Shown: piece after piece, positions 1 to 64,000 of the stretch | Layout: each line of letters begins with the position of its first letter | Position numbering within the stretch: the first letter of the stretch is position 1 | DNA from: Bacteroidales bacterium | GTDB lineage: Bacteria; Bacteroidota; Bacteroidia; Bacteroidales; UBA10428 | Reading direction: 5' to 3' | Length of the DNA stretch: 64,000 nt | Assembly (NCBI GenBank): GCA_016931575.1 | Contig: JAFGEO010000068.1 | Location: 1-64,000 of the forward strand | The notes under the pieces: model-generated | The model's input: the letters and a program-made list of their open reading frames with translations, nothing else | Databases searched by the model: none | Told to the model about the DNA's origin: nothing | Made by a program: the position numbers and the translations under genes

Positions 1-51
1 CGTCCCCGCAAACAGGAAAAAGAATATTCCGCTTAGTATGCGTTTACTCAT
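1..51 (-). CDS. N-terminus of a secreted protein (partial)
   Basis: An ATG on the minus strand opens a frame that stays open for 17 codons to the window edge. The residues are MSKRILSGIFFFLFAGT: a basic n-region followed by a hydrophobic stretch, as in a signal peptide. It lies downstream of, and in the same direction as, the CotH gene, 223 bases away. Only the first residues are visible, so the mature function is unknown. Confidence 0.5.
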   Translation of the reverse strand, partial: MSKRILSGIFFFLFAGT

Positions 52-274
52 TGATATGGAAGCTTTGGTTCATACAATTCAACTGAAGTTTACCTGTTAA
101 CATACTAATATCCAATGGAATTCAACAATAAAATCTGTCTTTTGGTCCGGCACGATAGCTTAAAGCTTGATATTTCAGCACAATATGGTGGATTCTCAAG
201 TTAATTTACCCAAAATCTGATAAAAGTTTTCAACTTTTCTGAAAGGTAATAAGTTTATTCTGTGAGGAATACAC

Positions 275-3200
275 CTATCGTGCAAGAATGATTTTCCGGA
301 TACAATTTGCCGACTTCAACAGGTATATGCCATCACCAAGATTTGAAAGGTCAAGGTGTGCATTGCCACAACTGTCTGTTTTTACTGAAAGAATTTTTTC
401 TCCTGTCAGGGCGAAGATACTGATCCAGGTTTGCTTCTGCGGTGAACTCGTAATAGTTATTTGTCCGCTGGAGGGATTTGGATATACACTAAGTTCCGGT
501 TTGGCAAATGATTCGGGAACCTGGTCGAAAACGGAGGTGTAGGGGATGCTTGTCCAGTTATACCCGAAATGATTATCCACACCGCCTCCCACCCAGGCAA
601 GTACTTCATGGTTTTCCTCCAGAGTAGGTGGCCAGGGCAGTTCAGGGCTGTAGCATACCTGGTCGATAAGGATACCCGAAGGATGGATTAATTCGATAAC
701 CTCACCTTCATTGGAAAGTTTTCCGGAAAACCACTGTTCAGATAAACCATCATAATAGAGGGATGCAGGAGAGGAAAGATCTTTCACCACAAAGACCTTT
801 TCTCCGGGTGCCAGGTATTCATGGTTGATGAAAGTATATTCCACGGCTTTTGTCAGGCTGTATCCATACAAGTCAACAACTTCCTCACCTGGATTAAGGA
901 TGGCGACAAATTCTGACCGGTCATCGTCGTTCCCCGGGTTGTAAAATATAGCTGAAATAATTAGCTCGGGTGATTTAGCAAAGGGAAATAAAGGAGCGCC
1001 CAGGTCGATAATCTGGCCCTTATACTCGCCGGCAGATATGCCTGGAGATGAGGAAGATAGCTCAAAATCAGCCTGTTCAGGGCTCATGAAAGCAGGGTCT
1101 CCGTAGTAATTGTCCGAACCGAAAGAGATTGGAGCGTTATCACTCAGACAATATTCAGCCTGAAGTTTCGACTTACTATCGCAGGATAGCGGGGAAGCGT
1201 AACTGTTCGAAAGAATGCTGTTTCTGATCAGGGCATTCCCACCCGCAGATCCCGGATTCTTTTCATAGCAGGATACCGGAATGACATTGCTGAAGAAGGT
1301 ACACCTTTCGATCTCGACCCTGCAGGAATCTTTCAGACCGAGTCCGAGATTACAATTGATGAACAGGCTGTTGCTGACTTTTACGGAAGACTGCTGTCCG
1401 ACAGAGATTCCCTTGTCCGTCACATTATAAACATAGAGGCTGTCGATCACAATATTCCTGGCTTTTTCACCGATATCTACAGCATCGCAGTTTAATCCCA
1501 TAAATCCACCGATAATACAATTCCGGATGATCCCATTTTCAATGTCATCGTAATCGATGGCATCGGTATCCGGTTTATCATTTCCTTTAAAAATACAGTT
1601 TTCAATCCGGGCATGTCCGTATTTAACATTTATCAGGTCCCCGGTAATGTCTGAATGAAGTCTGCTATTGGACAGGACGATATCAGAATACCGGGCTGCT
1701 ATGGGATTACCATTCACTTCCTCAATGACCAGATTGTCAAGCCGGAGGTTGGCATGAAATGCTGAAATTGCAGCAACATCCCTGGAGAGGTCCGGACCAT
1801 GGGATGCATTCCGGATAGTCAGGTAAGCCAATTCAGAAATTTCGCTTGTATTGTGAAAACACAGGGCACCCCACTGACCTTCCGGTGAATTTTGGGTGGC
1901 CTGAATGACAATTCTTTGGGCTTCAGAGCCCTTTGCCAGAAGTTTTCCCTGAATAAACAGGTTGCTGTTTTCAGCCATGCGGATTTCTACACCGGGTTCA
2001 ATGGTAAGCGTTGCTCCCGGAAGGATGCATACATCTCCCTGAGTAACATATGGGGAGCATTCGGTATCCAGAGTAAGGTTGGAAGCAATGGTGTCCGGTA
2101 TGATGCAGGACCCATCCGATTCAAAAACTGCAGTCAGTTGCTTATAGCCCGACAGAGAGAAAGTAATGCCCGGATTCGTTGAAAAGTATTCAGATGAGTT
2201 GTCGAAGAACAGCACCAGCTCAAGGTCGAAGCTCATATCTGTGCTTGATGCAGAAGTTTGATGTACCTCGGCGGCAATAATATTCTCACCTTCCCTGAAC
2301 ACAGCCGGATCTATCTCAACGATGTGGTAGCTGGATTCGTCCAATCCGCTGGAGCTTACTGAGGAAAGTGTCTGGTAGCTTATCGCTCCGTCCGGCATAT
2401 TAGAACGTACGACCTCCTGCCCGTTGATGTAAACAATCGCTCCGTCATCTCGAAGGAGGCCCAACAGACACAGGTCCGCATCCAGTTGATAAGCACTTAG
2501 CTGAAAGTGCTTTCTGAAATAGCTTGTGATGTATTTTGAGCTTCCGCTGCCATAGTTGATGATAGTTTCCTCATCCTCATCCCCATAGCCGAATTCGCCG
2601 TTACCTTCAATCCAGGAGGCATCAATGTAGGCCAGGTTTTTCCAGCTGGTACCTGGATTTGATCCATTGTCCAGATACTTCCAGCTATCCTTTCGGGAGA
2701 TAATTGTTAGTTTTTGATTTTCAGCCCAGCCTGAAAAATGATATCCCGGTTTTGGTTTCGCTTCAAGCCGGATGGGTAATTCTACGGGATAATCTCCCCG
2801 CCAGTGTGGGTCTGTGATCTTCATCTCATTGAAAAGGATGGTGCCTCCTTGCTCAGGGTAAGCTTCCAGGCTGAGGTTTACCGAGGCATTTATCCCATAA
2901 TTTCTCAGGTCGTCTAGCAGGTATGCCGGGCGCATATCTACGAATTCATGCAGGTCTTCAACTTCGGCATTCCAGTATTTAACCGAGGGGATGGCATCGC
3001 CATATGAGGAAGTTGCACCCAGCCAGCGTTCCACATGCCTGGGTATTTCGGATTCGATGGTATTTGCAAATCCATCGATATACTTATGCATTCGGATAGG
3101 ATTAAAACTGGTGTACAAGTGGTCCGCCAGTCTCTGGACGAAGTAAGCCCGGTACTCAGTATTGCCCATCAGGTCAGCCAGTGGCCATATCGTCCGGGAA

Positions 3201-4780
3201 ACATAATAGCTGACCGGATAGCTCTCTGGATTGAAAAACCCTCTGTCGAGATCCATCAGGATCCATCGCCACAGGCCCGTGCCTTTTGGCTTCCATGCCA
3301 TGACATTATGATTCACAGACGTATTCTGGCTGTATATCTCCGTGATGACATAATCTGTGAAGGTCCCGATATCCATAGTCTGTTCTACGGCTACATAATT
3401 TCCCCGTACAGAAAGGTCTTTTGCCAGGAGGTCCTTCAGTTCAAGGTACTCATCCAGGCTTCCTGATTCAACATAATCTTCATTTTCTATCAGGTCAAAA
3501 AAGCCCTCTTTGAGATTGTAGTTGCCCTCGATATAGCTGTCATCCACCTTCTCCCGGATATTATGAATTCCCAGGTACTCACCGTTTACAAAAACAATAC
3601 AGGCGCGAAAACCCTGGATATCCACCGCAGTATTAAGCTGCGTTGAGTTCTGGATCATTCCGTCCCTGAAAAGCGTATAACTCCAGTCACTGCCGGAGGC
3701 CCTCAGAGCAAAAGATTTGTAAAGGGTCCGTTGACGGTCTTGCATGAGGGGGTACTCCAGCTTATTTTGTCCATATTCATTCCTGAAATAAATGCCGAGC
3801 ATTTTTTGAGGCAGCTGCCAGGAATACAGTCCGTTCACCTTTGTTCCGGCCAGCTCATTGAAGGCAGCTCTGTCGCTGCCGTTGTTCTCAAAAAATTCAA
3901 TATTTATGGGGACCTCCCATTCCGGTTTAAAATCCTGCACATAAATTCCTGTGACAGGATCCCAGAAGTTTTCCGGATCGGTAGCAATGGAAACAATGGG
4001 AAGCTTCCTTCCCACCAGCGAGCTGTCAATAAAGTAGGAGTTGGTGCTGACGGGGCCAGGGATCATCCCGTCCCTGAATATTCGTGTCCTGACGATTGTG
4101 GTTTTATTCAGGTAAATAGGTTCGGAATACACTGCAGAAGAAACGGCAGGTACTGATCCGTCAAGAGTATAATGAATGGTACCTTCAAGGTAAGTTGAGA
4201 GGCTTAGCATGATGGGAGTGCTGAAGATCCCTCCGAAGTGTGAAAATTCAACTGAATTTTCTATCCGGTCGGAATAGGAAGTAGTTGAATTTTCGGAGCC
4301 GGGCGTAGGCTCCGTGAAATATGCCCATTCCTCAGAACCTCCCGGACGCCTTCCGTAGGAGATATCTGTGCTCTGATAGATAAAACTCAGGGTATCCTGG
4401 AGATTCAGGGTAGGAGAGAAAAGTCCGATCTGCTCACCTTCGGCAGCAAGTTTGAAGGAGGCATGAAGGAGGGTGTCGCGTCCATCGCACCAAATAATTA
4501 TATATCCACCTGCAGGTATAATGGCATCTGTTTCGATGCGCCACTTATCAGGATTCTGCAAATTGTCAGTCAAATAGAACTCTCTGAGATTCAGCGCTGT
4601 TGTATAGTCATTATAGATTTCCACCCAATCTGTATTTTCCTCATAATCAGGATCCTGGATCCCATTGGAATTGGAGGCAACAAATTCGTTAATAAAAAGC
4701 TGGGCATGGGAATTCTTTCCGGGAACCAACCACAGGGCGGCAATCATAGCAGCAAGTATCCAGGATTTATTTTTTTGCAT
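275..4780 (-). CDS. Giant T9SS-secreted CotH kinase / lamin-tail / beta-helix protein
   Basis: This 1501-residue secreted protein has a signal peptide ending near AHAQ-like residues 24-27 (NSHAQ). Domains seen in order are a lamin-tail (LTD) domain at about 27-165, a chitobiase/hexosaminidase C-terminal-like segment at about 180-250 (HYTLDGS), a CotH-kinase-like domain at about 260-560 with DLDRGF at 510-515, an InlB-type repeat near 635-690 (FSGW), a jelly-roll-like segment at 697-880, a right-handed beta-helix at about 910-1270, a second LTD near 1270-1400, and a type IX sorting domain from about 1428 (VYPNPSSG, ending KIILAR). CotH domains phosphorylate proteins in spore coats, and in Bacteroidota they occur in surface proteins of unknown role. 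The product is presumably exported through the outer membrane and attached to the cell surface. The substrate is not predictable. Confidence 0.88.
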   Translation of the reverse strand: MQKNKSWILAAMIAALWLVPGKNSHAQLFINEFVASNSNGIQDPDYEENTDWVEIYNDYTTALNLREFYLTDNLQNPDKWRIETDAIIPAGGYIIIWCDGRDTLLHASFKLAAEGEQIGLFSPTLNLQDTLSFIYQSTDISYGRRPGGSEEWAYFTEPTPGSENSTTSYSDRIENSVEFSHFGGIFSTPIMLSLSTYLEGTIHYTLDGSVPAVSSAVYSEPIYLNKTTIVRTRIFRDGMIPGPVSTNSYFIDSSLVGRKLPIVSIATDPENFWDPVTGIYVQDFKPEWEVPINIEFFENNGSDRAAFNELAGTKVNGLYSWQLPQKMLGIYFRNEYGQNKLEYPLMQDRQRTLYKSFALRASGSDWSYTLFRDGMIQNSTQLNTAVDIQGFRACIVFVNGEYLGIHNIREKVDDSYIEGNYNLKEGFFDLIENEDYVESGSLDEYLELKDLLAKDLSVRGNYVAVEQTMDIGTFTDYVITEIYSQNTSVNHNVMAWKPKGTGLWRWILMDLDRGFFNPESYPVSYYVSRTIWPLADLMGNTEYRAYFVQRLADHLYTSFNPIRMHKYIDGFANTIESEIPRHVERWLGATSSYGDAIPSVKYWNAEVEDLHEFVDMRPAYLLDDLRNYGINASVNLSLEAYPEQGGTILFNEMKITDPHWRGDYPVELPIRLEAKPKPGYHFSGWAENQKLTIISRKDSWKYLDNGSNPGTSWKNLAYIDASWIEGNGEFGYGDEDEETIINYGSGSSKYITSYFRKHFQLSAYQLDADLCLLGLLRDDGAIVYINGQEVVRSNMPDGAISYQTLSSVSSSGLDESSYHIVEIDPAVFREGENIIAAEVHQTSASSTDMSFDLELVLFFDNSSEYFSTNPGITFSLSGYKQLTAVFESDGSCIIPDTIASNLTLDTECSPYVTQGDVCILPGATLTIEPGVEIRMAENSNLFIQGKLLAKGSEAQRIVIQATQNSPEGQWGALCFHNTSEISELAYLTIRNASHGPDLSRDVAAISAFHANLRLDNLVIEEVNGNPIAARYSDIVLSNSRLHSDITGDLINVKYGHARIENCIFKGNDKPDTDAIDYDDIENGIIRNCIIGGFMGLNCDAVDIGEKARNIVIDSLYVYNVTDKGISVGQQSSVKVSNSLFINCNLGLGLKDSCRVEIERCTFFSNVIPVSCYEKNPGSAGGNALIRNSILSNSYASPLSCDSKSKLQAEYCLSDNAPISFGSDNYYGDPAFMSPEQADFELSSSSPGISAGEYKGQIIDLGAPLFPFAKSPELIISAIFYNPGNDDDRSEFVAILNPGEEVVDLYGYSLTKAVEYTFINHEYLAPGEKVFVVKDLSSPASLYYDGLSEQWFSGKLSNEGEVIELIHPSGILIDQVCYSPELPWPPTLEENHEVLAWVGGGVDNHFGYNWTSIPYTSVFDQVPESFAKPELSVYPNPSSGQITITSSPQKQTWISIFALTGEKILSVKTDSCGNAHLDLSNLGDGIYLLKSANCIRKIILAR

Positions 4781-4832
4781 GTGGTGAAAGTCGTCAGGTA
4801 TTCACACAGAATGAAATCGCAACGGGTTAGAG

Positions 4833-4840
4833 CAAAGATA
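4833..4840 (-). promoter_or_regulatory. -7 promoter element upstream of the CotH gene
   Basis: The minus strand reads TATCTTTG, an exact match to the Bacteroidota -7 consensus TAnnTTTG, 52 bases upstream of the CotH start. No TTTG-like -33 element is seen at the normal distance, so the call rests on the -7 box and its position. Confidence 0.35.
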
Positions 4841-4959
4841 TGAAAAACCTAAAGTCAGTATATGAGGAAAATTGCGATAAGCCAAAAATCTATTCAGCGT
4901 TTGGCCCGGCATTCTGTATTTGAGAAACACAAGCTTCCGGGCAGAGATGTGCCGGATTA

Positions 4960-5940
4960 TCAGATTCTTGCGAGTGCAAGAAATACAGCATGCAGGGTAA
5001 TCGTGATGCCCAGGTAGATCCTGTGGGCAAGCTGTCCTTTAACGTTGAAGAATTTGTATTGGATAGCGGATACCTCGCAGGCATTCAGGCAGTCGCCGCA
5101 AAGGGTACAGGTGATTCCGGGCCTTTTCTTTGCCAGGTCTGCCATACTCATTGCATCATAGCGGCAGACGGAAGAGCAGCTTCCACAAAAGGTGCACTGC
5201 ATATCGATTTTCAGTCGAAAGGGATTCAGGAACTTAAGATAACTCACCAGGGTACCGATTGGACAATAAAGAATGCAGTGGATCATTTTCCCTTTTTTCC
5301 GCGAGAAAATAAGCATTACGGCGATTCCGGCAACTCCAAACGCACTAGCCAGTATAAGGCTGAAAATTGAATTTATCCCGCTGAATTTCAGGATCAGCGT
5401 TATCAGGATGATCAGGATCAGGGCGGTGTGTTTTATCTGAAATTTGTTCTTTAGTTTTCCCCGGTTAGATCTTCTCTGGGCAAAGAGGTTATCCATGGCC
5501 CCGAAGTAGCAAAGCTGACTGCACCATGCTGGTCCGCTAAGGATTACCGTACTCAGGAATAAAAATGTCATCACGGAGAGTTGCTCCCTGTAAATCGGGC
5601 CAGACAGGATCATCAGGGGAACAGGCAGATGAAGTTTACCCGTCATCAGGAATTTATCAGAAAAAAGAATACCCAGAAGGAGCTGACCAAAGAAGACCAT
5701 TGAGAAGAGTGTCCAGGAATACCTGCGCCACTTTGCCAGGGATGCAGGATCAGACATTTTCCCCGCAAGGAAAGCTCCATACAGGCCAATCAGGAAAATT
5801 TCACCCCAGCCGGCACCGGGAATGAAGCGTTCGGCAAGAAGAAGCGGGTTTTCAACCTTAAGCTGGACGATAGTAAGAATTCCTGCCGTAGCCAGAAATA
5901 CTATCATAGGGAATATGAAGTTCTTTTTTTGGAATGCCAT
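4960..5940 (-). CDS. Polytopic membrane protein with two 4Fe-4S clusters (NapH-like)
   Basis: The protein has several hydrophobic segments in its N-terminal two thirds, followed by two ferredoxin motifs, CTFCGSCSSVC and CTLCGDCLNAC, each able to bind a 4Fe-4S cluster. This resembles NapH/MauN/RdxA-type membrane ferredoxins, which carry electrons at the inner membrane. A longer reading from 5982 starts with TTG; the ATG at 5940 (MAFQKKN) is preferred because the first hydrophobic segment follows it directly. It lies just downstream of the hemerythrin gene on the same strand, so the two may be co-transcribed. The electron donor and acceptor cannot be told. Confidence 0.75.
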   Translation of the reverse strand: MAFQKKNFIFPMIVFLATAGILTIVQLKVENPLLLAERFIPGAGWGEIFLIGLYGAFLAGKMSDPASLAKWRRYSWTLFSMVFFGQLLLGILFSDKFLMTGKLHLPVPLMILSGPIYREQLSVMTFLFLSTVILSGPAWCSQLCYFGAMDNLFAQRRSNRGKLKNKFQIKHTALILIILITLILKFSGINSIFSLILASAFGVAGIAVMLIFSRKKGKMIHCILYCPIGTLVSYLKFLNPFRLKIDMQCTFCGSCSSVCRYDAMSMADLAKKRPGITCTLCGDCLNACEVSAIQYKFFNVKGQLAHRIYLGITITLHAVFLALARI

Positions 5941-5984
5941 GAAGTTAGCGCAGACTTTTTCTGAGAATGTCCAGTAAAACAATC

Positions 5985-6392
5985 CTATTGGGTTCTGTAT
6001 CGAACCAGCGAGGCGTATTCCCTGTCTGCATCAAGGATATGGTTCGTCAACCATTTTTGCATAAAGGATATAACCCTGAATGTCACGGGAACACCTTGTT
6101 CATATTGTTTTTTCAGGCTATTGATTTTTTCCGTGAAATGTACATGCATTTTAATATGTTCTTCAGCGAAGGGGAAGTTATATTTCTTAAAAAGAGCTTC
6201 TTCGGCCTTAAAATGGTAATCGGCGTAATCGATCAGTTCACTGAAAATGTCCTTTAGGATCTCTCCGGTTGAGTTCTCAAGGAAAGCCTCATGGAGGGTA
6301 TTGATCAGCTCCACAATTTTTTTATGCTGATTATCCATTTCCTCAATGCCCAGATTAAAATCGGGCCGCCACTGCATGAATAGTACTGCCAT
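5985..6392 (-). CDS. Bacteriohemerythrin
   Basis: This 135-residue protein has the complete hemerythrin metal-site pattern: H23 (DNQH), H60 and E64 (HFKAE), H79 and H83 (HIKMH), and H118 with D123 (HILDAD). Such proteins bind O2 at a di-iron centre and are used for oxygen storage, sensing or delivery in the cytoplasm. Its length is typical of single-domain bacterial forms and it has no signal peptide. It lies just upstream of the membrane iron-sulfur protein, which suggests a shared role in oxygen or redox handling. Confidence 0.9.
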   Translation of the reverse strand: MAVLFMQWRPDFNLGIEEMDNQHKKIVELINTLHEAFLENSTGEILKDIFSELIDYADYHFKAEEALFKKYNFPFAEEHIKMHVHFTEKINSLKKQYEQGVPVTFRVISFMQKWLTNHILDADREYASLVRYRTQ

Positions 6393-6610
6393 TTCTGTTT
6401 TTATTACGTTGATCAGGGGCTTAAATTACAATTTTTCCGTTAATCTTCTGCCCGGCAAAATACTTTATTTCAGGCTTCCGGGTAATAAGCAGTCAGGAAA
6501 GCAGGTGATCCCTGAATAAAAGCTATAAAGTCTGCTCGCTGATGGTCGATCTGAGTAAAGAATTCATTTAATTTGCACATGAAATTGTCGGATGTATTCA
6601 GGAAGTCGAA

Positions 6611-7783
6611 ATGAGCGGGAACAGGATAAAAGCGGTATATGTGGTCATGTACATGGCCTTTGCAACCTGGCGGGTATTTTACAATGTCTACCTGGATGAA
6701 AACCATTTCTCAGGAGCACAAATAGGAATTATTAATGCCTTGATCCAGGTTACGCTTTTCATCATTGTTCCGATCTGGGGGGTGATAGCCGATAAAAAAG
6801 GTATCAGGCCCACCTTGCGGCTCACGCTTTTTTGTTCAGGTTTCTTTCTTTTATTCCTTGGTAATATCCTGAATTTCTGGACCCTGACGGCGTATATGCT
6901 TCTGCTTACACTATTTCATCATCCTCTGGGACCGCTAATTGATGCGCTGGCTGTGCAGGTTTCAGAAAAATCGGAAAAGCATAATTACGGAAATTTGAGA
7001 CTATGGGGTTCCTTTGGATGGGCGGTTGCCTCATTGGCAGGGGGGTACATTTTTGAGCAGTACAGCCTGAAAGTCGTATTCCCGGTGTCAGCTTTTTTCT
7101 TCTTTATGGCGATTGTTTTCCTGGGTGTGCCCGGACGGACAGACCGAAAGAAGTATACCCCTCATTTTGAACGCATTCGTTTCAGTGACTTTGCAGGGAA
7201 TAATCCGCTGAAATTTTTCCTGCTGATCCTTTTCCTTTATGGGATTGCCTCTTCACCTATTAATGCGTATATGAATTTGTTCTTCTCAGAATTGGGAGCC
7301 AGCAAATCGGTGATAGGTATTGCCTATACCGTTCAGGCTTTAAGCGAACTGCCGTTTTTTATCCTGGGGAACCGGCTTTTAAAGCGTATAGGTTCCTCAA
7401 AGATTATCCTGATATCCATGGCAGTGATGATGATCAGGTTTGTGATTTACGCCTTCATTCCGGGAATCACAGTTGCATTGATTGCCAGCGCATTACAGGG
7501 GATTACCCTTTCCTTCTTCCTGGTTGGGGTAGTGGATTACCTGCACCGACAGTTGCCCTCAAGCCGGCACGCTACAGCACAATCCCTTCTCTGGGGTTTG
7601 TATTTTGGAATAGGTCATACGGTAGGGAATCTTGTTATTGGATTACTTAAAGATAGCATAAAGATGGTGGGTGTCATGCAGGTTTTTCTATTCATAACAA
7701 CATTCATATTTCTAATGACCGCAGGAGATTTCCTGCTTCAGAATGGCAGGACAGGACACAACAATCGACCAATTAAATCCTGA
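6611..7783 (+). CDS. MFS transporter (MFS_1-like, NupG/LacY-like group)
   Basis: A 390-residue protein with about twelve hydrophobic segments and the typical loop between helices 2 and 3 (GVIADKKGIRP). The N-terminus (YMAFATWRVFYNVYLDENHFSGAQIG broken across helix 1) resembles the MFS_1-like/nucleoside-H+ symporter group, many of which carry sugars or nucleosides. It ends 67 bases before the HTCS gene on the same strand and may import the oligosaccharides released by the PUL, although that is an inference from position. Confidence 0.8.
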   Translation: MSGNRIKAVYVVMYMAFATWRVFYNVYLDENHFSGAQIGIINALIQVTLFIIVPIWGVIADKKGIRPTLRLTLFCSGFFLLFLGNILNFWTLTAYMLLLTLFHHPLGPLIDALAVQVSEKSEKHNYGNLRLWGSFGWAVASLAGGYIFEQYSLKVVFPVSAFFFFMAIVFLGVPGRTDRKKYTPHFERIRFSDFAGNNPLKFFLLILFLYGIASSPINAYMNLFFSELGASKSVIGIAYTVQALSELPFFILGNRLLKRIGSSKIILISMAVMMIRFVIYAFIPGITVALIASALQGITLSFFLVGVVDYLHRQLPSSRHATAQSLLWGLYFGIGHTVGNLVIGLLKDSIKMVGVMQVFLFITTFIFLMTAGDFLLQNGRTGHNNRPIKS

Positions 7784-7825
7784 CAGAGCTTAAAATTCAG
7801 GGTGTGAAGAACGTGTAAGTTTTGG

Positions 7826-7833
7826 TATATTTG
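7826..7833 (+). promoter_or_regulatory. -7 promoter element for the HTCS gene
   Basis: TATATTTG matches TAnnTTTG exactly and lies 17 bases upstream of the HTCS ATG. A convincing -33 TTTG at the usual spacing is not visible. If real, it lets the sensor be transcribed independently of the MFS gene. Confidence 0.35.
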
Positions 7834-7850
7834 TCGGTCATTATAAGCCT

Positions 7851-10800
7851 ATGCAAAGGATATTGCTGCTATCGATTACTGTTTTATTATTGATTTCCCG
7901 ATGGAATGCCTTCGGAATCAACACTCAGGAGGAATATCTTTTCACCAGGATTACGGCGGACCAGGGCTTGTCTCACAATCAGGTTACCTGCATTTTCAAG
8001 GACAGTAGGGGATTTATGTGGTTTGGCACCAATTATGGACTGAATAGCTATGATGGCTACTCGTTTAAAATATTTAAGCATCGGCCTTCAGATCCCTATT
8101 CCCTGCCAGACAATCGGATAAGTGACATTTTTGAAGGGCCTGACGGTAAGATTTGGGTGAGTCATCTAGGGGGATATATTTTATATGATCCTACATTACA
8201 AAAATTTGTAGATGACAGTCCTGTTTTCTATAAGGAGGTGAAAATTCCCCGCGACGATATTTCCAGGATTAGCTGCGATAGCAGAGGGAATTTATGGTTT
8301 CTGACCAATCAATCAGGAATTTTTGTTTATCAGAAGCGGGATAATTCGATAATTCACTTTGAAACAGAAATGTTAACCCCTGGCTTAGTCAGTGATGTGC
8401 AGATCGACTCAAAAGGCTTTGCCTGGATGATTGATGAATATGGGGAGATCCTGAAAGTGGACATCGATCGCCTGGAAGTTGTATACAGGAATGATGAAAT
8501 AAAAGGCTCGGCGGATCAGAGGAAAATGTTCCGGATATACATCGATAAGCAGGATATGCTTTGGATATCGAGCATTAGCAGCGATGAAGGAGCCTACCTC
8601 TTCAATCCGGAGAATGAGCAGTACATTCATTTTAAACAAGGTTCAAGGGAATATCCTCTCAGCAGCAATATAGCCAGCCGTATTATCCAGGATGATAACG
8701 GAAGGATCTGGATAGCCACCGATCACGGGGGTATTAATATTGTTGATAAGCGGGATTTTTCCGTAAAGGTTCTCCGGCACAGTGAAAATGATGAGCGGAG
8801 CATAAGCCAGAACAGCATCACTGCGCTCTATAAGGATAATGAAGGAGTAATCTGGGCAGGGACCTACAAACGTGGCATTTGTTTCTACCACCAGAATCTT
8901 TTCAAATTCAGACTTTTTCGCCATCATGCAGGCGACGCCTCAAGTCTTCCTTTTGATGATGTCAACTGTTTTCAGGAGGATTCGGAAGGTAATCTCTGGA
9001 TCGGTACAAATGGTGCAGGTTTAATCCATTATAACCGGGAGGAAAATACGTTTAGGACTTTCCTGCATAACCCGGACGATCCGAACTCGCTAAGCAATAA
9101 TGTCATTGTCAGTCTCCTGAATGACAGCCGGGGACAATTATGGATTGGGACGTTTTATGGAGGGCTTGACCGCTTTGACGGCAAACGTTTTTATCATTAC
9201 AAGCATGATTCTTCCAGGCCGGGATCGCTTTCTGATGATGATGTGTGGCATTTGACAGAGGACGTTTTCGGGAATATCTGGATCGGCACCCTGGGCAGCG
9301 GCATTGATAAATATGATCCAAAAACCGGGAGCTTTCAGCATTTCAGAGCGGATGATAGCCGTTCGTTCCCATCTGACTATATCTTACACATTACCGGGGA
9401 TGGTAAGGGTAATTTATGGATTGGGACCCCGGATGGTTTGGCATATTTTGATCATAAGCTGGGGACCTTCAGGCAGTTTATTAATCAGACTGATAATACG
9501 AAGTCGCTTAGTAACAATGTGGTTCCATACATTTGTATTGATAGCAGGGGACTGGTCTGGGTGGCCACCCAGGAAGGACTGAATGTGTTGGTCAGCAGTG
9601 AAGGGAATGGGACATTCAGCAGGTATTATATGAAAGATGGACTTCCTGATCATACGATTCAGTCAGTGTTAGAGGATGATAACGGGGACATCTGGGTAAG
9701 TACCACAAATGGGCTTTCACGCATTCGGGTACTAAATTATGTGAGTCCCCAATCTTTCAAGCTTCAATTTTCAAATTTCAATGAAACAGACGGTTTACAG
9801 GGGAAGGAATATAATGAGGGGGTTGCCCTCAAAACCCGTGAGGGGGAGTTGATCTTTGGTGGTCCTGATGGGTTTAATATTTTCCATCCATCTGCTTTGA
9901 AGACCAATGAAAATCCGCCCAGGGTAGTGATTACGGATGTGCAGATCCTGAACAAAAGTGTCGGTGTCGGGGAGAAACGGAATGGAAGGATAATTCTGAA
10001 TAAGTCACTAAGCGAAACAAAAGGGATTGTCCTTAAGCCTTCTGAGGATATCCTGTCGATTGAGTTTAGCGCCCTTAATTATATCCATCCGGAGAAGAAC
10101 CAGTATGAATATAAGCTGGAAGGATTTAATAAAACCTGGATCAGAGCAAGTGCGGATGACCGAAAGGCAACCTATACAAACCTGGATCCGGGAGAGTATA
10201 TTTTCAGGGTGCGTGCCTCCAATAACGATGGAGTGTGGAACGAAACAGGAACCAGTCTGAAGATCGTGGCCGAGCCTTCTTTCTGGAGAACCCGTACTGC
10301 CATAGTTATTTATATAGCATTGCTGGTTGCAGCTTTATTTCTGCTGCGGTTTTTCATTCTTCAGCGGGAACGAAAGAAATTCCGCATTGAGCAGGCGCAA
10401 CTTGAAGCTCAGCGCCGTCATGAGATGGATCTGCTCAAAATAAGGTTTTTCACCAATGTCAGCCATGAATTCCGGACCCCCCTGTCCCTGATCATTTCGC
10501 CGCTTGAGCGCATATTAAAGAACCCGGGGAAAGATGACCACCTATCGCATCTGAAACTGATCTACCGGAATGCCCGGAGGCTATTAAACCTGGTGAATCA
10601 GCTCCTGGATTTCAGACGTATGGAAGTTCAGAAAATTGATCTGAAGCCGGCCTATGGAGACATCATTAACTTTATTGATGAGATCTATAGTTCGTTTAGT
10701 GACCTGGCAGAGAAAAAAAGCATTGACTTTCAATATGAAAGTTCACATGCCAGCTTTTTTACCTATTTCGATCATGACAAGCTGGAAAAGATCCTTTTCA

Positions 10801-12020
10801 ACTTATTATCCAACGCATTCAAATTTACCCCGGAGGGGAAATCCATAAATATTGCTGTCAGGCTTCTTGATAACGAAGAAAAAATCCTTACCGAAGAAAC
10901 GAGCAAGAATTCAGACAATGTTATATGCATACAGGTGAGTGATACCGGACTGGGTGTTCCGAAGGAAAACCTGGAGAAGATCTTTGACCGCTTTTTCCAG
11001 GCCAACGATTCGGGGAATGTGGTCAGCCAGGGAAGCGGAATAGGCTTATCCCTGACAAAGGATTTTGTGGAGCTGCACAAAGGTACGATCAAAGTTGAAA
11101 GTGAGCTTCATGAAGGCACCAGCTTCACGGTGCGTCTACCTCTGTTGGTAAAGGCACCCCAGTCGGATATTCCCCAGGAAAGTCCAAAGACACAGATCCT
11201 GCCTGATATTTCAGATGAAGATCCGGATACGGATGAAATCCTGCAGGAGGCCAGGAATGCAACTATACTATTGGTTGAGGATAATGATGATTTCCGTTTT
11301 TACCTGAAGGACAACCTGAAAGCCGATTACGAGATCTTTGAGGCATCCAACGGAAGAGAAGGCCTGGAAAAAGTGAGACTCCATTTCCCCGATCTGGTGG
11401 TTAGCGATGTTATGATGCCGGAAATGGATGGATTCGAATTATGCCGGACCCTGAAGTCTGATCCGAATACATCGCATATTCCTGTAATCCTGCTTACTGC
11501 CCGTATGTCGGAGCAGAAAAAAATGGAAGGTTTTGAAACAGGAGCAGATGATTATGTCACGAAACCTTTTAGTTTCGAACTGCTTGCTTCAAGGATCAGC
11601 AACCTGATCACCCAACGGAACCGGATGAAAGATTCTTTTCAGAAGCATTTTAAAATTGAACCAGGCGAGATAAACATAACTTCACTGGATGAAAAACTGA
11701 TGAACAAGGCTCTGAAACTGGTTGAGGAAAATATGTCAAATTCTGAATTCACTGTTGAAAGATTAAGCAGGGAACTGGGAATGAGCCGGGTACATCTCTA
11801 TAAGAAGTTGACGACCCTGACAGGAAAGACACCCATCGAGTTCATCCGTATCATGCGTTTGAAAAGGGCGGCACAGCTTCTTGAAAAAAGCCAGATGACG
11901 GTTGCAGAAGTGGCCTATGAAGTTGGGTTTAATGATCCGCGATACTTCTCCAAGTATTTTAAAGCTGAATTTGGCATGTTGCCTTCACAGTATATTACCA
12001 CCCGGAAAAATCTTTCCTGA
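7851..12020 (+). CDS. Hybrid two-component system sensor/regulator (HTCS)
   Basis: This 1389-residue protein fuses a whole phosphorelay. It has a signal peptide, then a periplasmic region of repeated two-component propeller blades at about 35-700 (recurrent WIGT and WFGT motifs), a Y_Y_Y domain at about 735-805 and a membrane helix at about 817-837. The cytoplasmic part has a HisKA domain with phospho-acceptor H872 (VSHEFRTPLS), an HATPase domain (NAFKFTPEG, DTGLGVP), a receiver domain with phospho-acceptor D1186 (SDVMMPEMDG) and an AraC-type HTH from about 1285. HTCS proteins bind an oligosaccharide in the periplasm and activate the neighbouring PUL. Here the GH31-SusCD operon begins about 350 bases downstream, so that is the likely target. 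Confidence 0.96.
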   Translation: MQRILLLSITVLLLISRWNAFGINTQEEYLFTRITADQGLSHNQVTCIFKDSRGFMWFGTNYGLNSYDGYSFKIFKHRPSDPYSLPDNRISDIFEGPDGKIWVSHLGGYILYDPTLQKFVDDSPVFYKEVKIPRDDISRISCDSRGNLWFLTNQSGIFVYQKRDNSIIHFETEMLTPGLVSDVQIDSKGFAWMIDEYGEILKVDIDRLEVVYRNDEIKGSADQRKMFRIYIDKQDMLWISSISSDEGAYLFNPENEQYIHFKQGSREYPLSSNIASRIIQDDNGRIWIATDHGGINIVDKRDFSVKVLRHSENDERSISQNSITALYKDNEGVIWAGTYKRGICFYHQNLFKFRLFRHHAGDASSLPFDDVNCFQEDSEGNLWIGTNGAGLIHYNREENTFRTFLHNPDDPNSLSNNVIVSLLNDSRGQLWIGTFYGGLDRFDGKRFYHYKHDSSRPGSLSDDDVWHLTEDVFGNIWIGTLGSGIDKYDPKTGSFQHFRADDSRSFPSDYILHITGDGKGNLWIGTPDGLAYFDHKLGTFRQFINQTDNTKSLSNNVVPYICIDSRGLVWVATQEGLNVLVSSEGNGTFSRYYMKDGLPDHTIQSVLEDDNGDIWVSTTNGLSRIRVLNYVSPQSFKLQFSNFNETDGLQGKEYNEGVALKTREGELIFGGPDGFNIFHPSALKTNENPPRVVITDVQILNKSVGVGEKRNGRIILNKSLSETKGIVLKPSEDILSIEFSALNYIHPEKNQYEYKLEGFNKTWIRASADDRKATYTNLDPGEYIFRVRASNNDGVWNETGTSLKIVAEPSFWRTRTAIVIYIALLVAALFLLRFFILQRERKKFRIEQAQLEAQRRHEMDLLKIRFFTNVSHEFRTPLSLIISPLERILKNPGKDDHLSHLKLIYRNARRLLNLVNQLLDFRRMEVQKIDLKPAYGDIINFIDEIYSSFSDLAEKKSIDFQYESSHASFFTYFDHDKLEKILFNLLSNAFKFTPEGKSINIAVRLLDNEEKILTEETSKNSDNVICIQVSDTGLGVPKENLEKIFDRFFQANDSGNVVSQGSGIGLSLTKDFVELHKGTIKVESELHEGTSFTVRLPLLVKAPQSDIPQESPKTQILPDISDEDPDTDEILQEARNATILLVEDNDDFRFYLKDNLKADYEIFEASNGREGLEKVRLHFPDLVVSDVMMPEMDGFELCRTLKSDPNTSHIPVILLTARMSEQKKMEGFETGADDYVTKPFSFELLASRISNLITQRNRMKDSFQKHFKIEPGEINITSLDEKLMNKALKLVEENMSNSEFTVERLSRELGMSRVHLYKKLTTLTGKTPIEFIRIMRLKRAAQLLEKSQMTVAEVAYEVGFNDPRYFSKYFKAEFGMLPSQYITTRKNLS

Positions 12021-12139
12021 CAGAGCTCTTTTTGGGCTATTTTGTTGCGTTAACATTTCATACGCTCATCGTTATCATTCTCTTGGTGCAGTCTGAAGGG
12101 AAGCTGCTTTATTTGCTAGTCAATTTAAATACCCGTGGC

Positions 12140-12283
12140 ATGAAAGTGAACAGGGAAACGTCTATCAAAACAGTAAATAAAACCAGACGATTCGGATTTG
12201 CCTGGGCACTATTCATCCAGATTCTGCTGATTCTGGTCATTGCAGTTGCTGTAGTGCTCATTCTCCTGACATTCTGGGGATGA
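12140..12283 (+). CDS. Possible small single-pass membrane protein (47 aa)
   Basis: A short frame from an ATG encodes a basic, polar N-terminus followed by one long hydrophobic segment (FIQILLILVIAVAVVLILLT) that ends nearly at the C-terminus. A longer reading from 12032 needs a TTG start. It lies between the HTCS and the GH31 gene. No family is recognised. The marked basic-then-hydrophobic pattern argues for coding, but the reading frame is short, so this is tentative. Confidence 0.3.
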   Translation: MKVNRETSIKTVNKTRRFGFAWALFIQILLILVIAVAVVLILLTFWG

Positions 12284-12372
12284 TAATTAAGAGGTGGGTG
12301 TATAGATTCCCAAAACTGATGCTGTAACTTTTAGTTGAATACAACAAGATAACTCCAAAAATAGTATGTCCT

Positions 12373-15204
12373 ATGAAAAAACTTGCTGTTGGTCTGGTAT
12401 TGGTAACGTTCATTTTTATTTCGTGCGCTGAAGATCATTATATTAAATTGGAAGATGGGGTGAAAGTAAGTACTGAAAATGACAAAGGGAAACATGAAGT
12501 ATATCTCCAGGTTATCTCTGAAAAGATAGTTCATGTAATGGCCTCACCGGGACAAGCGATACCCGATTCCAAAAGCCTGATGATCGATGGGAATCCCGTT
12601 CAAAAAGTTGACTGGAAGGTTAGGGAGGAGAAAGATAAGGTCATTGTGTCAACATCGAAACTAACCGCCGAGATATCTACAAAAACAGGGGAAGTAGTTT
12701 TTAAGGATCCGCAAGGGAAAGTTTTGCTGGCCGAGGAAAAGGGAGGAGGAAAAAACTTCAGTGAAATCAGTCTTGAGGGCAGGAAATACTACTCAGTCCA
12801 GCAGGTATTCGAATCCCCGGACGATGAAGCGTTTTACGGTCTGGGACAGCACCAGCATAACGAGATGAATTATAAGGGGAAAGATGTGGATATCTATCAG
12901 CATAATATCGTGTCTGTCGTCCCTTTTCTGGTTTCGAATAAAAAATACGGAATACTCTGGGAGAACTACTCTCATTCGAAGTTCGGAGATCCCAGGGATT
13001 ACGAAGATATTACAAGCCTTAAGCTTTATGGCAAGGATCAGGTGCCCGGAGGCTTAACAGCGAATTACGTCTCTAAAACCAATCCGGCAAAGATCTACCT
13101 CAGCCGTCAGGAAGACAGCATTCATTATGAATACCTGCCAGATCTTAAGAAGATTCCCGCTGAATTCTCTATGGAAAACGGCAAGGTTGTTTGGGAGGGA
13201 TATATGGAGCCCAATGAATCAGGGGTACACAAGTTCTTTATCTATTCGGCAGGATACATGAAGTTCTGGTTTAACGGAGAACTACAACTGGACGTATGGA
13301 GGCAGGGTTGGAATCCATGGTCTCACCTGGTTGAATTTGATATGGAAGCCGGGAAGAAATACCCGGTAAAACTGGAATGGATCCCGGATGCCGGAGAATC
13401 CTTTGTGGCATTTAAATACAAGACCCCCTACGATCCGGTTGCCCAGCAGAAGCTGTCGTTATGGTCGGAGGTGGCAGATCAGATCGATTATTACTTTGTT
13501 ACCGGCGACGATCTTGATGAGGTGATCTCAGGATATCGTCAGCTAACGGGTAAAAGTCCGATCATGCCAAAATGGGCCATGGGGAAATGGCAATGCCGCG
13601 AGCGCTATAAAACACAGGAGGAATTGCTGGGTGTGGTAAAGGAATTCCGCAAACGGCATATCCCGCTCGATAACATCGTCCTGGATTGGATGTACTGGCC
13701 TGAGAACCGGTGGGGTGATCATAATTTCGATCTGACCCGGTTCCCGGATGCCAAAGGTATGATCGATGAGCTGCATGCTATGAATGCCCGGCTGATGATC
13801 TCTGTCTGGCCAAAAGTTTATGAGGAGACGGAGAATTACAAATACATGAATGAACGCGGGTGGGTATATCCTGAAAATATTAAAAACCGCCAGAAGGACT
13901 GGGTTGGTCCCGGGTATATTTCCACCTTCTATGATGCCTTTAATGCTGAAGCCCGTGACTATTTCTGGGGCACTATGAATAATGCACTATTTTCTAAAGG
14001 CATTGACGCCTGGTGGATGGATGCCACTGAACCGGATATCCTGTCCAATACTTCTATCGAAGAACGTAAGAAGCTTATGTCACCTTTGGCTGTCGGGCCT
14101 TCAGCAAAATACTATAATGCTTTCTCACTGGTTAACTCACAGGCCGTTTATGAAGGGCAACGAAAGGAAGCACCCGATCAGCGTGTGTTTATCCTGACCC
14201 GCTCTGCCTTCGCCGGACAACAACGTTATTCCTCCGCAACCTGGAGTGGTGATATTGTATCACGCTGGTACGATCTGAAAGCTCAGATATCTGCCGGTAT
14301 CAACTTCGCTATTTCAGGGATCCCATACTGGACAACTGACATCGGAGGTTTTGCGGTTGAGAAGAGGTACGAAAAGGCCTCCGGTGAGGACCTGAATGAA
14401 TGGAGGGAATTAAACACACGGTGGTACCAGTTTGGTGCGTTCTGTCCCCTGTTCAGGGTACATGGACAGTACCCCTACCGGGAAATATACAATATAGCAC
14501 CGGTTAGCCATCCTGCCTATCAGTCCATGTTATTCTATGATCAGCTGAGGTATCGCCTTATACCCTATATCTACACCCTGGCCGGTGATACATGGCATAA
14601 GGATTATACCCTGATGAGGGCTCTTGTCATGGATTTCCCGGATGATAAAAAGGTACTGAATATCGGAGATCAGTTTATGTTCGGTCCTGCTTTGATGGTC
14701 TGTCCTGTTTACGAGTATAAGGAGAGGGAAAGAAAAGTATACCTCCCGGAAGGAGCCGGATGGTATGACTTATACTCCGGAAAATTTTATTCAGGTGGAC
14801 AAACGATAACAGCAGCTGCTCCTTACGAGCGTATTCCGGTATTTGTGAAGGCCGGTTCCATTCTTCCGATAGGTCCGGAGATCGAGTATACCGCTCAGCG
14901 TGAAGCTGACGAACTTACCTTGTGGGTATATGCTGGAGCCGATGCGAATCTCGAACTTTATGAGGATGAAAACCTGAACTACGATTATGAGAAGGGTGAG
15001 TTCTCCAGGCTGCCGATCAGCTATTCGGAAGCGGATAAGGTGATAAACCTTGGAGCCAAGAAAGGAGATTTTGATGGTGCCCTGGATTCCAGAAAGGTCC
15101 GTGTGGTAAGCGTGAGTCAGGATCACCCTGTAGGTTTTGTTATGGAGATAAATGCACCCTTCACAGAGGAATATACAGGAGAGGAAGTAAAGATAAAACT
15201 CTAG
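12373..15204 (+). CDS. GH31 glycosidase with PA14 insert, probable alpha-xylosidase lipoprotein
   Basis: This 943-residue enzyme begins with a lipoprotein signal (FISC, C18). After the N-terminal beta-sandwich comes a PA14-like insert at about 255-360 (SGVHKFFIYSAGYMKFW), the hallmark of GH31 alpha-xylosidases such as those of xyloglucan loci. The (beta/alpha)8 barrel carries the nucleophile D550 in WWMDATEP and the acid/base D627 in WSGD. The family hydrolyses alpha-linked xylose or glucose from non-reducing ends with retention. It is the first gene of the apparent SusCD operon, 55 bases before susC. The domain layout supports alpha-xylosidase over alpha-glucosidase, but specificity is not proven. 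Confidence 0.9.
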   Translation: MKKLAVGLVLVTFIFISCAEDHYIKLEDGVKVSTENDKGKHEVYLQVISEKIVHVMASPGQAIPDSKSLMIDGNPVQKVDWKVREEKDKVIVSTSKLTAEISTKTGEVVFKDPQGKVLLAEEKGGGKNFSEISLEGRKYYSVQQVFESPDDEAFYGLGQHQHNEMNYKGKDVDIYQHNIVSVVPFLVSNKKYGILWENYSHSKFGDPRDYEDITSLKLYGKDQVPGGLTANYVSKTNPAKIYLSRQEDSIHYEYLPDLKKIPAEFSMENGKVVWEGYMEPNESGVHKFFIYSAGYMKFWFNGELQLDVWRQGWNPWSHLVEFDMEAGKKYPVKLEWIPDAGESFVAFKYKTPYDPVAQQKLSLWSEVADQIDYYFVTGDDLDEVISGYRQLTGKSPIMPKWAMGKWQCRERYKTQEELLGVVKEFRKRHIPLDNIVLDWMYWPENRWGDHNFDLTRFPDAKGMIDELHAMNARLMISVWPKVYEETENYKYMNERGWVYPENIKNRQKDWVGPGYISTFYDAFNAEARDYFWGTMNNALFSKGIDAWWMDATEPDILSNTSIEERKKLMSPLAVGPSAKYYNAFSLVNSQAVYEGQRKEAPDQRVFILTRSAFAGQQRYSSATWSGDIVSRWYDLKAQISAGINFAISGIPYWTTDIGGFAVEKRYEKASGEDLNEWRELNTRWYQFGAFCPLFRVHGQYPYREIYNIAPVSHPAYQSMLFYDQLRYRLIPYIYTLAGDTWHKDYTLMRALVMDFPDDKKVLNIGDQFMFGPALMVCPVYEYKERERKVYLPEGAGWYDLYSGKFYSGGQTITAAAPYERIPVFVKAGSILPIGPEIEYTAQREADELTLWVYAGADANLELYEDENLNYDYEKGEFSRLPISYSEADKVINLGAKKGDFDGALDSRKVRVVSVSQDHPVGFVMEINAPFTEEYTGEEVKIKL

Positions 15205-15259
15205 AAGATACAAACCTTTATTAACCCTAGCCCAAAGTAATAACCCAAACTTAAAAGGA

Positions 15260-18200
15260 ATGAGAAGACTTAGGAATGCAAATACAGTCTCCCGCGATCC
15301 GGCTTTCACCCCAGGTGATGGTCAGAGGATCATCAGGATACTGTTTATGATGCCCTTATTCATGCTGCTGTTGTTTTCACAGGGGCTGCTGGCTCAGGAG
15401 GGTGAGAGAACCATTCGCGGGACCGTCGAGTTTGAGGGTACCGGCGAAACTGTTCCCGGGGCAAATGTCTTGATAAAAGGAACAACCCGGGGAACAATAA
15501 CCGATCTGGAAGGAAAATTTGAGATCAAAGCCAGCTCAGGTGAAGTTATGGTAATCAAATTCCTGGGGTATGCAGAACAGGAAATTAAAATTGGTACGGA
15601 AAACAGCTATTCCATCAGTCTGAAGGAGGACCTCACCCAGCTTGATGAAGTAGTGAAGATTGGATATGGAACTATGAGGCGCAGTGACCTGACAGGCTCA
15701 GTGGTTTCCGTTTCATCCGAAGATATCCAGGCTGCTTCGGCTACCTCATTTGACCAGGTACTCCAGGGAAGGGCTTCAGGTGTTCTGGTTACACAGAACT
15801 CCGGGCAACCCGGGGGGGGAGTGTCGGTGCAGATCAGGGGGATAAACTCTCTGAACGGAGATTCCGAACCACTTTATATTGTTGATGGTATTCCTATCCG
15901 GGGTTATACAGGAGACAACACAAACGCACTGGCAACCATAAACCCCAATGACATTGAATCCATTGAGGTACTGAAAGATGCCTCTTCAACCGCAATTTAT
16001 GGAACGCAGGCATCCAATGGTGTTGTGATCATCTCCACCAAAAGAGGGAAAAAGGGAGAAACACAGGTGAGCTATGATGGAAGTTACGCACTTCAGCAAC
16101 TTCCAAAATACCTGGATGTCCTGAATCTGCAACAATATGCAGAGTTTGTAAATGACAGGGAAGCAATTATCGGTTTCGGTTCAAAACCTGAATTTGCTGA
16201 TCCCGGCATTCTTGGAGAAGGAACTAACTGGCAGGCGGAACTGTTTCGGACTGCCCCGAAACAATCGCATAATATATCAGTTTCGGGAGGGGACGAAAAA
16301 ACAACTTATATGCTTTCCGGAGGTTTGCTGGATGATAATGGGATCATTATCGGGTCCAACTTCAAACGGTATTCAGCCAGCTTAAATGTTGATACCAAGG
16401 CACGTGACTGGCTCATGCTGGGCGCGAGCAGCGGTTTGAGCCGAACGTCCGAATTGTTAACAGTCAGCGATAACGACATCATCAATATCGCCATCCGGCA
16501 GGCTCCTGATATTCCTGTCTATAATGAAGATGGTACCTGGGGAGGCCCTCCTGACGAAGAGGAGTTTGGTGTTTCCAACCCGATTGCTGAAGCTATGGAT
16601 CGTGAAAACATTAAGAACCGTACCCAGATCAGGTTTAACCTCTATGGTGAAGTCCGGTTGTGGAAAGGGTTGACTTTCAGGTCGGAATACGGTGCAAATA
16701 TCGATATCAGCAAAACCTACCAGTTTACCCCTAAGGCAAACTATGGCGGATATGAACTCCCGGTCAACTCATCGACACGCTCAGCAGGTCAGAATACATT
16801 CTGGATCCTCAGCAACCGTTTACAGTTCCATCGAACTTTTGCTGAAAAACACGATTTTTCGATCATGTTGGTACAGGAAGCCCAGGAAAATGTGTACGAG
16901 AGCGTAACTGCTACCCGGGAGAATTTTCTGACTAACAATATCCATGAAGTAAATGCAGGTGATATAGAGACCAGCTTAGCCTACAGCACCAAATCAGAAT
17001 CGGCGCTGGCTTCCTATTTCGGAAGGGTCCACTATACGTATGATAGCCGGTACAGCATTACTGCTACGATGAGAGCGGATGGTTCCTCGAAGTTTGGGGA
17101 AAACAACAAGTGGGGATATTTCCCATCCGTTGCGGCCTACTGGCGTCTTGATGAAGAAGCTTTCATGAAAGATATCCAACAGGTGACCATGTTGAAGATC
17201 CGGGCAAGCTATGGTGAAGTAGGTAATCAGAACATTGGAAATTATGCCTACGGCTCTACCATGACGAACTGGCCCACTGCATATGGACCCGGATTTCTGC
17301 TGACGAACCTTCCCAATCCTAATGTTAAGTGGGAATCGCAGCGGGAGTACAACATCGGTTTGGACCTGACCTTATTCCGCAACCGGATTGAGTTAATTGC
17401 GGAAGTATATCATAAAGAAACAGATGACCTCTTACTTGCATTGCCCATGCCACTCTATACGGCTACGGATCTTGACTGGACAGTCGCCTACATTCAACCT
17501 CCTTATGTGAATATCGGGAGCCTGAAAAATGAGGGGATCGATCTTATGCTGAACACGGTCAATATTGAAGGGGCCTTCACATGGAAGACCGGGATAACCT
17601 TTACCATGAGCCGGAATGAGATAACACAGCTCGTCACATCAGGAAGTATTATCGACGAATCGATCGGAGTTGAAACCATAACCCGTACTGTTGTGGGAGA
17701 ACCTGCCGGGCTGTTTTACGGTTACCTGACAGATGGATATTTTGAAAATGGAGCCGAGGTTCTGGAGGGCGTACATACCGCCGGAGCGGCGATTGCGACA
17801 GATCCCTCAACCTCTGTATGGGTAGGCGACATACGCTATATGAACCTGGATGGTAACGATAGTATTACCGAGGCAGATAAAGACTTTATTGGAAATCCGC
17901 AGCCGATTTTCAGTTTCGGGATAACTAATTCTTTCTATTATAAGAATTTTGACCTGATGCTAACTCTCGGCGGCACTTATGGTAACAAGATCTTCAACCA
18001 GGTGCGCCGGTATAATGAGAATCCTATGTCGCGCTGGGGAATGCTGGCCAGCGTGGAAGATTATGCGGAACTCGGACTTATTGATCCGGAAGGCAGTGCT
18101 GATGATATCGAAAATGTTTACCTTGTTAATCCGGATGCTACGGTACCCCGTATTGTCACCTCAGATCCAAACGATAATATGCGGATCTCTGACCGTTATA

Positions 18201-18454
18201 TCGAGGATGGTTCCTACCTGAGGATCAAGAACCTGTCACTGGGATATTCACTCCCTACCGCCGTAGCTACTTACCTCAAAATGTCAAGCCTGCGGGTATA
18301 TGTTCAATTCCTGAACCTTTACACATTTACCAACTATACCGGCTATGACCCGGAGATCGGTGCCCAGCGGCAAAATGTGTTGAAGTCGGGTGTGGATGAA
18401 GGAAGGTATCCTTCCCCGAGAGTATACCAGGCAGGTATTAATATTAAATTTTAA
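15260..18454 (+). CDS. SusC/RagA-family TonB-dependent outer-membrane transporter
   Basis: The 1064-residue protein has an unusually long n-region before its signal core, cleaved after about residue 45 (LLAQ). A carboxypeptidase-like regulatory domain follows (about 52-135, GANVLIKGTTRGT), then a TonB plug (DEVVKIGYGT, SDLTGSV, VQIRGINSL) and a large barrel ending in INIKF. It lacks a separate extra signalling domain. SusC transporters import oligosaccharides through the outer membrane with a SusD lid, whose gene follows 17 bases later. Energy comes from TonB, encoded elsewhere. Confidence 0.96.
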   Translation: MRRLRNANTVSRDPAFTPGDGQRIIRILFMMPLFMLLLFSQGLLAQEGERTIRGTVEFEGTGETVPGANVLIKGTTRGTITDLEGKFEIKASSGEVMVIKFLGYAEQEIKIGTENSYSISLKEDLTQLDEVVKIGYGTMRRSDLTGSVVSVSSEDIQAASATSFDQVLQGRASGVLVTQNSGQPGGGVSVQIRGINSLNGDSEPLYIVDGIPIRGYTGDNTNALATINPNDIESIEVLKDASSTAIYGTQASNGVVIISTKRGKKGETQVSYDGSYALQQLPKYLDVLNLQQYAEFVNDREAIIGFGSKPEFADPGILGEGTNWQAELFRTAPKQSHNISVSGGDEKTTYMLSGGLLDDNGIIIGSNFKRYSASLNVDTKARDWLMLGASSGLSRTSELLTVSDNDIINIAIRQAPDIPVYNEDGTWGGPPDEEEFGVSNPIAEAMDRENIKNRTQIRFNLYGEVRLWKGLTFRSEYGANIDISKTYQFTPKANYGGYELPVNSSTRSAGQNTFWILSNRLQFHRTFAEKHDFSIMLVQEAQENVYESVTATRENFLTNNIHEVNAGDIETSLAYSTKSESALASYFGRVHYTYDSRYSITATMRADGSSKFGENNKWGYFPSVAAYWRLDEEAFMKDIQQVTMLKIRASYGEVGNQNIGNYAYGSTMTNWPTAYGPGFLLTNLPNPNVKWESQREYNIGLDLTLFRNRIELIAEVYHKETDDLLLALPMPLYTATDLDWTVAYIQPPYVNIGSLKNEGIDLMLNTVNIEGAFTWKTGITFTMSRNEITQLVTSGSIIDESIGVETITRTVVGEPAGLFYGYLTDGYFENGAEVLEGVHTAGAAIATDPSTSVWVGDIRYMNLDGNDSITEADKDFIGNPQPIFSFGITNSFYYKNFDLMLTLGGTYGNKIFNQVRRYNENPMSRWGMLASVEDYAELGLIDPEGSADDIENVYLVNPDATVPRIVTSDPNDNMRISDRYIEDGSYLRIKNLSLGYSLPTAVATYLKMSSLRVYVQFLNLYTFTNYTGYDPEIGAQRQNVLKSGVDEGRYPSPRVYQAGINIKF

Positions 18455-18471
18455 ACGGAGGAGGAACGAAT

Positions 18472-20034
18472 ATGAAAGCAATACGATATTATATATTGGC
18501 TTCACTGTTACTGATCCTGGCCGGTTCATGCAGTAAGGAATTTCTGGAGCGGGAGCCACTTGATTCCCTCACGATGGATACCTACTACCAGTCGTACGAT
18601 GAGCTAAGAGCAGCCGTTGCTCCTTTGTACAGCACCTCATGGTTTGAATATAACGATAAGGGGTCGTTCAGCTTTGGTGACTGCCTGGGAGGGAATATGA
18701 TCAATCCCTGGTCCTATGAGGACTTTGTATATTTCACCTATACCTCACTGGATCAGACCATTGGCTCAGGATGGGCTTCCCTCTATCGGGTTGTAGGACA
18801 TGCCAACCTGCATATCCGGAATATCCAGGAGCGTTCAGCAGAGAGTATTGAGGAGTCGCTTAAAATGCAGGTAATCGGAGAAGCCCGCTTCATGCGTGCG
18901 GTAGCTTATTTTTATCTGGTTCGTTTATGGGGAGATGTCCCGATCATTGAAGATAACATCGCGCTGAGCGAGGACTATATTGTACCCCTCAACCGGGCAG
19001 AAGATGTCTACCAGTATGTCATCAATGACCTGATGTATGCGATTGAAAACCTGCCGGAATCCGATCCGGAACCAGGGCGGGTGACATCCTGGTCAGCCAA
19101 AGCCATGCTGGCAAAGGTTTATTTAACCTACTCAGGTTATGGAGCCTCCGGGGGAATGCGTAACCAGGATCGCCTGGACAGTGCGCAATACTATGCCGGT
19201 GATGTTGTCCAAAATGGACCGTATGCACTGATGGAGGATTATGCTGACCTGTTCAGGATTGAAAATGATAATAATATTGAATCTGTTTTTGCCTGGCAAT
19301 GGATTGCCGGTAACTATGGAGATGGAAATTCCTTCCAGGCTTATTTTGCCGGTAGCGGAACGATTACCGGCGTAGGTGACGGTTGGGGAGGCGCTGTGAC
19401 GGCGACGAATGATCTGGCAGGGATCTTTGACTATACTGACAATATCCGCCGAAAGGCTACCTTCATGATGCCGAATGACAACTATCCGGAATTGAATGCA
19501 GCGGATGGAGGTTACACCCATGAAGGTTCAGGTGCGAATTTCAAGAAATACATCGTAGGGACACCCGACGACAATAACGGAGAGGTGCGGTTCATGTCGG
19601 CAGCCAATAATACCTATATACTCAGATATGCTGAAGTATTGTTGATTTATGCCGAGAGCATCCTGGGGAACAACAGCCAGACGAATGATGCAGAAGCCCT
19701 GGCGGCTTTCAACCAGGTTCGTTCACGAGCCGGCGTATCCGAATTTTCAACCCTGACCTTCAGGAATATCTTTGATGAAAAGAGGCGTGAGATGGCACTG
19801 GAAGGCAATACATGGTTTGAAATTGTAGCCTGGTGGTATTTTGACCCTGATGCGGCGTTGGAATACATTGCCGGTCAGGACCGTGGAAGGTATATTCCGG
19901 GGGATGCCAGTCAGACTACCCATGAATACTATAGCCCCCCCGGATCAAAGATGCAACTTCCGTATCCTGAGTCAGAAGTAGCTCAGAATCCATTATTCAA
20001 TGAACCTCCGGTCCCCTATGATTTTGGTGAGTAG
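18472..20034 (+). CDS. SusD/RagB-family glycan-binding lipoprotein
   Basis: This 520-residue lipoprotein (signal ending AGSC, C20) begins the mature region with FLEREPLDSLT, typical of SusD N-termini. It has helical TPR-like segments (RFMRAVAYFYLVRLWGDVP) and the C-terminal NQVRSRAG and KRREMALEG motifs of the family. SusD forms the lid of the SusC transporter and captures glycan at the cell surface. It lies between susC and the TIG-domain protein in one operon. Confidence 0.96.
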   Translation: MKAIRYYILASLLLILAGSCSKEFLEREPLDSLTMDTYYQSYDELRAAVAPLYSTSWFEYNDKGSFSFGDCLGGNMINPWSYEDFVYFTYTSLDQTIGSGWASLYRVVGHANLHIRNIQERSAESIEESLKMQVIGEARFMRAVAYFYLVRLWGDVPIIEDNIALSEDYIVPLNRAEDVYQYVINDLMYAIENLPESDPEPGRVTSWSAKAMLAKVYLTYSGYGASGGMRNQDRLDSAQYYAGDVVQNGPYALMEDYADLFRIENDNNIESVFAWQWIAGNYGDGNSFQAYFAGSGTITGVGDGWGGAVTATNDLAGIFDYTDNIRRKATFMMPNDNYPELNAADGGYTHEGSGANFKKYIVGTPDDNNGEVRFMSAANNTYILRYAEVLLIYAESILGNNSQTNDAEALAAFNQVRSRAGVSEFSTLTFRNIFDEKRREMALEGNTWFEIVAWWYFDPDAALEYIAGQDRGRYIPGDASQTTHEYYSPPGSKMQLPYPESEVAQNPLFNEPPVPYDFGE

Positions 20035-20057
20035 TATGAATACTAAAAGCGAAAATT

Positions 20058-21290
20058 ATGAAAAATAGTATCAGATATATAATACATAACACTGGAGTCC
20101 TGCTGTTGCTTATCGCAGCCTGGATGGCTACTTCCTGTGAAGAGCTTAATACAGCTCCTCCTGAAATATCCAATATCAGATTACTTGATCCTGAGTTGGC
20201 AGATGAACCAATAGATGGAGCCGGCCTGAATACATGGCTGGTCATTGAGGGTTCAAACCTGGCAGCTGTCAATGAGGTATACCTTAACGACATGTTGGCG
20301 GATTTTAATCCGACATTAATGACAGAAACGACTATTATACTGCAGATTCCAGGTGAAACCCCAAACCTGGGAACAGACTCCATGCTGCCGAATACGGTCA
20401 GGGTAGTCAGCCAGTATGGAGAGGCTATCTATGAGAATTTCCTCATCTATGCACCTCCTGCCGTAATCGAGGCGCTAAGCTGTGAATTTGCTTTGCCGGG
20501 AGATACCCTGTTGATAGAAGGGGATTATTTCTTTGGAGTAGATTCTGTCGTATTTCCGGGCAATTTATCGGCAGAGATTCTGGACGAATCAGCTGATGGG
20601 TCTGCCTGTACAGTTGTTGTGCCGGAAGGCGCAACAGAATCCGGAGCTATACGTGTAGTTACCCTCGGCGGTACTTCAGAGACAGGTTCATTCAGGATTG
20701 CTGAGAATGTTATTGCCAACTTTGATAATATCAATCCATTTCAGAATTGGGGAGGAACCATCGAGACTGCGGCATCAAGTCCCGTACCTGTTGTTGCCGG
20801 CAACTATTTTATGGCAACGATTTTGAATGCCGTTGGCACCTATTGGGTGCAGGAATCAGCTATGCCGATGAGGCTTACTTTACCAAACATTACGGACGCA
20901 GGCAAATTCGAAGAGATATCCTTGAAATTTGAATTTTATGCCGAAGGAACCTGGGATATTGGTATTTATGTCATTGATTTTGTGGAATTGGAAGTAGATG
21001 ATGCAGATGGTGACGGAACGGCAGAAGAATGGCTGAATGAGTATCGGTATGAATTCACCCCATGGGATACGGAAGACGGGGCGATTGTATACAGCACCCA
21101 TGGCAGATGGATCACGGTGGAAATACCCCTGAGTGAGTTTATACATAATAATGCCAATCTTAAGGACTACAGCCAACTCTCATCAGTAAATTATATGCAG
21201 AATGTCTTTATCAATCCGGATGCAAGCCATGCAGTGGAGGACCTTAAACTCGGATTTGACAATTTACGGATCTGGTACCCGACAGAATAG
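20058..21290 (+). CDS. IPT/TIG surface glycan-binding lipoprotein (SGBP-B-like)
   Basis: A 410-residue lipoprotein with a signal ending ATSC (C27). Two IPT/TIG-like immunoglobulin folds span about 35-130 and 135-215 (WLVIEGSNLAAVNEVYL, GDTLLIEGDYFFG). A C-terminal beta-sandwich region (about 220-410) holds the aromatic residues expected in a glycan site. This is the layout of the SusE-position surface glycan-binding proteins of xyloglucan and other hemicellulose PULs. It is the last gene of the operon, 23 bases after susD, and is followed by a terminator. Confidence 0.85.
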   Translation: MKNSIRYIIHNTGVLLLLIAAWMATSCEELNTAPPEISNIRLLDPELADEPIDGAGLNTWLVIEGSNLAAVNEVYLNDMLADFNPTLMTETTIILQIPGETPNLGTDSMLPNTVRVVSQYGEAIYENFLIYAPPAVIEALSCEFALPGDTLLIEGDYFFGVDSVVFPGNLSAEILDESADGSACTVVVPEGATESGAIRVVTLGGTSETGSFRIAENVIANFDNINPFQNWGGTIETAASSPVPVVAGNYFMATILNAVGTYWVQESAMPMRLTLPNITDAGKFEEISLKFEFYAEGTWDIGIYVIDFVELEVDDADGDGTAEEWLNEYRYEFTPWDTEDGAIVYSTHGRWITVEIPLSEFIHNNANLKDYSQLSSVNYMQNVFINPDASHAVEDLKLGFDNLRIWYPTE

Positions 21291-21342
21291 CGAGGTTTCA
21301 GACCAACTAAAAGATAGAATCAGTGGTGTATTTTGTGTTAGA

Positions 21343-21380
21343 GAAGAACCGGCCTCGCGGCCGGTTTTTCAATTTTTTAT
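21343..21380 (+). terminator. Rho-independent terminator of the SusCD operon
   Basis: A perfect 8-bp GC-rich stem, AACCGGCC/GGCCGGTT with loop TCGC (21347-21366), is followed by T-rich sequence (TTTTTCAATTTTTT). It lies 56 bases after the stop of the TIG lipoprotein gene and should end the GH31-SusC-SusD-SGBP transcript. Confidence 0.85.
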
Positions 21381-21409
21381 GGTTTAGAAATTGTGTTGTT
21401 CAGTCTTGT

Positions 21410-21467
21410 GTCGGCTAGTAACTATTGATCCGATGACTCAAAGTCATCGGATCAATAGTTACCCGAC
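21410..21467. repeat. Long perfect palindrome (21-bp arms, 3-nt loop)
   Basis: Arms at 21418-21438 and 21442-21462 are exact reverse complements with loop CAA. The stem extends by GTCGG/CCGAC across a three-base bulge (CTA). It has no T-tract, lies between convergent genes and is distinct from the terminator 45 bases upstream. It may be a REP-like element, a bidirectional transcript-stabilising hairpin or a protein-binding site. Confidence 0.8.
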
Positions 21468-21492
21468 TTGCTGGTTTCTGAACAATGGAAAA

Positions 21493-21696
21493 CTATTTCT
21501 TCCCCACCACCTTCACCGTCTTATTATTGATCATCTCCTGGAGCTGTTCTAAAAGGGCCTGCTCCTGGGAATCAATGTGTCCGTCTTCTGAAGCGATATG
21601 CAGGATCTGATCAAACTCATCGCGGGTCAGGACGTGGTCTTCTATGGCTTTGTTTATCATCTCACGGAGTTCGTTTGCGCTGCTGCTTGCTGTCAT
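21493..21696 (-). CDS. Small helical protein with EF-hand/TerB-like loop (67 aa)
   Basis: A 67-residue soluble protein, rich in charged residues and predicted helical. The centre reads TRDEFDQILHIASEDGHIDS, which resembles an EF-hand or TerB-like acidic loop between two helices. No signal peptide or membrane segment is present. The C-terminus is basic (VKVVGKK). It lies downstream of a structured intergenic element on the same strand. The function is unknown. Confidence 0.6.
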   Translation of the reverse strand: MTASSSANELREMINKAIEDHVLTRDEFDQILHIASEDGHIDSQEQALLEQLQEMINNKTVKVVGKK

Positions 21697-21759
21697 GGTT
21701 TGTAAATTTAAATTTAGGTTTAAAGATAGTGAATTGTGTAAAAAGGTCCCGCAGGTTTT

Positions 21760-21896
21760 CCAATTAGTACTGCCAACCGATGCGGTGCAGGTGATACCAT
21801 CACCTGAATGAAGGATCGTGTGTGCAGCCTTGGAATCATTCGTTCCCGTTTACCGGGGGTTACCTCCCTGGCTGTAAGCAGGGCGCCACTAATTGG
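21760..21896. other. Structured non-coding element of about 137 nt, class unknown
   Basis: Between the MFS gene and the small protein gene, CCAATTAGT (21760-21768) pairs with ACTAATTGG (21888-21896) to close a domain. Inside are a perfect 8-bp hairpin CAGGTGAT/ATCACCTG with loop ACC (21788-21806), GGAA/TTCC (21832-21846), CCCG/CGGG (21845-21857) and CCCTG/CAGGG (21866-21883); the second and third compete. No open reading frame of quality covers it. On the minus strand it would lie in the 5' leader of the 67-residue gene and ends near a T-run. It did not match the motifs of SAM, TPP or cobalamin riboswitches, 5S rRNA or SRP RNA that I looked for. It could be a small RNA, a leader or a MITE-like remnant. 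Confidence 0.35.
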
Positions 21897-21923
21897 CTCA
21901 TGGGGTACTTTGCTTTTATTCCC

Positions 21924-23114
21924 CTAGCTTTCTTGCTTATCTATCCGAACAAACGCACTGACAATTCCCATCATGATCAGGGCAATTATTCCTGCTCCAT
22001 AGAAAGCATAGCTTACACCTCCCAACGCAAAGGCCAGGCCAATCATAAGGGGGCCGATGGTTTGTCCGATCCGTAGTACCATGCTGTTGATCGACATGAA
22101 GGCTGCCCGTTGCTTGAGGGGTGCAAAGCCAACCAGGAGGGTCTGGATGGTAGGTATAAACATCCCGTGTCCCAGTCCGAAGAGCATGGCCGGAGGGACC
22201 AGCATCAGGTAGGAGTCTGCAAATGAGAAGAATAGCATGGCAAGGAAATATAAGAGGGTTCCTGCTATCAGAATATTCCTTCCCTTCAGGTAGCGGTTGA
22301 TTTTACCGATGAATGCCGAAGTCAGCGCTGTCGTACCTGAGGTAAGGGACATCATGATCCCGATCATCAGGGATCCGCTGGCCAGGCGCCTTTCCATCAG
22401 GATGGGCAGGTAGGTCAGGTAGGCCCCATAGATCAGGAAAAAGACCAGGATATTCACAATAAAGAGAGCCCAAACGGTGCGCTGGTTTATGTTTTTCCAG
22501 GTATTTCTGAGGTACGATTTCAGATCCTGGCCCTTCTCGGGTTCAGGATTTTTTAGTTTTAAGGCAATTAGGATACCGAAGGGAACAGCCAGGATGGGAA
22601 GGACGAAGGGGAAATACCATCCTGCAACTGCCAGAGCACCACCTATAGCGGGATAGCTGGCCGTTCCAATACTTAGTACGCTGGCATTATAGCCCATGGC
22701 CTTGATACGCTGCTGTCCTGAATACAGGTCGCCGATCAGTGTGACATTAAGCGATCCCAGGGATGTGGCCCCTATGCCCTGAAAAACACGGGCGATTAGA
22801 AGCAGGTGAAAATCCCGGATAAATACACAGGTAAATCCGGCAAGGCCGAAAAGCATCAGGGAAGGAATAAGGATGTTTTTCCGCCCAACGCGATCTGCCA
22901 AAATTCCCATGATTGGTGTAAGAAATACTCCGGGCAGGGTAAAGGCAGCGATCAGAAGGCCCACCTCAGCTTCCTTCAGGTGGAAGTATTTCATGATCTC
23001 GGGAAAGGCGGGGGCCAGGCTCGCTACACCCATCACACCGAAAAGGGTGATAATAAATATTAGCTGCAGGTTGGTATCACGGATCAGTTTGGGATGTTTG
23101 CCGGTATTAGTCAT
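21924..23114 (-). CDS. MFS transporter, drug-efflux-like
   Basis: A 396-residue protein with twelve predicted membrane helices and the MFS loop motif GILADRVGRKNIL after helix 2, plus the helix-5 type motif (GTASYPAIGGAL). It resembles the MFS drug:H+ antiporter group (Bcr/arabinose-efflux-like). It lies in the segment separating the two halves of the PUL and is bounded on both sides by palindromic repeats. Whether it serves the PUL or is an unrelated insertion is not clear. Confidence 0.8.
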   Translation of the reverse strand: MTNTGKHPKLIRDTNLQLIFIITLFGVMGVASLAPAFPEIMKYFHLKEAEVGLLIAAFTLPGVFLTPIMGILADRVGRKNILIPSLMLFGLAGFTCVFIRDFHLLLIARVFQGIGATSLGSLNVTLIGDLYSGQQRIKAMGYNASVLSIGTASYPAIGGALAVAGWYFPFVLPILAVPFGILIALKLKNPEPEKGQDLKSYLRNTWKNINQRTVWALFIVNILVFFLIYGAYLTYLPILMERRLASGSLMIGIMMSLTSGTTALTSAFIGKINRYLKGRNILIAGTLLYFLAMLFFSFADSYLMLVPPAMLFGLGHGMFIPTIQTLLVGFAPLKQRAAFMSINSMVLRIGQTIGPLMIGLAFALGGVSYAFYGAGIIALIMMGIVSAFVRIDKQES

Positions 23115-23148
23115 TCATTTAGTGCTCTAAACAACATTCTATGCCACG

Positions 23149-23179
23149 GTCATTGCGAGCGCCAGCGAAGCAATCCGTC
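23149..23179. repeat. GTCATTGCGAG/GAAGCAATC-type dispersed palindromic repeat
   Basis: GGTCATTGCGAGCG followed by CCAGCGAAGCAATCC matches the common pattern GTCATTGCGAG...GAAGCAATC, a short dispersed palindromic repeat seen in many unrelated bacterial genomes. The arms ATTGC/GCAAT are complementary. Only one copy is present in this window. Confidence 0.55.
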
Positions 23180-23238
23180 TAATAACCGATCAAATGCGAA
23201 TGTAGTTAATATCTGCTATACTCAGGGCTTCAGTTCAA

Positions 23239-23292
23239 TTAACTCAGGGCTTCACTCAGAGTGAAACCCTGAGTAGTGAAGCCCTGAGTTAA
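23239..23292. terminator. 18-bp stem hairpin downstream of the GH27-GH3 operon
   Basis: TTAACTCAGGGCTTCACT (23239-23256) is an exact reverse complement of 23275-23292. The 18-nt loop holds a further partial copy of the same unit (ACCCTGAG), and another stands at 23221-23232 (CTCAGGGCTTCA). The right arm begins at the stop codon of the GH3 gene on the minus strand, so it may end or protect that transcript. It lacks a long T-run and has the character of a repeat unit. Confidence 0.5.
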
Positions 23293-23296
23293 GCTT

Positions 23297-25615
23297 CTAT
23301 TTCACCACAAGCACATCCTTCAACACATCCACGGAACTCTTGCCCACCATAATCTCAAACTCCCCGGCTTGCACGGTCCTTTTCATGTCAAGGTCCAGCG
23401 CTTGTAATTTTTCAGGTGTAATGAGGAAGGTAACTGTTTTGGTTTCTCCCGGTTTAAGGCTAATCTTTGTAAAGTCTTTAAGCTCCATAACAGGTCTGAC
23501 CGGTACACTGACCAGGTCGTGGATATACAGTTGAACGATTTCCTCTCCCTTCATTTTTCCGGAATTGGAAACCTTCACACTCACTGTTAATTCACCATCA
23601 GGCATAATCTCCTTTTTGCTGAGCTTCAGGTCGGAATAGTCAAAGTCGGTATAACTCAATCCATAGCCGAAGGGATAAAGCGGGCTCGAATCCGCATTGA
23701 CATACTCCCTGAACCGGCTGGGCTGGTGGTCATAGAAGCAGGGGATCTGGCCTACATTCCTTGGAATGGTAACACTCAATTTACCACTGGGGTTAACTTC
23801 TCCGAAGACCAGGTCGGCCAGGGCATGACCGGTTTCCTGCCCGAGGTACCATGCTTCGATGATAGCCGGAGCATGTTCAGCGAGGTAGTTTATGCTCAGG
23901 GGTCGTCCGTTGATTAGAATGACAATCACAGGCTTTCCGGTTTTCAGGAGGGCTTTTGCCAGGTCAAGCTGAGCCCCGACGAGGTTCAGATGGTTCACAT
24001 CGCCTTCATGTTTTTCACTCCAGGCTTCCCGGTTGACCAGTTCATTCTCCCCGATCAATAGGACCACCGCATCGCTTTTTTCGGCTGTTTTCACGGCTTC
24101 ATCGATCAGCGGCTGGTCAATCTCCGGTGTACTCATGACGGGTTCTTCATTTACCTGCCAGTGGGTTTCCTCGTTCAGGGTAATTTTGCAGCCTTCCGCA
24201 TACATTATCTTGATCCCATGCTCTTTTCCATAGGCTTCAAAACCTTCCAGGGCGCTTACTCCAAGCATGGGAAAGGCCGAATAACCACCCAGGTGGACCT
24301 GTGCGGCATTGGGGCCAATGACAGCGAGGGTTTTTATTTTTTTCGGATCGAGAGGAAGGGTTCCGTCTTCATTTTTCAGGAGTACTGCCGCTTTATGTGC
24401 AGCTTCGAGGGCCAGTGCTTTATGTTCTTCGCAGTTTATAATATCACTGACGCGGGAAGGATCTGCATAAGGGTGATCAAACATACCGCTGGTGAATTTC
24501 ACCCGCAAAACATTCCTGACAGCATGATCCAGAACTTCAGGAGGGATAATTCCCGCTTTCACATGATCAGCCATGGCTACATAGCTGCCGGTGCTGGACA
24601 GGTCGTAATCGACACCGGCAAGCATGGAAAGTATGCCTGATTCAGCAGAGTCTTTGGCTGCCAGGTGTTCGCGCCATGTAACATCCATGCCACCTCCATC
24701 GCTCATAACATAACCTTTAAATCCCCATTCGTCACGAAGGATCTCTGTAAGTAATTTATGGTTGATGTGGTTGGGAACACCGTCCCATTCGTTATAGGAA
24801 GCCATGATGGATTGTGCATTTCCTTTTTTTACAGCGATTTCAAAGGGGTAAAGGTGTGTTTCCCTGAAATAACGGTCCGAATAGTAGACCGGGGCGATAT
24901 TTCTGCCGCCTTCCGGCTGGCCGTGTCCTGCGAAATGTTTCAGGGTAACGGCGGCATGATTTTCATCGATGGTTTTTCCCCGTCCCTGGAACCCGTAAAC
25001 CGCAGCCAGACCCATGCGGGAAACCAGATATGGATCCTCACTGAAGCATTCTTCGGTGCGTCCCCATCGTGGATCGCGGGCCAGGTCAATCACCGGGGAA
25101 AGGAATTGGGTTACTCCACAGGAGCTTGCCTCAAGGGAGGTTACGGTATAGATCTTTTCTGCCAACAGTGTATCCCAGGTACATCCGAGTGCGATTGCCT
25201 GGGGGAAGCTGGTCGCTCCCTGCGACATATATCCATGCAGGCCCTCAGCAAAAACGAAAGCAGGGATGCCGAGACGGGTATTCTCGAGAAGGTATTCCTG
25301 GAAGCTGTTGATGCATTTCACCCGTTTCTCAACCGGCAGGCCAAATAACTGCCTCGACCAGAAAGTTCCTACTCCCAGCTTCAGCCGTTCAGAATCTTCA
25401 ATTCCCTTAAAATTTCCTTCATCATCCCAGGCCAGGGTATCGTAAACCCTGAAAGCATAGAGTTGCGATACTTTTTCATACAGGGTCATGATTTTGACCA
25501 GGCTGTCTACTTTCCTTTCGATTTCAGGAAGGATAGTCTGGGCAGTAAGGTCCTTTTTAGGACAGATCAATAACAGGGGTATAAAACCCAGCGTGAGCAG
25601 TTTAATTTTTCTCAT
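23297..25615 (-). CDS. GH3 glycosidase (beta-glucosidase/beta-xylosidase type)
   Basis: This 772-residue secreted enzyme has a signal peptide ending near TAQ (26). The TIM-barrel domain holds RDPRWGRTEECFSEDP and KHFAGHG substrate-binding motifs, with the nucleophile D306 in YVMSDGGG; most family members have SDW here. The second alpha/beta domain (about 410-600) carries NREAWSEKHEGD, and a fibronectin-III-like domain closes the protein. GH3 enzymes release terminal beta-linked glucose or xylose with retention. It is the last gene of the minus-strand enzyme operon, 3 bases after the TolB-like gene. Confidence 0.92.
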   Translation of the reverse strand: MRKIKLLTLGFIPLLLICPKKDLTAQTILPEIERKVDSLVKIMTLYEKVSQLYAFRVYDTLAWDDEGNFKGIEDSERLKLGVGTFWSRQLFGLPVEKRVKCINSFQEYLLENTRLGIPAFVFAEGLHGYMSQGATSFPQAIALGCTWDTLLAEKIYTVTSLEASSCGVTQFLSPVIDLARDPRWGRTEECFSEDPYLVSRMGLAAVYGFQGRGKTIDENHAAVTLKHFAGHGQPEGGRNIAPVYYSDRYFRETHLYPFEIAVKKGNAQSIMASYNEWDGVPNHINHKLLTEILRDEWGFKGYVMSDGGGMDVTWREHLAAKDSAESGILSMLAGVDYDLSSTGSYVAMADHVKAGIIPPEVLDHAVRNVLRVKFTSGMFDHPYADPSRVSDIINCEEHKALALEAAHKAAVLLKNEDGTLPLDPKKIKTLAVIGPNAAQVHLGGYSAFPMLGVSALEGFEAYGKEHGIKIMYAEGCKITLNEETHWQVNEEPVMSTPEIDQPLIDEAVKTAEKSDAVVLLIGENELVNREAWSEKHEGDVNHLNLVGAQLDLAKALLKTGKPVIVILINGRPLSINYLAEHAPAIIEAWYLGQETGHALADLVFGEVNPSGKLSVTIPRNVGQIPCFYDHQPSRFREYVNADSSPLYPFGYGLSYTDFDYSDLKLSKKEIMPDGELTVSVKVSNSGKMKGEEIVQLYIHDLVSVPVRPVMELKDFTKISLKPGETKTVTFLITPEKLQALDLDMKRTVQAGEFEIMVGKSSVDVLKDVLVVK

Positions 25616-25618
25616 GGT

Positions 25619-27154
25619 TTATTCTATTCGTGAACTATTCGATACAAAGGCTGCTTTTTTACCATCGGGCGACCAGGAATGAACATTGATGGTTCCCTGG
25701 CCTCCGTAAAGATGGGCAACCACCTTTGGAGGACCCACCGGCAAATCGTTTTCAAGTTTGAACGTACGCAGCATGACTTGTTTGTAATAGGGGTGGTCCC
25801 CTAGATCAACTTCCGGTGGGTAGGAGAGGAAGATGATGCAATCTCCGTTTGGCGATTCATGGGCAAACCAGTTTTGCCAGGCATCATCGGTTACCTGCAT
25901 TGGATTACTGCCATCCGCATCCATTCGCCAGATCTCCATGCTTCCTGACCGGTTCGAATTAAACCAGATGTATTTTCCGTCAGGGGAGTATTCGGAACCA
26001 TCGTCCAGGGCCTTCACATTGGTCAGCTGTTCTTCATCGCCCCCTGTCGCAGGGATCCTCCAGATATCCCATTGCTCATTCCGTTGGGCAGTATAGATGA
26101 GGTATTTCCCATCGGGCGACCAGCCATGCCAGTAGGATGGACTGTTAGCCGTAATGGCCTTTGGTGTTCCGCCTTCAATGGGCAGGGTATGGATCACCGA
26201 ATTTCCATTGGACGGTGGGTCCATCACATGGTTGCTGATCACCAGAAGGCTTCCGTCAGGGGAAATTCCATGGTCGTTGTTGTTGGATGTGGCGAAACCT
26301 GTCGGCAAAACTTCAGCTTTGCCCCCTTCAACGGGGATCCGATAGATTAATCCGCCGGCATTCACAATGAAATACTTTCCGTCTCGCGACCAGTTAGGAG
26401 CTTCGATGGGGAGATCCGACTCAAAAACGATTTTCCGGTTATTGGTTTCAATATCGAGGATCTCCAGTCGTGCACCAATATAATCTTTGTAGGGAGTAAA
26501 ATCATCTTTCGCAGGTACTGTCAGACGGGTGTTCATGAATCGGGCTTCTTCAACAACATCCGGATCATGGGAGCAGACGAACAATCCGATGTAGTATTCT
26601 TTATCGCCGGTAAAGCTGACAGCAAGCTCACCCACTGTGTCCAGTGGTTCACCTTCCCCGGCTGCCATAACAACCACCTTGTTTTCATGATTGCTCAGTT
26701 GCAGGATGGGGAGTGAGTCATTCTGAGCCCTGAATTCGTAAGTAGCGGAATCTTTCTCTGTCCGGTATTGCATGGAAATCAATCCATCTCCGTGGTATGC
26801 GGCACTTACGTAGGGTGAACCAGGTTCCAGACTTTCACGGATGATCAGACCGGCTTTACGATGCAGATTCACTCCTTCTTGCGGAAATGCTACCTGGCTG
26901 TAAAGGATGGCATTCCCTTTTATTTTTCTCCAGGTGAAGAAAAACTCGTCCTTGTCAAACCACATGTTGGTACCGGAACCAATCAACTTAAAGGTTTCAG
27001 TGATCGAGTCATATAGGGCAGTCCCGGGATGTTGTACTTTCCCAACATCACAGGAATGTTCAAATATTCCGAGGGTATAATGGTCTTTTTTCATAGCCAG
27101 AGATACGAGTGAAAAGCATAGAAACAGATAACTTATCAGAATTATCCTTTTCAT
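25619..27154 (-). CDS. Secreted TolB-like beta-propeller protein with N-terminal ConA-like domain
   Basis: A 511-residue protein with a signal peptide. The N-terminal part (about 25-200) looks like a concanavalin-type or DUF1349 sandwich (GNAILYSQVAFP, KAGLIIRESLEPGSPYVS). The rest is a six-bladed TolB/PD40 propeller with repeats of the form SPDGKYLIYTAQR and SPDGKYIWFNSNRSG. Such proteins occur in PULs, where their role is not established; they could bind or process glycan in the periplasm. It lies between two GH3 genes in the same operon. No catalytic residues can be assigned. Confidence 0.8.
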   Translation of the reverse strand: MKRIILISYLFLCFSLVSLAMKKDHYTLGIFEHSCDVGKVQHPGTALYDSITETFKLIGSGTNMWFDKDEFFFTWRKIKGNAILYSQVAFPQEGVNLHRKAGLIIRESLEPGSPYVSAAYHGDGLISMQYRTEKDSATYEFRAQNDSLPILQLSNHENKVVVMAAGEGEPLDTVGELAVSFTGDKEYYIGLFVCSHDPDVVEEARFMNTRLTVPAKDDFTPYKDYIGARLEILDIETNNRKIVFESDLPIEAPNWSRDGKYFIVNAGGLIYRIPVEGGKAEVLPTGFATSNNNDHGISPDGSLLVISNHVMDPPSNGNSVIHTLPIEGGTPKAITANSPSYWHGWSPDGKYLIYTAQRNEQWDIWRIPATGGDEEQLTNVKALDDGSEYSPDGKYIWFNSNRSGSMEIWRMDADGSNPMQVTDDAWQNWFAHESPNGDCIIFLSYPPEVDLGDHPYYKQVMLRTFKLENDLPVGPPKVVAHLYGGQGTINVHSWSPDGKKAAFVSNSSRIE

Positions 27155-27269
27155 AGGTGTGTCGTTGTTCGCATAGGTGTTGGAATGACCACATGCGGTG
27201 TTGTTAATGATATGAAAAGTTACAAAAAGTCTTTTGCCGTGCCTAAAAACCCGGCTCTAAAATCCGGTT

Positions 27270-29477
27270 TTATTGAACCTGTATCTTAAATTCCCTGCTC
27301 ACAGACCTGGATGAATTACCAACAATCAGGCGATACTCACCGGGTTCAACTATCCATAGTTTTTGATCTGTATCATAATATGCCAGATCGCTGACTGGGA
27401 TATCAATTTCTGCTGTTGAAGTTTTTCCCGGTTCAACACTGACTTTCGCAAAACCCTTAAGTTCTTTCTCAGCCCGCTGAACTTTCGAGTCAGATTTCCC
27501 GACATAGACCTGGACGGTTTCTTTGCCCGGGATCGCTCCGGTATTTTCAACCTGAACGGCAAGAGAAATAACATCTTCTGCCAGGAAAGTATTCTGATTT
27601 ATCTTAACCGAAGGTATTTTGAATGTGGTATAGGATAGTCCATACCCGAAACAGTATGCGGGTTCAATAGCTTTTGTATCAAACCATCGGTAACCCACGA
27701 GGATACCTTCCTTGTATTCAACGCTTCCGTTTACACCGGGATAAGTGTGCTTGTCGAAGGCATGGGCACCGATATCTTCCAGTTTTTTCGGAATGGTGAA
27801 GGGTAATTTACCGGATGGATTGATATCACCGAAAAGCATGTCTGCCAGGGCTTTTCCGTTTTCGGAGCCGTTATACCAGGAGTAGGCCAGGGCAGGGGTG
27901 CTCTTACTTGCCCTATTCAGGTCAGTAGCTGCACCGGCAACAACAATGATTACAGTATTCGGATTGGCGGCCGTAACAGCCTGTATCAGTGAATCCTGTC
28001 CGAAAGGAAGGGCCAGGGTCTCCCGGTCTGTGGCTTCCGTTTCGACGGATCTGGGATTTCCGACGAAAAGCAGGACCAGATCCGACTGACCTGCCAGGTT
28101 CACAGCATCTTTCAGCAGCGTGTCGTTTGGAGCCGGATTGGGGTAGCGGTGGGGCCAGTGCCCTCCCGTATCAACCACGATAAAATCTTCTTTATAACCC
28201 GGAGCAAAGTCAAGGAGAACATCCTCGCCGAGATAATCCCTGATTCCTTGCAGGGGAGTAATTTCATAGCGGGCTTTCACACCGGCAGTATAGCCTCCTT
28301 TGGCATTGATCATGTCGGCCATCATCCCGATCACCGCAATCTTTCCGGTATGGGTCTTATCAAGGGGGAGCGTATTATTTTCATTCTTCAGCAATACGAT
28401 GGCTTCACTGGCTACGTCATAGGCCAGCTGTGAATTTTCCGGGGAATTCATACTTCCTTTGTTTCGATCCGGATCGGTTGTCCGGCAGTTGTATGCAAGC
28501 CGGAGCAGGCGGCGAACCTTATCATCCAGGACCGATTCGGGGACTTTCCCGGCTTTTACGGAATCTGCCAGGGAGGCAAAATAATGCTCTTTGCGGCCCC
28601 AGCCGTTTCCCATTTCGACATCGAGTCCGGCCAGTGCAGCTTTTACGGTGGAGTGTGTAGCACCCCAGTCGGATACCACCACTCCCTGGTAATTCCATTC
28701 ACCTTTCATTACCTGATTCAGCAGGTAGTCATTTTCGCATACCCAGTCGCCGCGGAATTTATTATAGGATCCCATGAAGGAATAGGTCTGTGCATCGAGG
28801 GCAGCGGCTTTATAGGTGGGGAGATAGATCTCCCTCAACGTCCTCTCATCGGCATGCACATCAATCAGGGAACGCATATACTCCTGGTTATTTATGGTAA
28901 AATGCTTCACGCAGGCTGCTACATCCTGCATTTGCACTCCTTTGACATAACCCACGGTCATGACGGATGCCAGCAGTGGGTCTTCGGAAAAATATTCAAA
29001 GTTACGGCCACAAAGCGGTGTGCGAATAATGTTCACGCCGGGACCGAGCAGGATATCTTTTCCGCGGGCGCGGGCTTCATCACCGATGGCCAGGCCATAG
29101 CGATAAGCCAGTTCCTTGTTCCAGGTGGCTGCCAGGGCCGTTCCCGTCGGGAAAAAAGTTACCGAATCGGTGGTCCAGGACATGGTTTGCCAGGAACGGT
29201 GTTCCAGTTCCTCACGGATCCCGGTTGGCCCATCGGTATAGGTAATATCCGGAATATTCAGTCTGGCGATGCCCCCTGACGTGAACATTCCATCGCCATG
29301 GACCATATATACCTTTTCCTCAAGGCTCATAGTAGTGATGATACTGTCTATCGTGGCTTCATAGCCTTCATCAAATCCATAGAGTTGGGGATTGGGATCC
29401 TGTGCCTGTAATTTCCACGCAGAACATGCGATAAGGACCACCAGGAAGAGTGTGGTTCGTCTGTAAAATGCTTTCAT
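27270..29477 (-). CDS. GH3 beta-glucosidase
   Basis: A 735-residue secreted enzyme with a signal peptide (to about residue 25, LQAQ). The barrel shows DGPTGIRE, KHFTINNQE and the nucleophile D270 in VVSDWGA, the standard GH3 form. The second domain is followed by a fibronectin-III-like C-terminus (KVQRAEKELKGFAKV). It differs from the other GH3 of this operon in sequence and catalytic motif, so the two probably act on different linkages. It is 115 bases upstream of the TolB-like gene and 85 bases downstream of the GH27 gene. Confidence 0.93.
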   Translation of the reverse strand: MKAFYRRTTLFLVVLIACSAWKLQAQDPNPQLYGFDEGYEATIDSIITTMSLEEKVYMVHGDGMFTSGGIARLNIPDITYTDGPTGIREELEHRSWQTMSWTTDSVTFFPTGTALAATWNKELAYRYGLAIGDEARARGKDILLGPGVNIIRTPLCGRNFEYFSEDPLLASVMTVGYVKGVQMQDVAACVKHFTINNQEYMRSLIDVHADERTLREIYLPTYKAAALDAQTYSFMGSYNKFRGDWVCENDYLLNQVMKGEWNYQGVVVSDWGATHSTVKAALAGLDVEMGNGWGRKEHYFASLADSVKAGKVPESVLDDKVRRLLRLAYNCRTTDPDRNKGSMNSPENSQLAYDVASEAIVLLKNENNTLPLDKTHTGKIAVIGMMADMINAKGGYTAGVKARYEITPLQGIRDYLGEDVLLDFAPGYKEDFIVVDTGGHWPHRYPNPAPNDTLLKDAVNLAGQSDLVLLFVGNPRSVETEATDRETLALPFGQDSLIQAVTAANPNTVIIVVAGAATDLNRASKSTPALAYSWYNGSENGKALADMLFGDINPSGKLPFTIPKKLEDIGAHAFDKHTYPGVNGSVEYKEGILVGYRWFDTKAIEPAYCFGYGLSYTTFKIPSVKINQNTFLAEDVISLAVQVENTGAIPGKETVQVYVGKSDSKVQRAEKELKGFAKVSVEPGKTSTAEIDIPVSDLAYYDTDQKLWIVEPGEYRLIVGNSSRSVSREFKIQVQ

Positions 29478-29562
29478 GGTTTTCTGATCTTATACAATTA
29501 CCAAGAAAGCGTCCGGGAATGACCAAAACGCTTTCTGACAGTAAACTTACACAATATTGGTT

Positions 29563-30780
29563 TTACCTGGAAAGATTTAACCTCATCATCAATACATCAT
29601 TTCCGGGTATTGTGGCTTTTAATGGTTTTTTGGTTGTACCGGCCTTCTTGTGGGTCCATACATTGTAAAGAGAATATTCATTTTCTTTGAAGTTGGCGTC
29701 AAATCCAAAAATGGCATCGACAACGTTTTCTGTGCTCCAGTTAAAGGTAATATCCCGGGTTGTTGGATTGCGGTTAAGGAAACAAACCGCCCAGTCGCCA
29801 TTTTCCAGGGGTTTGAACCAGGTTTCCACGCTATCGGCAACCTGATAGCGAAAGCCCTGGATGCCCAGAGAATCCTGATCGATGGCAATAGCATCTTTAT
29901 TGGTAAGGATCTCAAGGACTTCCGGTTTCATGCTCCGGATGTCGTTACCGGCAATCAGGGGGGCAGCAAGCATGCACCACATGGCAAAATGAGCGCGGTC
30001 TTCATTGATACTCATGCCATTTCCAACCTCCATCATATCGGGATCGTTCCAGTGTCCCGGGCCGGCATACCTACGAAGGGTATCGTTATCGCGCATATCA
30101 AGGATCTGCTCAACACCCCACTGGTACCACGCACCGCCATCCCGTTCAATGGCACAATCGAAGCAGTGGTAAATATCTCCGGCTGTTCTCCAGAGGTGGC
30201 CGATTTCTCCACCCCATTTCCAGGGTTCGTAGGTTCCCCATTCACAGATGCTGAATACTATAGGTCTGCCGGCAGCATAGAGTGCATCCCGCATGGTCAG
30301 ATAGGCACCCTCAGCATTCAGTCCTTGGGTAGCGCACCAGTCATATTTCAGGAAGTCGACCTCCCAGTTGGCATATTGCATGGCATCCTGGTATTCGTAT
30401 CCGCGGCTTCCGGGGCGATGACCACAGGTTTCCCAACCTGCATCGGAATAGATCCCTAATTTTAGTCCCTTGGAATGAATATAATCCGCTAAAGCTTTCA
30501 TGCCGGAAGGAAAGTGTTCCGGATCAGGATGGATAAATCCCAGGCTGTCGCGTTCTCCATGCCAGCAATCATCAATATTGATATAGATGTAGCCGGCATC
30601 TTTCATGCCTGAACTTACCATGGCATCGGCAGCTTCCCTGATCAGATCTTCGCTAACATCACAAGCAAAATAATTCCAGCTGTTCCACCCCATTGGCGGT
30701 GTTAAAGCAAGGTTTTCAAATTTCTGTGCGTAGCTGGTAAGTGCCAGGAATGAAAGGATCAATAATACTATTCTTTTCAT
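29563..30780 (-). CDS. GH27 alpha-galactosidase
   Basis: This 405-residue secreted enzyme starts with a signal peptide (TSYAQ) and then TPPMGWNSWNYFACDV, diagnostic of GH27. The substrate site motif IDDCWHGERD is present. The nucleophile is D147 in KYDWC and the acid/base is D248 in WNDPDMM (residues 244-250). A C-terminal beta-sandwich follows. It removes terminal alpha-linked galactose, or sometimes related sugars. It is the first gene of the minus-strand enzyme operon, so its upstream region should hold the operon's control site. Confidence 0.93.
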   Translation of the reverse strand: MKRIVLLILSFLALTSYAQKFENLALTPPMGWNSWNYFACDVSEDLIREAADAMVSSGMKDAGYIYINIDDCWHGERDSLGFIHPDPEHFPSGMKALADYIHSKGLKLGIYSDAGWETCGHRPGSRGYEYQDAMQYANWEVDFLKYDWCATQGLNAEGAYLTMRDALYAAGRPIVFSICEWGTYEPWKWGGEIGHLWRTAGDIYHCFDCAIERDGGAWYQWGVEQILDMRDNDTLRRYAGPGHWNDPDMMEVGNGMSINEDRAHFAMWCMLAAPLIAGNDIRSMKPEVLEILTNKDAIAIDQDSLGIQGFRYQVADSVETWFKPLENGDWAVCFLNRNPTTRDITFNWSTENVVDAIFGFDANFKENEYSLYNVWTHKKAGTTKKPLKATIPGNDVLMMRLNLSR

Positions 30781-31008
30781 TGTTCAATATTTAGCTATTA
30801 ATAGTTTTCGTCATGGGTTAAATTACAAATAAAAGTTTTGAGAAATGCCTCATGTTACGGGGGCATAGTATTTGGTATCAAAATTTAAAGTTTTTACTTG
30901 CGGATCAGATCCGGGCTCGCATATCGAGGTTTACCGACTCTCAAAATTCATAGCTTTCGGAGGTCAATAGCTGACTTGGTTTATTTCCGGGATTCTTAAT
31001 GGAGAAGG

Positions 31009-32160
31009 TTAATTCATTCTTTCCATTCCCAGATTTGAATCCTTTCCCAACTGGAAGAAGGAGATCAGAGTCTGAAGTTTTTCAGCTTTCGAGCTGAGTT
31101 CTTTTGAATTTTTCGCCATATTTTGCGAGGAGGTCGCATTTTGTTGAGTGATGCTGTTAAGCTGTTGAATAGCGCTGTTTACTTGTGTAGTACCATGTGT
31201 TTGTTCCTGACTGGCGGCTGATATTTCTTTAACAAGCTGGGTGGTCTTCAGAATTTCCGGGATAAGATTCTGCATGTGTTCACCAGCGGTTTCGGCAAGG
31301 CTAAGGTTTGTATCAGCCAGATTTACAATCTCTTCAGCAGCTTTTTTGCTATGTTCAGCCAGCTTACGGACTTCAGCAGCGACCACTGCAACCCCTTTTC
31401 CATGGTCACCTGCTCTGGCTGCCTCCACAGCTGCATTTAAAGCCAGAATGTTTGTCTGGAAGGCAATATCATTAACGATCTTTATCTTCTCCCGGATAGA
31501 TCTACTGGCTTCAAGGGATGCCTGGGCTTTTTCTGCCACCCTTGTTATACCTGACTGAGCTGATGAGGATATTTGCTCAGTTTCTTGTGCATTGTTGGCA
31601 TTGGTTTCAATATTGGCAGCCATTTCTTCAATTGTGCTGGAGATTTCTTCGATGGAAGCGGCCTGCTGGTTAGCATCGCGGGAGACTTCAAGGGCAGTCT
31701 GATCCTGTCCTGTTGCTGCAGAGACAATAATGGAAGACAGGACGTGGAGTTCCTTCATGATATCCCGAATCTGAATTCTCATTTGGTCAAGGGATAAGGC
31801 AACCTGTCCCAATTCATCAGGACGTTTTGTGAGTTGGTTGTCAAATTCGAAATCTAGTCTGCCATGAGCCAGTTCGTTTACGATGACGGAAGTTAGCTGT
31901 CTGAAGGGTTTTGTTAAACGGTTTCTTAGAAAGAGTAAAACGAGTGTAATCATTAACAGGGCCATGGGTGTGATCCAAACCAGTGTCGTTAATCCTGCGT
32001 AGGCAATATAATAAGCCAGAATAGCTACCATACCGGAAATCAAGAGAATAGCCACTCCAATGATTCCGATGATGGTTTTTTTCAATCGAAAATAGACCAG
32101 GGGAATCAGGATGCTCAGTAAGATTACTATGAAGCCTGCAAAGAAGAAGAAATCACTCAT
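31009..32160 (-). CDS. Methyl-accepting chemotaxis protein
   Basis: A 383-residue protein with two or three closely spaced N-terminal membrane helices (about 5-75), a HAMP-like linker (about 75-135) and a signalling coiled coil. The conserved hairpin tip reads [19 protein letters not shown], followed by [18 protein letters not shown]. It has no sizeable periplasmic sensor domain, so it may sense membrane or cytoplasmic signals. Chemotaxis partner genes are not in the window. Confidence 0.9.
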
Positions 32161-32524
32161 AGAGTTTAGGTTTATGAATTAAACATTGAGAATGTCAAAG
32201 TAAACCATCCCTAAAGCTAAAGATGAAACCTTTCGGTTACATGCACTTTTCCTTTCCATACTAATTTACATGAAATATTAGTAACTACCTTGTTTATTAA
32301 AAAGGAATTTGATCTGTGTTTTATCGACCATAAGGTTCCAATGCATTGCAATAGGATCTTATCTGGTTAAAACGGGTCGGAAAACGACTTTGATACTCTC
32401 CGTCAAACAAAAACGGAGGCAATTTTTGGAGGGGTTATTCTCGAAAGCATCGAATCTTTCAACTCCATTTCTAATTTTTAATGCATAAATTGGGATTAAT
32501 TCTATAACACTTAAATCTAACTAA
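32161..32524. other. 364-base intergenic region without a gene
   Basis: This AT-rich stretch lies between divergent genes (chemoreceptor and DUF5060 enzyme), so it should hold both promoters. Only a weak 6-bp stem CTCCGT/ACGGAG (32398-32418) and a partial -7 match for the minus-strand gene were seen. No open frame or clear regulatory site is supported. Confidence 0.4.
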
Positions 32525-35500
32525 ATGAGAACACTAGCTCAAACATTTTCAGTTTTTTTATTCCTGTTTGCAGGTTTAAGGGCATATTGTACAGATGTTG
32601 TTCAGTATGAAAAATTTGAGGTATCACCCATCTATTCTTCAAGTAGCCTGGTTGATTCAAAAAACCCATTTAACAAACAGGAAGTAATTCTCAAAGCTGT
32701 TATTACGGCTCCGGATGGGCGCACTATCGAGGTGCATGGGTTTTATAACAAAAACTTTAGCGTTAGAGATTATCTAACTAACAAAAATCCAGAATGGCCA
32801 TATTTAAATGCTCAGAAAGTCACTGCCGTAGTTGGTTCAGCAGATTATTGGACTGTCAGATTTACACCGGAATTGGTCGGCACATATACCTATACAATTG
32901 AGTTCTACTTACCTGAGGAAGATAGTACGATATCGGTAAGCTCAAGTAGTTTTAGCTGCGTTCCTTCTTCCAACCCCAAGGCAGGGTTTGTCAGAATGGT
33001 TAATAACGATTATTTTGCCTATTCAGACGGTAGTGGTTTTATACCTATTGGCATAAACTTATACAGCTATCCGGGATGGAATGCTTATCAACCGAAAGTG
33101 AATTTCTTTGAAATGTATTTTGAGCAATTAAGTGCTCATGGATGTAATGTTATCCATATGTCTCTTGATGTGAAAATGAGCGCATTGGGTTTGGTTGGCT
33201 GGGACAGTGAATCAGGAACCTTTATCCTTGATCGGTTCAGTTTGTCTGATGCCTATGTTCTTGATAAAATAGTTGAAGCAGCTGAAGATAACGATATACG
33301 AATTCAGTTCAGACTTTTCTCTCATGAAAATTTTTCTCATAAGATTGATTGTCCTGATGCTGATCATCCAATTTACTTTGCATGGAATGAAAATAATGTA
33401 TGGAATGTAAATGCTGAGAGAGTTACTGTACCTGGTGATAAATGCATTAGAACTCCTAATGGTATTGTTAATCCAATCGGCATCATTAATACCAGAGAAG
33501 AATTTTTTACCGATGATGATGCCTTTGATCAACAGGCTAATCTTGTACAGTATATTATAGACCGCTGGGGTTATTCTCCAGCTGTTTTCGCCTGGGAGAT
33601 TCTCGCTGAGGCTGATCACTTTCTGCTAGACACTATCGGATTAAATACTTTGATAGCGTGGCATCGCGATATAGCAGATCTCATAAGGGACAAGGATGTC
33701 TATGGAAGAGCAGTTACTACTTCCTTTGGAGGGAAAGAGGCGGATCATTTTGATGAAAGTCCATATGACGATATATTTGATTATCTTGATTTTACTCAGT
33801 TTCATCGATATTTTGCACAGTTTAGTGGTGAGAGCATTATTGCTGAGAAATATTTATTTGACCATTATTTCAATGCGCATAAAGACCATTTTAGGAAACC
33901 CGTATTATTATCCGAGTCAGGGAATTTTGGGGATTGGGATAAAATTAAAGTAGAAGTCTTTTATGAAGATTATGATTCTCATGGGTATGCCTATCACGAA
34001 CTCCTTTGGACAACTATTTTTGAGGGAGGATTCGGTTCCTATCTAGACTGGAGATGGAGGGCATTTATTGACAGACGGGATCCGGCTATGGGCCCAACCG
34101 ACTATATGGAGCACCTGGGAGCTTTAAGTGACTATCTTGAAAATATTGATGTGCTCGGCAAGCAATCACAGATATCCTACCGGATTAATTCAACTGAAAC
34201 TGATAATCTGAATATTTATTACATAAATGACCCGGATGCTGAGAAACTCTATGGCTTGGCTCAAGATGAAGGATTTGTTTTAAACAGGCTTATCGATTAT
34301 AGTGATCCGGATAATCCTGTACTTGATCCATATCTAACTAATCTTGATGAGAACCTGATGCCTGATCGTCTTTCTCAAACAAATACTTTTGAACTACCAG
34401 TTTCTAACGGACAATACATCATCAGTTGGTATGATACTGAAACCGGAGACTTGGTAAAAGAAGAATATGCGACTATAAATAACGGCACAATTGAATTGAG
34501 AATTCCCTCTGAGTTACTTGGGTCAAAATTTGGTGATGCTGCATTTATACTTACAAAATCAAACTATGGCTGGGAAGAATCGAAATTGGTACCTTCCTCA
34601 ACCAACACGGTTTTACCCCATACCGAATTAAAAATCGGGAATGGTAAACTCCGTTATGTGCGAGAGCTAGATTCAAAAATTCATACAATGTATATACCTA
34701 CAGCCTCCGGAGATATTTGGAGTGATGATTGGGTTCATCCTTCTTCTGGAAGTCTTAAATACTCTAGTTCAACTTGTCATGGCTATGACATTGTCCCTGA
34801 GAATAGTGAGATATTTTTTGCGAATGCTTATGGGGGCAATATAAATCGTTTGTACTGGAACATTGATCAATATGTATTGACATTTGGTGCAAATGGAAAT
34901 GAAAAAGCCAGTTTAAATACTGAATTACATGTCAACAATAACATTGTTTATTATGCTTCAACAGATGGAACGCTGCATATGATGTACAAATTAAATGACG
35001 TTTGGCGCTATGACTATTTAAATCCAAGTGCTCCAAAACTAAAGGATGGAACTGGTTTTGTTGTTGCTGCGGCGGGAACAATTTATTATGTTGGAGCCGA
35101 CAATTATCTTTACAAAATTTATTATAATTATGCTACTTCATCGTGGTTATGGGAGCCTACTGTAACAGCAACAAACTCAGCAGCTCGTTCCGATTCACGG
35201 ATGGGTTATGCAAACGGAAAGGTTTATTATGTTCAAAATTCAGACAGGCTTCATGTACTGTATAAAAATAATGGGGTTTGGGATTTTGATTGGTTAAATA
35301 GAAATGCTCCTAATGTTTTAAGTGGAACCGGATTTGATGTGACTTATGATGGAAGTACAAGGATTTACTATGTTGGCGATGATAATAATATCTACAAATC
35401 TTATTGGACGTCAGAGGATCGATGGGTATGGCAACAATTTAATATTGCAAATTCCAGCTCAGGTGGGGCTAAATCAAATTCAGATGTAGTTTATATGGAT

Positions 35501-36202
35501 GATCAGATATTTTATGTGGGTAAGAATGACGGTAGTATTCACCGTTTGCAGTGTGTACATTCCGTTCCATTTTATGATGTAAATACAACAATTGGTAAAG
35601 GGAACAACTGGGGTGTAAATGGCACTGATGGTCGTGATGTGGCATACAAATTCTACATATCAGAAACTACTGCAATAACTGCCACTACTTCACATCCTGA
35701 AACTACAATAGCAAACTCAAAACTGCAAATTTTCAATAGTAGCTTCAATAGTGTTAAATATCAATATATTGGAGCTCCTACTTCGGGAGTAAGTCTTAAC
35801 GCAACTCTTAGCCCGGGTTATTACTATATCGTTGTGGATGGATACGCTGCCGGAGATTTTAAATTAACAGTTAATCCAGGTTTTGCAAAAAGTGCTGATA
35901 TTATTGAAGATGAAAGTATTTCTATTGAAAATGAAGGAAAGAACAGTTCATACTTATGCAGTGAAGAGATACGTATATTCCCAAATCCGGTTCAGGAAAG
36001 TCTGACCGTTGAGTTAGTCGGGAATGAGAATTCCGAATTTGATTTCGAACTGTATGACCTTAAAGGACAGCTGCTGTTAAATAGAAAATCAGAGGGAAAT
36101 TCTCTGAATATTAATTGTTCAGCATTACCTAAGGGGGTATATGTTTCCAAAATAAAGACCCAATCTGCAACTTATTACAGGAAGATAGTGCTGCAGAATT
36201 AA
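32525..36202 (+). CDS. T9SS-secreted DUF5060 / GH5-like glycosidase with propeller-like and PPC-like domains
   Basis: The 1225-residue protein has a signal peptide (to about 20), a DUF5060 beta-sandwich (about 25-120), and a TIM barrel of GH5-like type (about 150-520) with a putative acid/base E362 in WEILAE and nucleophile E464 in LLSESGN. In related barrels the acid/base usually follows Asn (NE); here it follows Ala. A region of three to four repeats (about 700-1015; IYYVGADNYLYK, IYYVGDDNNIYK) suggests a propeller or tectonin-like lectin. A PPC-like domain (about 1020-1120) and a type IX sorting domain (from about 1145, IFPNP) follow. It is AT-richer than its neighbours, suggesting acquisition. 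The substrate is unknown. Confidence 0.82.
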   Translation: MRTLAQTFSVFLFLFAGLRAYCTDVVQYEKFEVSPIYSSSSLVDSKNPFNKQEVILKAVITAPDGRTIEVHGFYNKNFSVRDYLTNKNPEWPYLNAQKVTAVVGSADYWTVRFTPELVGTYTYTIEFYLPEEDSTISVSSSSFSCVPSSNPKAGFVRMVNNDYFAYSDGSGFIPIGINLYSYPGWNAYQPKVNFFEMYFEQLSAHGCNVIHMSLDVKMSALGLVGWDSESGTFILDRFSLSDAYVLDKIVEAAEDNDIRIQFRLFSHENFSHKIDCPDADHPIYFAWNENNVWNVNAERVTVPGDKCIRTPNGIVNPIGIINTREEFFTDDDAFDQQANLVQYIIDRWGYSPAVFAWEILAEADHFLLDTIGLNTLIAWHRDIADLIRDKDVYGRAVTTSFGGKEADHFDESPYDDIFDYLDFTQFHRYFAQFSGESIIAEKYLFDHYFNAHKDHFRKPVLLSESGNFGDWDKIKVEVFYEDYDSHGYAYHELLWTTIFEGGFGSYLDWRWRAFIDRRDPAMGPTDYMEHLGALSDYLENIDVLGKQSQISYRINSTETDNLNIYYINDPDAEKLYGLAQDEGFVLNRLIDYSDPDNPVLDPYLTNLDENLMPDRLSQTNTFELPVSNGQYIISWYDTETGDLVKEEYATINNGTIELRIPSELLGSKFGDAAFILTKSNYGWEESKLVPSSTNTVLPHTELKIGNGKLRYVRELDSKIHTMYIPTASGDIWSDDWVHPSSGSLKYSSSTCHGYDIVPENSEIFFANAYGGNINRLYWNIDQYVLTFGANGNEKASLNTELHVNNNIVYYASTDGTLHMMYKLNDVWRYDYLNPSAPKLKDGTGFVVAAAGTIYYVGADNYLYKIYYNYATSSWLWEPTVTATNSAARSDSRMGYANGKVYYVQNSDRLHVLYKNNGVWDFDWLNRNAPNVLSGTGFDVTYDGSTRIYYVGDDNNIYKSYWTSEDRWVWQQFNIANSSSGGAKSNSDVVYMDDQIFYVGKNDGSIHRLQCVHSVPFYDVNTTIGKGNNWGVNGTDGRDVAYKFYISETTAITATTSHPETTIANSKLQIFNSSFNSVKYQYIGAPTSGVSLNATLSPGYYYIVVDGYAAGDFKLTVNPGFAKSADIIEDESISIENEGKNSSYLCSEEIRIFPNPVQESLTVELVGNENSEFDFELYDLKGQLLLNRKSEGNSLNINCSALPKGVYVSKIKTQSATYYRKIVLQN

Positions 36203-36216
36203 TTTTTGTACCTTTG

Positions 36217-36246
36217 AAAACTCACCTTTAGGTGAGTTTTCAATTT
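36217..36246 (+). terminator. Rho-independent terminator of the DUF5060 enzyme gene
   Basis: AAAACTCACC (36217-36226) and GGTGAGTTTT (36231-36240) form a perfect 10-bp stem with loop TTTA, 14 bases after the stop codon, followed by T-rich sequence. Its right arm contains a GTG that could be misread as the start of the next gene. Confidence 0.85.
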
Positions 36247-36261
36247 TATAACAAACCTCTG

Positions 36262-37110
36262 ATGATTAAAAGTCTGTACAAATTTTTATCCTCCGGGTAT
36301 CAAAATCTGTTTCTTGAGTATAAGGTTCAGTTTAAGCCAAGGTATGGCCATGGTTTACCCCCGCATAAGGAGATATATTCCATTGTTAATGCTGAGCGGG
36401 ATAGCTACGAACAATTATTGAAAAGGGCGTTATCCTTAAAAGAAAGGATCTGGGAAATAAAAGAGAGTAAAGACGAAAAAGATTCCTCAAAACCTGCGTG
36501 GAATAATGGGTTTTTACCAGGCCTGGATATTGTTGCTATATACACCATGCTCTCGGAATTTAAGCCTAAAAAGTACATTGAGATTGGTTCTGGCAACTCC
36601 ACTAAAGTGGCATATAAAGCAAAATCTGATCAAAACCTGCGGACTGAAATTATTTCCATAGACCCCATGCCCCGTGCCGAGATCGACAATTTGGCTGATA
36701 AGGTAATAAGAGAGCCTTTTGAGAATATCCACTTTAATATTTTAAATGAGTTAAATGAAAACGATATTCTCTTTGTGGACAACTCGCACAGGATATTGCC
36801 AAACTCGGATTCAATGGTATTCTATCTGGAGATTCTGCCGAGATTAAAGAAAGGTGTTATCGTACATATCCATGACATTTATTTACCCTATGATTATCCG
36901 CAATTCATGTGTGACAGATTTTATTCTGAACAATACGGATTAGCCATGTATTTACTGGCAAATCCGGATAAATTCAAGCCAATTCTGTCGAATTACTTCA
37001 TTTCCGAAGACAAGGACTTGTCCTATTTAATATCACCTATGTGGAGCCATGAACATTTGACAGGTGTAGAAAGGCATGGAGGATCCTTCTGGTTAAAAAT
37101 AAACAAGTAG
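36262..37110 (+). CDS. SAM-dependent class I methyltransferase
   Basis: A 282-residue protein with a Rossmann methyltransferase core: motif I EIGSGNSTKVAYKA, followed by ISIDP at the end of strand 2 and ILFVDNSH. The stretch VHIHDIYLPYDYP fits the Methyltransf_24-type group, which often modifies sugars or polysaccharide residues. The frame can be opened at a GTG at 36232, but that codon lies in the terminator hairpin, so the ATG at 36262 is chosen. The gene shares the AT-rich composition of the upstream enzyme gene. The substrate is unknown. Confidence 0.7.
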   Translation: MIKSLYKFLSSGYQNLFLEYKVQFKPRYGHGLPPHKEIYSIVNAERDSYEQLLKRALSLKERIWEIKESKDEKDSSKPAWNNGFLPGLDIVAIYTMLSEFKPKKYIEIGSGNSTKVAYKAKSDQNLRTEIISIDPMPRAEIDNLADKVIREPFENIHFNILNELNENDILFVDNSHRILPNSDSMVFYLEILPRLKKGVIVHIHDIYLPYDYPQFMCDRFYSEQYGLAMYLLANPDKFKPILSNYFISEDKDLSYLISPMWSHEHLTGVERHGGSFWLKINK

Positions 37111-37254
37111 AAATATCGGAATACGCTGTTGAGTGCGTCATTTTTTTGGCTGTTCATGATGATTTACATATACCTCTAACAGTTTCTCGTTATGCCTGAA
37201 GCAGGAAAAAGTTTATTAGGCTGGATTTTTCCATTAATTGAAAAATTGCATAAA

Positions 37255-37702
37255 TCAGACTTCAATTCCGAAAAAATACCTCAGCAGAAGTCCAACTCCA
37301 AAGCTTAAAAGCGCAACACCCATACTCAGCAATGCCATCTCGCCAAAGCGACGAATAAACCGTTCACTTCTGACAACCGAGTAGAAGTAATTAAAGGCCG
37401 CAATGATCAGGATAGCCCCTGAAAGGGTCAATCCCAGCGAGAGGTAAATATTTTCCAGGAGCAGGTAGGGAAGTATGAGGAAAAGAACAGTAAAGCTGCA
37501 AGCGATTGGGTTTCACATCCTGCTGTGTTAATACCTTATACACCTGGTAGTGTTGTTTTTCTTCACCGGCAATACGGCGCAGAATACTCTGGTTGTGAGT
37601 GTCTTTCTCCCGGTTTGCCAAATTGTTATAGATATGATTTCCGGTAATTTCCTGTACCTGAAACTGCAGAAGGAGCTTAATTTGGTCGTCAGTTAATTTC
37701 AT
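37255..37702 (-). pseudogene. Decayed VIT1/CCC1-family ferritin-like membrane transporter
   Basis: The first 66 or so residues, starting MKLTDDQIKLLLQFQ and including EKDTHNQSILRRIAGEEKQH, match the ferritin-like N-terminal domain of VIT1/CCC1-type iron/manganese transporters, up to DVKPNR. After that the continuous frame is unlike the family and stops at 37391. In the adjacent frame from about 37500 the typical C-terminus is readable: SFTVLFLILPYLLLENIYL, then GVALLSFGVGLLLRYFFGIE and a stop at 37255. The central membrane region, roughly half of a typical 290-residue protein, is missing and the ends are out of frame. This is an internal deletion with frameshift. Confidence 0.75.
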
Positions 37703-37794
37703 TATTGTATTTTTGGGACAAAACGGATGATTCAGGGATTAAAAGTAAGAAATCATTCTGAGTGCTGTATCAAGCTTTATAACATAGGAGGGCA

Positions 37795-38568
37795 ATGATT
37801 GAACTTTTACAATTCAGGCAGTTCGAGAGTCTGAGAGGGATTGGGCATTTTATTACAACCCGTTACGGAGGGCGGAGCGAGGGAACATTTGAATCGCTTA
37901 ACCTGAGTATGAAGGCAGGCGATGATGTCAACAGGGTAGCTGAGAACCGGATATTGCTGGCTGAGGAGATCGGGCTAAATCCCCGTCAGATGCACTTCCC
38001 GGATCAGTGTCATACCAACCATATAAAAATCATTGAAAGCCGCTTTGACATTCCTGACCTGAAGGAGACCGATGGAGTGATTACCCATCAGAAGGGCATA
38101 TGCCTGTGTGTGCTGGCAGCGGATTGTGTACCGATCCTCCTATACGATTCGGTAAAGCAGGTGGTGGCAGCAGTTCATTCGGGATGGAGGGGAACCGCAG
38201 GATCGATTATTATTAAGGCCATTGAACAGATGACCGGGGAATATGGTTCCAAACCTGAGAGGATCATGGCGGGAATTGGTCCGGCAATTTCCGCACCAAA
38301 CTATGAAGTAGGCGGTGAAGTAGTCCAAAAATTAGAGTCGCTTTTCGGTAAGAATGAGCAGGTAATCAGCTTCAATGGGAGAGCAGGTAAAGCCCATGTT
38401 GACCTGAAGGAGGCCAACCGTCTCTTGCTGCTTGAGGCGGGATTGAAACCCGGGCGGATCGAAGTGATGGATGATTGCACCTTTTCAAAACCTGAGTATT
38501 TCTTTTCTGCCCGCAGGGATGGTTACCATACGGGAAGGTTTGCTGCAGGTATTTTCCTGAAGGAATAG
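37795..38568 (+). CDS. pgeF: PgeF/YfiH-family polyphenol oxidase (peptidoglycan editing factor)
   Basis: A 257-residue cytoplasmic protein of the YfiH/DUF152 family. The metal-site motifs are seen: LAADCVPILLYD and HSGWRGT with H128, and an early His-containing segment near FPDQCHTNH. Family members in E. coli edit peptidoglycan precursors by removing mistakenly inserted L-Ser, and others act as purine nucleosidases or laccase-like enzymes. The gene is followed after 38 bases by a GNAT gene on the same strand. Confidence 0.9.
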   Translation: MIELLQFRQFESLRGIGHFITTRYGGRSEGTFESLNLSMKAGDDVNRVAENRILLAEEIGLNPRQMHFPDQCHTNHIKIIESRFDIPDLKETDGVITHQKGICLCVLAADCVPILLYDSVKQVVAAVHSGWRGTAGSIIIKAIEQMTGEYGSKPERIMAGIGPAISAPNYEVGGEVVQKLESLFGKNEQVISFNGRAGKAHVDLKEANRLLLLEAGLKPGRIEVMDDCTFSKPEYFFSARRDGYHTGRFAAGIFLKE

Positions 38569-38606
38569 CAGGGTTTTTCCGCGCAACACAAGCAAATTTC
38601 ACAGGT

Positions 38607-39404
38607 ATGAGCATTCAAATTGTCACAAGTGCAGGAAGGGATCTTCATCATTTAAGAAGGGAACGGTTCTATAAACTCCCCGAGCCCCAGGAGCTCTTTC
38701 TGGAATTGATGGTCAGGAGTTCAACTGCTTATATAATCTTTGTTGAGGATGAGGAGGCAGGGTATTGCTATCGCGGAAATGAAGATGATCTCACCGAGCT
38801 ACACATCCACACTCCATTTCTACCCCTTGGCGGGCAGATATTTTCAAGTGTTCTGAAGAACCTGGATATTAAGTATATCTGGTGCCAGACTTTTGACAGG
38901 AATATGGCAGCCCTCTGTACGGAAAAGAACTTTACGTATGAAGTCGTTGGTTGCCATTACCGGGAACGCCTCCCGGGAAGGGAGATAGATCTGCCTGGAT
39001 CCATTGAAGTAAGGCCGGCAGCGGTTGCCGATCTGGAGAAAATCCTTGAAAAGGATGACAGCTTTTTTGAAAGCCGCGAAGAAGCAGAAATGATATTTAA
39101 TCAGGAGCACCTGCTGTACTTTCATCAGAAAGAAGAGTTTATTGGTTGCGGAACAGTGATGCAGGTATTCGGAGATAGCAGGGTGTACGATATCGGGATG
39201 CTGGTAAGTCCTGAACACCGGCAGAAAGGATATGGTGCAGCCATTATCTCCTACCTGGCCAGCTACTGTGAATCCAGGGGATGGCGGCCTATAGCGGGCT
39301 GTGCGATCGACAACATCGGATCCAGGAAAACCCTGGAAAAAGCCGGCTTTGTTTCACGGGACAGGTTGTTGAGATTTTTTACTTCATCACAACGCTCTTT
39401 GTAG
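38607..39404 (+). CDS. GNAT-family N-acetyltransferase
   Basis: A 265-residue protein. The C-terminal half (about 130-260) is a GNAT fold with the acetyl-CoA loop SPEHRQKGYGAAI and the C-terminal NIGSRKTLEKAGFV motif. The N-terminal half looks like a degenerate second GNAT domain (about 1-125), so it may be a tandem form. The acceptor cannot be predicted. It follows pgeF on the same strand. Confidence 0.8.
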   Translation: MSIQIVTSAGRDLHHLRRERFYKLPEPQELFLELMVRSSTAYIIFVEDEEAGYCYRGNEDDLTELHIHTPFLPLGGQIFSSVLKNLDIKYIWCQTFDRNMAALCTEKNFTYEVVGCHYRERLPGREIDLPGSIEVRPAAVADLEKILEKDDSFFESREEAEMIFNQEHLLYFHQKEEFIGCGTVMQVFGDSRVYDIGMLVSPEHRQKGYGAAIISYLASYCESRGWRPIAGCAIDNIGSRKTLEKAGFVSRDRLLRFFTSSQRSL

Positions 39405-39476
39405 GAGAATAAGCAAGGTTTAATTTATAAAACCTGCGGATTAATTGAATATTATTTCTTGATCGAAGGAATTCCC

Positions 39477-39484
39477 TAGCTTTG
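39477..39484 (+). promoter_or_regulatory. -7 element upstream of the LytS-like kinase
   Basis: TAGCTTTG fits TAnnTTTG and lies 17 bases before the kinase ATG. A TTG at 39459-39461 is 15 bases upstream, closer than normal for a -33 box, so the promoter is only a candidate. Confidence 0.3.
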
Positions 39485-39501
39485 TTTTAGAGATACTGGA
39501 T

Positions 39502-40665
39502 ATGAGGAGACAACTTGCACCGGGTTTTTTAAAAAACTGGAAGACCATTGAGCAGACAGCCTACTGGGTAGTTTGGTCAATACTTGCGTTTTTACCCATG
39601 ATATTCTGGGATATTAGCGATCCGGAAGAGAAAATCAAATTATTTGCCGGGTGGATCCGCATCCTCCCCTTCTTTATTATTTTTCTGCTTCACAATTTGC
39701 TTTTACTTCCACACTTACTTTTAAAAAATAAATACCTGAGTTACGGGCTGGCAACCCTTGCACTGATCCTGCTGGTTAATTACTGGTTTGTATATTCGGA
39801 TTATGTCCACGATCAGGTGCGGCAATTGTTTGAGAATTTAAAAGAACAGATTCCCAGGGAATATGGTTCGGACGGAGGAGGTTCCGGTTATAGCCGTGGA
39901 GGGCACGGAGGCGGATATCATGGCAGGCATTATCCAAAGCATGAATACTGGAGATCGCCGGCGACCTTATTGATCATGTACACCTATAATGTGTTGATAT
40001 CCATTCTGCTGATTGGATTTAACTGTGCCATCAAATTTACTGCCCAGTGGCTTAGCAGGGAGCAGGAACGAAAGGAAGTGGAGAAGGTGGCGGCTGAATC
40101 ACAACTTATGGCCCTGCAGAACCAGGTCAGTCCCCATTTCTTTATGAATACCCTGAACAATATTCATGCACTGATTGAATACAGTAAAGAAGAAGCTCAG
40201 GAGGCAGTGTTGAGACTTTCCAAAATGATGCGGTACCTGCTGTATGAATCAGATCATGGCAAAACTCCCATCGCTAAGGAGATTGAGTTTTTGCTCAGCT
40301 ACATTGAGCTGATGAAACTGCGGCTGCAACCCGGAGTAGACCTCAGGGTCAGCTTCCCTGATCCTGTTCCCGATGTGAAAGTACACTCATTGCTTATTCT
40401 CCCTTTTATTGAAAATGCCTTTAAACACGGGATCGACCCTCAAAATGAATCCTTCATTCATATCCTGATTGAGGTTAAAGGTGACAGGATACATTTCAAC
40501 TGCAGAAACAGCAAATCTGCCCTAAAACAAAAGGCTGACGTGGGAGGCATTGGAATAGAAAATGCCCGGAAGAGGATGGATCTCCTGTACCAGCATAATT
40601 ATCAACTTAATATTTACAACCTGGAAAGCGAATTTGAAGTCGATTTTTCAGTACCCATACTATGA
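39502..40665 (+). CDS. LytS-type sensor histidine kinase with Gly/His-rich loop
   Basis: This 387-residue membrane kinase has four helices: two near residues 15-80, one near 85-100 and one near 155-180. Between the third and fourth, at about 121-150, is a loop rich in Gly, His and Tyr (YSRGGHGGGYHGRHYPKH), which is likely to be outside the membrane and could bind metal. The kinase core is of the His_kinase (PF06580) type with H212 in QVSPHFFMNTLN, an N-box (IENAFKHGI) and GIGIENARKR. It overlaps the response regulator gene by 4 bases, so the two form an operon and a signalling pair. Confidence 0.9.
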   Translation: MRRQLAPGFLKNWKTIEQTAYWVVWSILAFLPMIFWDISDPEEKIKLFAGWIRILPFFIIFLLHNLLLLPHLLLKNKYLSYGLATLALILLVNYWFVYSDYVHDQVRQLFENLKEQIPREYGSDGGGSGYSRGGHGGGYHGRHYPKHEYWRSPATLLIMYTYNVLISILLIGFNCAIKFTAQWLSREQERKEVEKVAAESQLMALQNQVSPHFFMNTLNNIHALIEYSKEEAQEAVLRLSKMMRYLLYESDHGKTPIAKEIEFLLSYIELMKLRLQPGVDLRVSFPDPVPDVKVHSLLILPFIENAFKHGIDPQNESFIHILIEVKGDRIHFNCRNSKSALKQKADVGGIGIENARKRMDLLYQHNYQLNIYNLESEFEVDFSVPIL

Positions 40666-41381
40666 CTATAAGATGCATTGCAATAGATGATGAGCCTCTT
40701 GCTCTGAGGCAGATGGCTGACTTCATCCGGAAAACCCCCTTTCTGGAGCTGGTCGCTGAATGCAACAGTGCCTTTGAGGCTATGGAGGTATTGGAAAGCG
40801 GGGATACCGATCTGATGTTTGTGGACATCAATATGCCCGGATTAAGTGGGCTGGAGTTTATTAAATCCCTGAATAGTAAGCGGCCTGAAGTGATCTTTAC
40901 CACCGCATACAGCGAATTTGCCATTGAAGGTTTTAAAGTAGAGGCACTGGATTACCTGTTGAAACCCATTGGATACAGCGATTTTCTAAAAGCTGCCAAC
41001 AAGGCATATACCTACTTTCAAACCCGGTCACAGGCAGATAATTCCAGGAGAACGGAGGATGAATTCCTGTTTGTTAAGTCGGAGTACCGGCTGGTGAGGA
41101 TACGGCTGGAGGATATCAGATACATTGAGGGTATGCGGGAATATGTCCGCATTCACACCACAACTTCAAAACCTGTCATGACCCTGATGAGCATGAAAGC
41201 TCTGGAAGATAAACTCCCGCGTAAGGGTTTCATGCGGGTACATCGGTCCTACATTGTCAACCTGAATTGTATCACCACCATAGAAAGGGGCCGGATCGTT
41301 TTTGATAAGGATGTTTATATTCCTGTTGGGGAGCAGTACAAAGGAGACTTTCAGAAGTTTGTTGATGGTCATTTCCTGTAG
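40662..41381 (+). CDS. LytTR-family response regulator
   Basis: A 239-residue protein with a receiver domain (phospho-acceptor D55 in MFVDINMPG, KPIGYSDF) and a LytTR DNA-binding domain (about 125-235, RYIEGMREYVRIHT, RVHRSYIVNL). The ATG overlaps the kinase stop (ATGA), which points to translational coupling. It should control target genes on receiving phosphate from the adjacent kinase. Confidence 0.93.
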   Translation: MTIRCIAIDDEPLALRQMADFIRKTPFLELVAECNSAFEAMEVLESGDTDLMFVDINMPGLSGLEFIKSLNSKRPEVIFTTAYSEFAIEGFKVEALDYLLKPIGYSDFLKAANKAYTYFQTRSQADNSRRTEDEFLFVKSEYRLVRIRLEDIRYIEGMREYVRIHTTTSKPVMTLMSMKALEDKLPRKGFMRVHRSYIVNLNCITTIERGRIVFDKDVYIPVGEQYKGDFQKFVDGHFL

Positions 41382-41396
41382 CAGGAATCTGCAAAA

Positions 41397-43727
41397 TCAT
41401 TTTTTTATCTCATGGTTATTATAAAACAGCCGTGTTCCATCGGAACTTTCCAACCGGTATATGTCCGTTCCCTTTTCCCGGATCAGCAGGTCATCTGCAT
41501 GGAGTGAAGCTTTAGAATTTTCCTTACCCTTTGAAATTATCGTGATAGTACTGGATGGATCGTTCACCAAAAAATCAGCTTCCACCAGCGACCAGTTGTC
41601 GGTTATGGTTTCTGAATGTTCAGGGAAAATCTCTGCAAGTCGGTAATTGCCGGTTTCAGGGTTTTTTTCTTCGATCAGTATTCTAAACCAGAGGTTCAGG
41701 GCATCCGGTTCACCATGATGCATCCAAAGACTGAAGTGGTAAGTGACAGCTTTCCGGAAGGTGTTGGGAGGAAATTCAGCCAGCGTATTCACTCCTTTTT
41801 TCAAGCCGCTGTACGCCCCTTCTCCCCTGAAATGGATGCCGGAGGGAGAGTGTTCAAAATCGTCATAGAAAATAAAGCCCGAAGTGTCAGCAGAATAGAA
41901 GCCATCTTTTAGTGAGAGATCAGGGAACAAGGCTTCAAATTGATCAATTACGGTCTGCCGTTCATCGCGGAATACCTGTTCGTAACTAATTTCAAGGAGC
42001 TCAAACTCACTGTTTGAATAAACAGGGACTGCCTTCTGATAGATTCTGTTTTCATTGGAGGAAATGGAAGTCTTCGCCCGGACAATAAGAAAAGGCTTTT
42101 TAGAAGGAAGGTCATTTTTCAAGGCCTTCTCGTAATAGTTGGGGCTGATTACCTGGACTATTCGTTTACTTTCTTCAATTGAAGTGCGGGTCAGTCTGGC
42201 GCCCAGGATAGGGGTGCCGGTATGATAGGAAAGCAGCATAGCATATTTCATACCCGCGTCGTTTCCCGGGCGGGAGTAACTTTCTGATCCGATGTACATG
42301 AAAGGAAGCGGGAGGATGGCCTGGTAGGAACTGTCCTTAATGCTTTGTAAAGCTTCTTTCTGTTGTATTTCCAGGTTATCGGGATTAAAAATATTGCGAT
42401 TCCGGCTTAGGCTTTCAGCGGAAAAGGTATGATAGGGCAGTCCCTCAACGAGATTAAACCCAAAGATAAGAAGGATAAATGCGGAGGCATACCACGGTCG
42501 GAAGCGGACTTTCATCCGGGCAGCAATTTTATAAAACTGAAAAGCAGCAAAGCTTGTCAGGACGAAATAAAGAGGCCATGCAAACCTACCGGTAGCCCTG
42601 AACTGTTTAATAACCGGCATATATTCCAGCAGGGCAGGAAATGCTTTAAAAGGGAAACCCATGGCAAAAAGGAAACAGAGCAATGCAGCCAGCAATGATA
42701 CATTGAGTATGCGGTGGTTAAAGAATTCATAAAATCCACCTCGTAATTTTCTCCGGAAAATACTGAGCATACCGGTGAGTAGAATACCAAAGGAAAGCAG
42801 GGTAGTGGACAAACCCACGTAGCTCCGCGCCTCCCATTCCAGTTTCAAACCGTTTCCGCTGATTTTATCGAAAAGAGGGCGCAGAGGTTTACTATTAGGA
42901 AGAAACAAATCGTCCGGTTCGGCATTATACAGGAAAAATCCTGAAGGATTTGAGGTACGTCCCTCATGGCTGTCGGTTAAAACTGTGATGAGGTAATAAA
43001 ATGCCAAAGAGGCAATGACAACCAGGATGGCCTCAGCATACCGGATCAGTTGTTTTTTTCTCGCCGGATGGAGGGCGAAACTGAAAACTAAATAGGATAG
43101 CAGGAATGAAATGGCAATCATTCCAAGGTAAGCATGAACGAAGAGCCAGAAAATACTATTTATAAACAACAAAATGAGGCTCCCGCTCTTTCTTTTTTCA
43201 AATCGGACAGCCAGGAACCAGAAAAGTGGGATAACCAGGCTGTAGGAAAGAGCAAAGTGCCCTCCCAGTCTGAATATCTGTGGAGCCATTATGCCAATAG
43301 TCATACTAAACATAACACTGAACCAGCGATCCAGGCGCAGTTCGATAAGTAAAAAATAGCATACAAAGAAGGTCAGGAAAATGGAGAAGATCATCAGAAG
43401 GTTCAGAATGCCCGTTGCATGGGAACTGAAAAAAGGGAATTTCTCAGCCAGAAGCTTGAAGGAAACTGCCAGTACCGGGTGACAATCCGTATAGAGGAAG
43501 TTTTCCCCATAGGGATAATTCATGCCTTCAAATTCAAATAGGCCTGCACTATTTTTTATATGGTAAGCATAGGTGAAATAATTCTTCATACCATCGCCGG
43601 AGGTGCTGAACATATAATCGTTTGGATGAAGCAGGATTCTGTGGTAAAAGGAAAAAATAAATACCAGGCTGAATAGCAGCAGGGCCAGGAGTGGCAAATA
43701 TCTTTTCGAGAGAAGCTTCTCAATCAT
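41397..43727 (-). CDS. Large polytopic membrane protein with GT-C-like architecture
   Basis: The 776-residue protein has about ten to twelve hydrophobic segments in residues 10-440, followed by a soluble C-terminal region of about 320 residues. A periplasmic-type loop after the first helix carries acidic residues (TSGDGMKNYFTY), as in GT-C glycosyltransferases that use polyprenyl-linked sugars. No family motif is strong enough to assign a substrate. It is convergent with the LytTR gene, 15 bases apart. The role in cell-surface glycan transfer is inference. Confidence 0.6.
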   Translation of the reverse strand: MIEKLLSKRYLPLLALLLFSLVFIFSFYHRILLHPNDYMFSTSGDGMKNYFTYAYHIKNSAGLFEFEGMNYPYGENFLYTDCHPVLAVSFKLLAEKFPFFSSHATGILNLLMIFSIFLTFFVCYFLLIELRLDRWFSVMFSMTIGIMAPQIFRLGGHFALSYSLVIPLFWFLAVRFEKRKSGSLILLFINSIFWLFVHAYLGMIAISFLLSYLVFSFALHPARKKQLIRYAEAILVVIASLAFYYLITVLTDSHEGRTSNPSGFFLYNAEPDDLFLPNSKPLRPLFDKISGNGLKLEWEARSYVGLSTTLLSFGILLTGMLSIFRRKLRGGFYEFFNHRILNVSLLAALLCFLFAMGFPFKAFPALLEYMPVIKQFRATGRFAWPLYFVLTSFAAFQFYKIAARMKVRFRPWYASAFILLIFGFNLVEGLPYHTFSAESLSRNRNIFNPDNLEIQQKEALQSIKDSSYQAILPLPFMYIGSESYSRPGNDAGMKYAMLLSYHTGTPILGARLTRTSIEESKRIVQVISPNYYEKALKNDLPSKKPFLIVRAKTSISSNENRIYQKAVPVYSNSEFELLEISYEQVFRDERQTVIDQFEALFPDLSLKDGFYSADTSGFIFYDDFEHSPSGIHFRGEGAYSGLKKGVNTLAEFPPNTFRKAVTYHFSLWMHHGEPDALNLWFRILIEEKNPETGNYRLAEIFPEHSETITDNWSLVEADFLVNDPSSTITIISKGKENSKASLHADDLLIREKGTDIYRLESSDGTRLFYNNHEIKK

Positions 43728-44014
43728 TTAGTAAGGTATTCGTATCCGGTTTACAATGAAAAATAATGCTTTGCAGCTTAAAATTGTGAAATATAAAATT
43801 AATTCAACTTTTTAATATCTGTCAGTACGCATTATATCATTCTAAAAACACGATTTTGTCGACAACTTCCGTGCCTTAAACGGGATAGTGAATCAGAATT
43901 ATCCTGTATGACGACAAAATCTCCCCGTTTGTTGATTGCATTTTTAAAACGCCTTTTTGAGCCCTACTTTTACTTCCATAAAATTGAAACACATAGAAAC
44001 GAAAATCAGAGAAG

Positions 44015-44488
44015 ATGAAAATGATGAACAGATTAGCAATGATGATGATCCTGGCAGGGACATTTGCAGTTGCTTCGGTTACTGCACAGCCGGGTTACGG
44101 ACAGGGAAAAGGTAATGGCAATGGTTACGGACACGGTCATGGTCGGGGCCCGGGACACGGATTTGGACCGGATTCATGTCATCTGCAACTTATGGTAAAT
44201 GATGCTGCCAAAGAGGTAGGACTCACGGAGAAACAGGAAGCTGAGCTGCTTCAATTACATTACGATCATCTGGCAGAGATAAAAACGATCAATGCCAATA
44301 ATAAAAATGATTGTGTAGCAGCAAGGGATGCCAGGATAGCATCCAGGGAAAAGATGGATACCCGCATTAAAAAGATGCTTAGCGAGGATCAGCTGGCCAA
44401 ATACGACCAGTTTATGCAGGAACGAAGAGGACCTCACGGGCATGCGAAGTATAACGGGCATCCGGGACATTGTCAACGACAAGGCTAA
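44015..44488 (+). CDS. Spy/CpxP-like periplasmic protein with Gly/His-rich ends
   Basis: A 157-residue secreted protein with a signal peptide (VTAQ). After it comes a Gly/His/Asn-rich stretch (about 27-55, GYGHGHGRGPGHG), then a helical core (about 60-130) with GLTEKQEAELLQLHYDHL, resembling Spy/CpxP LTxxQ proteins, and a second His-rich tail (GPHGHAKYNGHPGH). Spy-type proteins act as periplasmic chaperones and metal responders. The Gly/His-rich parts suggest metal binding. A strong terminator follows. Confidence 0.75.
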   Translation: MKMMNRLAMMMILAGTFAVASVTAQPGYGQGKGNGNGYGHGHGRGPGHGFGPDSCHLQLMVNDAAKEVGLTEKQEAELLQLHYDHLAEIKTINANNKNDCVAARDARIASREKMDTRIKKMLSEDQLAKYDQFMQERRGPHGHAKYNGHPGHCQRQG

Positions 44489-44532
44489 GAGTAAGGATTC
44501 CTTGAGTTTGGGTTAAGTGGTTAGGGTTAATG

Positions 44533-44560
44533 AAAAGCCTGCCGTGAAAGGCAGGCTTTT
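44533..44560 (+). terminator. Rho-independent terminator after the Spy-like gene
   Basis: AAAAGCCTGCC and GGCAGGCTTTT form a perfect 11-bp stem around loop GTGAAA, ending in a T-run (TTTTCTCGTTTCTC). It lies about 45 bases after the stop codon. Confidence 0.88.
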
Positions 44561-44641
44561 CTCGTTTCTCACGAAGCAGACAAAGGCTCTTTCTTATCTG
44601 AAGTGAATTTTGTACCTTACCAATGAGATAAGCAAACCGCC

Positions 44642-45094
44642 ATGATCCTGAAACAGAAAATATCCAATATCATGGGTCCGTCAGGGATTTTTGCGGGCTA
44701 TGTTCTTTTTTTTGCTGGTTTGGGGGCCGTGTATTTTACCCTGACCGCTATTCCGGTTGTACTTCTTGGAGCTGTGCTGGCCTTTTCTACCACCAGGTCC
44801 ACACTGGACCTGGGGAGCAAGCGTTATCGTATCCGGTTTTTTCTGGCCGGTGTGATACCGTTTGGCAAATGGGAAGACCTGGACCCGGAAGATCAGGTTT
44901 CTGTCCGCCACCTTAAAGGTACCTATAGCAGTTTCAGTGCAGGTAACAGACGAACAACAGTAGGCAGGGATGACTTCCTGGTCATTCTCAGCCGCCATGC
45001 AGACCGGAAGAACATAACCCTGGCCTGTTTTGCCACCCAAAAAGAGGCCATCGAATTATCCGACCGGATAAAAGTTTTACTTACCGGAGATTAA
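44642..45094 (+). CDS. Two-helix membrane protein of unknown function
   Basis: A 150-residue protein with two closely spaced hydrophobic helices (about 15-50) and then a soluble domain of about 95 residues with many basic residues. No family is recognised. The stop codon abuts the stop of the convergent GH95 gene. The soluble part ends in a helix (KEAIELSDRIKVLL), which fits a PH-like or DUF-type cytoplasmic domain, but this is only an impression. Confidence 0.6.
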   Translation: MILKQKISNIMGPSGIFAGYVLFFAGLGAVYFTLTAIPVVLLGAVLAFSTTRSTLDLGSKRYRIRFFLAGVIPFGKWEDLDPEDQVSVRHLKGTYSSFSAGNRRTTVGRDDFLVILSRHADRKNITLACFATQKEAIELSDRIKVLLTGD

Positions 45095-47506
45095 TCAGAT
45101 CTGCTCAAGGTTTTCGTTGAAGGTAAGGATCTGACCAACCTTAGTATTCATCTTAACGACCTGATCATTGTAGTTCAGTAAAAGAGGATTGCCGCTTAGG
45201 GAAACCACGATGAGCTTCGCGAGTTTTCCATTCTTCCATTCCATGCCGATTTCAAAATTCCCTCGGGCTTTCAGACCGGAAACTTTCCCTTCAGGCCAGG
45301 CAGAAGGCAGTGCAGGCAGAATTCTGACCATTCCGTTATGGCTTTGAAGCAGCATTTCAGCAATTCCTGCCGTACCTCCGAAGTTACCATCGATCTGGAA
45401 AGGCGGATGGGTATCCCACAGGTTATCCAGGGTCGACTTCTCAAGTAATAATCTCAGGTGTTTATAACACTCCTCACCGTCCAGCAGGCGGGCATAGAAA
45501 TTAATGATCCATGCGCGGCTCCAGCCGGTATGTCCACCACCGCTGGCAAGTCTTTTTTCCAGGGTTTTCCTGGCTCCCTCAAAAAAATCAGGCGTTTCAG
45601 GAGTAATTTGGGTGCCGGGATGCAATCCCAAAAGGTGTGAAATATGGCGGTGTCCCGGTTCAAATTCCTTATAATCCTTTATCCATTCCATGATTGTACC
45701 ATCTGCCCCGATACGCACCGGTGGGAGCTTATCCATGGTTTTTTGGAGCGACCTGGAGAATTCAGCATCCACTCCAAGAATTTCTGCTGCTTTCCGGGTA
45801 TTCAGGAAAACTTCCCGGATAATTTGAATATCCATAGTAGGAGCATACGTAAGTTTGAACTCCCTGCCTGACCTGGGGTCAATATAACTATTCTCCGGAG
45901 AGTAGCTTGGCGCTGTCACCAGGTACCCTTCTTTATCTTCGATCAGGAATGTTTGCAGAAACTCAGCCGCTCCTTTCATGATGGGATAAGCTTTTTCCTT
46001 CAGGTAATCCACATCCTGGGTAAACTCGTAATGCCGCCATAGCGGAAAGGTCATCCAGGCACCCCCCAAAGGGAACATTCCCCAGTACACACCATCAAGG
46101 ACGGAAGTCTTACCGAAGACATCCGTAGTGTGGTGCATGGTCCAGCCTTTTGCCCCGTAAACGTTTTTGGCAGTGAGGGCTCCGGGAACAGTTATTTCTT
46201 TCATAAAGTTGATGAGCGGATCAACAGTTTCACTTAGGTTACAAACCTCTGCGGGCCAGTAGTTCATCTGGATATTGATGTTTACATGGTAATCAGAACA
46301 CCAGGGTGCCCAGAGGTCCTTGTTCCATAAACCCTGCAAGTTGGCAGGCAGTTGCCCCGGGGCCCGTGAGCTTCCCATCAGGAGGTAACGTCCGTACTGG
46401 AAATAATTGCAGATCAGGCCGTGGTCGACAGCGCCTTTTTTAAATCGCGCAAGCCTTTCGTCGGTGGGTAGCTTGTCCAGTGAGTCTCCCTCGTTCAGGG
46501 TAATACTTACCCGATTGAATAAGCTTGAGTGATCACTGATATGCCGGGTTTTCAGCTGATCCCATGATAGGGCATCGGCTTTTTGGATCAGCCTTTTGGC
46601 TTTAGCTTCGGGATCGATATTCCGGTCATAGTCGAGCCCCTGCAGTTTATAATCCGTAGCGGCGGAGAAAAGCAGAATGAGTTCTGTTCCCCCCTTGAAG
46701 ACAAGGGAGGATTCGGTTGTGTTGGCAACTCCGTTGTACCTGGCCGGGAAAAGGCTGGCAAAGTATTTCATATGGGCTCCCCCGGGTCCGAGCTCAGGGA
46801 CATCTTCATCCACGATCTGGCCTCTTAAATTCAGGGCATTGCCTGAAGTAAAAATCTCGGCATCCCGTTCACGCTCCAGGTGTACGGTCATATCCAGGGG
46901 TCCTGGCACGGAAGAGGTCATTTTTACGGCAATAATGTCATCCGGAGCTGAGGCAAAGATCTCACATTCAACCAGGGCATCCCCCTTTTTGTAAGTGATA
47001 TGCTGAACCCCGGTGACCAGGTCCAGTTCACGCCTGTAATCGCTGATCGCTGAGGTAGTGTCATCGTAGACGAGGTAAATATCCCCCAGGGTTTGGAATG
47101 ATCTTAGCTTTCCTGGGATTCCGGAAATATTCTTATCAGCAAGTTCAAATGCCTGTGGGATTTTTCCTTCCAGGATCAGTGACCTGATCTCAGGGAGATT
47201 TTTCAGGGCTCCGGGGTTATCATTGGAAATATGAGATCCTCCCCAAAGCGATTCCTCATTAAGCTGTATGCGCTCGGCTCCTGTCTTTCCAAACATCATG
47301 GCCCCAATCCGACCATTGCCTACCGGCAGCGCGTCCGTCCATTCGATAGCTGGATGATCGTACCACAGGACATACGATTTTCCGGTTGGAATTGCATCAG
47401 ACCACTCAATTGGCTGTTGATTTTCAGTTTTTTCCGGGTTTTTGTTATTGGTTTTACAACTAAGCAGAATACTGATAAACAGGATAGAAAGAATTATTTT
47501 TTTCAT
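45095..47506 (-). CDS. GH95 alpha-L-fucosidase/alpha-L-galactosidase lipoprotein
   Basis: The 803-residue enzyme has a lipoprotein signal (LLSC, C17). The N-terminal sandwich carries LPVGNGRIGAMMFG and NEESLWGG, diagnostic of GH95. The (alpha/alpha)6 barrel has NIQMNYWPAE, holding catalytic Asn residues, SPENS with the presumed acid Glu, and IDGNFGGTAG with the presumed Asp. GH95 inverts terminal alpha-1,2-fucose or alpha-galactose linkages, as on xyloglucan side chains. It is monocistronic on the minus strand and divergent from the GH43 gene. Confidence 0.94.
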   Translation of the reverse strand: MKKIILSILFISILLSCKTNNKNPEKTENQQPIEWSDAIPTGKSYVLWYDHPAIEWTDALPVGNGRIGAMMFGKTGAERIQLNEESLWGGSHISNDNPGALKNLPEIRSLILEGKIPQAFELADKNISGIPGKLRSFQTLGDIYLVYDDTTSAISDYRRELDLVTGVQHITYKKGDALVECEIFASAPDDIIAVKMTSSVPGPLDMTVHLERERDAEIFTSGNALNLRGQIVDEDVPELGPGGAHMKYFASLFPARYNGVANTTESSLVFKGGTELILLFSAATDYKLQGLDYDRNIDPEAKAKRLIQKADALSWDQLKTRHISDHSSLFNRVSITLNEGDSLDKLPTDERLARFKKGAVDHGLICNYFQYGRYLLMGSSRAPGQLPANLQGLWNKDLWAPWCSDYHVNINIQMNYWPAEVCNLSETVDPLINFMKEITVPGALTAKNVYGAKGWTMHHTTDVFGKTSVLDGVYWGMFPLGGAWMTFPLWRHYEFTQDVDYLKEKAYPIMKGAAEFLQTFLIEDKEGYLVTAPSYSPENSYIDPRSGREFKLTYAPTMDIQIIREVFLNTRKAAEILGVDAEFSRSLQKTMDKLPPVRIGADGTIMEWIKDYKEFEPGHRHISHLLGLHPGTQITPETPDFFEGARKTLEKRLASGGGHTGWSRAWIINFYARLLDGEECYKHLRLLLEKSTLDNLWDTHPPFQIDGNFGGTAGIAEMLLQSHNGMVRILPALPSAWPEGKVSGLKARGNFEIGMEWKNGKLAKLIVVSLSGNPLLLNYNDQVVKMNTKVGQILTFNENLEQI

Positions 47507-47535
47507 ATCAGTGGCATTTTATGGATCACATTATT

Positions 47536-47543
47536 CAAAAGTA
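47536..47543 (-). promoter_or_regulatory. -7 element for the GH95 gene
   Basis: The minus strand reads TACTTTTG, an exact fit to TAnnTTTG, 29 bases upstream of the GH95 start. No good -33 box is seen. Confidence 0.35.
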
Positions 47544-47803
47544 TAGAAAGCTCCCGATGTATCGAAAGTTCCGAAAGTTTTTCTTATGTTGGTTTTGTTG
47601 CCGGTTGGTAGGAGCTTTGTAGTTCTTGAAAGACCAGTCATTCGTTAACCTGCAGCGAATCATTAAGTCCCGGTTTACTTTCAGCTCCAGCTTTGTGCCC
47701 GCTGATTCAGGGTTTCATTTTCCTTTATATGGAAGCATTGCAAGATTTTCACTGCAGGGATAAGTACAGTCTCTCTTTAAAAATGATAAAAAGTAATAGT
47801 CAA

Positions 47804-47834
47804 ATTGAATATAAGTAAATAAATTGTAAATTTG
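47804..47834 (+). promoter_or_regulatory. Promoter candidate for the GH43 gene (-33/-7)
   Basis: ATTG at 47804-47807 and TAAATTTG at 47827-47834 resemble the Bacteroidota -33 (TTTG) and -7 (TAnnTTTG) boxes with a 19-base spacer. The leader to the preferred ATG would be about 100 bases. Confidence 0.45.
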
Positions 47835-47943
47835 AGACGCTGCGCGGTCCGCTGATAGGGGATAGATCACCCCAAAAAGGAAAGTAACAGACTCAATAAA
47901 AAATTGTAACTTGAAAGATAATTCTAATTTAATCATAAGAAGA

Positions 47944-48981
47944 ATGAAGAACAACTCAGAGAATCCGGTTAATGCATTTGAAGCGCTGGTCAGCAATGCC
48001 ATTGCGCAGCCCCTGGTAGAACATATCTACACGGCAGATCCAGCGGCTCATGTTTTTGAAGGCAAGATTTACATCTACCCTTCTCACGATGTCGAAACAG
48101 GAACCCCCGAGAATGACAACGGCGATCACTTCGATATGCGCGACTACCATATTCTATCGATGGATAGTATTGATGGTGAGGTTAAGGATCATGGGAATGC
48201 TCTGGATGTGAAGAATATTCCCTGGGCAGGCCGGCAACTGTGGGATTCGGATGCCGCATGCAAGGACGGCAAATATTACCTTTATTTTCCGTTGAAAGAC
48301 AAGCAGGATATTTTCCGGATTGGCGTCGCAGTAAGTGATTCACCCTCCGGGCCCTTTAAGCCTGAAGAAAAACCAATGAAAGGCAGTTACAGCATTGATC
48401 CCTGTGTTTTCCAGGACGATGACGGAGCCTTCTATATGTATTTTGGCGGTATATGGGGTGGGCAGCTGCAGCGTTGGCGCACAGCTCAGTACGATGCAAA
48501 TGGGACAACTCCGGAAGCACACGAGCCTGCCATTGCCCCCCGGGTGGCAAAATTGGCTGATGATATGCTGGAGTTCGCCGAAACACCAAAAGAATTACTC
48601 ATTGTGGATAAAGCCGGAAATCCCCTGCTTGCAAGCGACGAGGACCGACGCTTTTTCGAAGCATCCTGGATGCATAAGTATAAGGGGAAGTACTATTTCT
48701 CCTACTCAACAGGTAATACACATTACCTTTGTTATGCGACCGGTGACAATCCATACGGACCTTTCACCTATGAAGGAAAGATCCTCACTCCGGTGATCGG
48801 ATGGACAACACACCATTCCATTGTCGGGTTTAAGGACAAATGGTACCTTTTTTATCATGATTGTACTGTGTCCGAAGGAAAGACACACCTTCGCTCACTG
48901 AAAGTCAGCGAGCTGAAATATAATGAGGATGGGACCATTCAGCTGATCAGGCCTTATGGGGAATTAAGCCCTAACTGGTAG
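47944..48981 (+). CDS. GH43 glycosidase, cytoplasmic (arabinofuranosidase/xylosidase type)
   Basis: The 345-residue enzyme has the five-bladed propeller motifs of GH43: the catalytic base Asp in TADPAAHVFEGK, the pKa-modulating Asp in SIDPCVFQDDDG and the acid Glu in FFEASWMHKYKGKYYFSYS. There is no signal peptide, so it probably acts in the cytoplasm on imported oligosaccharides. A longer reading from 47911 uses TTG; the ATG at 47944 is preferred. GH43 covers alpha-L-arabinofuranosidases and beta-xylosidases; which one cannot be told. It is divergent from GH95 and ends in its own terminator. Confidence 0.9.
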   Translation: MKNNSENPVNAFEALVSNAIAQPLVEHIYTADPAAHVFEGKIYIYPSHDVETGTPENDNGDHFDMRDYHILSMDSIDGEVKDHGNALDVKNIPWAGRQLWDSDAACKDGKYYLYFPLKDKQDIFRIGVAVSDSPSGPFKPEEKPMKGSYSIDPCVFQDDDGAFYMYFGGIWGGQLQRWRTAQYDANGTTPEAHEPAIAPRVAKLADDMLEFAETPKELLIVDKAGNPLLASDEDRRFFEASWMHKYKGKYYFSYSTGNTHYLCYATGDNPYGPFTYEGKILTPVIGWTTHHSIVGFKDKWYLFYHDCTVSEGKTHLRSLKVSELKYNEDGTIQLIRPYGELSPNW

Positions 48982-49019
48982 GAGAAGTTTCGGATCAAAA
49001 TCCTTAAGCATGAGATTAG

Positions 49020-49051
49020 AGGAGCATTTCTTTATAGGGATGCTCCTTTTT
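49020..49051 (+). terminator. Terminator of the GH43 gene
   Basis: AGGAGCAT (49020-49027) and ATGCTCCT (49040-49047) form an 8-bp stem with a 12-nt loop, followed by TTTTTG, 39 bases after the stop codon. Confidence 0.7.
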
Positions 49052-49219
49052 GTGAAGACGGGTGCCGTATACTGATGACTGCCTATCCCTGATCTGGGCA
49101 AACGAAATAAAGTCTGTGAAATGAAAGAAAAATTTCAGACAGAAATAGTTGAATAATTAATTAAACCGGTTAACTCTATTCAGGGAAGGTCACTGACAAC
49201 CTAACAACCTGTCTGCCAG

Positions 49220-49876
49220 TTACTGATACAACCCGATACTTTCGTTCTCGACAATGGTCACCCCTTCAGTTGCATTGATCAGGGCTTTGAACATCGCCCG
49301 GGCAAGCTTAGTAGCCTCCACACCCCTGTACCTGGCTAGTCTTCCGGTCATTAAAGAGCTGAAAGCTCTCATGACCACCTGCGAAATCATCTCCAGGAAA
49401 CGGAATTCCGTTCTTTTTCCCAGCAGGATTGATGGCCTGAGGATAACTAGTGCCGGCAGGTTAATGGCAACCAGACCTGCTTCCATTTCGGCTTTTGTTT
49501 TCAGATAGAAATTCCGGGTGGAGGGGGAAGTCCCCATCGAGCTGATTACCGCCACGCGCTGAATTTCTTGTTCTTTTGCCCAATTTCCAATCTTCATGAC
49601 ATATTCGTAATCTACCTTCCTGAAAGCAGCTTTCGAACCCGCTTTTTTCAGGGTAGTACCCAGGCAAATATAGACATCGTGGATGATGCAATCAGGTTTG
49701 AAATGCTCGAGGTGATCGAGTTCCACCAGGTATGACCTTAACCTGGGATGCTCCAGCTCCAAAGCGCTCCGGCCAGCCACATTAACCGAATTGTAATAAT
49801 CAGAATGGATTAGCTGAAGGCTCAGTTCTTTACCTGTCAGTCCTGTAGCTCCGAAAATTAGTGCATTACGTTTCAT
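49220..49876 (-). CDS. NAD(P)-binding Rossmann protein (HTATIP2-like atypical SDR)
   Basis: The 218-residue protein begins ALIFGATGLTGKELSLQL, a glycine-rich dinucleotide site. RRVAVISSMG-like (QRVAVISSMGTSP) and YLKTKAEME (short-chain dehydrogenase YxxxK motif) are present, so it belongs to the atypical SDR group with HTATIP2/TIP30-like members. It is probably a cytoplasmic reductase or sensor. A reading from 49885 needs a TTG; the ATG at 49876 is chosen. The substrate is not known. Confidence 0.75.
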   Translation of the reverse strand: MKRNALIFGATGLTGKELSLQLIHSDYYNSVNVAGRSALELEHPRLRSYLVELDHLEHFKPDCIIHDVYICLGTTLKKAGSKAAFRKVDYEYVMKIGNWAKEQEIQRVAVISSMGTSPSTRNFYLKTKAEMEAGLVAINLPALVILRPSILLGKRTEFRFLEMISQVVMRAFSSLMTGRLARYRGVEATKLARAMFKALINATEGVTIVENESIGLYQ

Positions 49877-49882
49877 GCAGTA

Positions 49883-49890
49883 CAAAGATA
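49883..49890 (-). promoter_or_regulatory. -7 element next to the SDR start (near-leaderless)
   Basis: The minus strand reads TATCTTTG, an exact TAnnTTTG match, ending only 6 bases before the ATG at 49876. If used, the transcript would start at or very near the start codon. No -33 box is evident. Confidence 0.35.
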
Positions 49891-49935
49891 GATTTGCTGA
49901 TAAAGGTATTACATAATTTGGAGTACGACGCTTTT

Positions 49936-50754
49936 TCAGATTGCCTTTGAAATATTCCGGTTAAGCTTGCCGGATACCAGGCCCTCCTCATCAATTTTTA
50001 CATTGGTGAAACCGAAGGCAGTCACCAGGGGAGAGATCTCCTTAATATGTTGTTGAAGCCGGGCAACTTCTGTTCCCGGGACTTCGATCGTCGCCGTTTG
50101 CTTACTATACCTGACCCTGACGTCCCCGAAGCCGAACCGGTTGAGGACACTTTCGGCGTCCTCAACCATTCGCAGTTTCTTATGGGTGATGGATTCCCCA
50201 TAGGGGAAGCGGCTGCTGAGGCATGGACTTGCCGGTTTGTTCCAGTTGGGTAATTGGTAGTAAGCTGCCAGTCTGCGGATATCTTCTTTAGCGAATTTAC
50301 AGGCTGCCAGCGGGCTGAGGACCTGGTGCTGATCTGCAGCCTGAAGCCCGGGGCGAAAATCCCCAAAATCGCTGTAGTTATTGCCATTAAGCACTGTATA
50401 TCCCGGAAATGAGGTCTGGATCAGTTTCTCCATGGCCTGGTAAAGGGCTGTTTTGCAAAAATAGCACCGGTTTACCGGATTGCCGGCATACCGGGAATCC
50501 TTAATTTCTTCGGCATCGATTTCAGTCAGGGTGATGTCATAATGCGCGCAAAAAGACCTGGCATCATCAAGGTCCTTTTGTTTGACGCTCGCCGAAGCGG
50601 AAATAATGGCAACAACAGCATCTTTTCCAAGGATCATTCTGGCTGCATAGGCTACCAGGGATGAGTCTATCCCTCCCGAAAGGGCGACCGCAGCCCGGTC
50701 AATTCTCTCTATCCATTTTTCCAGGCTGTCTGCCAATTCTCGTACCTCACGCAT
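49936..50754 (-). CDS. larE: LarE-family ATP-dependent sulfur transferase
   Basis: The 272-residue protein has a PP-loop (SGGIDSS) and the LarE-type motifs NRCYFCK (C97, C100) and SPCLSSRFPYG (C178). C178 sits at nearly the same residue number as the sacrificial Cys176 of Lactobacillus LarE. LarE makes the nickel-pincer cofactor of lactate racemase by sulfur insertion. No larA, larB or larC is in the window, so it may serve a LarA-like enzyme elsewhere. It is a single gene on the minus strand. Confidence 0.85.
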   Translation of the reverse strand: MREVRELADSLEKWIERIDRAAVALSGGIDSSLVAYAARMILGKDAVVAIISASASVKQKDLDDARSFCAHYDITLTEIDAEEIKDSRYAGNPVNRCYFCKTALYQAMEKLIQTSFPGYTVLNGNNYSDFGDFRPGLQAADQHQVLSPLAACKFAKEDIRRLAAYYQLPNWNKPASPCLSSRFPYGESITHKKLRMVEDAESVLNRFGFGDVRVRYSKQTATIEVPGTEVARLQQHIKEISPLVTAFGFTNVKIDEEGLVSGKLNRNISKAI

Positions 50755-51167
50755 AAGTAATGATTTAGAATGTAAAGATATAAAATATAAAAAGATTCCA
50801 AAATCTTAATAATAGAAGTATTTACTTTTTGGTTTACCGGGGAAATATAGCGATTCGCCGGAAGGGGGGGTTTCAGATGCTGCTGCAGGTATACTTTTAT
50901 ATGGAAAATATATAAGGTCATTAAGTTGATATAGCTTGGCGATTGACGGAGGATATTCAGGCTTAGATTTAGGTGAACAGGCTTCCAATAGGGTAGCAGT
51001 CGATCAATTGATCAGTTAAGGTAACTTGTCAGGAAAATCCTCCGGCATTTTTTCTCTGTTTAAGAATCTTTATACATGCGGAAAGGCTTATTGTTGAAGG
51101 TCGTTCAAAAAAGGGCAGAAGAGGTTCCGAAATATTTCAGTATCTTCATCCCTCTTGACTGATTAGC
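50755..51167. other. Intergenic region between divergent larE and radical SAM genes
   Basis: About 410 bases without a supported gene. It holds a minus-strand promoter candidate for larE and TATCTTCA (51141-51148, six of eight matches to TAnnTTTG) in front of the radical SAM gene. A G-run (seven G) occurs near 50863. No strong repeat or RNA was seen. Confidence 0.45.
50773..50802 (-). promoter_or_regulatory. Promoter candidate for larE (-33/-7)
   Basis: The minus strand has TTTG at 50802-50799 and TATCTTTA at 50780-50773, with an 18-base spacer. The -7 box matches seven of eight consensus positions and lies 18 bases upstream of the larE ATG. Confidence 0.45.
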
Positions 51168-52268
51168 ATGAAAGCGATAGAACAGTATTGTTACCGGCTG
51201 CCATGGACAGCGGATGATAACCCGAATGGATGGATTGAACCGACTACCTTTTGTCAGTTAAAGTGCCCGGGGTGCTACAGGGGAGTGGATAAGGAAGGGC
51301 ACAAATCCGAACATTTTCTACTCGAAGAACTTAAAAAACAGGTGGATGCACACATCCGCGAGCGTAATATTCAAACCCTTTCAATTGCGGGGGGAGAACC
51401 CCTGCTGTATCCTGAATTACCGGAATTGATCAGCTACGCTACCGAAAAAGGGCTCCGCACCATGATTTACACCAACGGAATAGGTTTGGATGAGCAATTG
51501 CTTGGCAAACTGAAGCAGGCAGGGGCTACCCAGATCCTCGTACATGTGGACCGGTTTCAGGGGCGAAAAGGGGTCAATTCCATTACTGATGTGATCCGGG
51601 AACACCGAAAATATTGTGAACTTTTCCGAAAGACCGGCGGGGTGAACCTGGGATTCATACAACCTGTCACTAAGGCATGCCTGGCTGAACTTCCCCTGCT
51701 TACCGGTTTCTTTTCTCAAAACCGGGATATTATCAGCCTTGTTGTATTTACACTTTACAGGGAGATATGCTGGGACCATAAAAAGAAACCAACGATCGAT
51801 ACTTCAATTACGATTGACGAACTGATTTCACACCTGACGGGACACAAGGTTTTTCGGGCAGCATCCTACCTGCCCTCGACCCATACTCCGGGGGAGCCTG
51901 CCTGGGTATTCTCCTATGCGATCGGGACAGGGAACAGGATCCTCGGATTCCTGGACAAACGGGTGTACAGAAGTATCCAGAAAAATTACTACCGCTACAA
52001 GGCCAGACACTTATTTATCTCAAAAAATTACCAGGTAAAGCCTGGCGGCTTACACAAATATTTCTATTTCCCTTCTATATTCCGTATCTTAGTAAAAAGA
52101 CTTTCTCATCCTGCAAAGGATCTCTTCTTCCAGACATACCTTGTTATCCGGGGCCCGCTAAAGAAAGGTGATCACTGGGATTTATGTGACGGCTGCCCGG
52201 ATGCCATGTATTACAAGGGGAAACTTGAACCCTCCTGTCTTCTGGAAGAGATCCAAAGGAGGAATTGA
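51168..52268 (+). CDS. Radical SAM enzyme with C-terminal cysteine motif
   Basis: A 366-residue cytoplasmic protein with the radical SAM cluster motif CQLKCPGC (C29, C33, C36), the SAM-binding GGEP segment (AGGEPLLYPE) and a C-terminal set of cysteines (CDGCPDAMYY...C; C340, C343, C357) that could hold an auxiliary iron-sulfur cluster. It belongs to the broad SPASM-like/HpnH-like radical SAM group, but I cannot assign a subfamily. It opens the seven-gene operon; the next gene begins 31 bases later. Its role in the pathway (C-C bond formation, methylation or hydroxyl removal) is inference. Confidence 0.82.
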   Translation: MKAIEQYCYRLPWTADDNPNGWIEPTTFCQLKCPGCYRGVDKEGHKSEHFLLEELKKQVDAHIRERNIQTLSIAGGEPLLYPELPELISYATEKGLRTMIYTNGIGLDEQLLGKLKQAGATQILVHVDRFQGRKGVNSITDVIREHRKYCELFRKTGGVNLGFIQPVTKACLAELPLLTGFFSQNRDIISLVVFTLYREICWDHKKKPTIDTSITIDELISHLTGHKVFRAASYLPSTHTPGEPAWVFSYAIGTGNRILGFLDKRVYRSIQKNYYRYKARHLFISKNYQVKPGGLHKYFYFPSIFRILVKRLSHPAKDLFFQTYLVIRGPLKKGDHWDLCDGCPDAMYYKGKLEPSCLLEEIQRRN

Positions 52269-52299
52269 ATACAGGACATACTAACCAAAATACATCGCC

Positions 52300-53163
52300 A
52301 TGCAAAAAATCAGTTTCTTTTTCGTGCTTATCTTCCTTGCCTCCGGTCTCCAGGCATCCTTTGATGACCATCCGGGAAAGGACACCGAAAGATCCTTTAA
52401 AACCGGACAGGAGGAACCTCGCTACCTGTCGCAATTTAAGCTCATTGACTACGATCTCCCCTACGATTATTCAACACTGATTCCTGATATTGATAAAAAC
52501 AAAAAGAAAGTGCTGGACCTGCTGAACCAGGCAGCGCTCTCAGCTAAACAATTTGACTGGTTTACCAGGATCGAAGATGAACGTGTGGTCCTCATCCTGA
52601 CAGATCTGGGTAATGCACGATTCACGCTGGAGGTTGACAAGCAAAAAGTCTCGGTTGCCGAAGGAGCCGATGAGGCCATGGAGCCTACCATGGTTGTTCC
52701 CCTGATGACCAGTAATGTTGCGGATCTTGCAGCTTACCTTGAGGATGGAATGCTGAGCTACGAGGAGAAATATAAAATCTTTTATGCCATTACCATACCT
52801 GGATTGCAGGCGATCTATCACAATGAGCTGCTTTTTGGATCCGGCGATAAGTCGGAATTCAAATTTGATAATCTGATGCAGCTTGTTATCCCCAGGGAAG
52901 AAGAATTCGTAATATACGGCATTCCCAGAACTATAGAGGCAACGGTGGTCAATGTCGACGGGCAATGGATGGTATTCAGCGGATTGCAGGGCGACCCTGA
53001 CTTCCGCATCAGCTGTACACCGGATCAGGCAGTCAGGCTTTACAAACTTGCTTTCTACGACGTCCGGAAGATTAAGTCGAAGAAGCAGGCCGAGGAGGTC
53101 TCAAAGGAGTTTCTGAAATTTATGGATTCCATCGTCGTTTACACCCGGGAAGACCATCAGTAG
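52300..53163 (+). CDS. Secreted protein with possible SCP2-like lipid-binding segment
   Basis: A 287-residue protein with a signal peptide (to about residue 19, LQAS). No catalytic motif is seen. The middle (about 88-160) runs VLILTDLGNARFTLEVDKQK, then EPTMVVPLMTSNVADLAAYLEDG, which resembles the strand-helix pattern of SCP2 sterol-transfer domains. This resemblance is weak and needs a structure search. It lies between the radical SAM gene and the BtaA-like gene, with gaps of 31 and 23 bases, so it belongs to the operon. It may carry a lipid in the periplasm. Confidence 0.6.
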   Translation: MQKISFFFVLIFLASGLQASFDDHPGKDTERSFKTGQEEPRYLSQFKLIDYDLPYDYSTLIPDIDKNKKKVLDLLNQAALSAKQFDWFTRIEDERVVLILTDLGNARFTLEVDKQKVSVAEGADEAMEPTMVVPLMTSNVADLAAYLEDGMLSYEEKYKIFYAITIPGLQAIYHNELLFGSGDKSEFKFDNLMQLVIPREEEFVIYGIPRTIEATVVNVDGQWMVFSGLQGDPDFRISCTPDQAVRLYKLAFYDVRKIKSKKQAEEVSKEFLKFMDSIVVYTREDHQ

Positions 53164-53186
53164 ATTGTATCTGTTCTCACAAAAAA

Positions 53187-54275
53187 ATGGAAAATTCTCA
53201 GCATCCGAACATACGTTACAGCCAGTCCTGGGAAGATGCTGAGTTACTTCTTAAAGCGCTGGAAGTCACCCGCGCAGACCATGTGTTATCCATTACCTCA
53301 GGTGGATGTAACACACTTTCATTATTGGCACAGGAGCCTGAAGAACTTGTTGCTGTCGATATCAACCCGGCGCAGAATTACCTGTTTGAATTAAAACTAG
53401 CCGCAGCAAGGATACTATCCGCTGAAGCAGTGCCCGGTTTTCTGGGAGCAGTTCCCTGTCAGACCAGGTTGGCATATCTAGAACAGCTGAAAGATGAAAT
53501 TTCACCTGAAGCACGGAAATACTGGTTGGCTGAAAAGGTATTGCTGGAAAAGGGAGTGATACATTGTGGCCGGTTTGAGAAATACCTGCAGGTGTTCCGG
53601 AGATACCTTCTGCCCCTAATACATTCACGAAAGACAGTCCGGGAGTTGCTGCGTATTAAATCCCCTGATAAGCAAAAATACTTCTACGACCGGGTATGGG
53701 ATTCAAAACGATGGAGAGGGATGTTTCACGTGTTTTTCAGTAAGGCAGTGATGAAGAAAATAGGCAGAAGCCCTGCAATGTTCCGTTACGCAGAGAACGG
53801 AAATATCAGTCGGCATTACCTTCAAAAAACAGCTGTTGCTCTAAGTCGGACGCCAGTGTTTCAAAATCCTTACCTCAACTATATTTTATTGGGAAGCTAT
53901 GGTCAGGATAAGCCTCATTACCTTAGAGATGAAGTACTCTCAGCAATTCGGGGATCGGCAACCAGACTGAAAATTGAGACGCAGGACCTTATTCTATTTT
54001 TAAAAGCCCAAGCTGATGATTCCTTCTCGAAATTCAACCTGTCCGATGTGTTTGAACCCTTGTCGGATGTTCAATCCGGAATGGCATTTCAGGAAATTGT
54101 CAGAACCGGTAAAACAGGGGCACGGGTGATCTTCTGGAATAACCTGGTAATCAGGGATGTTCCGGCTGAGCTGAGGACGAATTTCAGGGAAGAAACCCAA
54201 CTAAGGGAGCAACTTCTCGGTGAGGAGAAAATCTTCTTTTATAATGATTTGAAAATATATACATTGCTCAAATGA
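53187..54275 (+). CDS. BtaA-like (DUF3419) 3-amino-3-carboxypropyl transferase
   Basis: A 362-residue protein with the start of DUF3419 proteins: RYSQSWEDAELLLKAL, then the SAM-binding loop LSITSGGCNTLSLL (about 34-47) and VAVDINPAQN with D58. BtaA uses SAM as donor of a 3-amino-3-carboxypropyl group to diacylglycerol, giving the betaine-lipid precursor homoserine lipid. No BtaB-type N-methyltransferase is adjacent, so a different acceptor or product is possible. Its last codons overlap the UbiA gene by 4 bases (ATGA). Confidence 0.82.
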   Translation: MENSQHPNIRYSQSWEDAELLLKALEVTRADHVLSITSGGCNTLSLLAQEPEELVAVDINPAQNYLFELKLAAARILSAEAVPGFLGAVPCQTRLAYLEQLKDEISPEARKYWLAEKVLLEKGVIHCGRFEKYLQVFRRYLLPLIHSRKTVRELLRIKSPDKQKYFYDRVWDSKRWRGMFHVFFSKAVMKKIGRSPAMFRYAENGNISRHYLQKTAVALSRTPVFQNPYLNYILLGSYGQDKPHYLRDEVLSAIRGSATRLKIETQDLILFLKAQADDSFSKFNLSDVFEPLSDVQSGMAFQEIVRTGKTGARVIFWNNLVIRDVPAELRTNFREETQLREQLLGEEKIFFYNDLKIYTLLK

Positions 54276-55150
54276 CGCTGCTAAAACGTTTTTATCAATA
54301 TCAGGAGGAAAGGTTTCCTATAAAGATCCTGGTGTTTACCACAATGGCTGTGGTATTGAGTTCTGCTGCCATCCTGGGCTTCACGGTAAATATCTGGCAG
54401 TTACTGGCCAGCTTTTTTGCCTGCATTTTCTTTCTATACCACATTCGGGTGATAGATGAATCCAGGGATGAGCAGCACGACACAAAGTACCATGCCGACA
54501 GACCTGTTCAGCGAGGTCTGATCCGGATCCGGGAGCTGTTCCTGATCGATATCTTCGCTCTGATACTTTTTAGTGCGATCATGTTAAGCTTCGGAGGGGT
54601 TTCGCTTACCTATGGCCTTGCCCTGCTCCTTTTTAGTTTCATAGCTTGGAAGGACTTTTTCCTGGGCGAAAGGTTGAAGCAACGTTTTCTCCTTTATAAT
54701 TCAGTGAATATGTTCCAGATGGTCCTCCTGCAACTCTTCATCTATGCAGTGCTGACACAAGATTTCTATGTGGATGCAGTAATGTGGATCCACTTGTTGT
54801 TTGTGATTTTCAATACCCTTATCCTGGAATTTGTCAGGAAAATTAAGACCTCGGATGATGAGTCGATAGGGAAAGACACCTACTCCTGGCATCTTGGCTA
54901 CGCCAGGTCAATCTATTACTTTTATGGATTTACCTTTTTAAACCTGCTTACCTTCATATGGATGATGTATACCCTGGCCCCTGATGTCCTGCCTTATGTG
55001 CTGATTGCTTTGGGAATCCAGGCGGTACTGACCTTCGCCACGGTCTGGCACCTTTTCCTGAAAAAGAAAACCAGTGAGCAGTTTTTACTGCTTGCCACGG
55101 TCGTGAACTATGTGGGATTGAACCTGCTGATTTACATTTATAATGCCTGA
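54272..55150 (+). CDS. UbiA-superfamily prenyltransferase
   Basis: A 292-residue membrane protein with about eight hydrophobic segments. It has the first Asp-rich motif D62xxxD66xxxD70 (VIDESRDEQHD) followed by RPVQRGLI, and a second polar motif in the equivalent later loop (RKIKTSDDESIGKDTYS, about 189-205). These motifs bind Mg2+ and the prenyl diphosphate. UbiA enzymes transfer isoprenyl chains to aromatic or glycerol-type acceptors in the inner membrane. It overlaps both neighbours (4 and 8 bases). The acceptor is unknown. Confidence 0.85.
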   Translation: MTLLKRFYQYQEERFPIKILVFTTMAVVLSSAAILGFTVNIWQLLASFFACIFFLYHIRVIDESRDEQHDTKYHADRPVQRGLIRIRELFLIDIFALILFSAIMLSFGGVSLTYGLALLLFSFIAWKDFFLGERLKQRFLLYNSVNMFQMVLLQLFIYAVLTQDFYVDAVMWIHLLFVIFNTLILEFVRKIKTSDDESIGKDTYSWHLGYARSIYYFYGFTFLNLLTFIWMMYTLAPDVLPYVLIALGIQAVLTFATVWHLFLKKKTSEQFLLLATVVNYVGLNLLIYIYNA

Positions 55151-57443
55151 CGGAATGGCTGTTCAAGGGAATAAAGGAAAGAATCTGGAACGCATGAAGA
55201 ATGCTGGCTTTCGTGTCCCTCCTTTTATTCTGATCGATCGGGATACCACCGAGGCAGAACTTCTAAAAAGGATTCAGGAAGAACTGCCGGGGCAGCGTCT
55301 TTTTGCGGTTCGCTCATCATGCGCCGGGGAGGACGAGATAAACCGGTCATCAGCGGGGAAGTATTATTCTCAGATCGGTGTCCGTAAGGAAGCCCTCTCG
55401 GAGGAGATTCAAAAGGTCCTTGCATCCTACCAGGGGGCAGCCGGGGATGTTATCGTCCAGCAGTTTATCCCTTCTGCAAAATCCGGGGTGCTCTTCACCA
55501 ATGACGGGAATGGTAACATCCTGGTCAATGCCAACAGGGGTTTGTGTAAACAGGTTGTGGAGGGGCATCCCTGCGATGAATATTGCCTCGACCGGGCAGG
55601 GAAAATCATGTCCCGGCAGATACCTTTTGCCAAGGAATACCTGGTTTTTTCAAAAGGAAGAATGATCCGGCGACAAACAGCCAAAGCCAGTTTATCCCCT
55701 GGCGAACTTCGCCGGCTTTGTCGAATGTCAGAAAAACTTGAGAAGGTTTTTGGTAGTCCCCAGGATGCCGAATGGTGTTTTTTCAGATCCAGGCTCTATC
55801 TTCTGCAGGCACGCCCAATAACGCGTCCTCTTCCAAAGGCTTCAGAACGTGTACACTATGATAGTGCGAACATAGCTGAAAGCTACTCCGGCATTGTGCT
55901 CCCGCTTACCCTTTCATTCGCAAAACACATTTACGGGAGGGTATACATGAACCTGCTTCATGCTTCGGGGGTACGAATGAAAAAACTTTTAAGGCACCGG
56001 GAGATCTTTGACAACATGGTAGCCTGGCACTACGGGAGGCTTTATTACAACATGAACAGCTGGTACAGAATGATGGCCTTTATTCCCGGATATCAGCGCA
56101 ATAAGGTAAACCTGGAGAATATGATCACCAGCAACATCCGGGTAGATGTGGAGCGGGATATCCTGCCGCCTTTCTGGTTTAACATCGGTTATCCCTTGCT
56201 GGTGATGTTGAAACTTGCATATTTTAATTTCAGTCAGCATAGCTTCCGCAGGCTGGTACTGGGGTATATTTCAGATTTCCGTCAGAAGGATCCTGAGACG
56301 CTTGACCTGAATGATTGTGAGGCCCTTTTCACAGAATTTGATACCCGGCTGATCAGTCGCTGGCATGTTCCTGTCGAGAATGATTTTATGGTGATGACAT
56401 TCTTCGGGCTCCTCCGGAAAAGTCTGACAAGCGAAGAGGAGCTGCATCTGGCATTAAGGTTTAAAAGTAAAACCAGCGAGCAGATAGAAAAGATCAGGGA
56501 ACTCTGTTTATTCATGACCACGATACCCGGAGTGAGAGACTCGCTTTCCTCCGGAGACAGGGAGAAATTTTCCCGGATCCTTACCTCCGATCCATTGATC
56601 AGCCAAAAGCTGGAAGAATATTTTCTCGAATACGGAGGCAGGTATGCCAACGAACTGAAACTGGAATCAAAAGATATTGAGGAAGACCATTCAGGATTAT
56701 TTGAACTGCTGCGATTATACTTTCACAATCCGGCAGAAAAGGAAAGCAGGGTAAAGGAGGAAGAGCCCTTAAAACTGTCTGTCTTTCAACGCTTTTTAAT
56801 TAACCGATTCAGGAAATATGCCAGCGCCCGTGAAGAAATGCGGCTGCTCCGTTCGAATGGTTTTTCCATGATGCGGAAACTGATGAACAGGGTGGGATTG
56901 CTGTTGGCTGAGGCGGGACGGATCGAATTGGCCGATGATGTCTATTACCTTCGGCTGGAAGAACTCTTCACGGAACGTACAGATTATAAAGATCTTATTC
57001 AGAAGCGGAAGGGGCAGTATGATGAATTTCGGCAGATCACTCCGCCCATACACTTTTCACTTGCTGAAGGGGAGGAACCTCCGGCAGGGGGAAAGGTTGA
57101 GAAAGCCGGCGCCACTATACAGGGAAAGGCATGCAGTAAGGGCAAAATTACAGGTCGGGTAAGGGTATTCAATGAATTTTCATTTCCCGGGACCATTGAT
57201 TTTGAGATTGTGGTTGCCAGGCATACCGATCCGGGATGGACACCCCTTCTGGGGATTGCCAAAGGGCTGATTGTTGAGCATGGAGGGATCCTGTCACATG
57301 CAGCCATCGTATCAAGAGAGCTGAATCTGCCAACAGTAATTGGAATTCCGAATATCACGAAGCAACTAAAAACAGGTATGCTCGTTGAACTGGATGGGAA
57401 TTCAGGATGTATAAAAATTTTGAATGAAGATCATAAGAGGTAA
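55143..57443 (+). CDS. PEP-synthase-like phosphotransferase without PEP/pyruvate barrel
   Basis: The 766-residue protein has an N-terminal ATP-grasp domain of PEP synthase/PPDK type (about 5-225: VQGNKGKNLERMKNAGF, AVRSSCAGED, LLQARPITRP). The middle (about 230-640) is unlike PEP synthase, rich in Trp, Tyr and His, and probably binds another substrate. The C-terminus has the phosphohistidine domain with H719 in GGILSHAAIVSREL. This plan matches rifampin phosphotransferase-type enzymes, where the swivelling His carries phosphate from ATP to a small molecule. It overlaps UbiA by 8 bases and the GNAT gene by 20, so it is coupled to the pathway. The phosphorylated substrate could be an isoprenoid or lipid alcohol; this is inference. 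Confidence 0.85.
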   Translation: MPDGMAVQGNKGKNLERMKNAGFRVPPFILIDRDTTEAELLKRIQEELPGQRLFAVRSSCAGEDEINRSSAGKYYSQIGVRKEALSEEIQKVLASYQGAAGDVIVQQFIPSAKSGVLFTNDGNGNILVNANRGLCKQVVEGHPCDEYCLDRAGKIMSRQIPFAKEYLVFSKGRMIRRQTAKASLSPGELRRLCRMSEKLEKVFGSPQDAEWCFFRSRLYLLQARPITRPLPKASERVHYDSANIAESYSGIVLPLTLSFAKHIYGRVYMNLLHASGVRMKKLLRHREIFDNMVAWHYGRLYYNMNSWYRMMAFIPGYQRNKVNLENMITSNIRVDVERDILPPFWFNIGYPLLVMLKLAYFNFSQHSFRRLVLGYISDFRQKDPETLDLNDCEALFTEFDTRLISRWHVPVENDFMVMTFFGLLRKSLTSEEELHLALRFKSKTSEQIEKIRELCLFMTTIPGVRDSLSSGDREKFSRILTSDPLISQKLEEYFLEYGGRYANELKLESKDIEEDHSGLFELLRLYFHNPAEKESRVKEEEPLKLSVFQRFLINRFRKYASAREEMRLLRSNGFSMMRKLMNRVGLLLAEAGRIELADDVYYLRLEELFTERTDYKDLIQKRKGQYDEFRQITPPIHFSLAEGEEPPAGGKVEKAGATIQGKACSKGKITGRVRVFNEFSFPGTIDFEIVVARHTDPGWTPLLGIAKGLIVEHGGILSHAAIVSRELNLPTVIGIPNITKQLKTGMLVELDGNSGCIKILNEDHKR

Positions 57444-58431
57444 CTATAAGCACTTGAATGAGGCAAAGTCCTACTTTGCCTTGCTGAAAGAACTCTATGG
57501 GAGTAGCAATGGCTATGACTATTATTCAGGGGATCTGAGAAATGCCCTGCAACATTGCCTGACCCATCCTGAACAGGAACATCAGTATATTGCCATCCAG
57601 GAAGAACAAACCCTGATGGCCCATGCAATCCTGATCAGAGATGACCGGCTTCCTGAGGGAGAGATATTCTTTGGATTTTTTGAATGTCGCAGCGAGGGGA
57701 CCTTCTTTGAGAGTCTGTGGAGCGAAATGATGGCAGTGGCCGCTTCAATGGGTGCCAGGCTTATGAGAGGGCCTGTCAATGGTTCCATATGGCATGCCTA
57801 TCGCGTGGTAAGCTACAGTGACCCGGGATTCCCGGTATTCAATTCGGAACCTGTTACTCAGCAGTGGTATTACCGGGCACTGAAGGAGAAGTCCCCGGTG
57901 GAGGAGAGCACCTACTATTCCGGGTCCAGAAAAAATTACGGCTTCATCATCCTGCATACCGCAGCCTCCTATCAGATGGCCTTAGCCGAGGGGCTGGAAA
58001 TCGTCATCCCCGAAAAAATCAATACCGGAATTATGGGGCAGATCTATAGTCTTTCCCGTGCAACTTTTCTGTCGAGTTGGGCTTATACAGAACTTAGCCT
58101 GGAGGAGTTTATCCGGCTTTACTCTGATGACAAAATCGACAAACATATCGGGAAGGTCTGTCTCCTGATGAAGGGAGATAGGCTGGTTGGATTCTGCACA
58201 ACCGTGAAGGACCATGGCAGAATGATCATCAAAACCATTGCAGTACATTCCGAATACCGGGAAAAAGGGTACGGGAATGCCCTGGTGCATAAAGTACATG
58301 CTGATGCTGAAAAGGAGGGGGTCAGCGAAATCATCTATGCCCTGATACGATCGGGGAATAAGGTTTCTAATTTCCCACAGGATCAGGCAACGATCTTCCG
58401 GGAATATGCGGGTTTCAGTTTTAGAATTTAG
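57424..58431 (+). CDS. GNAT-family acyltransferase, tandem-type
   Basis: A 335-residue protein. The C-terminal half has the GNAT acetyl-CoA signature HSEYREKGYGNALVHKV. The N-terminal half looks like a second, degenerate acyltransferase domain (GPVNGSIWHAYRVV). The start overlaps the preceding gene by 20 bases, so the two are translated together. In this operon it might acylate an amino group, for example that introduced by the BtaA-like enzyme. The substrate is unproven. Confidence 0.78.
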   Translation: MKIIRGNYKHLNEAKSYFALLKELYGSSNGYDYYSGDLRNALQHCLTHPEQEHQYIAIQEEQTLMAHAILIRDDRLPEGEIFFGFFECRSEGTFFESLWSEMMAVAASMGARLMRGPVNGSIWHAYRVVSYSDPGFPVFNSEPVTQQWYYRALKEKSPVEESTYYSGSRKNYGFIILHTAASYQMALAEGLEIVIPEKINTGIMGQIYSLSRATFLSSWAYTELSLEEFIRLYSDDKIDKHIGKVCLLMKGDRLVGFCTTVKDHGRMIIKTIAVHSEYREKGYGNALVHKVHADAEKEGVSEIIYALIRSGNKVSNFPQDQATIFREYAGFSFRI

Positions 58432-58437
58432 CAGCCT

Positions 58438-59067
58438 ATGATGTTTACATTGATTTTTGCCCTTCTGTTTTCAGGCATGTTTTTCTTGCTGGATATTCTA
58501 CAGAAGAAGGTTTTTACAGGCAGAGCCTGGTCCAGGAAGGCTACCCATGTGCTCTCCGGGCTGCTGGTCATTCCGATGCCCGAATACCTGGGTCGCGGTC
58601 AGATCATCTTTCTTGCTGGTTGCTTTTTACTCCTGCTCCTGGTTTCCCGGTGGAAGCAGATACTGAGTATCCATGAGGTGGATCGTTTTACCATCGGAGA
58701 GATTCTCTATCCGATCAGCATCGGGATCCTCGCTCTGATGTGCCTTCCCGAAGATCCTGCAGCTTTTAGAGTCAGCACACTCCTGCTGGCATTTTCCGAT
58801 GGATTTGCCGGGATCTTTGGAGAGCTGCTCAACTTTAAACCGATCAAACTGGGGAAGAATACCAAGAGTATTGGAGGTTCACTGACCTTTCTGTTGACAT
58901 CCCTGGGCATCCTGCTGATCTTCCATGGATTCTCAGTAGATACCATAGTACTCTATAGTGCTGTTGCCATTGGGCTCACACTCCTTGAATTTTTTATGAT
59001 CTATGGTTTTGACAACCTGACAGTACCAGTAGCTTCAGCGCTTGTTGAACTCTATTTACTTGGTTGA
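58438..59067 (+). CDS. Dolichol/phytol-kinase-like membrane CTP enzyme
   Basis: The 209-residue protein has six or seven hydrophobic segments. The family motifs are SRKATHVLSGLLVI near residue 32, LAFSDGFAGIFGE near 120 and TKSIGGSLTFLLTS near 140, as in the dolichol kinase, phytol kinase (VTE5) and CDP-diglyceride-synthase-like group. These use CTP to phosphorylate a polyprenol or isoprenoid alcohol in the membrane. It starts 6 bases after the GNAT stop and ends the tight operon. It could make the isoprenyl monophosphate for the UbiA enzyme. Confidence 0.78.
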   Translation: MMFTLIFALLFSGMFFLLDILQKKVFTGRAWSRKATHVLSGLLVIPMPEYLGRGQIIFLAGCFLLLLLVSRWKQILSIHEVDRFTIGEILYPISIGILALMCLPEDPAAFRVSTLLLAFSDGFAGIFGELLNFKPIKLGKNTKSIGGSLTFLLTSLGILLIFHGFSVDTIVLYSAVAIGLTLLEFFMIYGFDNLTVPVASALVELYLLG

Positions 59068-59110
59068 AAACGCAATTTTCTTCAACTTAGCCACTCAAAC
59101 CTGCATCCCT

Positions 59111-60064
59111 ATGAACCGAATTGATCGACTCACAGCAATCCTGATACAGCTGCAGACCAAGAGGTGGGTGACTTCCGGAGAAATTGCCGATCGCTATGAT
59201 ATCAGTATACGTACCGTTTACCGCGACCTCCGTGCCCTTGAAGAGGCAGGGGTTCCCATTGGTGCCGAAGCGGGGAAGGGCTATTTCATTGTAGATGGTT
59301 ACCATCTTCCTCCCGTAATGTTCACCCGGGAAGAGGCTGGTGCCATGGTGCTTGCCGGCAAGCTGATCGAGAAGTTGACAGATCAGTCTTTGCAGCATGC
59401 CTATTCACTTGCTATCGATAAAATTAAATCGGTACTGCCAGAGGAGGATAAAGAATCCCTGGTGGGACTCAATGAGCAGATCAAAGTGTTTTATGCACGT
59501 CAGACCCCTGAAAATAATTATCCGGATAATTTCCTTTCCCTGACACAGAAAGCCCTCAGCGATTCAAAATGTTTGCAGATCGACTATCACGCCAGCTACA
59601 GCCAGGAAAAGACCAAAGGTCGCATTGTGGATCCACTCGGACTCGTTTTCTATGCGAATACCTGGCACCTGATTGCCTTCTGTAAACTACGGCAGGAAAT
59701 GCGCGATTTCAGGCTTGACAGGGTTATGGATATGAAGATTATGAGTGAATGTGCGAGCCCCAAACACCCTGATGAGCTCAAACGATACTTCGAGGATCTA
59801 TGGCAGACCGTTGATCTTTCTGAAGCAAAGGTCTGGTTTCACAGGGATGTAATTCCCGTTGTGAATGCTTCCCGGTATTATTTCGGATACATTGATGAAG
59901 AGCTCGAAGCGGATGGAGTGATTATGAGTTTTGCTGTGACCGATCATCACCATATCGGGAGCTGGTTGCTTTCCTTTGCCGGACAGTGTAAGGTTGTCTC
60001 ACCTCCGGAACTTCAAGAAGAAATTCTCTCCTCGGTCAGGGAACTGGCAAAAGTTTACCTGTAA
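59111..60064 (+). CDS. WYL-domain transcriptional regulator
   Basis: The 317-residue protein has an N-terminal winged helix (HTH_11, DRLTAILIQLQ, IRTVYRDLRALEEAGV) and a WYL domain at about 155-230 with the variant NTWHLIAFC in place of WYL. Such regulators bind a ligand or nucleic acid through the WYL domain. A reading from 59042 begins at TTG inside the end of the previous gene; the ATG at 59111 gives a normal length. It is 43 bases after the operon and may regulate it, but no operator was seen. Confidence 0.85.
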   Translation: MNRIDRLTAILIQLQTKRWVTSGEIADRYDISIRTVYRDLRALEEAGVPIGAEAGKGYFIVDGYHLPPVMFTREEAGAMVLAGKLIEKLTDQSLQHAYSLAIDKIKSVLPEEDKESLVGLNEQIKVFYARQTPENNYPDNFLSLTQKALSDSKCLQIDYHASYSQEKTKGRIVDPLGLVFYANTWHLIAFCKLRQEMRDFRLDRVMDMKIMSECASPKHPDELKRYFEDLWQTVDLSEAKVWFHRDVIPVVNASRYYFGYIDEELEADGVIMSFAVTDHHHIGSWLLSFAGQCKVVSPPELQEEILSSVRELAKVYL

Positions 60065-60141
60065 TTTTTTTCATACTGACATAGGGCTGTCACATGCCTG
60101 CTGTAGGTTTGTTTTCATGTTTAACGAAAAAATCTTTTATC

Positions 60142-60591
60142 ATGGAAATTAAAAACCTTCCAAACACCTATGCCTACTACAGGAAAATTGAAACCAATAT
60201 GCAAGAACTGGCGAAGTTTGTGGGCAGTGTACCGTCACAACTCCTTGAAGATGCCTCTCGTAAGGGGTATAAAATCGCAGGTCCCCAGTTTTGGAATTAC
60301 ACAGGTATGGATAATAATCCAGACACCATATTTCAGCTCGAAATTGCCATTCCGATTGTGGTTGCTGAGGATAAGGTAGCAGAACATGTGGCTTCTATTC
60401 CTGGTTTTCAGTGTGCTTCCCTGATGGTTAAAGGTCCGTGGTCAAATCTTGCAGAATCTTATGAGCAGCTTATTGCTGAAATGGCGCAACAGGGCATGCA
60501 ACCCGGTCTTCAATGCCGGGAAGTATATCATGAGGTTGACTTTACAAATCCTGAAAACAATGTAACAGAGATTCTCATGAGCATTAATTAA
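60142..60591 (+). CDS. GyrI-like effector-binding-domain protein
   Basis: A 149-residue protein with the small-molecule-binding fold of GyrI/SRPBCC-type AraC effector domains (FQLEIAIPI, VKGPWSNLAESYEQLIAEM). The ATG at 60142 is preferred over an upstream start at 60094 because the fold begins after it. It has no DNA-binding part of its own. It lies just after the WYL regulator and may act in ligand buffering. Confidence 0.7.
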   Translation: MEIKNLPNTYAYYRKIETNMQELAKFVGSVPSQLLEDASRKGYKIAGPQFWNYTGMDNNPDTIFQLEIAIPIVVAEDKVAEHVASIPGFQCASLMVKGPWSNLAESYEQLIAEMAQQGMQPGLQCREVYHEVDFTNPENNVTEILMSIN

Positions 60592-60616
60592 CCTGTCACA
60601 TATAAAGATTATTTAC

Positions 60617-60982
60617 ATGGAAAATCCAGGACGGAATACAATGGACGTCATAGGCTACTGCGGACTCTTTTGCGGGAATTGTAAGCGGTTTAAAAACGGG
60701 AAGTGTATTGGGTGTCTTGAAAGTGAGAAGCTCAGCTGGTGCAAAATTCGTACCTGTTGCCAGGGGAAAGAGCTGGCACATTGTGCCCGGTGTGAAGAAT
60801 TCCCGGATCCGAGAAAATGCTCTGTCTATCATAGTATGATCTCGAGGGTAATTGAGTTTTTCTCAGGAACCGATCGCTCAGTATGCATTGCCTGTATCCG
60901 CGATCAGGGAGAAGATGCATTTCGCTCTATGATGCGTGAGAAAGGAACAATGAGTCTCTCAAAAAAAGAACGAAAGAAGTAA
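60617..60982 (+). CDS. DUF3795 cysteine-rich protein
   Basis: The 121-residue protein starts with a cysteine-rich block (IGYCGLFCGNCKRFKNGKC, then CIGC, CKIRTCC and CARCEEFPD), typical of DUF3795. Cysteine spacing suggests zinc or iron-sulfur binding. No enzymatic role is known. It follows the GyrI-like gene after 25 bases on the same strand. A second in-frame ATG exists at 60641. Confidence 0.8.
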   Translation: MENPGRNTMDVIGYCGLFCGNCKRFKNGKCIGCLESEKLSWCKIRTCCQGKELAHCARCEEFPDPRKCSVYHSMISRVIEFFSGTDRSVCIACIRDQGEDAFRSMMREKGTMSLSKKERKK

Positions 60983-61034
60983 AACAAGCCGGACATACAT
61001 TTTCGATTATCTTTACCCTTTCAAAGATGATACT

Positions 61035-61787
61035 ATGAAGATCTGGTTGCTTACCCTGCTCAGTGTTTTAATTGTCAGTCTGATTTCTCTGATAGGCATT
61101 ATCTTTCTTGCTATCAAGAAGGACCTGCTAAAAAGACTTCAGCTGGTGTTGGTTGCACTTGCAACCGGCGGACTATTGGGCGGGGCATTCTTTCATTTAC
61201 TTCCGGAAGCATTTGAATCCTTCAATAATTCTATGCTTGCCTCCCTCATGCTGACACTCGGTTTCCTTCTCTTTTTTATCCTGGAGAGGTTTTTACACTG
61301 GCATCACAACCATACTTCCGGGATCTCTGAAAATGCGATTAAGCCTTTCGGGACCGTTAACCTGGTAGCGGACATGTTTCACAACTTCCTGGATGGGTTG
61401 CTGATCGCAGCAGCATTCACCTATTCCACCGAGATTGGTCTGGCAACCACCCTGGCTGTATTTTTTCACGAACTCCCACAGGAGATTGGTGATTTCGGGG
61501 TTCTTATCCATGCTGGTTTTTCCCGGAAGAAGGCCCTGATATTTAATTTTCTTTCTGCCTGTACAGCTTTTCTGGGAGCCATTATGGTTTTGGTATTGGG
61601 AAATAACGTGGCCAACATAGAAAAGTATATCCTTTCTTTTTCTGCAGGTGGGTTTATCTATCTTGCTGCCGCAGACCTTATCCCCGAATTGCACAACGAG
61701 AAAACTCCGAGCCGTTCCCTGGTACAGTTTATTGCCTTATTGACAGGTCTGGGGCTTTTATTCGGTCTTTCCCTGATTTTGGAGTAG
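61035..61787 (+). CDS. ZIP-family metal transporter
   Basis: A 250-residue membrane protein with about eight helices. Metal-site motifs are seen: the helix 4 stretch MFHNFLDGLLIAAAF and the helix 5 stretch FFHELPQEIGDFGVLI, plus the helix-ending HLLPEAFES. ZIP proteins import zinc, iron or manganese into the cytoplasm. TATCTTTA at 61008-61015, seven of eight matches to TAnnTTTG, precedes it by 20 bases. Substrate choice cannot be read from the sequence. Confidence 0.88.
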   Translation: MKIWLLTLLSVLIVSLISLIGIIFLAIKKDLLKRLQLVLVALATGGLLGGAFFHLLPEAFESFNNSMLASLMLTLGFLLFFILERFLHWHHNHTSGISENAIKPFGTVNLVADMFHNFLDGLLIAAAFTYSTEIGLATTLAVFFHELPQEIGDFGVLIHAGFSRKKALIFNFLSACTAFLGAIMVLVLGNNVANIEKYILSFSAGGFIYLAAADLIPELHNEKTPSRSLVQFIALLTGLGLLFGLSLILE

Positions 61788-61879
61788 AACGGAGGTTGAA
61801 ACCTGACAAAAGATTAGCCAATATCGTTTTTGCAGGATTTTTGTGATACCTGGGATGAACCATAAAGAAATCAGGTTTC

Positions 61880-64000
61880 ATGACGTATTCAGAAATTCAA
61901 AAGCATCACAACGATATCCTGGAGGCTGTGATCGGAAGACGACTCAGCACAGCGCTTACCGCTCTGTCCAGGCTAAGCGTACAGGTAGGATCATCCGATA
62001 TTCATAATCGTTACCAGTCCATCTCGGATACTTTTCACAACATGCTGAAGTATTCTTTTGAATTTGCTCCTGACCCCGAAAGAAACAGGATCTATACCGG
62101 GCTGCGGCAATCCATTCTCGAGCTTAGTGACGATATTCGGGAAACCTGGATTCAACAAATGGGACTCTTTGAGCGTAAGTATGCCCTCGAGCGTTACCGT
62201 GAATTTGAATCTCAATACGCTGACAAACCCGGGTTGGTCAGCACGCAACTATCAGAAAATAAACTAATAAGCTCTGACATATCCGATCCCGTTGAACGTC
62301 ATAGGCATGATAATGATTTTGTAACGCTGGTGTTCTATTACCTATGGTTAAAGCGATCCTTTTCAGAGAATACTGTCCGGTTGGTAGATCAGGTAATTGA
62401 AAATCCGGATGTGCATGATACAGCAAAATCCATGGTCATTAGTGCAGTAACCATATCGATGTTGCGCCATTTTGACAGGCATAAATTCATCATCCTATTT
62501 GATTATTCCAGCCATGATAATCCAGAGATCAGGCAGCGCGCCATGATTGGACTTTTTTTGGTGATCCTGATGTATCAGAGGAGGTTGGGTTTGTATGAGG
62601 ATCTTATAAAACGACTGGAATCCATTCAGGATGACAAAACCTTTCAGGAAAGGATGCTGGCCATACTGATACAGTTTATTCGCGCATCGGAAACGGAACA
62701 GATCACCCGGAAGATTCAGGAAGAAATTGTGCCGGAAGTCATAAAGATGCGTTCCGAACTTGACGAAAAACTTAACCTGGATGAATTGCTCTCCAAGGAT
62801 AATTTTGAAGATAAAAACCCGGAGTGGAAGAATTTTTTCAAAGATGCCCCCGATGTTTATCAGAAACTGGAACAATTCTCCAAAATGCAGATTGAGGGAG
62901 CCGATGTATTCATGGGAGCTTTTGCCATGCTGAAACATTTCAGCTTTTTCAAGGAGCTTCCAAACTGGTTCATGCCATTCTCGGCAAAAAATCCGGAGGT
63001 CCTTGCAGCCTTTGATAATGTGGAGGAAGAACTCGATATCCCAGCCTTCCTTGAAGGACTTGAGCAATCAACGGTTCTGTGTAATTCCGATAAGTATTCT
63101 TTCTGTCTTAACATACGGCAGTTGCCGGGAGAGCAACGTAAGATGATGCTTGAGCTGTTTAATATGGAACTCAAAGCCATGAATGAAATGATGGAGGAAG
63201 AGTTTACCCTGAATGCCGAAACAAAAAATAAAATAGTGAACACCCAGTATTTTCATGATATCTACCGCTTTTTTAAACTGCATCCCTCAAGAAAAGAGTA
63301 CCTGAGTCTCTTTGAACAGAGAGTCGATATTTTTAAATCTAAAGTATTCAGGATCATTTTTGAGGATCCCAAGCTCATCAGAAACCTGGGAGAGTATTAT
63401 TTTGCGAAGGACAGATACGAAGAAGCGCGTGAACTTTTCAGCTGGCTGAACGAGAAAAAACAGTCGTTCGAGTTATTGGAGAAATTGGGTTTCTGTTATC
63501 AGAAAACCGGGAACTTCAGTAAAGCTATTGAACTGTATACCCAGGCAGAACTATTCGATCGGGATAAGGTGTGGCTGCGAAAAAAACTGGGATACTGTTA
63601 TCGAAAGACGGGTGATTTCCGGAAAGCCATTGAATACTATAAAGAAATTATCGGATCAGACCCTCATGACCTTAACAACCTGGCTTACCTGGGGCAGCTT
63701 CATATGGATATCGAAGACTTTAATGAAGCTCTGCAGTATTATTATAAAGTCGAATATGAAGCCCCGGAGAATGAGCGTGTATACCGGCCCATAGCCTGGT
63801 GTTCATTTGTTTTGGGGAAACACGATAATGCCCTGAAGTATTTTGAGAAGGTTGTGAAGCTGAAACCCGGCAAGGATGATTACCTGAACCTGGGCCATTG
63901 TTTCTGGGCATCAGGAAATGTTGAGCAGGCACTCATTTCATATCGTACGGCCCTGCGACTGTCTTCCGGGGATAAGCAATGGTTCAGGGATGTTTTTTCA
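61880..64000 (+). CDS. Large TPR-repeat protein (3' end outside window)
   Basis: The frame starting MTYSEIQKHHNDIL is open for 707 codons to the window edge, with no stop. The N-terminal 500 residues are helical without a recognised domain. The last 200 residues contain degenerate and then clear TPR units (AKDRYEEARELF, YQKTGNFSKAIELY, YRKTGDFRKAIEYY, GKHDNALKYFEKVV). It has no signal peptide, so it is probably cytoplasmic or membrane-associated, with a scaffolding role. Confidence 0.8.
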   Translation, partial: MTYSEIQKHHNDILEAVIGRRLSTALTALSRLSVQVGSSDIHNRYQSISDTFHNMLKYSFEFAPDPERNRIYTGLRQSILELSDDIRETWIQQMGLFERKYALERYREFESQYADKPGLVSTQLSENKLISSDISDPVERHRHDNDFVTLVFYYLWLKRSFSENTVRLVDQVIENPDVHDTAKSMVISAVTISMLRHFDRHKFIILFDYSSHDNPEIRQRAMIGLFLVILMYQRRLGLYEDLIKRLESIQDDKTFQERMLAILIQFIRASETEQITRKIQEEIVPEVIKMRSELDEKLNLDELLSKDNFEDKNPEWKNFFKDAPDVYQKLEQFSKMQIEGADVFMGAFAMLKHFSFFKELPNWFMPFSAKNPEVLAAFDNVEEELDIPAFLEGLEQSTVLCNSDKYSFCLNIRQLPGEQRKMMLELFNMELKAMNEMMEEEFTLNAETKNKIVNTQYFHDIYRFFKLHPSRKEYLSLFEQRVDIFKSKVFRIIFEDPKLIRNLGEYYFAKDRYEEARELFSWLNEKKQSFELLEKLGFCYQKTGNFSKAIELYTQAELFDRDKVWLRKKLGYCYRKTGDFRKAIEYYKEIIGSDPHDLNNLAYLGQLHMDIEDFNEALQYYYKVEYEAPENERVYRPIAWCSFVLGKHDNALKYFEKVVKLKPGKDDYLNLGHCFWASGNVEQALISYRTALRLSSGDKQWFRDVFS

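Follow-up and report, generated by a model that had tools for sequence, protein, structure and literature searches.

A decayed copy of a dispersed four-hairpin repeat between a transporter gene and a small-protein gene of a Bacteroidales bacterium

The locus and its predicted fold

The window analyzed here is a stretch of 64 kb from a Bacteroidales genome whose gene content includes an SGBP_B xyloglucan-binding gene, and the segment under study (21760-21896) lies in it between the genes for an MFS transporter and a 67-residue protein (Table 1). The preliminary description had taken this segment for a stretch without a gene, which is correct, as it holds no convincing ORF and the 84-aa ORF that overlaps from 21822 on the plus strand is unsupported. 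Searches with Rfam, which cover riboswitches as well as other families, gave no match in the whole window at gathering cut-offs and none in 21700-21960 at E<=5.

Table 1. Positions of the genes, the repeat unit, and the stems at the locus
Feature	Positions	Strand	Basis or remark
67-residue gene (neighbor)	21493..21696	-	ORF starts at 21696; conserved in the family; element unmatched at its orthologues
Repeat unit with four hairpins, one copy	21778..21900	+	model R2, blastn
Closing stem of the preliminary description	21760..21896 (21760-21768 / 21888-21896)	+	present, not conserved, probably chance
8-bp hairpin of the preliminary description, CAGGTGAT-ACC-ATCACCTG	21788..21806	+	within the H1 loop
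H1, foot GGTGCA (21784-21789) / TGCAGC (21823-21828)	21784..21828	+	one G-G mismatch; covaries in relatives
H2, degraded, GGAATC-ATTC-GTTCCC	21832..21847	+	alignment
H3, CCGGGGGTTACCTCCCTGG	21853..21871	+	degraded from CCCAGGGC-nnn-GCCCTGGG; in relatives part of Acido-Lenti-1
H4, degraded (GCCAC..TTGGC) from CACCCTTTCAGGGTG	21885..21897	+	alignment, R2
MFS transporter gene (PF07690; neighbor)	21924..23114	-	ORF ends at 21924

Both strands of 21760-21896 fold better than most shuffled sequences, with -52.4 kcal/mol for the plus strand (z -2.75, 2 of 200 shuffles equal or better) and -47.7 kcal/mol for the minus strand (z -2.28, 4 of 200). In a scan of 1066 segments on both strands with 40 shuffles each, in which the segment of the element had been positioned on the feature beforehand, it obtained z -4.0 on the plus strand, a value reached by 0.6% of the segments, and z -2.5 on the minus strand (3.2%). 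An equal-length segment begun at the conserved unit (21779) yielded only z -1.0, which 24% of the scanned segments reach, and the fold signal is thus largely owed to the closing stem.

The hairpins that the preliminary description had seen are real, but the fold that it proposed is mostly not the conserved one. Its closing stem is exact, with CCAATTAGT (21760-21768) being perfectly complementary to ACTAATTGG (21888-21896), and so is its perfect 8-bp hairpin of CAGGTGAT (21788-21795) and ATCACCTG (21799-21806). However, the closing stem taken alone is unremarkable, because perfect 9-bp inverted-repeat pairs with a span of up to 137 occur 83 times in the window (10 of them spanning 120-137), as compared to 26-46 times in ten simulations. 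The left arm of this stem is located beyond the alignable unit and has no significant similarity to the sequences that flank nine other copies on the outside (best value 50 of 1000 shuffles), and its right arm lies inside the decayed H4. As judged from these alignments, the closing stem is a non-conserved flank joined to a damaged H4 and stands outside the conserved structure. At the position of the 8-bp hairpin, the other copies in the same genome have weaker or differently placed hairpins.

Other palindromes occur nearby in the window. The strongest fold of the whole window (z -9.6) is a near-perfect palindrome at 21361-21497, between a surface glycan-binding gene and the 67-residue gene, with the core CCGATGACT-CA-AAGTCATCGG at 21430-21450. 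The pattern of this core recurs elsewhere in the genome (C90, L034 547-567), and it may therefore be another dispersed palindrome. On the other side, a TTGCGAGCG..AGCGAAGCAATC stretch at 23153-23175 is a single match where 0.01 would be expected, and a strong palindrome of CTCAGGGCTTCA units (segment from 23161, z -8.2) lies between the MFS gene and a 772-aa ORF.

A four-hairpin unit in several copies

Sequence comparison identifies the segment as one copy, by now decayed, of a dispersed four-hairpin repeat of about 120 bp. The covariance model R2, a leave-one-out model that was built from eight other units of the genome and excluded the window copy to avoid circularity, detected this copy with 47.5 bits (E 2.6e-9) as the only good match in the 64 kb, the next match in the window having an E value of 9.3. 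At the DNA level, blastn against the genome found one clear second site, C85:98489-98552, with 80% identity to 21781-21844 (E 3.6e-9). With searches that started from this site and its relatives, eight further units were found altogether at six other places in the genome, namely two each on contigs C85 and C66, which form clear tail-to-tail inverted dimers, and one each on C29, C143, C144, and C136. The nine units match model R1 at E<=1.6e-18, every one of them being a training row of that model, and seven weaker R1 matches at E<=0.01 include C27 and a second half at C29 (E 2.2e-5). A weaker second half at C143 has an E value of 0.0125, and a unit on C168 (31.9 bits with R1) was omitted from the structure alignments, as it is truncated and divergent. 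In an alignment of 123 columns, the nine units extend over about 120 bases and have no large gaps. An intergenic position is established for the window copy and for C85, which lies between ORFs of 578 and 525 aa. An empty site or a target duplication could not be demonstrated at the window copy, as the MFS and 67-residue genes are not adjacent in relatives. The copies on C136 and C144 (L040 1300-1389 and L068 338-411) are about 90 and 440 bp away from tRNA-Ser and tRNA-Phe genes, respectively.

The general form of H1 has the foot GGTGCA/TGCACC and a loop of about 33 bases, and the best form of H2 among the other copies of the genome is GGTAAC-ATTC-GTTACC. In comparison, the window copy is damaged, with a G-G mismatch in H1, an imperfect H3, and lesions in H2 and H4. 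Over the 25 pairs of the nine units, 90.8% of the cells are paired, and changes on both sides occur in 9 pairs and 16 cells, none of which values was reached in 500 shuffles; when the partners are slid by 1-3 columns, pairing falls to 29-47%. Without the window copy, 92.2% of the cells are paired (0 of 500 shuffles), with both-side changes in 7 pairs (3 of 500) and 11 cells (0 of 500). The copies of this genome have no both-side change in H1, for which the support comes from the relatives. Over 29 units, H1 is paired in 96.6% of the cells and has 21 both-side cells (0 of 500 shuffles each), and the number of pairs with a both-side change, which is 4, was reached in 48 of 500 shuffles. H1 alone was counted in this set, as H3 is displaced by one base in those rows of its MAFFT alignment that have a four-base loop. 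Further pair types did not exceed the shuffles in the nine units (139 of 500), without the window copy (480 of 500), or for H1 in the 29 units (302 of 500).

The stems are therefore conserved with compensatory changes. The preliminary description had held that a lack of homologues with compensatory changes, together with the lack of a transcript, would speak against the element, and the search for such homologues was positive for the structure H1-H4. Template-switch repair can also create covariation in palindromic DNA, so that the covariation is in itself no proof of selection or of an RNA. Two properties of REP/BIME elements are found here, several dispersed copies in one genome and palindromic hairpins that are kept by compensatory changes.

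Beyond this genome, R1 at E<=0.01 matched in 89 of the 295 genomes of the order, a count that includes the genome itself and a share of genomes that match by H3-H4 alone. The inspected matches are of two kinds, being either full-length or consisting of H3-H4 with a different hairpin where H1 would be. Full-length units from nine other genomes were inspected (G046, G281, G196, G204, G153, G085, G067, G068, and G258), of which G046 has at least 12 copies that align across the unit. The dimer of G281 (C231) is head-to-head and thus of the opposite order to those of C85 and C66. Of 24 units, among them the window copy, 21 have an H1 stem of 6-10 bp without gaps; the exceptions are two units of G204 (L135) and the window copy. 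All 21 have a loop of 31-35 bases in a test that allowed 25-50 bases, with units picked by a model that partly favors a near-constant length. The sequence of this stem varies freely, for instance GCGATGCA/TGCATCGC, CGGCACA/TGTGCCG, GCGCTGCG/CGCAGCGC, and GCGTCGCA/TGCGACGC. As a side aspect, the G046 units (L169-L179) are embedded in mosaics with other intergenic repeat modules, such as CCCTCGACTACGCTCGGGATGACA.

The full-length units of the relatives were reached by the covariance model only. A DNA-level search in eight genomes of the same genus gave no match, and a search with the window element gave a match in only one of 59 relatives (G049), which comprised 28 bases at the 5' end of the element in apparently coding DNA. 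A search with the C66 element gave matches in 7 of 117 relatives, all at query positions 277-329, which correspond to the H3-H4 stretch. A scan of 118 genomes, this one included, for the arm pattern found it at five sites of this genome and at one chance-like site in G089. In wider scans of genome contigs, a first pattern had no site and a second pattern had eight, by eye all in repeat-free coding DNA of unrelated phyla, and the pattern scan of viral contigs found none.

H3-H4, Acido-Lenti-1, and TnpA_Y1 genes

H3 and H4 resemble Acido-Lenti-1 (RF01687), as both consist of two GC-rich hairpins about 12 bases apart, but the RF01687 model, with its 46 positions, has no counterpart of H1 or H2. 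The H3-H4 part of five related full-length units passes the cut-off of this family, which is 37 bits (5 of 10 matches, at 10 loci). Copies of the genome itself score 30.1 (C143), 28.9 (C29), and 24.7 bits (C66), and the window copy does not match RF01687 even at an E value of 5. In the loci searched, no Rfam family spans the whole four-hairpin unit. Rfam files the H3-H4 type as an sRNA, and Acido-Lenti-1 has been described in Acidobacteria and Lentisphaerae as a probable RNA (PMC2864571). A paper from 2026 suggests it as a possible regulator of protease genes in Tannerella (PMC13298647).

Repeats of the H3-H4 type cluster at TnpA_Y1 genes in relatives. This was analyzed in 25 genomes that were picked by hand among those with 6-12 R1 matches listed (G110 and G223 are comparable and lie outside this set), 23 of which have PF01797 (Y1_Tnp) genes at E<=1e-8. 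The scan covered 71 loci with flanks of up to 1.5 kb, corresponding to 72 of the 84 PF01797 matches, since one locus (L230) holds two genes and 12 low-ranking matches were excluded. At these loci, 67 of 76 R1 matches (E<=0.01) lie within 500 bp of the gene and none beyond 1 kb, whereby matches that share one locus are not independent. In successive 250-bp bins from the gene, the density of R1 matches is 1.24, 0.69, 0.25, 0.03, 0, and 0 per kb. A match within 500 bp is present at 26 of the 71 loci and absent at 45. RF01687 itself matches at 11 of the loci at E<=0.01, in 6 of them at or above the curated cut-off.

Among the 76 matches, 14 consist of H3-H4 only, as they start at model position 71 or later. 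The other 62 were examined for H1, and 10 of them have some stem of at least 6 bp there, none of which is of the H1 type by eye. The H1-bearing form was thus not found beside a TnpA_Y1 gene at any of the 71 loci, so that we infer its mobilization from the shared H3-H4 alone. In the genome of the window, the two better TnpA_Y1 genes (C51 and C121) have no R1 match nearby. When the units were compared by blastn with the four PF01797 loci of this genome, only short stretches at C51 matched, the best of 27 bases and more than 1 kb away from the gene.

Apparent duplications are seen at two loci. L230 (G234:C1:1392276-1396467) has its two TnpA_Y1 genes 847 bp apart and three H3-H4 matches with the same spacing, as if the gene had been duplicated in tandem together with its repeat. 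At L167 (G217:C214, 693-1563), the start of the TnpA_Y1 gene together with the upstream repeat is present twice, about 300 bp apart, with the upstream copy being shortened.

Several known systems can be compared with this arrangement. At some loci (L234, L219, and L248), H3-H4 matches flank a lone tnpA gene on both sides, similar to the ends of IS200/IS605 elements and perhaps to their PATE-like non-autonomous derivatives; the difference from both is that H1-bearing units were not found beside a tnpA gene. The likeness to REP/BIME/REPIN elements with their RAYT (TnpA-REP) enzymes lies in dispersed palindromes that are single or in inverted pairs and in H3-H4 beside TnpA_Y1 genes, whereas the unit here has about 120 bp and four hairpins. 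The enzymes also differ from RAYTs, as the scanned loci mostly hold proteins with the motif Y-x3-Q-x2-HH (its strict form at 52 of 71 loci). This motif is the signature of subclass 1.2 from Cyanobacteria and Bacteroidetes, which is listed without REP and generally without IS200-type terminal structures, and REP elements carry a guide tetranucleotide (GTAG or GTGG) at the foot of the hairpin, where cleavage takes place (PMC6006769). Dispersed REP-like palindromes and the H3-H4 part, as Acido-Lenti-1, are already known. In the open-licence literature searched, which included papers on REP and RAYT systems and on Bacteroidetes, we found no link of Acido-Lenti-1 to a transposase.

Interpretation and alternatives

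Three options had been raised for the segment in the preliminary description: a small RNA, a leader controlling the 67-residue gene, and a remnant of a mobile element. The last one is supported in the refined form of a decayed dispersed palindromic repeat. We consider it likely that this repeat is REP/BIME-like and that its H3-H4 part is the substrate of an IS200/RAYT-like HuH enzyme. Repeat DNA of a mobile type is likelier than a gene switch, because the database family of H3-H4 can adjoin genes of DNA-cutting enzymes. By analogy with REP/BIME elements, we infer that the units are mobilized and would be spread by a HuH endonuclease that recognizes the single-stranded hairpins of H3-H4 during replication. 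As in the REP/RAYT system, the enzyme would recognize, cut, and rejoin the hairpins once these are exposed on the lagging strand, and the stand-alone form would carry H1 and H2 as additional modules. The copy in the window would be an old, decaying insertion between two unrelated genes that has probably lost the property of a HuH substrate. Its present effect, if any, would be incidental and REP-like, that of a hairpin at the 3' end of the transcript of the MFS gene.

The element could be considered to act in cis on the 67-residue gene, as a leader or an attenuator, since it lies upstream of this gene with respect to the gene's own strand, and its minus strand folds better than most shuffles. 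However, the gene has orthologues in 16 of 23 genomes of the family, its own included, and R1 had no match even at E<=1 at the 15 orthologue loci and six MFS-homologue loci of other genomes, while blastn of the element against the regions upstream of the orthologues gave only an 11-base match. As there is no match at the loci of either gene in relatives, the element is not a conserved leader. In addition, other copies adjoin other genes, such as the two ORFs at C85 and the tRNA genes near C136 and C144, and a possible promoter -7 box (TATCTTTA, 21721-21728; seen by eye) lies between the element and the gene. The proposed control of the 67-residue gene is thus not supported, and we regard it as very improbable. 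The pairing of the two neighboring genes is itself not conserved in the five relatives in which both were found (G001, G002, G005, G008, and G010), as they are on different contigs there.

The small RNA option is weakened by the copy number, the inverted dimers, and the link of H3-H4 to TnpA_Y1. In its broader form, the full H1-H4 unit would be a transcribed multi-copy family of non-coding RNA genes that act in trans, with the window copy being a pseudogene. In agreement with this, four stems carry compensatory changes, the H1 loop keeps 31-35 bases despite sequence change wherever its stem is gapless (21 units), and the H3-H4 type is an Rfam sRNA that its authors marked as probably an RNA (PMC2864571). 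Nevertheless, many copies per genome in some relatives, as in G046 with its dozen or more, the inverted dimers, and the position of H3-H4 beside TnpA_Y1 genes make an RNA family unlikely. Even less probable is an origin from a classical element of the DDE type that has no relation to HuH enzymes and would have left a MITE or another inverted-repeat remnant. The long inverted dimers at C85 and C66 do resemble a palindromic MITE, but single units and the opposite, head-to-head order of the dimer (G281:C231) also exist, and H3-H4 matches adjoin PF01797 genes.

If the REP-like repeat reading is combined with the Acido-Lenti-1 assignment, Acido-Lenti-1 may be the cognate DNA hairpin of the TnpA_Y1 enzymes of the subclass 1.2 type found here, and the H1-H4 unit may be a composite that is built on it, falls outside the Rfam families, and has a freely changing stem with a near-fixed loop. 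We put forward this joint proposal only tentatively, as a possibility somewhat short of an even chance. Subclass 1.2 enzymes are described without such repeats (PMC6006769).

Taken by itself, the copy in the window is an ordinary repeat in decay, and the family behind it matters more. This family offers a testable function, that of a substrate of HuH enzymes, for an Rfam RNA that continues to be viewed as a possible regulator, and it offers a substrate for an enzyme subclass that is reported without one (PMC6006769).

Follow-up and report, generated by a model that had tools for sequence, protein, structure and literature searches.

A seven-gene operon in Bacteroidales and its conserved core

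What product might a DUF3419 protein, a UbiA-superfamily membrane transferase, a PEP-synthase-like phosphotransferase and a putative lipid kinase make together when their genes lie in a single operon? The question is raised by a 64,000-nucleotide stretch of Bacteroidales DNA (referred to here as the window), in which ORF calls place seven same-strand reading frames, A to G, at positions 51168-59067 (Table 1). An initial annotation of this DNA had described seven genes packed on one strand with four junctions that overlap or span at most 6 bases, and the ORF coordinates bear this out: from A to G the junctions measure +31, +23, -4, -8, -20 and +6 bases, such that three overlap and one is a 6-base gap. 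Its gene labels held in part, as Pfam recovers the radical SAM, DUF3419, UbiA, PEP-synthase-like and GNAT assignments, whereas the labels 'lipid-binding-like' for the secreted protein and dolichol/phytol-kinase-like for gene G have no library match. Promoter and terminator scans returned sites no more numerous than in shuffled sequences.

Table 1. Features of the operon, with coordinates in the window.
Gene	Assignment	Coordinates	Strand	Evidence and role
A	Radical SAM enzyme	51168..52268	+	Pfam Radical_SAM 6.1e-19; CxxxCxxC and C-terminal Cys cluster; accessory
B	Signal-like N-terminus, no known family	52300..53163	+	No library match; optional
C	DUF3419 (BtaA-like)	53187..54275	+	PF11899 1.8e-64
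D	UbiA-superfamily membrane transferase	54272..55150	+	PF01040 1.5e-12; core enzyme
E	PEP-synthase/rifampin-phosphotransferase-like	55143..57443	+	PF01326 (PPDK_N) 4e-27, PF00391 (PEP-utilizers) 5e-22
F	Tandem GNAT acyltransferase	57424..58431	+	Pfam Acetyltransf_1 1.2e-11, C-terminal half
G	Small membrane protein, dolichol/phytol-kinase-like motifs	58438..59067	+	Motifs; no library match

A scan of about 1,400 genomes reveals a core of five genes, encoding the DUF3419, UbiA, PEP-synthase-like, GNAT and CTP-kinase-like proteins. This C-D-E-F-G set is also present in another species of the genus (G001), where it occupies a different site and retains its order with gene G turned round, and it appears in the same order in two Parcubacteria, bacteria that are tiny and parasitic, gene E being 46% identical to the Parcubacterial copy. 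Gene E was found at 20 loci, and 18 of them have a UbiA gene next to it, including further Bacteroidota and Patescibacteria (in the Patescibacterial locus L046 the UbiA candidate is only short and diverged); the same 20 loci contain DUF3419 (16 loci), GNAT (18) and CTP-kinase-like (14) genes. The recurrence of the gene set at different sites and across phyla puts its conservation well beyond chance and rules out chance adjacency or a gene-neighbourhood artefact; the co-conservation whose absence the initial annotation had named as the main argument against its pathway is thus present. The distribution is patchy, with DUF3419 in 3 of 99 relatives and gene E in 11 of 395 Bacteroidota, and the viral collection contains no relatives.

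Genes A and B, which had been counted as pathway members, are not part of this core. Only in this genus does the operon include the radical SAM gene A, a 51% identical copy standing first in the G001 operon; so far as can be seen from their short flanks, its relatives in other Bacteroidota (~30% identity) do not belong to the operon, and no lipid neighbour recurs in those flanks. Gene B has no Pfam, PHROGs or NCBIfam match, is absent from the G001 and Parcubacterial operons, and has a homologue in one Patescibacterial locus only, beside the UbiA gene of L037 (30% identity over 210 aa, 4e-29). Its single-sequence structure model (pLDDT 40) was left out of the evidence.

Related operons carry fatty-alcohol and glycerolipid enzymes

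The operons of relatives point strongly to a fatty-alcohol and glycerolipid context. They add fatty-acyl-CoA ligases, a fatty-acyl-CoA reductase, a phosphatidylserine decarboxylase and a diacylglycerol kinase (DAGK); those of two Patescibacteria also have CDP-archaeol-synthase-like (CarS-like) and CDP-alcohol phosphotransferase genes. HMG-CoA-reductase homologues are encoded in eight operons, and the two that were scanned gave E=1.5e-115 and 8e-115. FcrA, an HMG-CoA-reductase-related fatty-acyl-CoA reductase, was characterised in 2025 (Grossi et al. 2025, PMC11948995), and its diagnostic signature was taken from that paper, whose Lys795 we take to mean Lys735. All eight operon copies retain the tetrad E559/K691/D767/H866 and carry the FcrA-diagnostic substitutions S684->E, K735->T/A/V/M and L862->F; these three substrate-pocket residues rule out a true HMG-CoA reductase, and with it mevalonate synthesis, in the relatives' operons. 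Each FcrA operon (8/8) also encodes an AMP-binding acyl ligase. An unrelated FAR-type reductase is found in three other operons, and no operon contains both FcrA and FAR. The window has no alcohol-forming enzyme: no FcrA (PF00368 protein) was detected in the window genome (G000) or in G001, and the window genome encodes only weak FAR-like SDRs.

Since the window lacks a fatty-alcohol-forming gene, an allylic alcohol is possible in this genus, and the operon could instead serve isoprenoid-alcohol salvage, in which G and E would convert a scavenged prenyl alcohol (phytol, farnesol) to its diphosphate, D would prenylate an acceptor, and C and F would decorate the product. UbiA enzymes normally use prenyl diphosphates, which are allylic donors, and the kinase-like motifs of gene G would suit such a substrate. 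However, the fatty-acyl-CoA ligases and reductases of the relatives would be pointless for prenyl alcohols, and the operons contain no recognised isoprenoid gene, making this explanation unlikely.

Among solved structures, gene D is nearest to an ether-forming enzyme

Gene D scores 47.8 bits against PF01040 (cut-off 34.2), and the best solved match of a 12-member UbiA profile, and the only good one, is archaeal digeranylgeranylglyceryl phosphate (DGGGP) synthase (6m31, 3.5e-9), an ether-forming enzyme. When aligned to DGGGP synthase, motif 1 of gene D (DExxDxxxD) matches NDxxDxxxD, and motif 2 is diverged. To our knowledge, no UbiA enzyme has a precedent for making an ether out of a saturated alkyl diphosphate. 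PcrB/GGGP synthase exceeds its cut-off in 7 of the 18 carrier genomes, is located on another contig in the window genome, and was not found in five Patescibacteria. An archaeal-type isoprenoid ether lipid is not supported, as many carriers lack PcrB and no operon read contains it.

Activating, acylating and head-group enzymes

Gene E is built from an ATP-binding domain, a middle domain and a phosphohistidine domain (His719). Its best solved matches are the rifampin phosphotransferase-type chains 5hv2/5fbs, and its alignment to 5hv2 covers the first and last of these domains and shows a conserved catalytic His region. Pfam recognises PPDK_N and PEP-utilizers only; the protein stops after the mobile domain and has no PEP/pyruvate-binding domain. 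Its membership among ordinary PEP synthases or rifampin resistance enzymes was rejected on the basis of this missing domain and the lipid context.

Gene G has no Pfam, NCBIfam, PHROGs or PDB match. Its motifs K..GGS and GxDN..P are conserved in eight homologues and look dolichol/phytol-kinase-like, and from these motifs the protein is predicted to be a CTP-dependent lipid-alcohol kinase. Two operons that lack gene G (L029 and L050) have a DAGK-family lipid kinase in its place, and in L012 a DAGK precedes DUF3419-GNAT. This arrangement would suit a glycerolipid remodelling system in which G is a CTP-dependent diacylglycerol kinase, as is yeast Dgk1, D does not build the backbone, and phospholipid and homoserine lipid, both on an ordinary diacylglycerol, are converted into each other by the operon. 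The phosphatidylserine decarboxylase, CarS-like and CDP-alcohol phosphotransferase genes of relatives favour the same idea, but it leaves the near-universal UbiA-PEPS pair and the FcrA/FAR enzymes unexplained, and we consider it improbable.

Structure modelling of gene F followed by a fold search yields two GNAT domains in tandem (pLDDT 68); the model does not tell its acyl donor or acceptor. Gene C is the sole DUF3419 copy in the window genome and has no match among solved structures; it is predicted to be a SAM-dependent 3-amino-3-carboxypropyl transferase that performs the head-group step. A search of the 293 ORFs of the loci with the BtaB-like protein of L013 found no BtaB-type methyltransferase; the lipid would therefore keep a homoserine head or have it decarboxylated, and a betaine lipid proper is ruled out. 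An N-acylated secondary metabolite, in which DUF3419 would aminocarboxypropylate a prenylated or alkylated small molecule before the GNAT N-acylates it, is suggested by the patchy distribution and by L011, where DUF3419 and a GNAT have a P450, two radical-SAM-like genes and a desaturase-like gene as neighbours, but is quite improbable given the phospholipid head-group enzymes within operons and the occurrence of the operon in ~1 Mb CPR genomes with no ketoacyl synthase, where secondary metabolism is unlikely.

A putative polar-lipid pathway

The analysis establishes the gene content and its co-conservation, the families to which C, D and E belong, and the FcrA signature of the relatives; the catalytic steps of G, E, D and F, their order, the ether bond and the product are inferred. 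In most relatives, though not in the window, an FcrA- or FAR-type reductase would turn fatty acyl-CoA into a long-chain alcohol. The alcohol would be phosphorylated by the CTP-kinase-like G and/or the phosphohistidine enzyme E, and the UbiA-family D would attach the activated chain to an acceptor of the glycerol type. The bond is most likely an ether, because DGGGP synthase, the nearest solved relative of D, forms one. The tandem GNAT would add an acyl group, and DUF3419 would use SAM to install a homoserine-type (3-amino-3-carboxypropyl) head, which in some relatives may be decarboxylated, or replaced through a CDP-alcohol phospholipid route. We regard the case for such a polar-lipid pathway, with an ether-linked chain and a homoserine-type or phospholipid head, as evenly balanced; the pathway would be bacterial, widespread yet sporadic, and the operon would be the form that it takes in this genus. 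The reading of the initial annotation is partly supported: it had anticipated an undescribed lipid-type pathway, and its succession of alcohol, phosphorylation, UbiA and DUF3419 head fits the relatives. Its isoprenoid substrate is not supported, as no positive evidence favours it and the relatives carry FcrA-/FAR-type reductases and glycerolipid head-group enzymes, and its proposals that the phosphohistidine enzyme carries out a second phosphorylation and that the GNAT would acylate the newly added amine are speculative. It knew of no characterised pathway that combines these enzymes, and a search of openly accessible journal papers found none.

The operon bears on a standing question, the source of membrane lipids in CPR bacteria. 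None of the known lipid pathways was complete in a survey covering 675 CPR genomes, but the same study found small-cell fractions from Crystal Geyser to contain abundant lysolipids, all with betaine head groups (PMC7242380). This compact lipid operon occurs in CPR genomes that measure about 1 Mb and have no ketoacyl synthase. The sample name of one CPR carrier (L010) follows the pattern of Crystal Geyser samples. If true, the scheme would provide new enzyme logic for ether lipids, a testable joint function for DUF3419, UbiA and PEP-synthase-like orphans, and lipid genes related across two phyla.

Comparison with known systems

The BtaA/BtaB betaine-lipid (DGTS) pathway likewise uses a DUF3419 protein with predicted aminocarboxypropyl transfer from SAM to a lipid hydroxyl, whereas the operons examined lack a BtaB-type N-methyltransferase and have five or more extra enzymes. 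Gene E resembles the rifampin phosphotransferase/PEP synthase/PigC-RedH family in having an ATP-binding domain and a phosphohistidine domain that includes the catalytic His region, but differs from it in lacking a PEP/pyruvate-binding domain, in its own middle domain and in a lipid rather than antibiotic operon context. The archaeal ether-lipid pathway (GGGP synthase, DGGGP synthase, CarS) and its FCB-bacteria counterpart (PMC7852524) resemble the operons in that the operon UbiA is nearest to DGGGP synthase and two Patescibacterial operons have a CarS-like gene; in contrast, the operons read have no PcrB/GGGP synthase, the chain source in most relatives is a fatty alcohol, and the archaeal route lacks the kinases and PEP-synthase-like enzyme that the operons have. 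FcrA is known from the context of wax esters, with ether lipids suggested only via PlsC-like or AGPS genes (PMC11948995). Its three diagnostic substitutions recur in the eight operon homologues, whereas the window has no FcrA, and an FcrA-type enzyme is here newly linked to UbiA, DUF3419 and the PEP-synthase-like enzyme. The bacterial ether-lipid genes ElbD (FarA-containing) and AGPS (PMC11948995) also draw the ether chain from a fatty alcohol, but neither is recognised in these operons, where UbiA would form the ether. We tentatively suggest a further bacterial ether-lipid route, distinct from GGGPS/DGGGPS, ElbD and AGPS, in which a CTP kinase and a phosphohistidine enzyme would phosphorylate a fatty alcohol, UbiA would etherify it and a homoserine or phospholipid head would follow; it may be common to Bacteroidota and to Parcubacteria without fatty-acid synthesis, which would build membrane lipids from scavenged chains.

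The lipid operon and its recurrence

The seven ORFs of the initial annotation are borne out by an ORF check in order, strand and coordinates: A (radical SAM), B (signal-like N-terminus), C (DUF3419, BtaA-like), D (UbiA), E (PEP-synthase/rifampin-phosphotransferase-like), F (tandem GNAT) and G (predicted CTP-dependent kinase), with intergenic junctions of +31, +23, -4, -8, -20 and +6 bases. Its family labels stood where Pfam returned Radical_SAM, DUF3419, UbiA, PPDK_N plus PEP-utilizers, and GNAT, but B and G had no match in any searched family library. Within this 4.8 Mb draft genome, LarE lies upstream on the opposite strand, and the WYL-domain regulator downstream (plausible ATG start ~45 bases past G), which may regulate the operon, is followed by a small GyrI-like protein. 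The low-G+C segment elsewhere in the window is possibly acquired DNA.

Coordinates of the features discussed
Feature	Location	Content
Window operon	51168-59067 (+)	A-G
WYL-domain regulator and GyrI-like protein	59042-60591	Regulator directly after G, then the small GyrI-like protein
Low-G+C segment	32001-38000	G+C 0.37-0.40 vs ~0.46 around; 1225-aa secreted-looking protein, sorting-type tail at end
L036	3146-13458	CarS-like, second PEP-synthase-like enzyme, CDP-alcohol phosphotransferase, PS decarboxylase, UbiA, E, GNAT, acyl ligase
L037, Patescibacterial E copy	5859-7559	ATP-binding domain gone; middle and phosphohistidine domains kept
L011, Cryomorphaceae contig	31-10577	DUF3419 and GNAT adjoining P450-like gene
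L012, Aminicenantes operon	8283-13610	DAGK (lipid kinase) in front, DUF3419, tandem GNAT, PLP-decarboxylase-like gene behind
L013, Balneola-like contig	1984-3744	DUF3419 26% identical to gene C; BtaB-like methyltransferase directly next

DUF3419 is present in 3 of 99 close relatives. One of the three, the congeneric G001 (L008), is the nearest operon carrier; it keeps the order A-C-D-E-F with G convergent and B missing (A/C/D/E/F/G identities 51, 44, 35, 44, 37 and 27%), and its flanks differ from the window's, carrying what we take to be thyA/folA-like and fusA-like genes. A DUF3419 scan of GTDB contigs recovered two Parcubacteria with C-D-E-F-G in order, preceded by a short reductase-like SDR, and when gene E was the query, 11 of 395 Bacteroidota had a copy, as did a few Patescibacteria. 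Across twenty E loci (window included, carrier G305 left out), UbiA adjoins E in 18, some recovered by tblastn from beneath overlapping ORFs; GNAT occurs in 18, counting one at L037 that we assign by reading the sequence only; and DUF3419 occurs in 16. E stands alone at L033, a contig end interrupts L049, and the only UbiA candidate at L046 is diverged. A lack of co-conservation, which would have refuted the initial annotation, is not what these loci show: G001 and the Parcubacteria share the core genes, and the UbiA-E pair recurs more widely. There is good support for the lipid operon being real and recurrent.

A search of 198 Bacteroidota genomes gave radical SAM proteins ~30% identical to gene A in 20 of them, the window's genome among these (L059-L077); they are single genes, with no lipid operon seen in their short flanks, and in two cases a CFA-synthase-like or methyltransferase gene is close by.

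Window E and D cluster with G001 and the two Parcubacteria in small trees (100/100 and 100/99), and the Parcubacterial copy matches window E at 46-47% identity, vs 27-29% for the copies of other Bacteroidota. The simplest reading is transfer between Bacteroidales and Parcubacteria, in either direction, or a common third source. Ketoacyl synthase was not found in five Patescibacterial carriers and is present in all six Bacteroidota tested.

Operon types and alcohol supply

Operon types
Type	Genes	Loci
I	FcrA-UbiA-E-DUF3419-G; GNAT and AMP-binding ligase close by	L027, L028, L030, L032, L047, L048, L051, L052
II	FAR-DAGK-UbiA-E-GNAT-PS decarboxylase-DUF3419	L029, L050
II (mixed)	Mixed set, with G	L031
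III (Patescibacteria)	CarS-like, CDP-alcohol phosphotransferase, UbiA, E; without DUF3419	L036 (plus PS decarboxylase, GNAT, ligase), L037 (plus G, gene B homologue)
IV	Window set; SDR replaces radical SAM in Parcubacteria	Window, G001; L009, L010

The type I HMG-CoA-reductase homologues keep catalytic E559, K691, D767 and H866, and in 8/8 replace S684 with E, K735 with T/A/V/M and L862 with F; the S684 and K735 replacements were singled out ahead of comparison with the FcrA-defining paper (PMC11948995). The unrelated FAR-type reductase takes FcrA's place in type II, no operon has both, and no PF00368 (HMG-CoA-reductase/FcrA family) gene was found anywhere in three FAR carriers. Because two unrelated reductases fill the same slot, these data point to fatty alcohol as the common intermediate. 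Since no PF00368 protein was found in the window genome or G001, and NAD_binding_4 matches in the former are weak, the alcohol there would have to come from scavenging or from another enzyme, or be of another kind.

The L036 operon, in a ~1.1 Mb Patescibacterial genome without ketoacyl synthase, looks like a nearly self-contained phospholipid operon.

Outside the cluster, DUF3419 and GNAT also pair at L011 and L012. At L011 we read the adjoining genes as a P450, a fatty-acid desaturase, two radical SAM enzymes of the B12 type and a fusion with an aminotransferase, a set suggestive of an unusual biosynthetic cluster. L012, with DUF3419 fused to an apparent ICMT-like membrane domain, suggests aminocarboxypropyl transfer followed by decarboxylation. 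L013 probably holds a classical betaine-lipid pair, which would make a useful outgroup for gene C.

Proposed enzymatic steps and comparison with known systems

Gene E resembles rifampin-phosphotransferase-type enzymes in its ATP-binding and phosphohistidine domains; no PEP-binding domain was found in it. Fourteen loci have G in the kinase slot; two others, which lack G, have DAGK there, and no locus has both. Possible stand-ins are the second E-like gene of L036 and a 379-aa gene of L046 that we read as APH-like. A 12-member profile of gene D matched archaeal ether-forming DGGGP synthase at 3.5e-9 (next, chlorophyll synthase, 1.5e-3); its first motif, DExxDxxxD, aligns with NDxxDxxxD of DGGGP synthase, and its second is diverged. 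From gene D and the fatty-alcohol enzymes, we reason that the product would be an ether lipid. The operon resembles bacterial ether/polar-lipid operons, with a real chance that it encodes a categorically new route.
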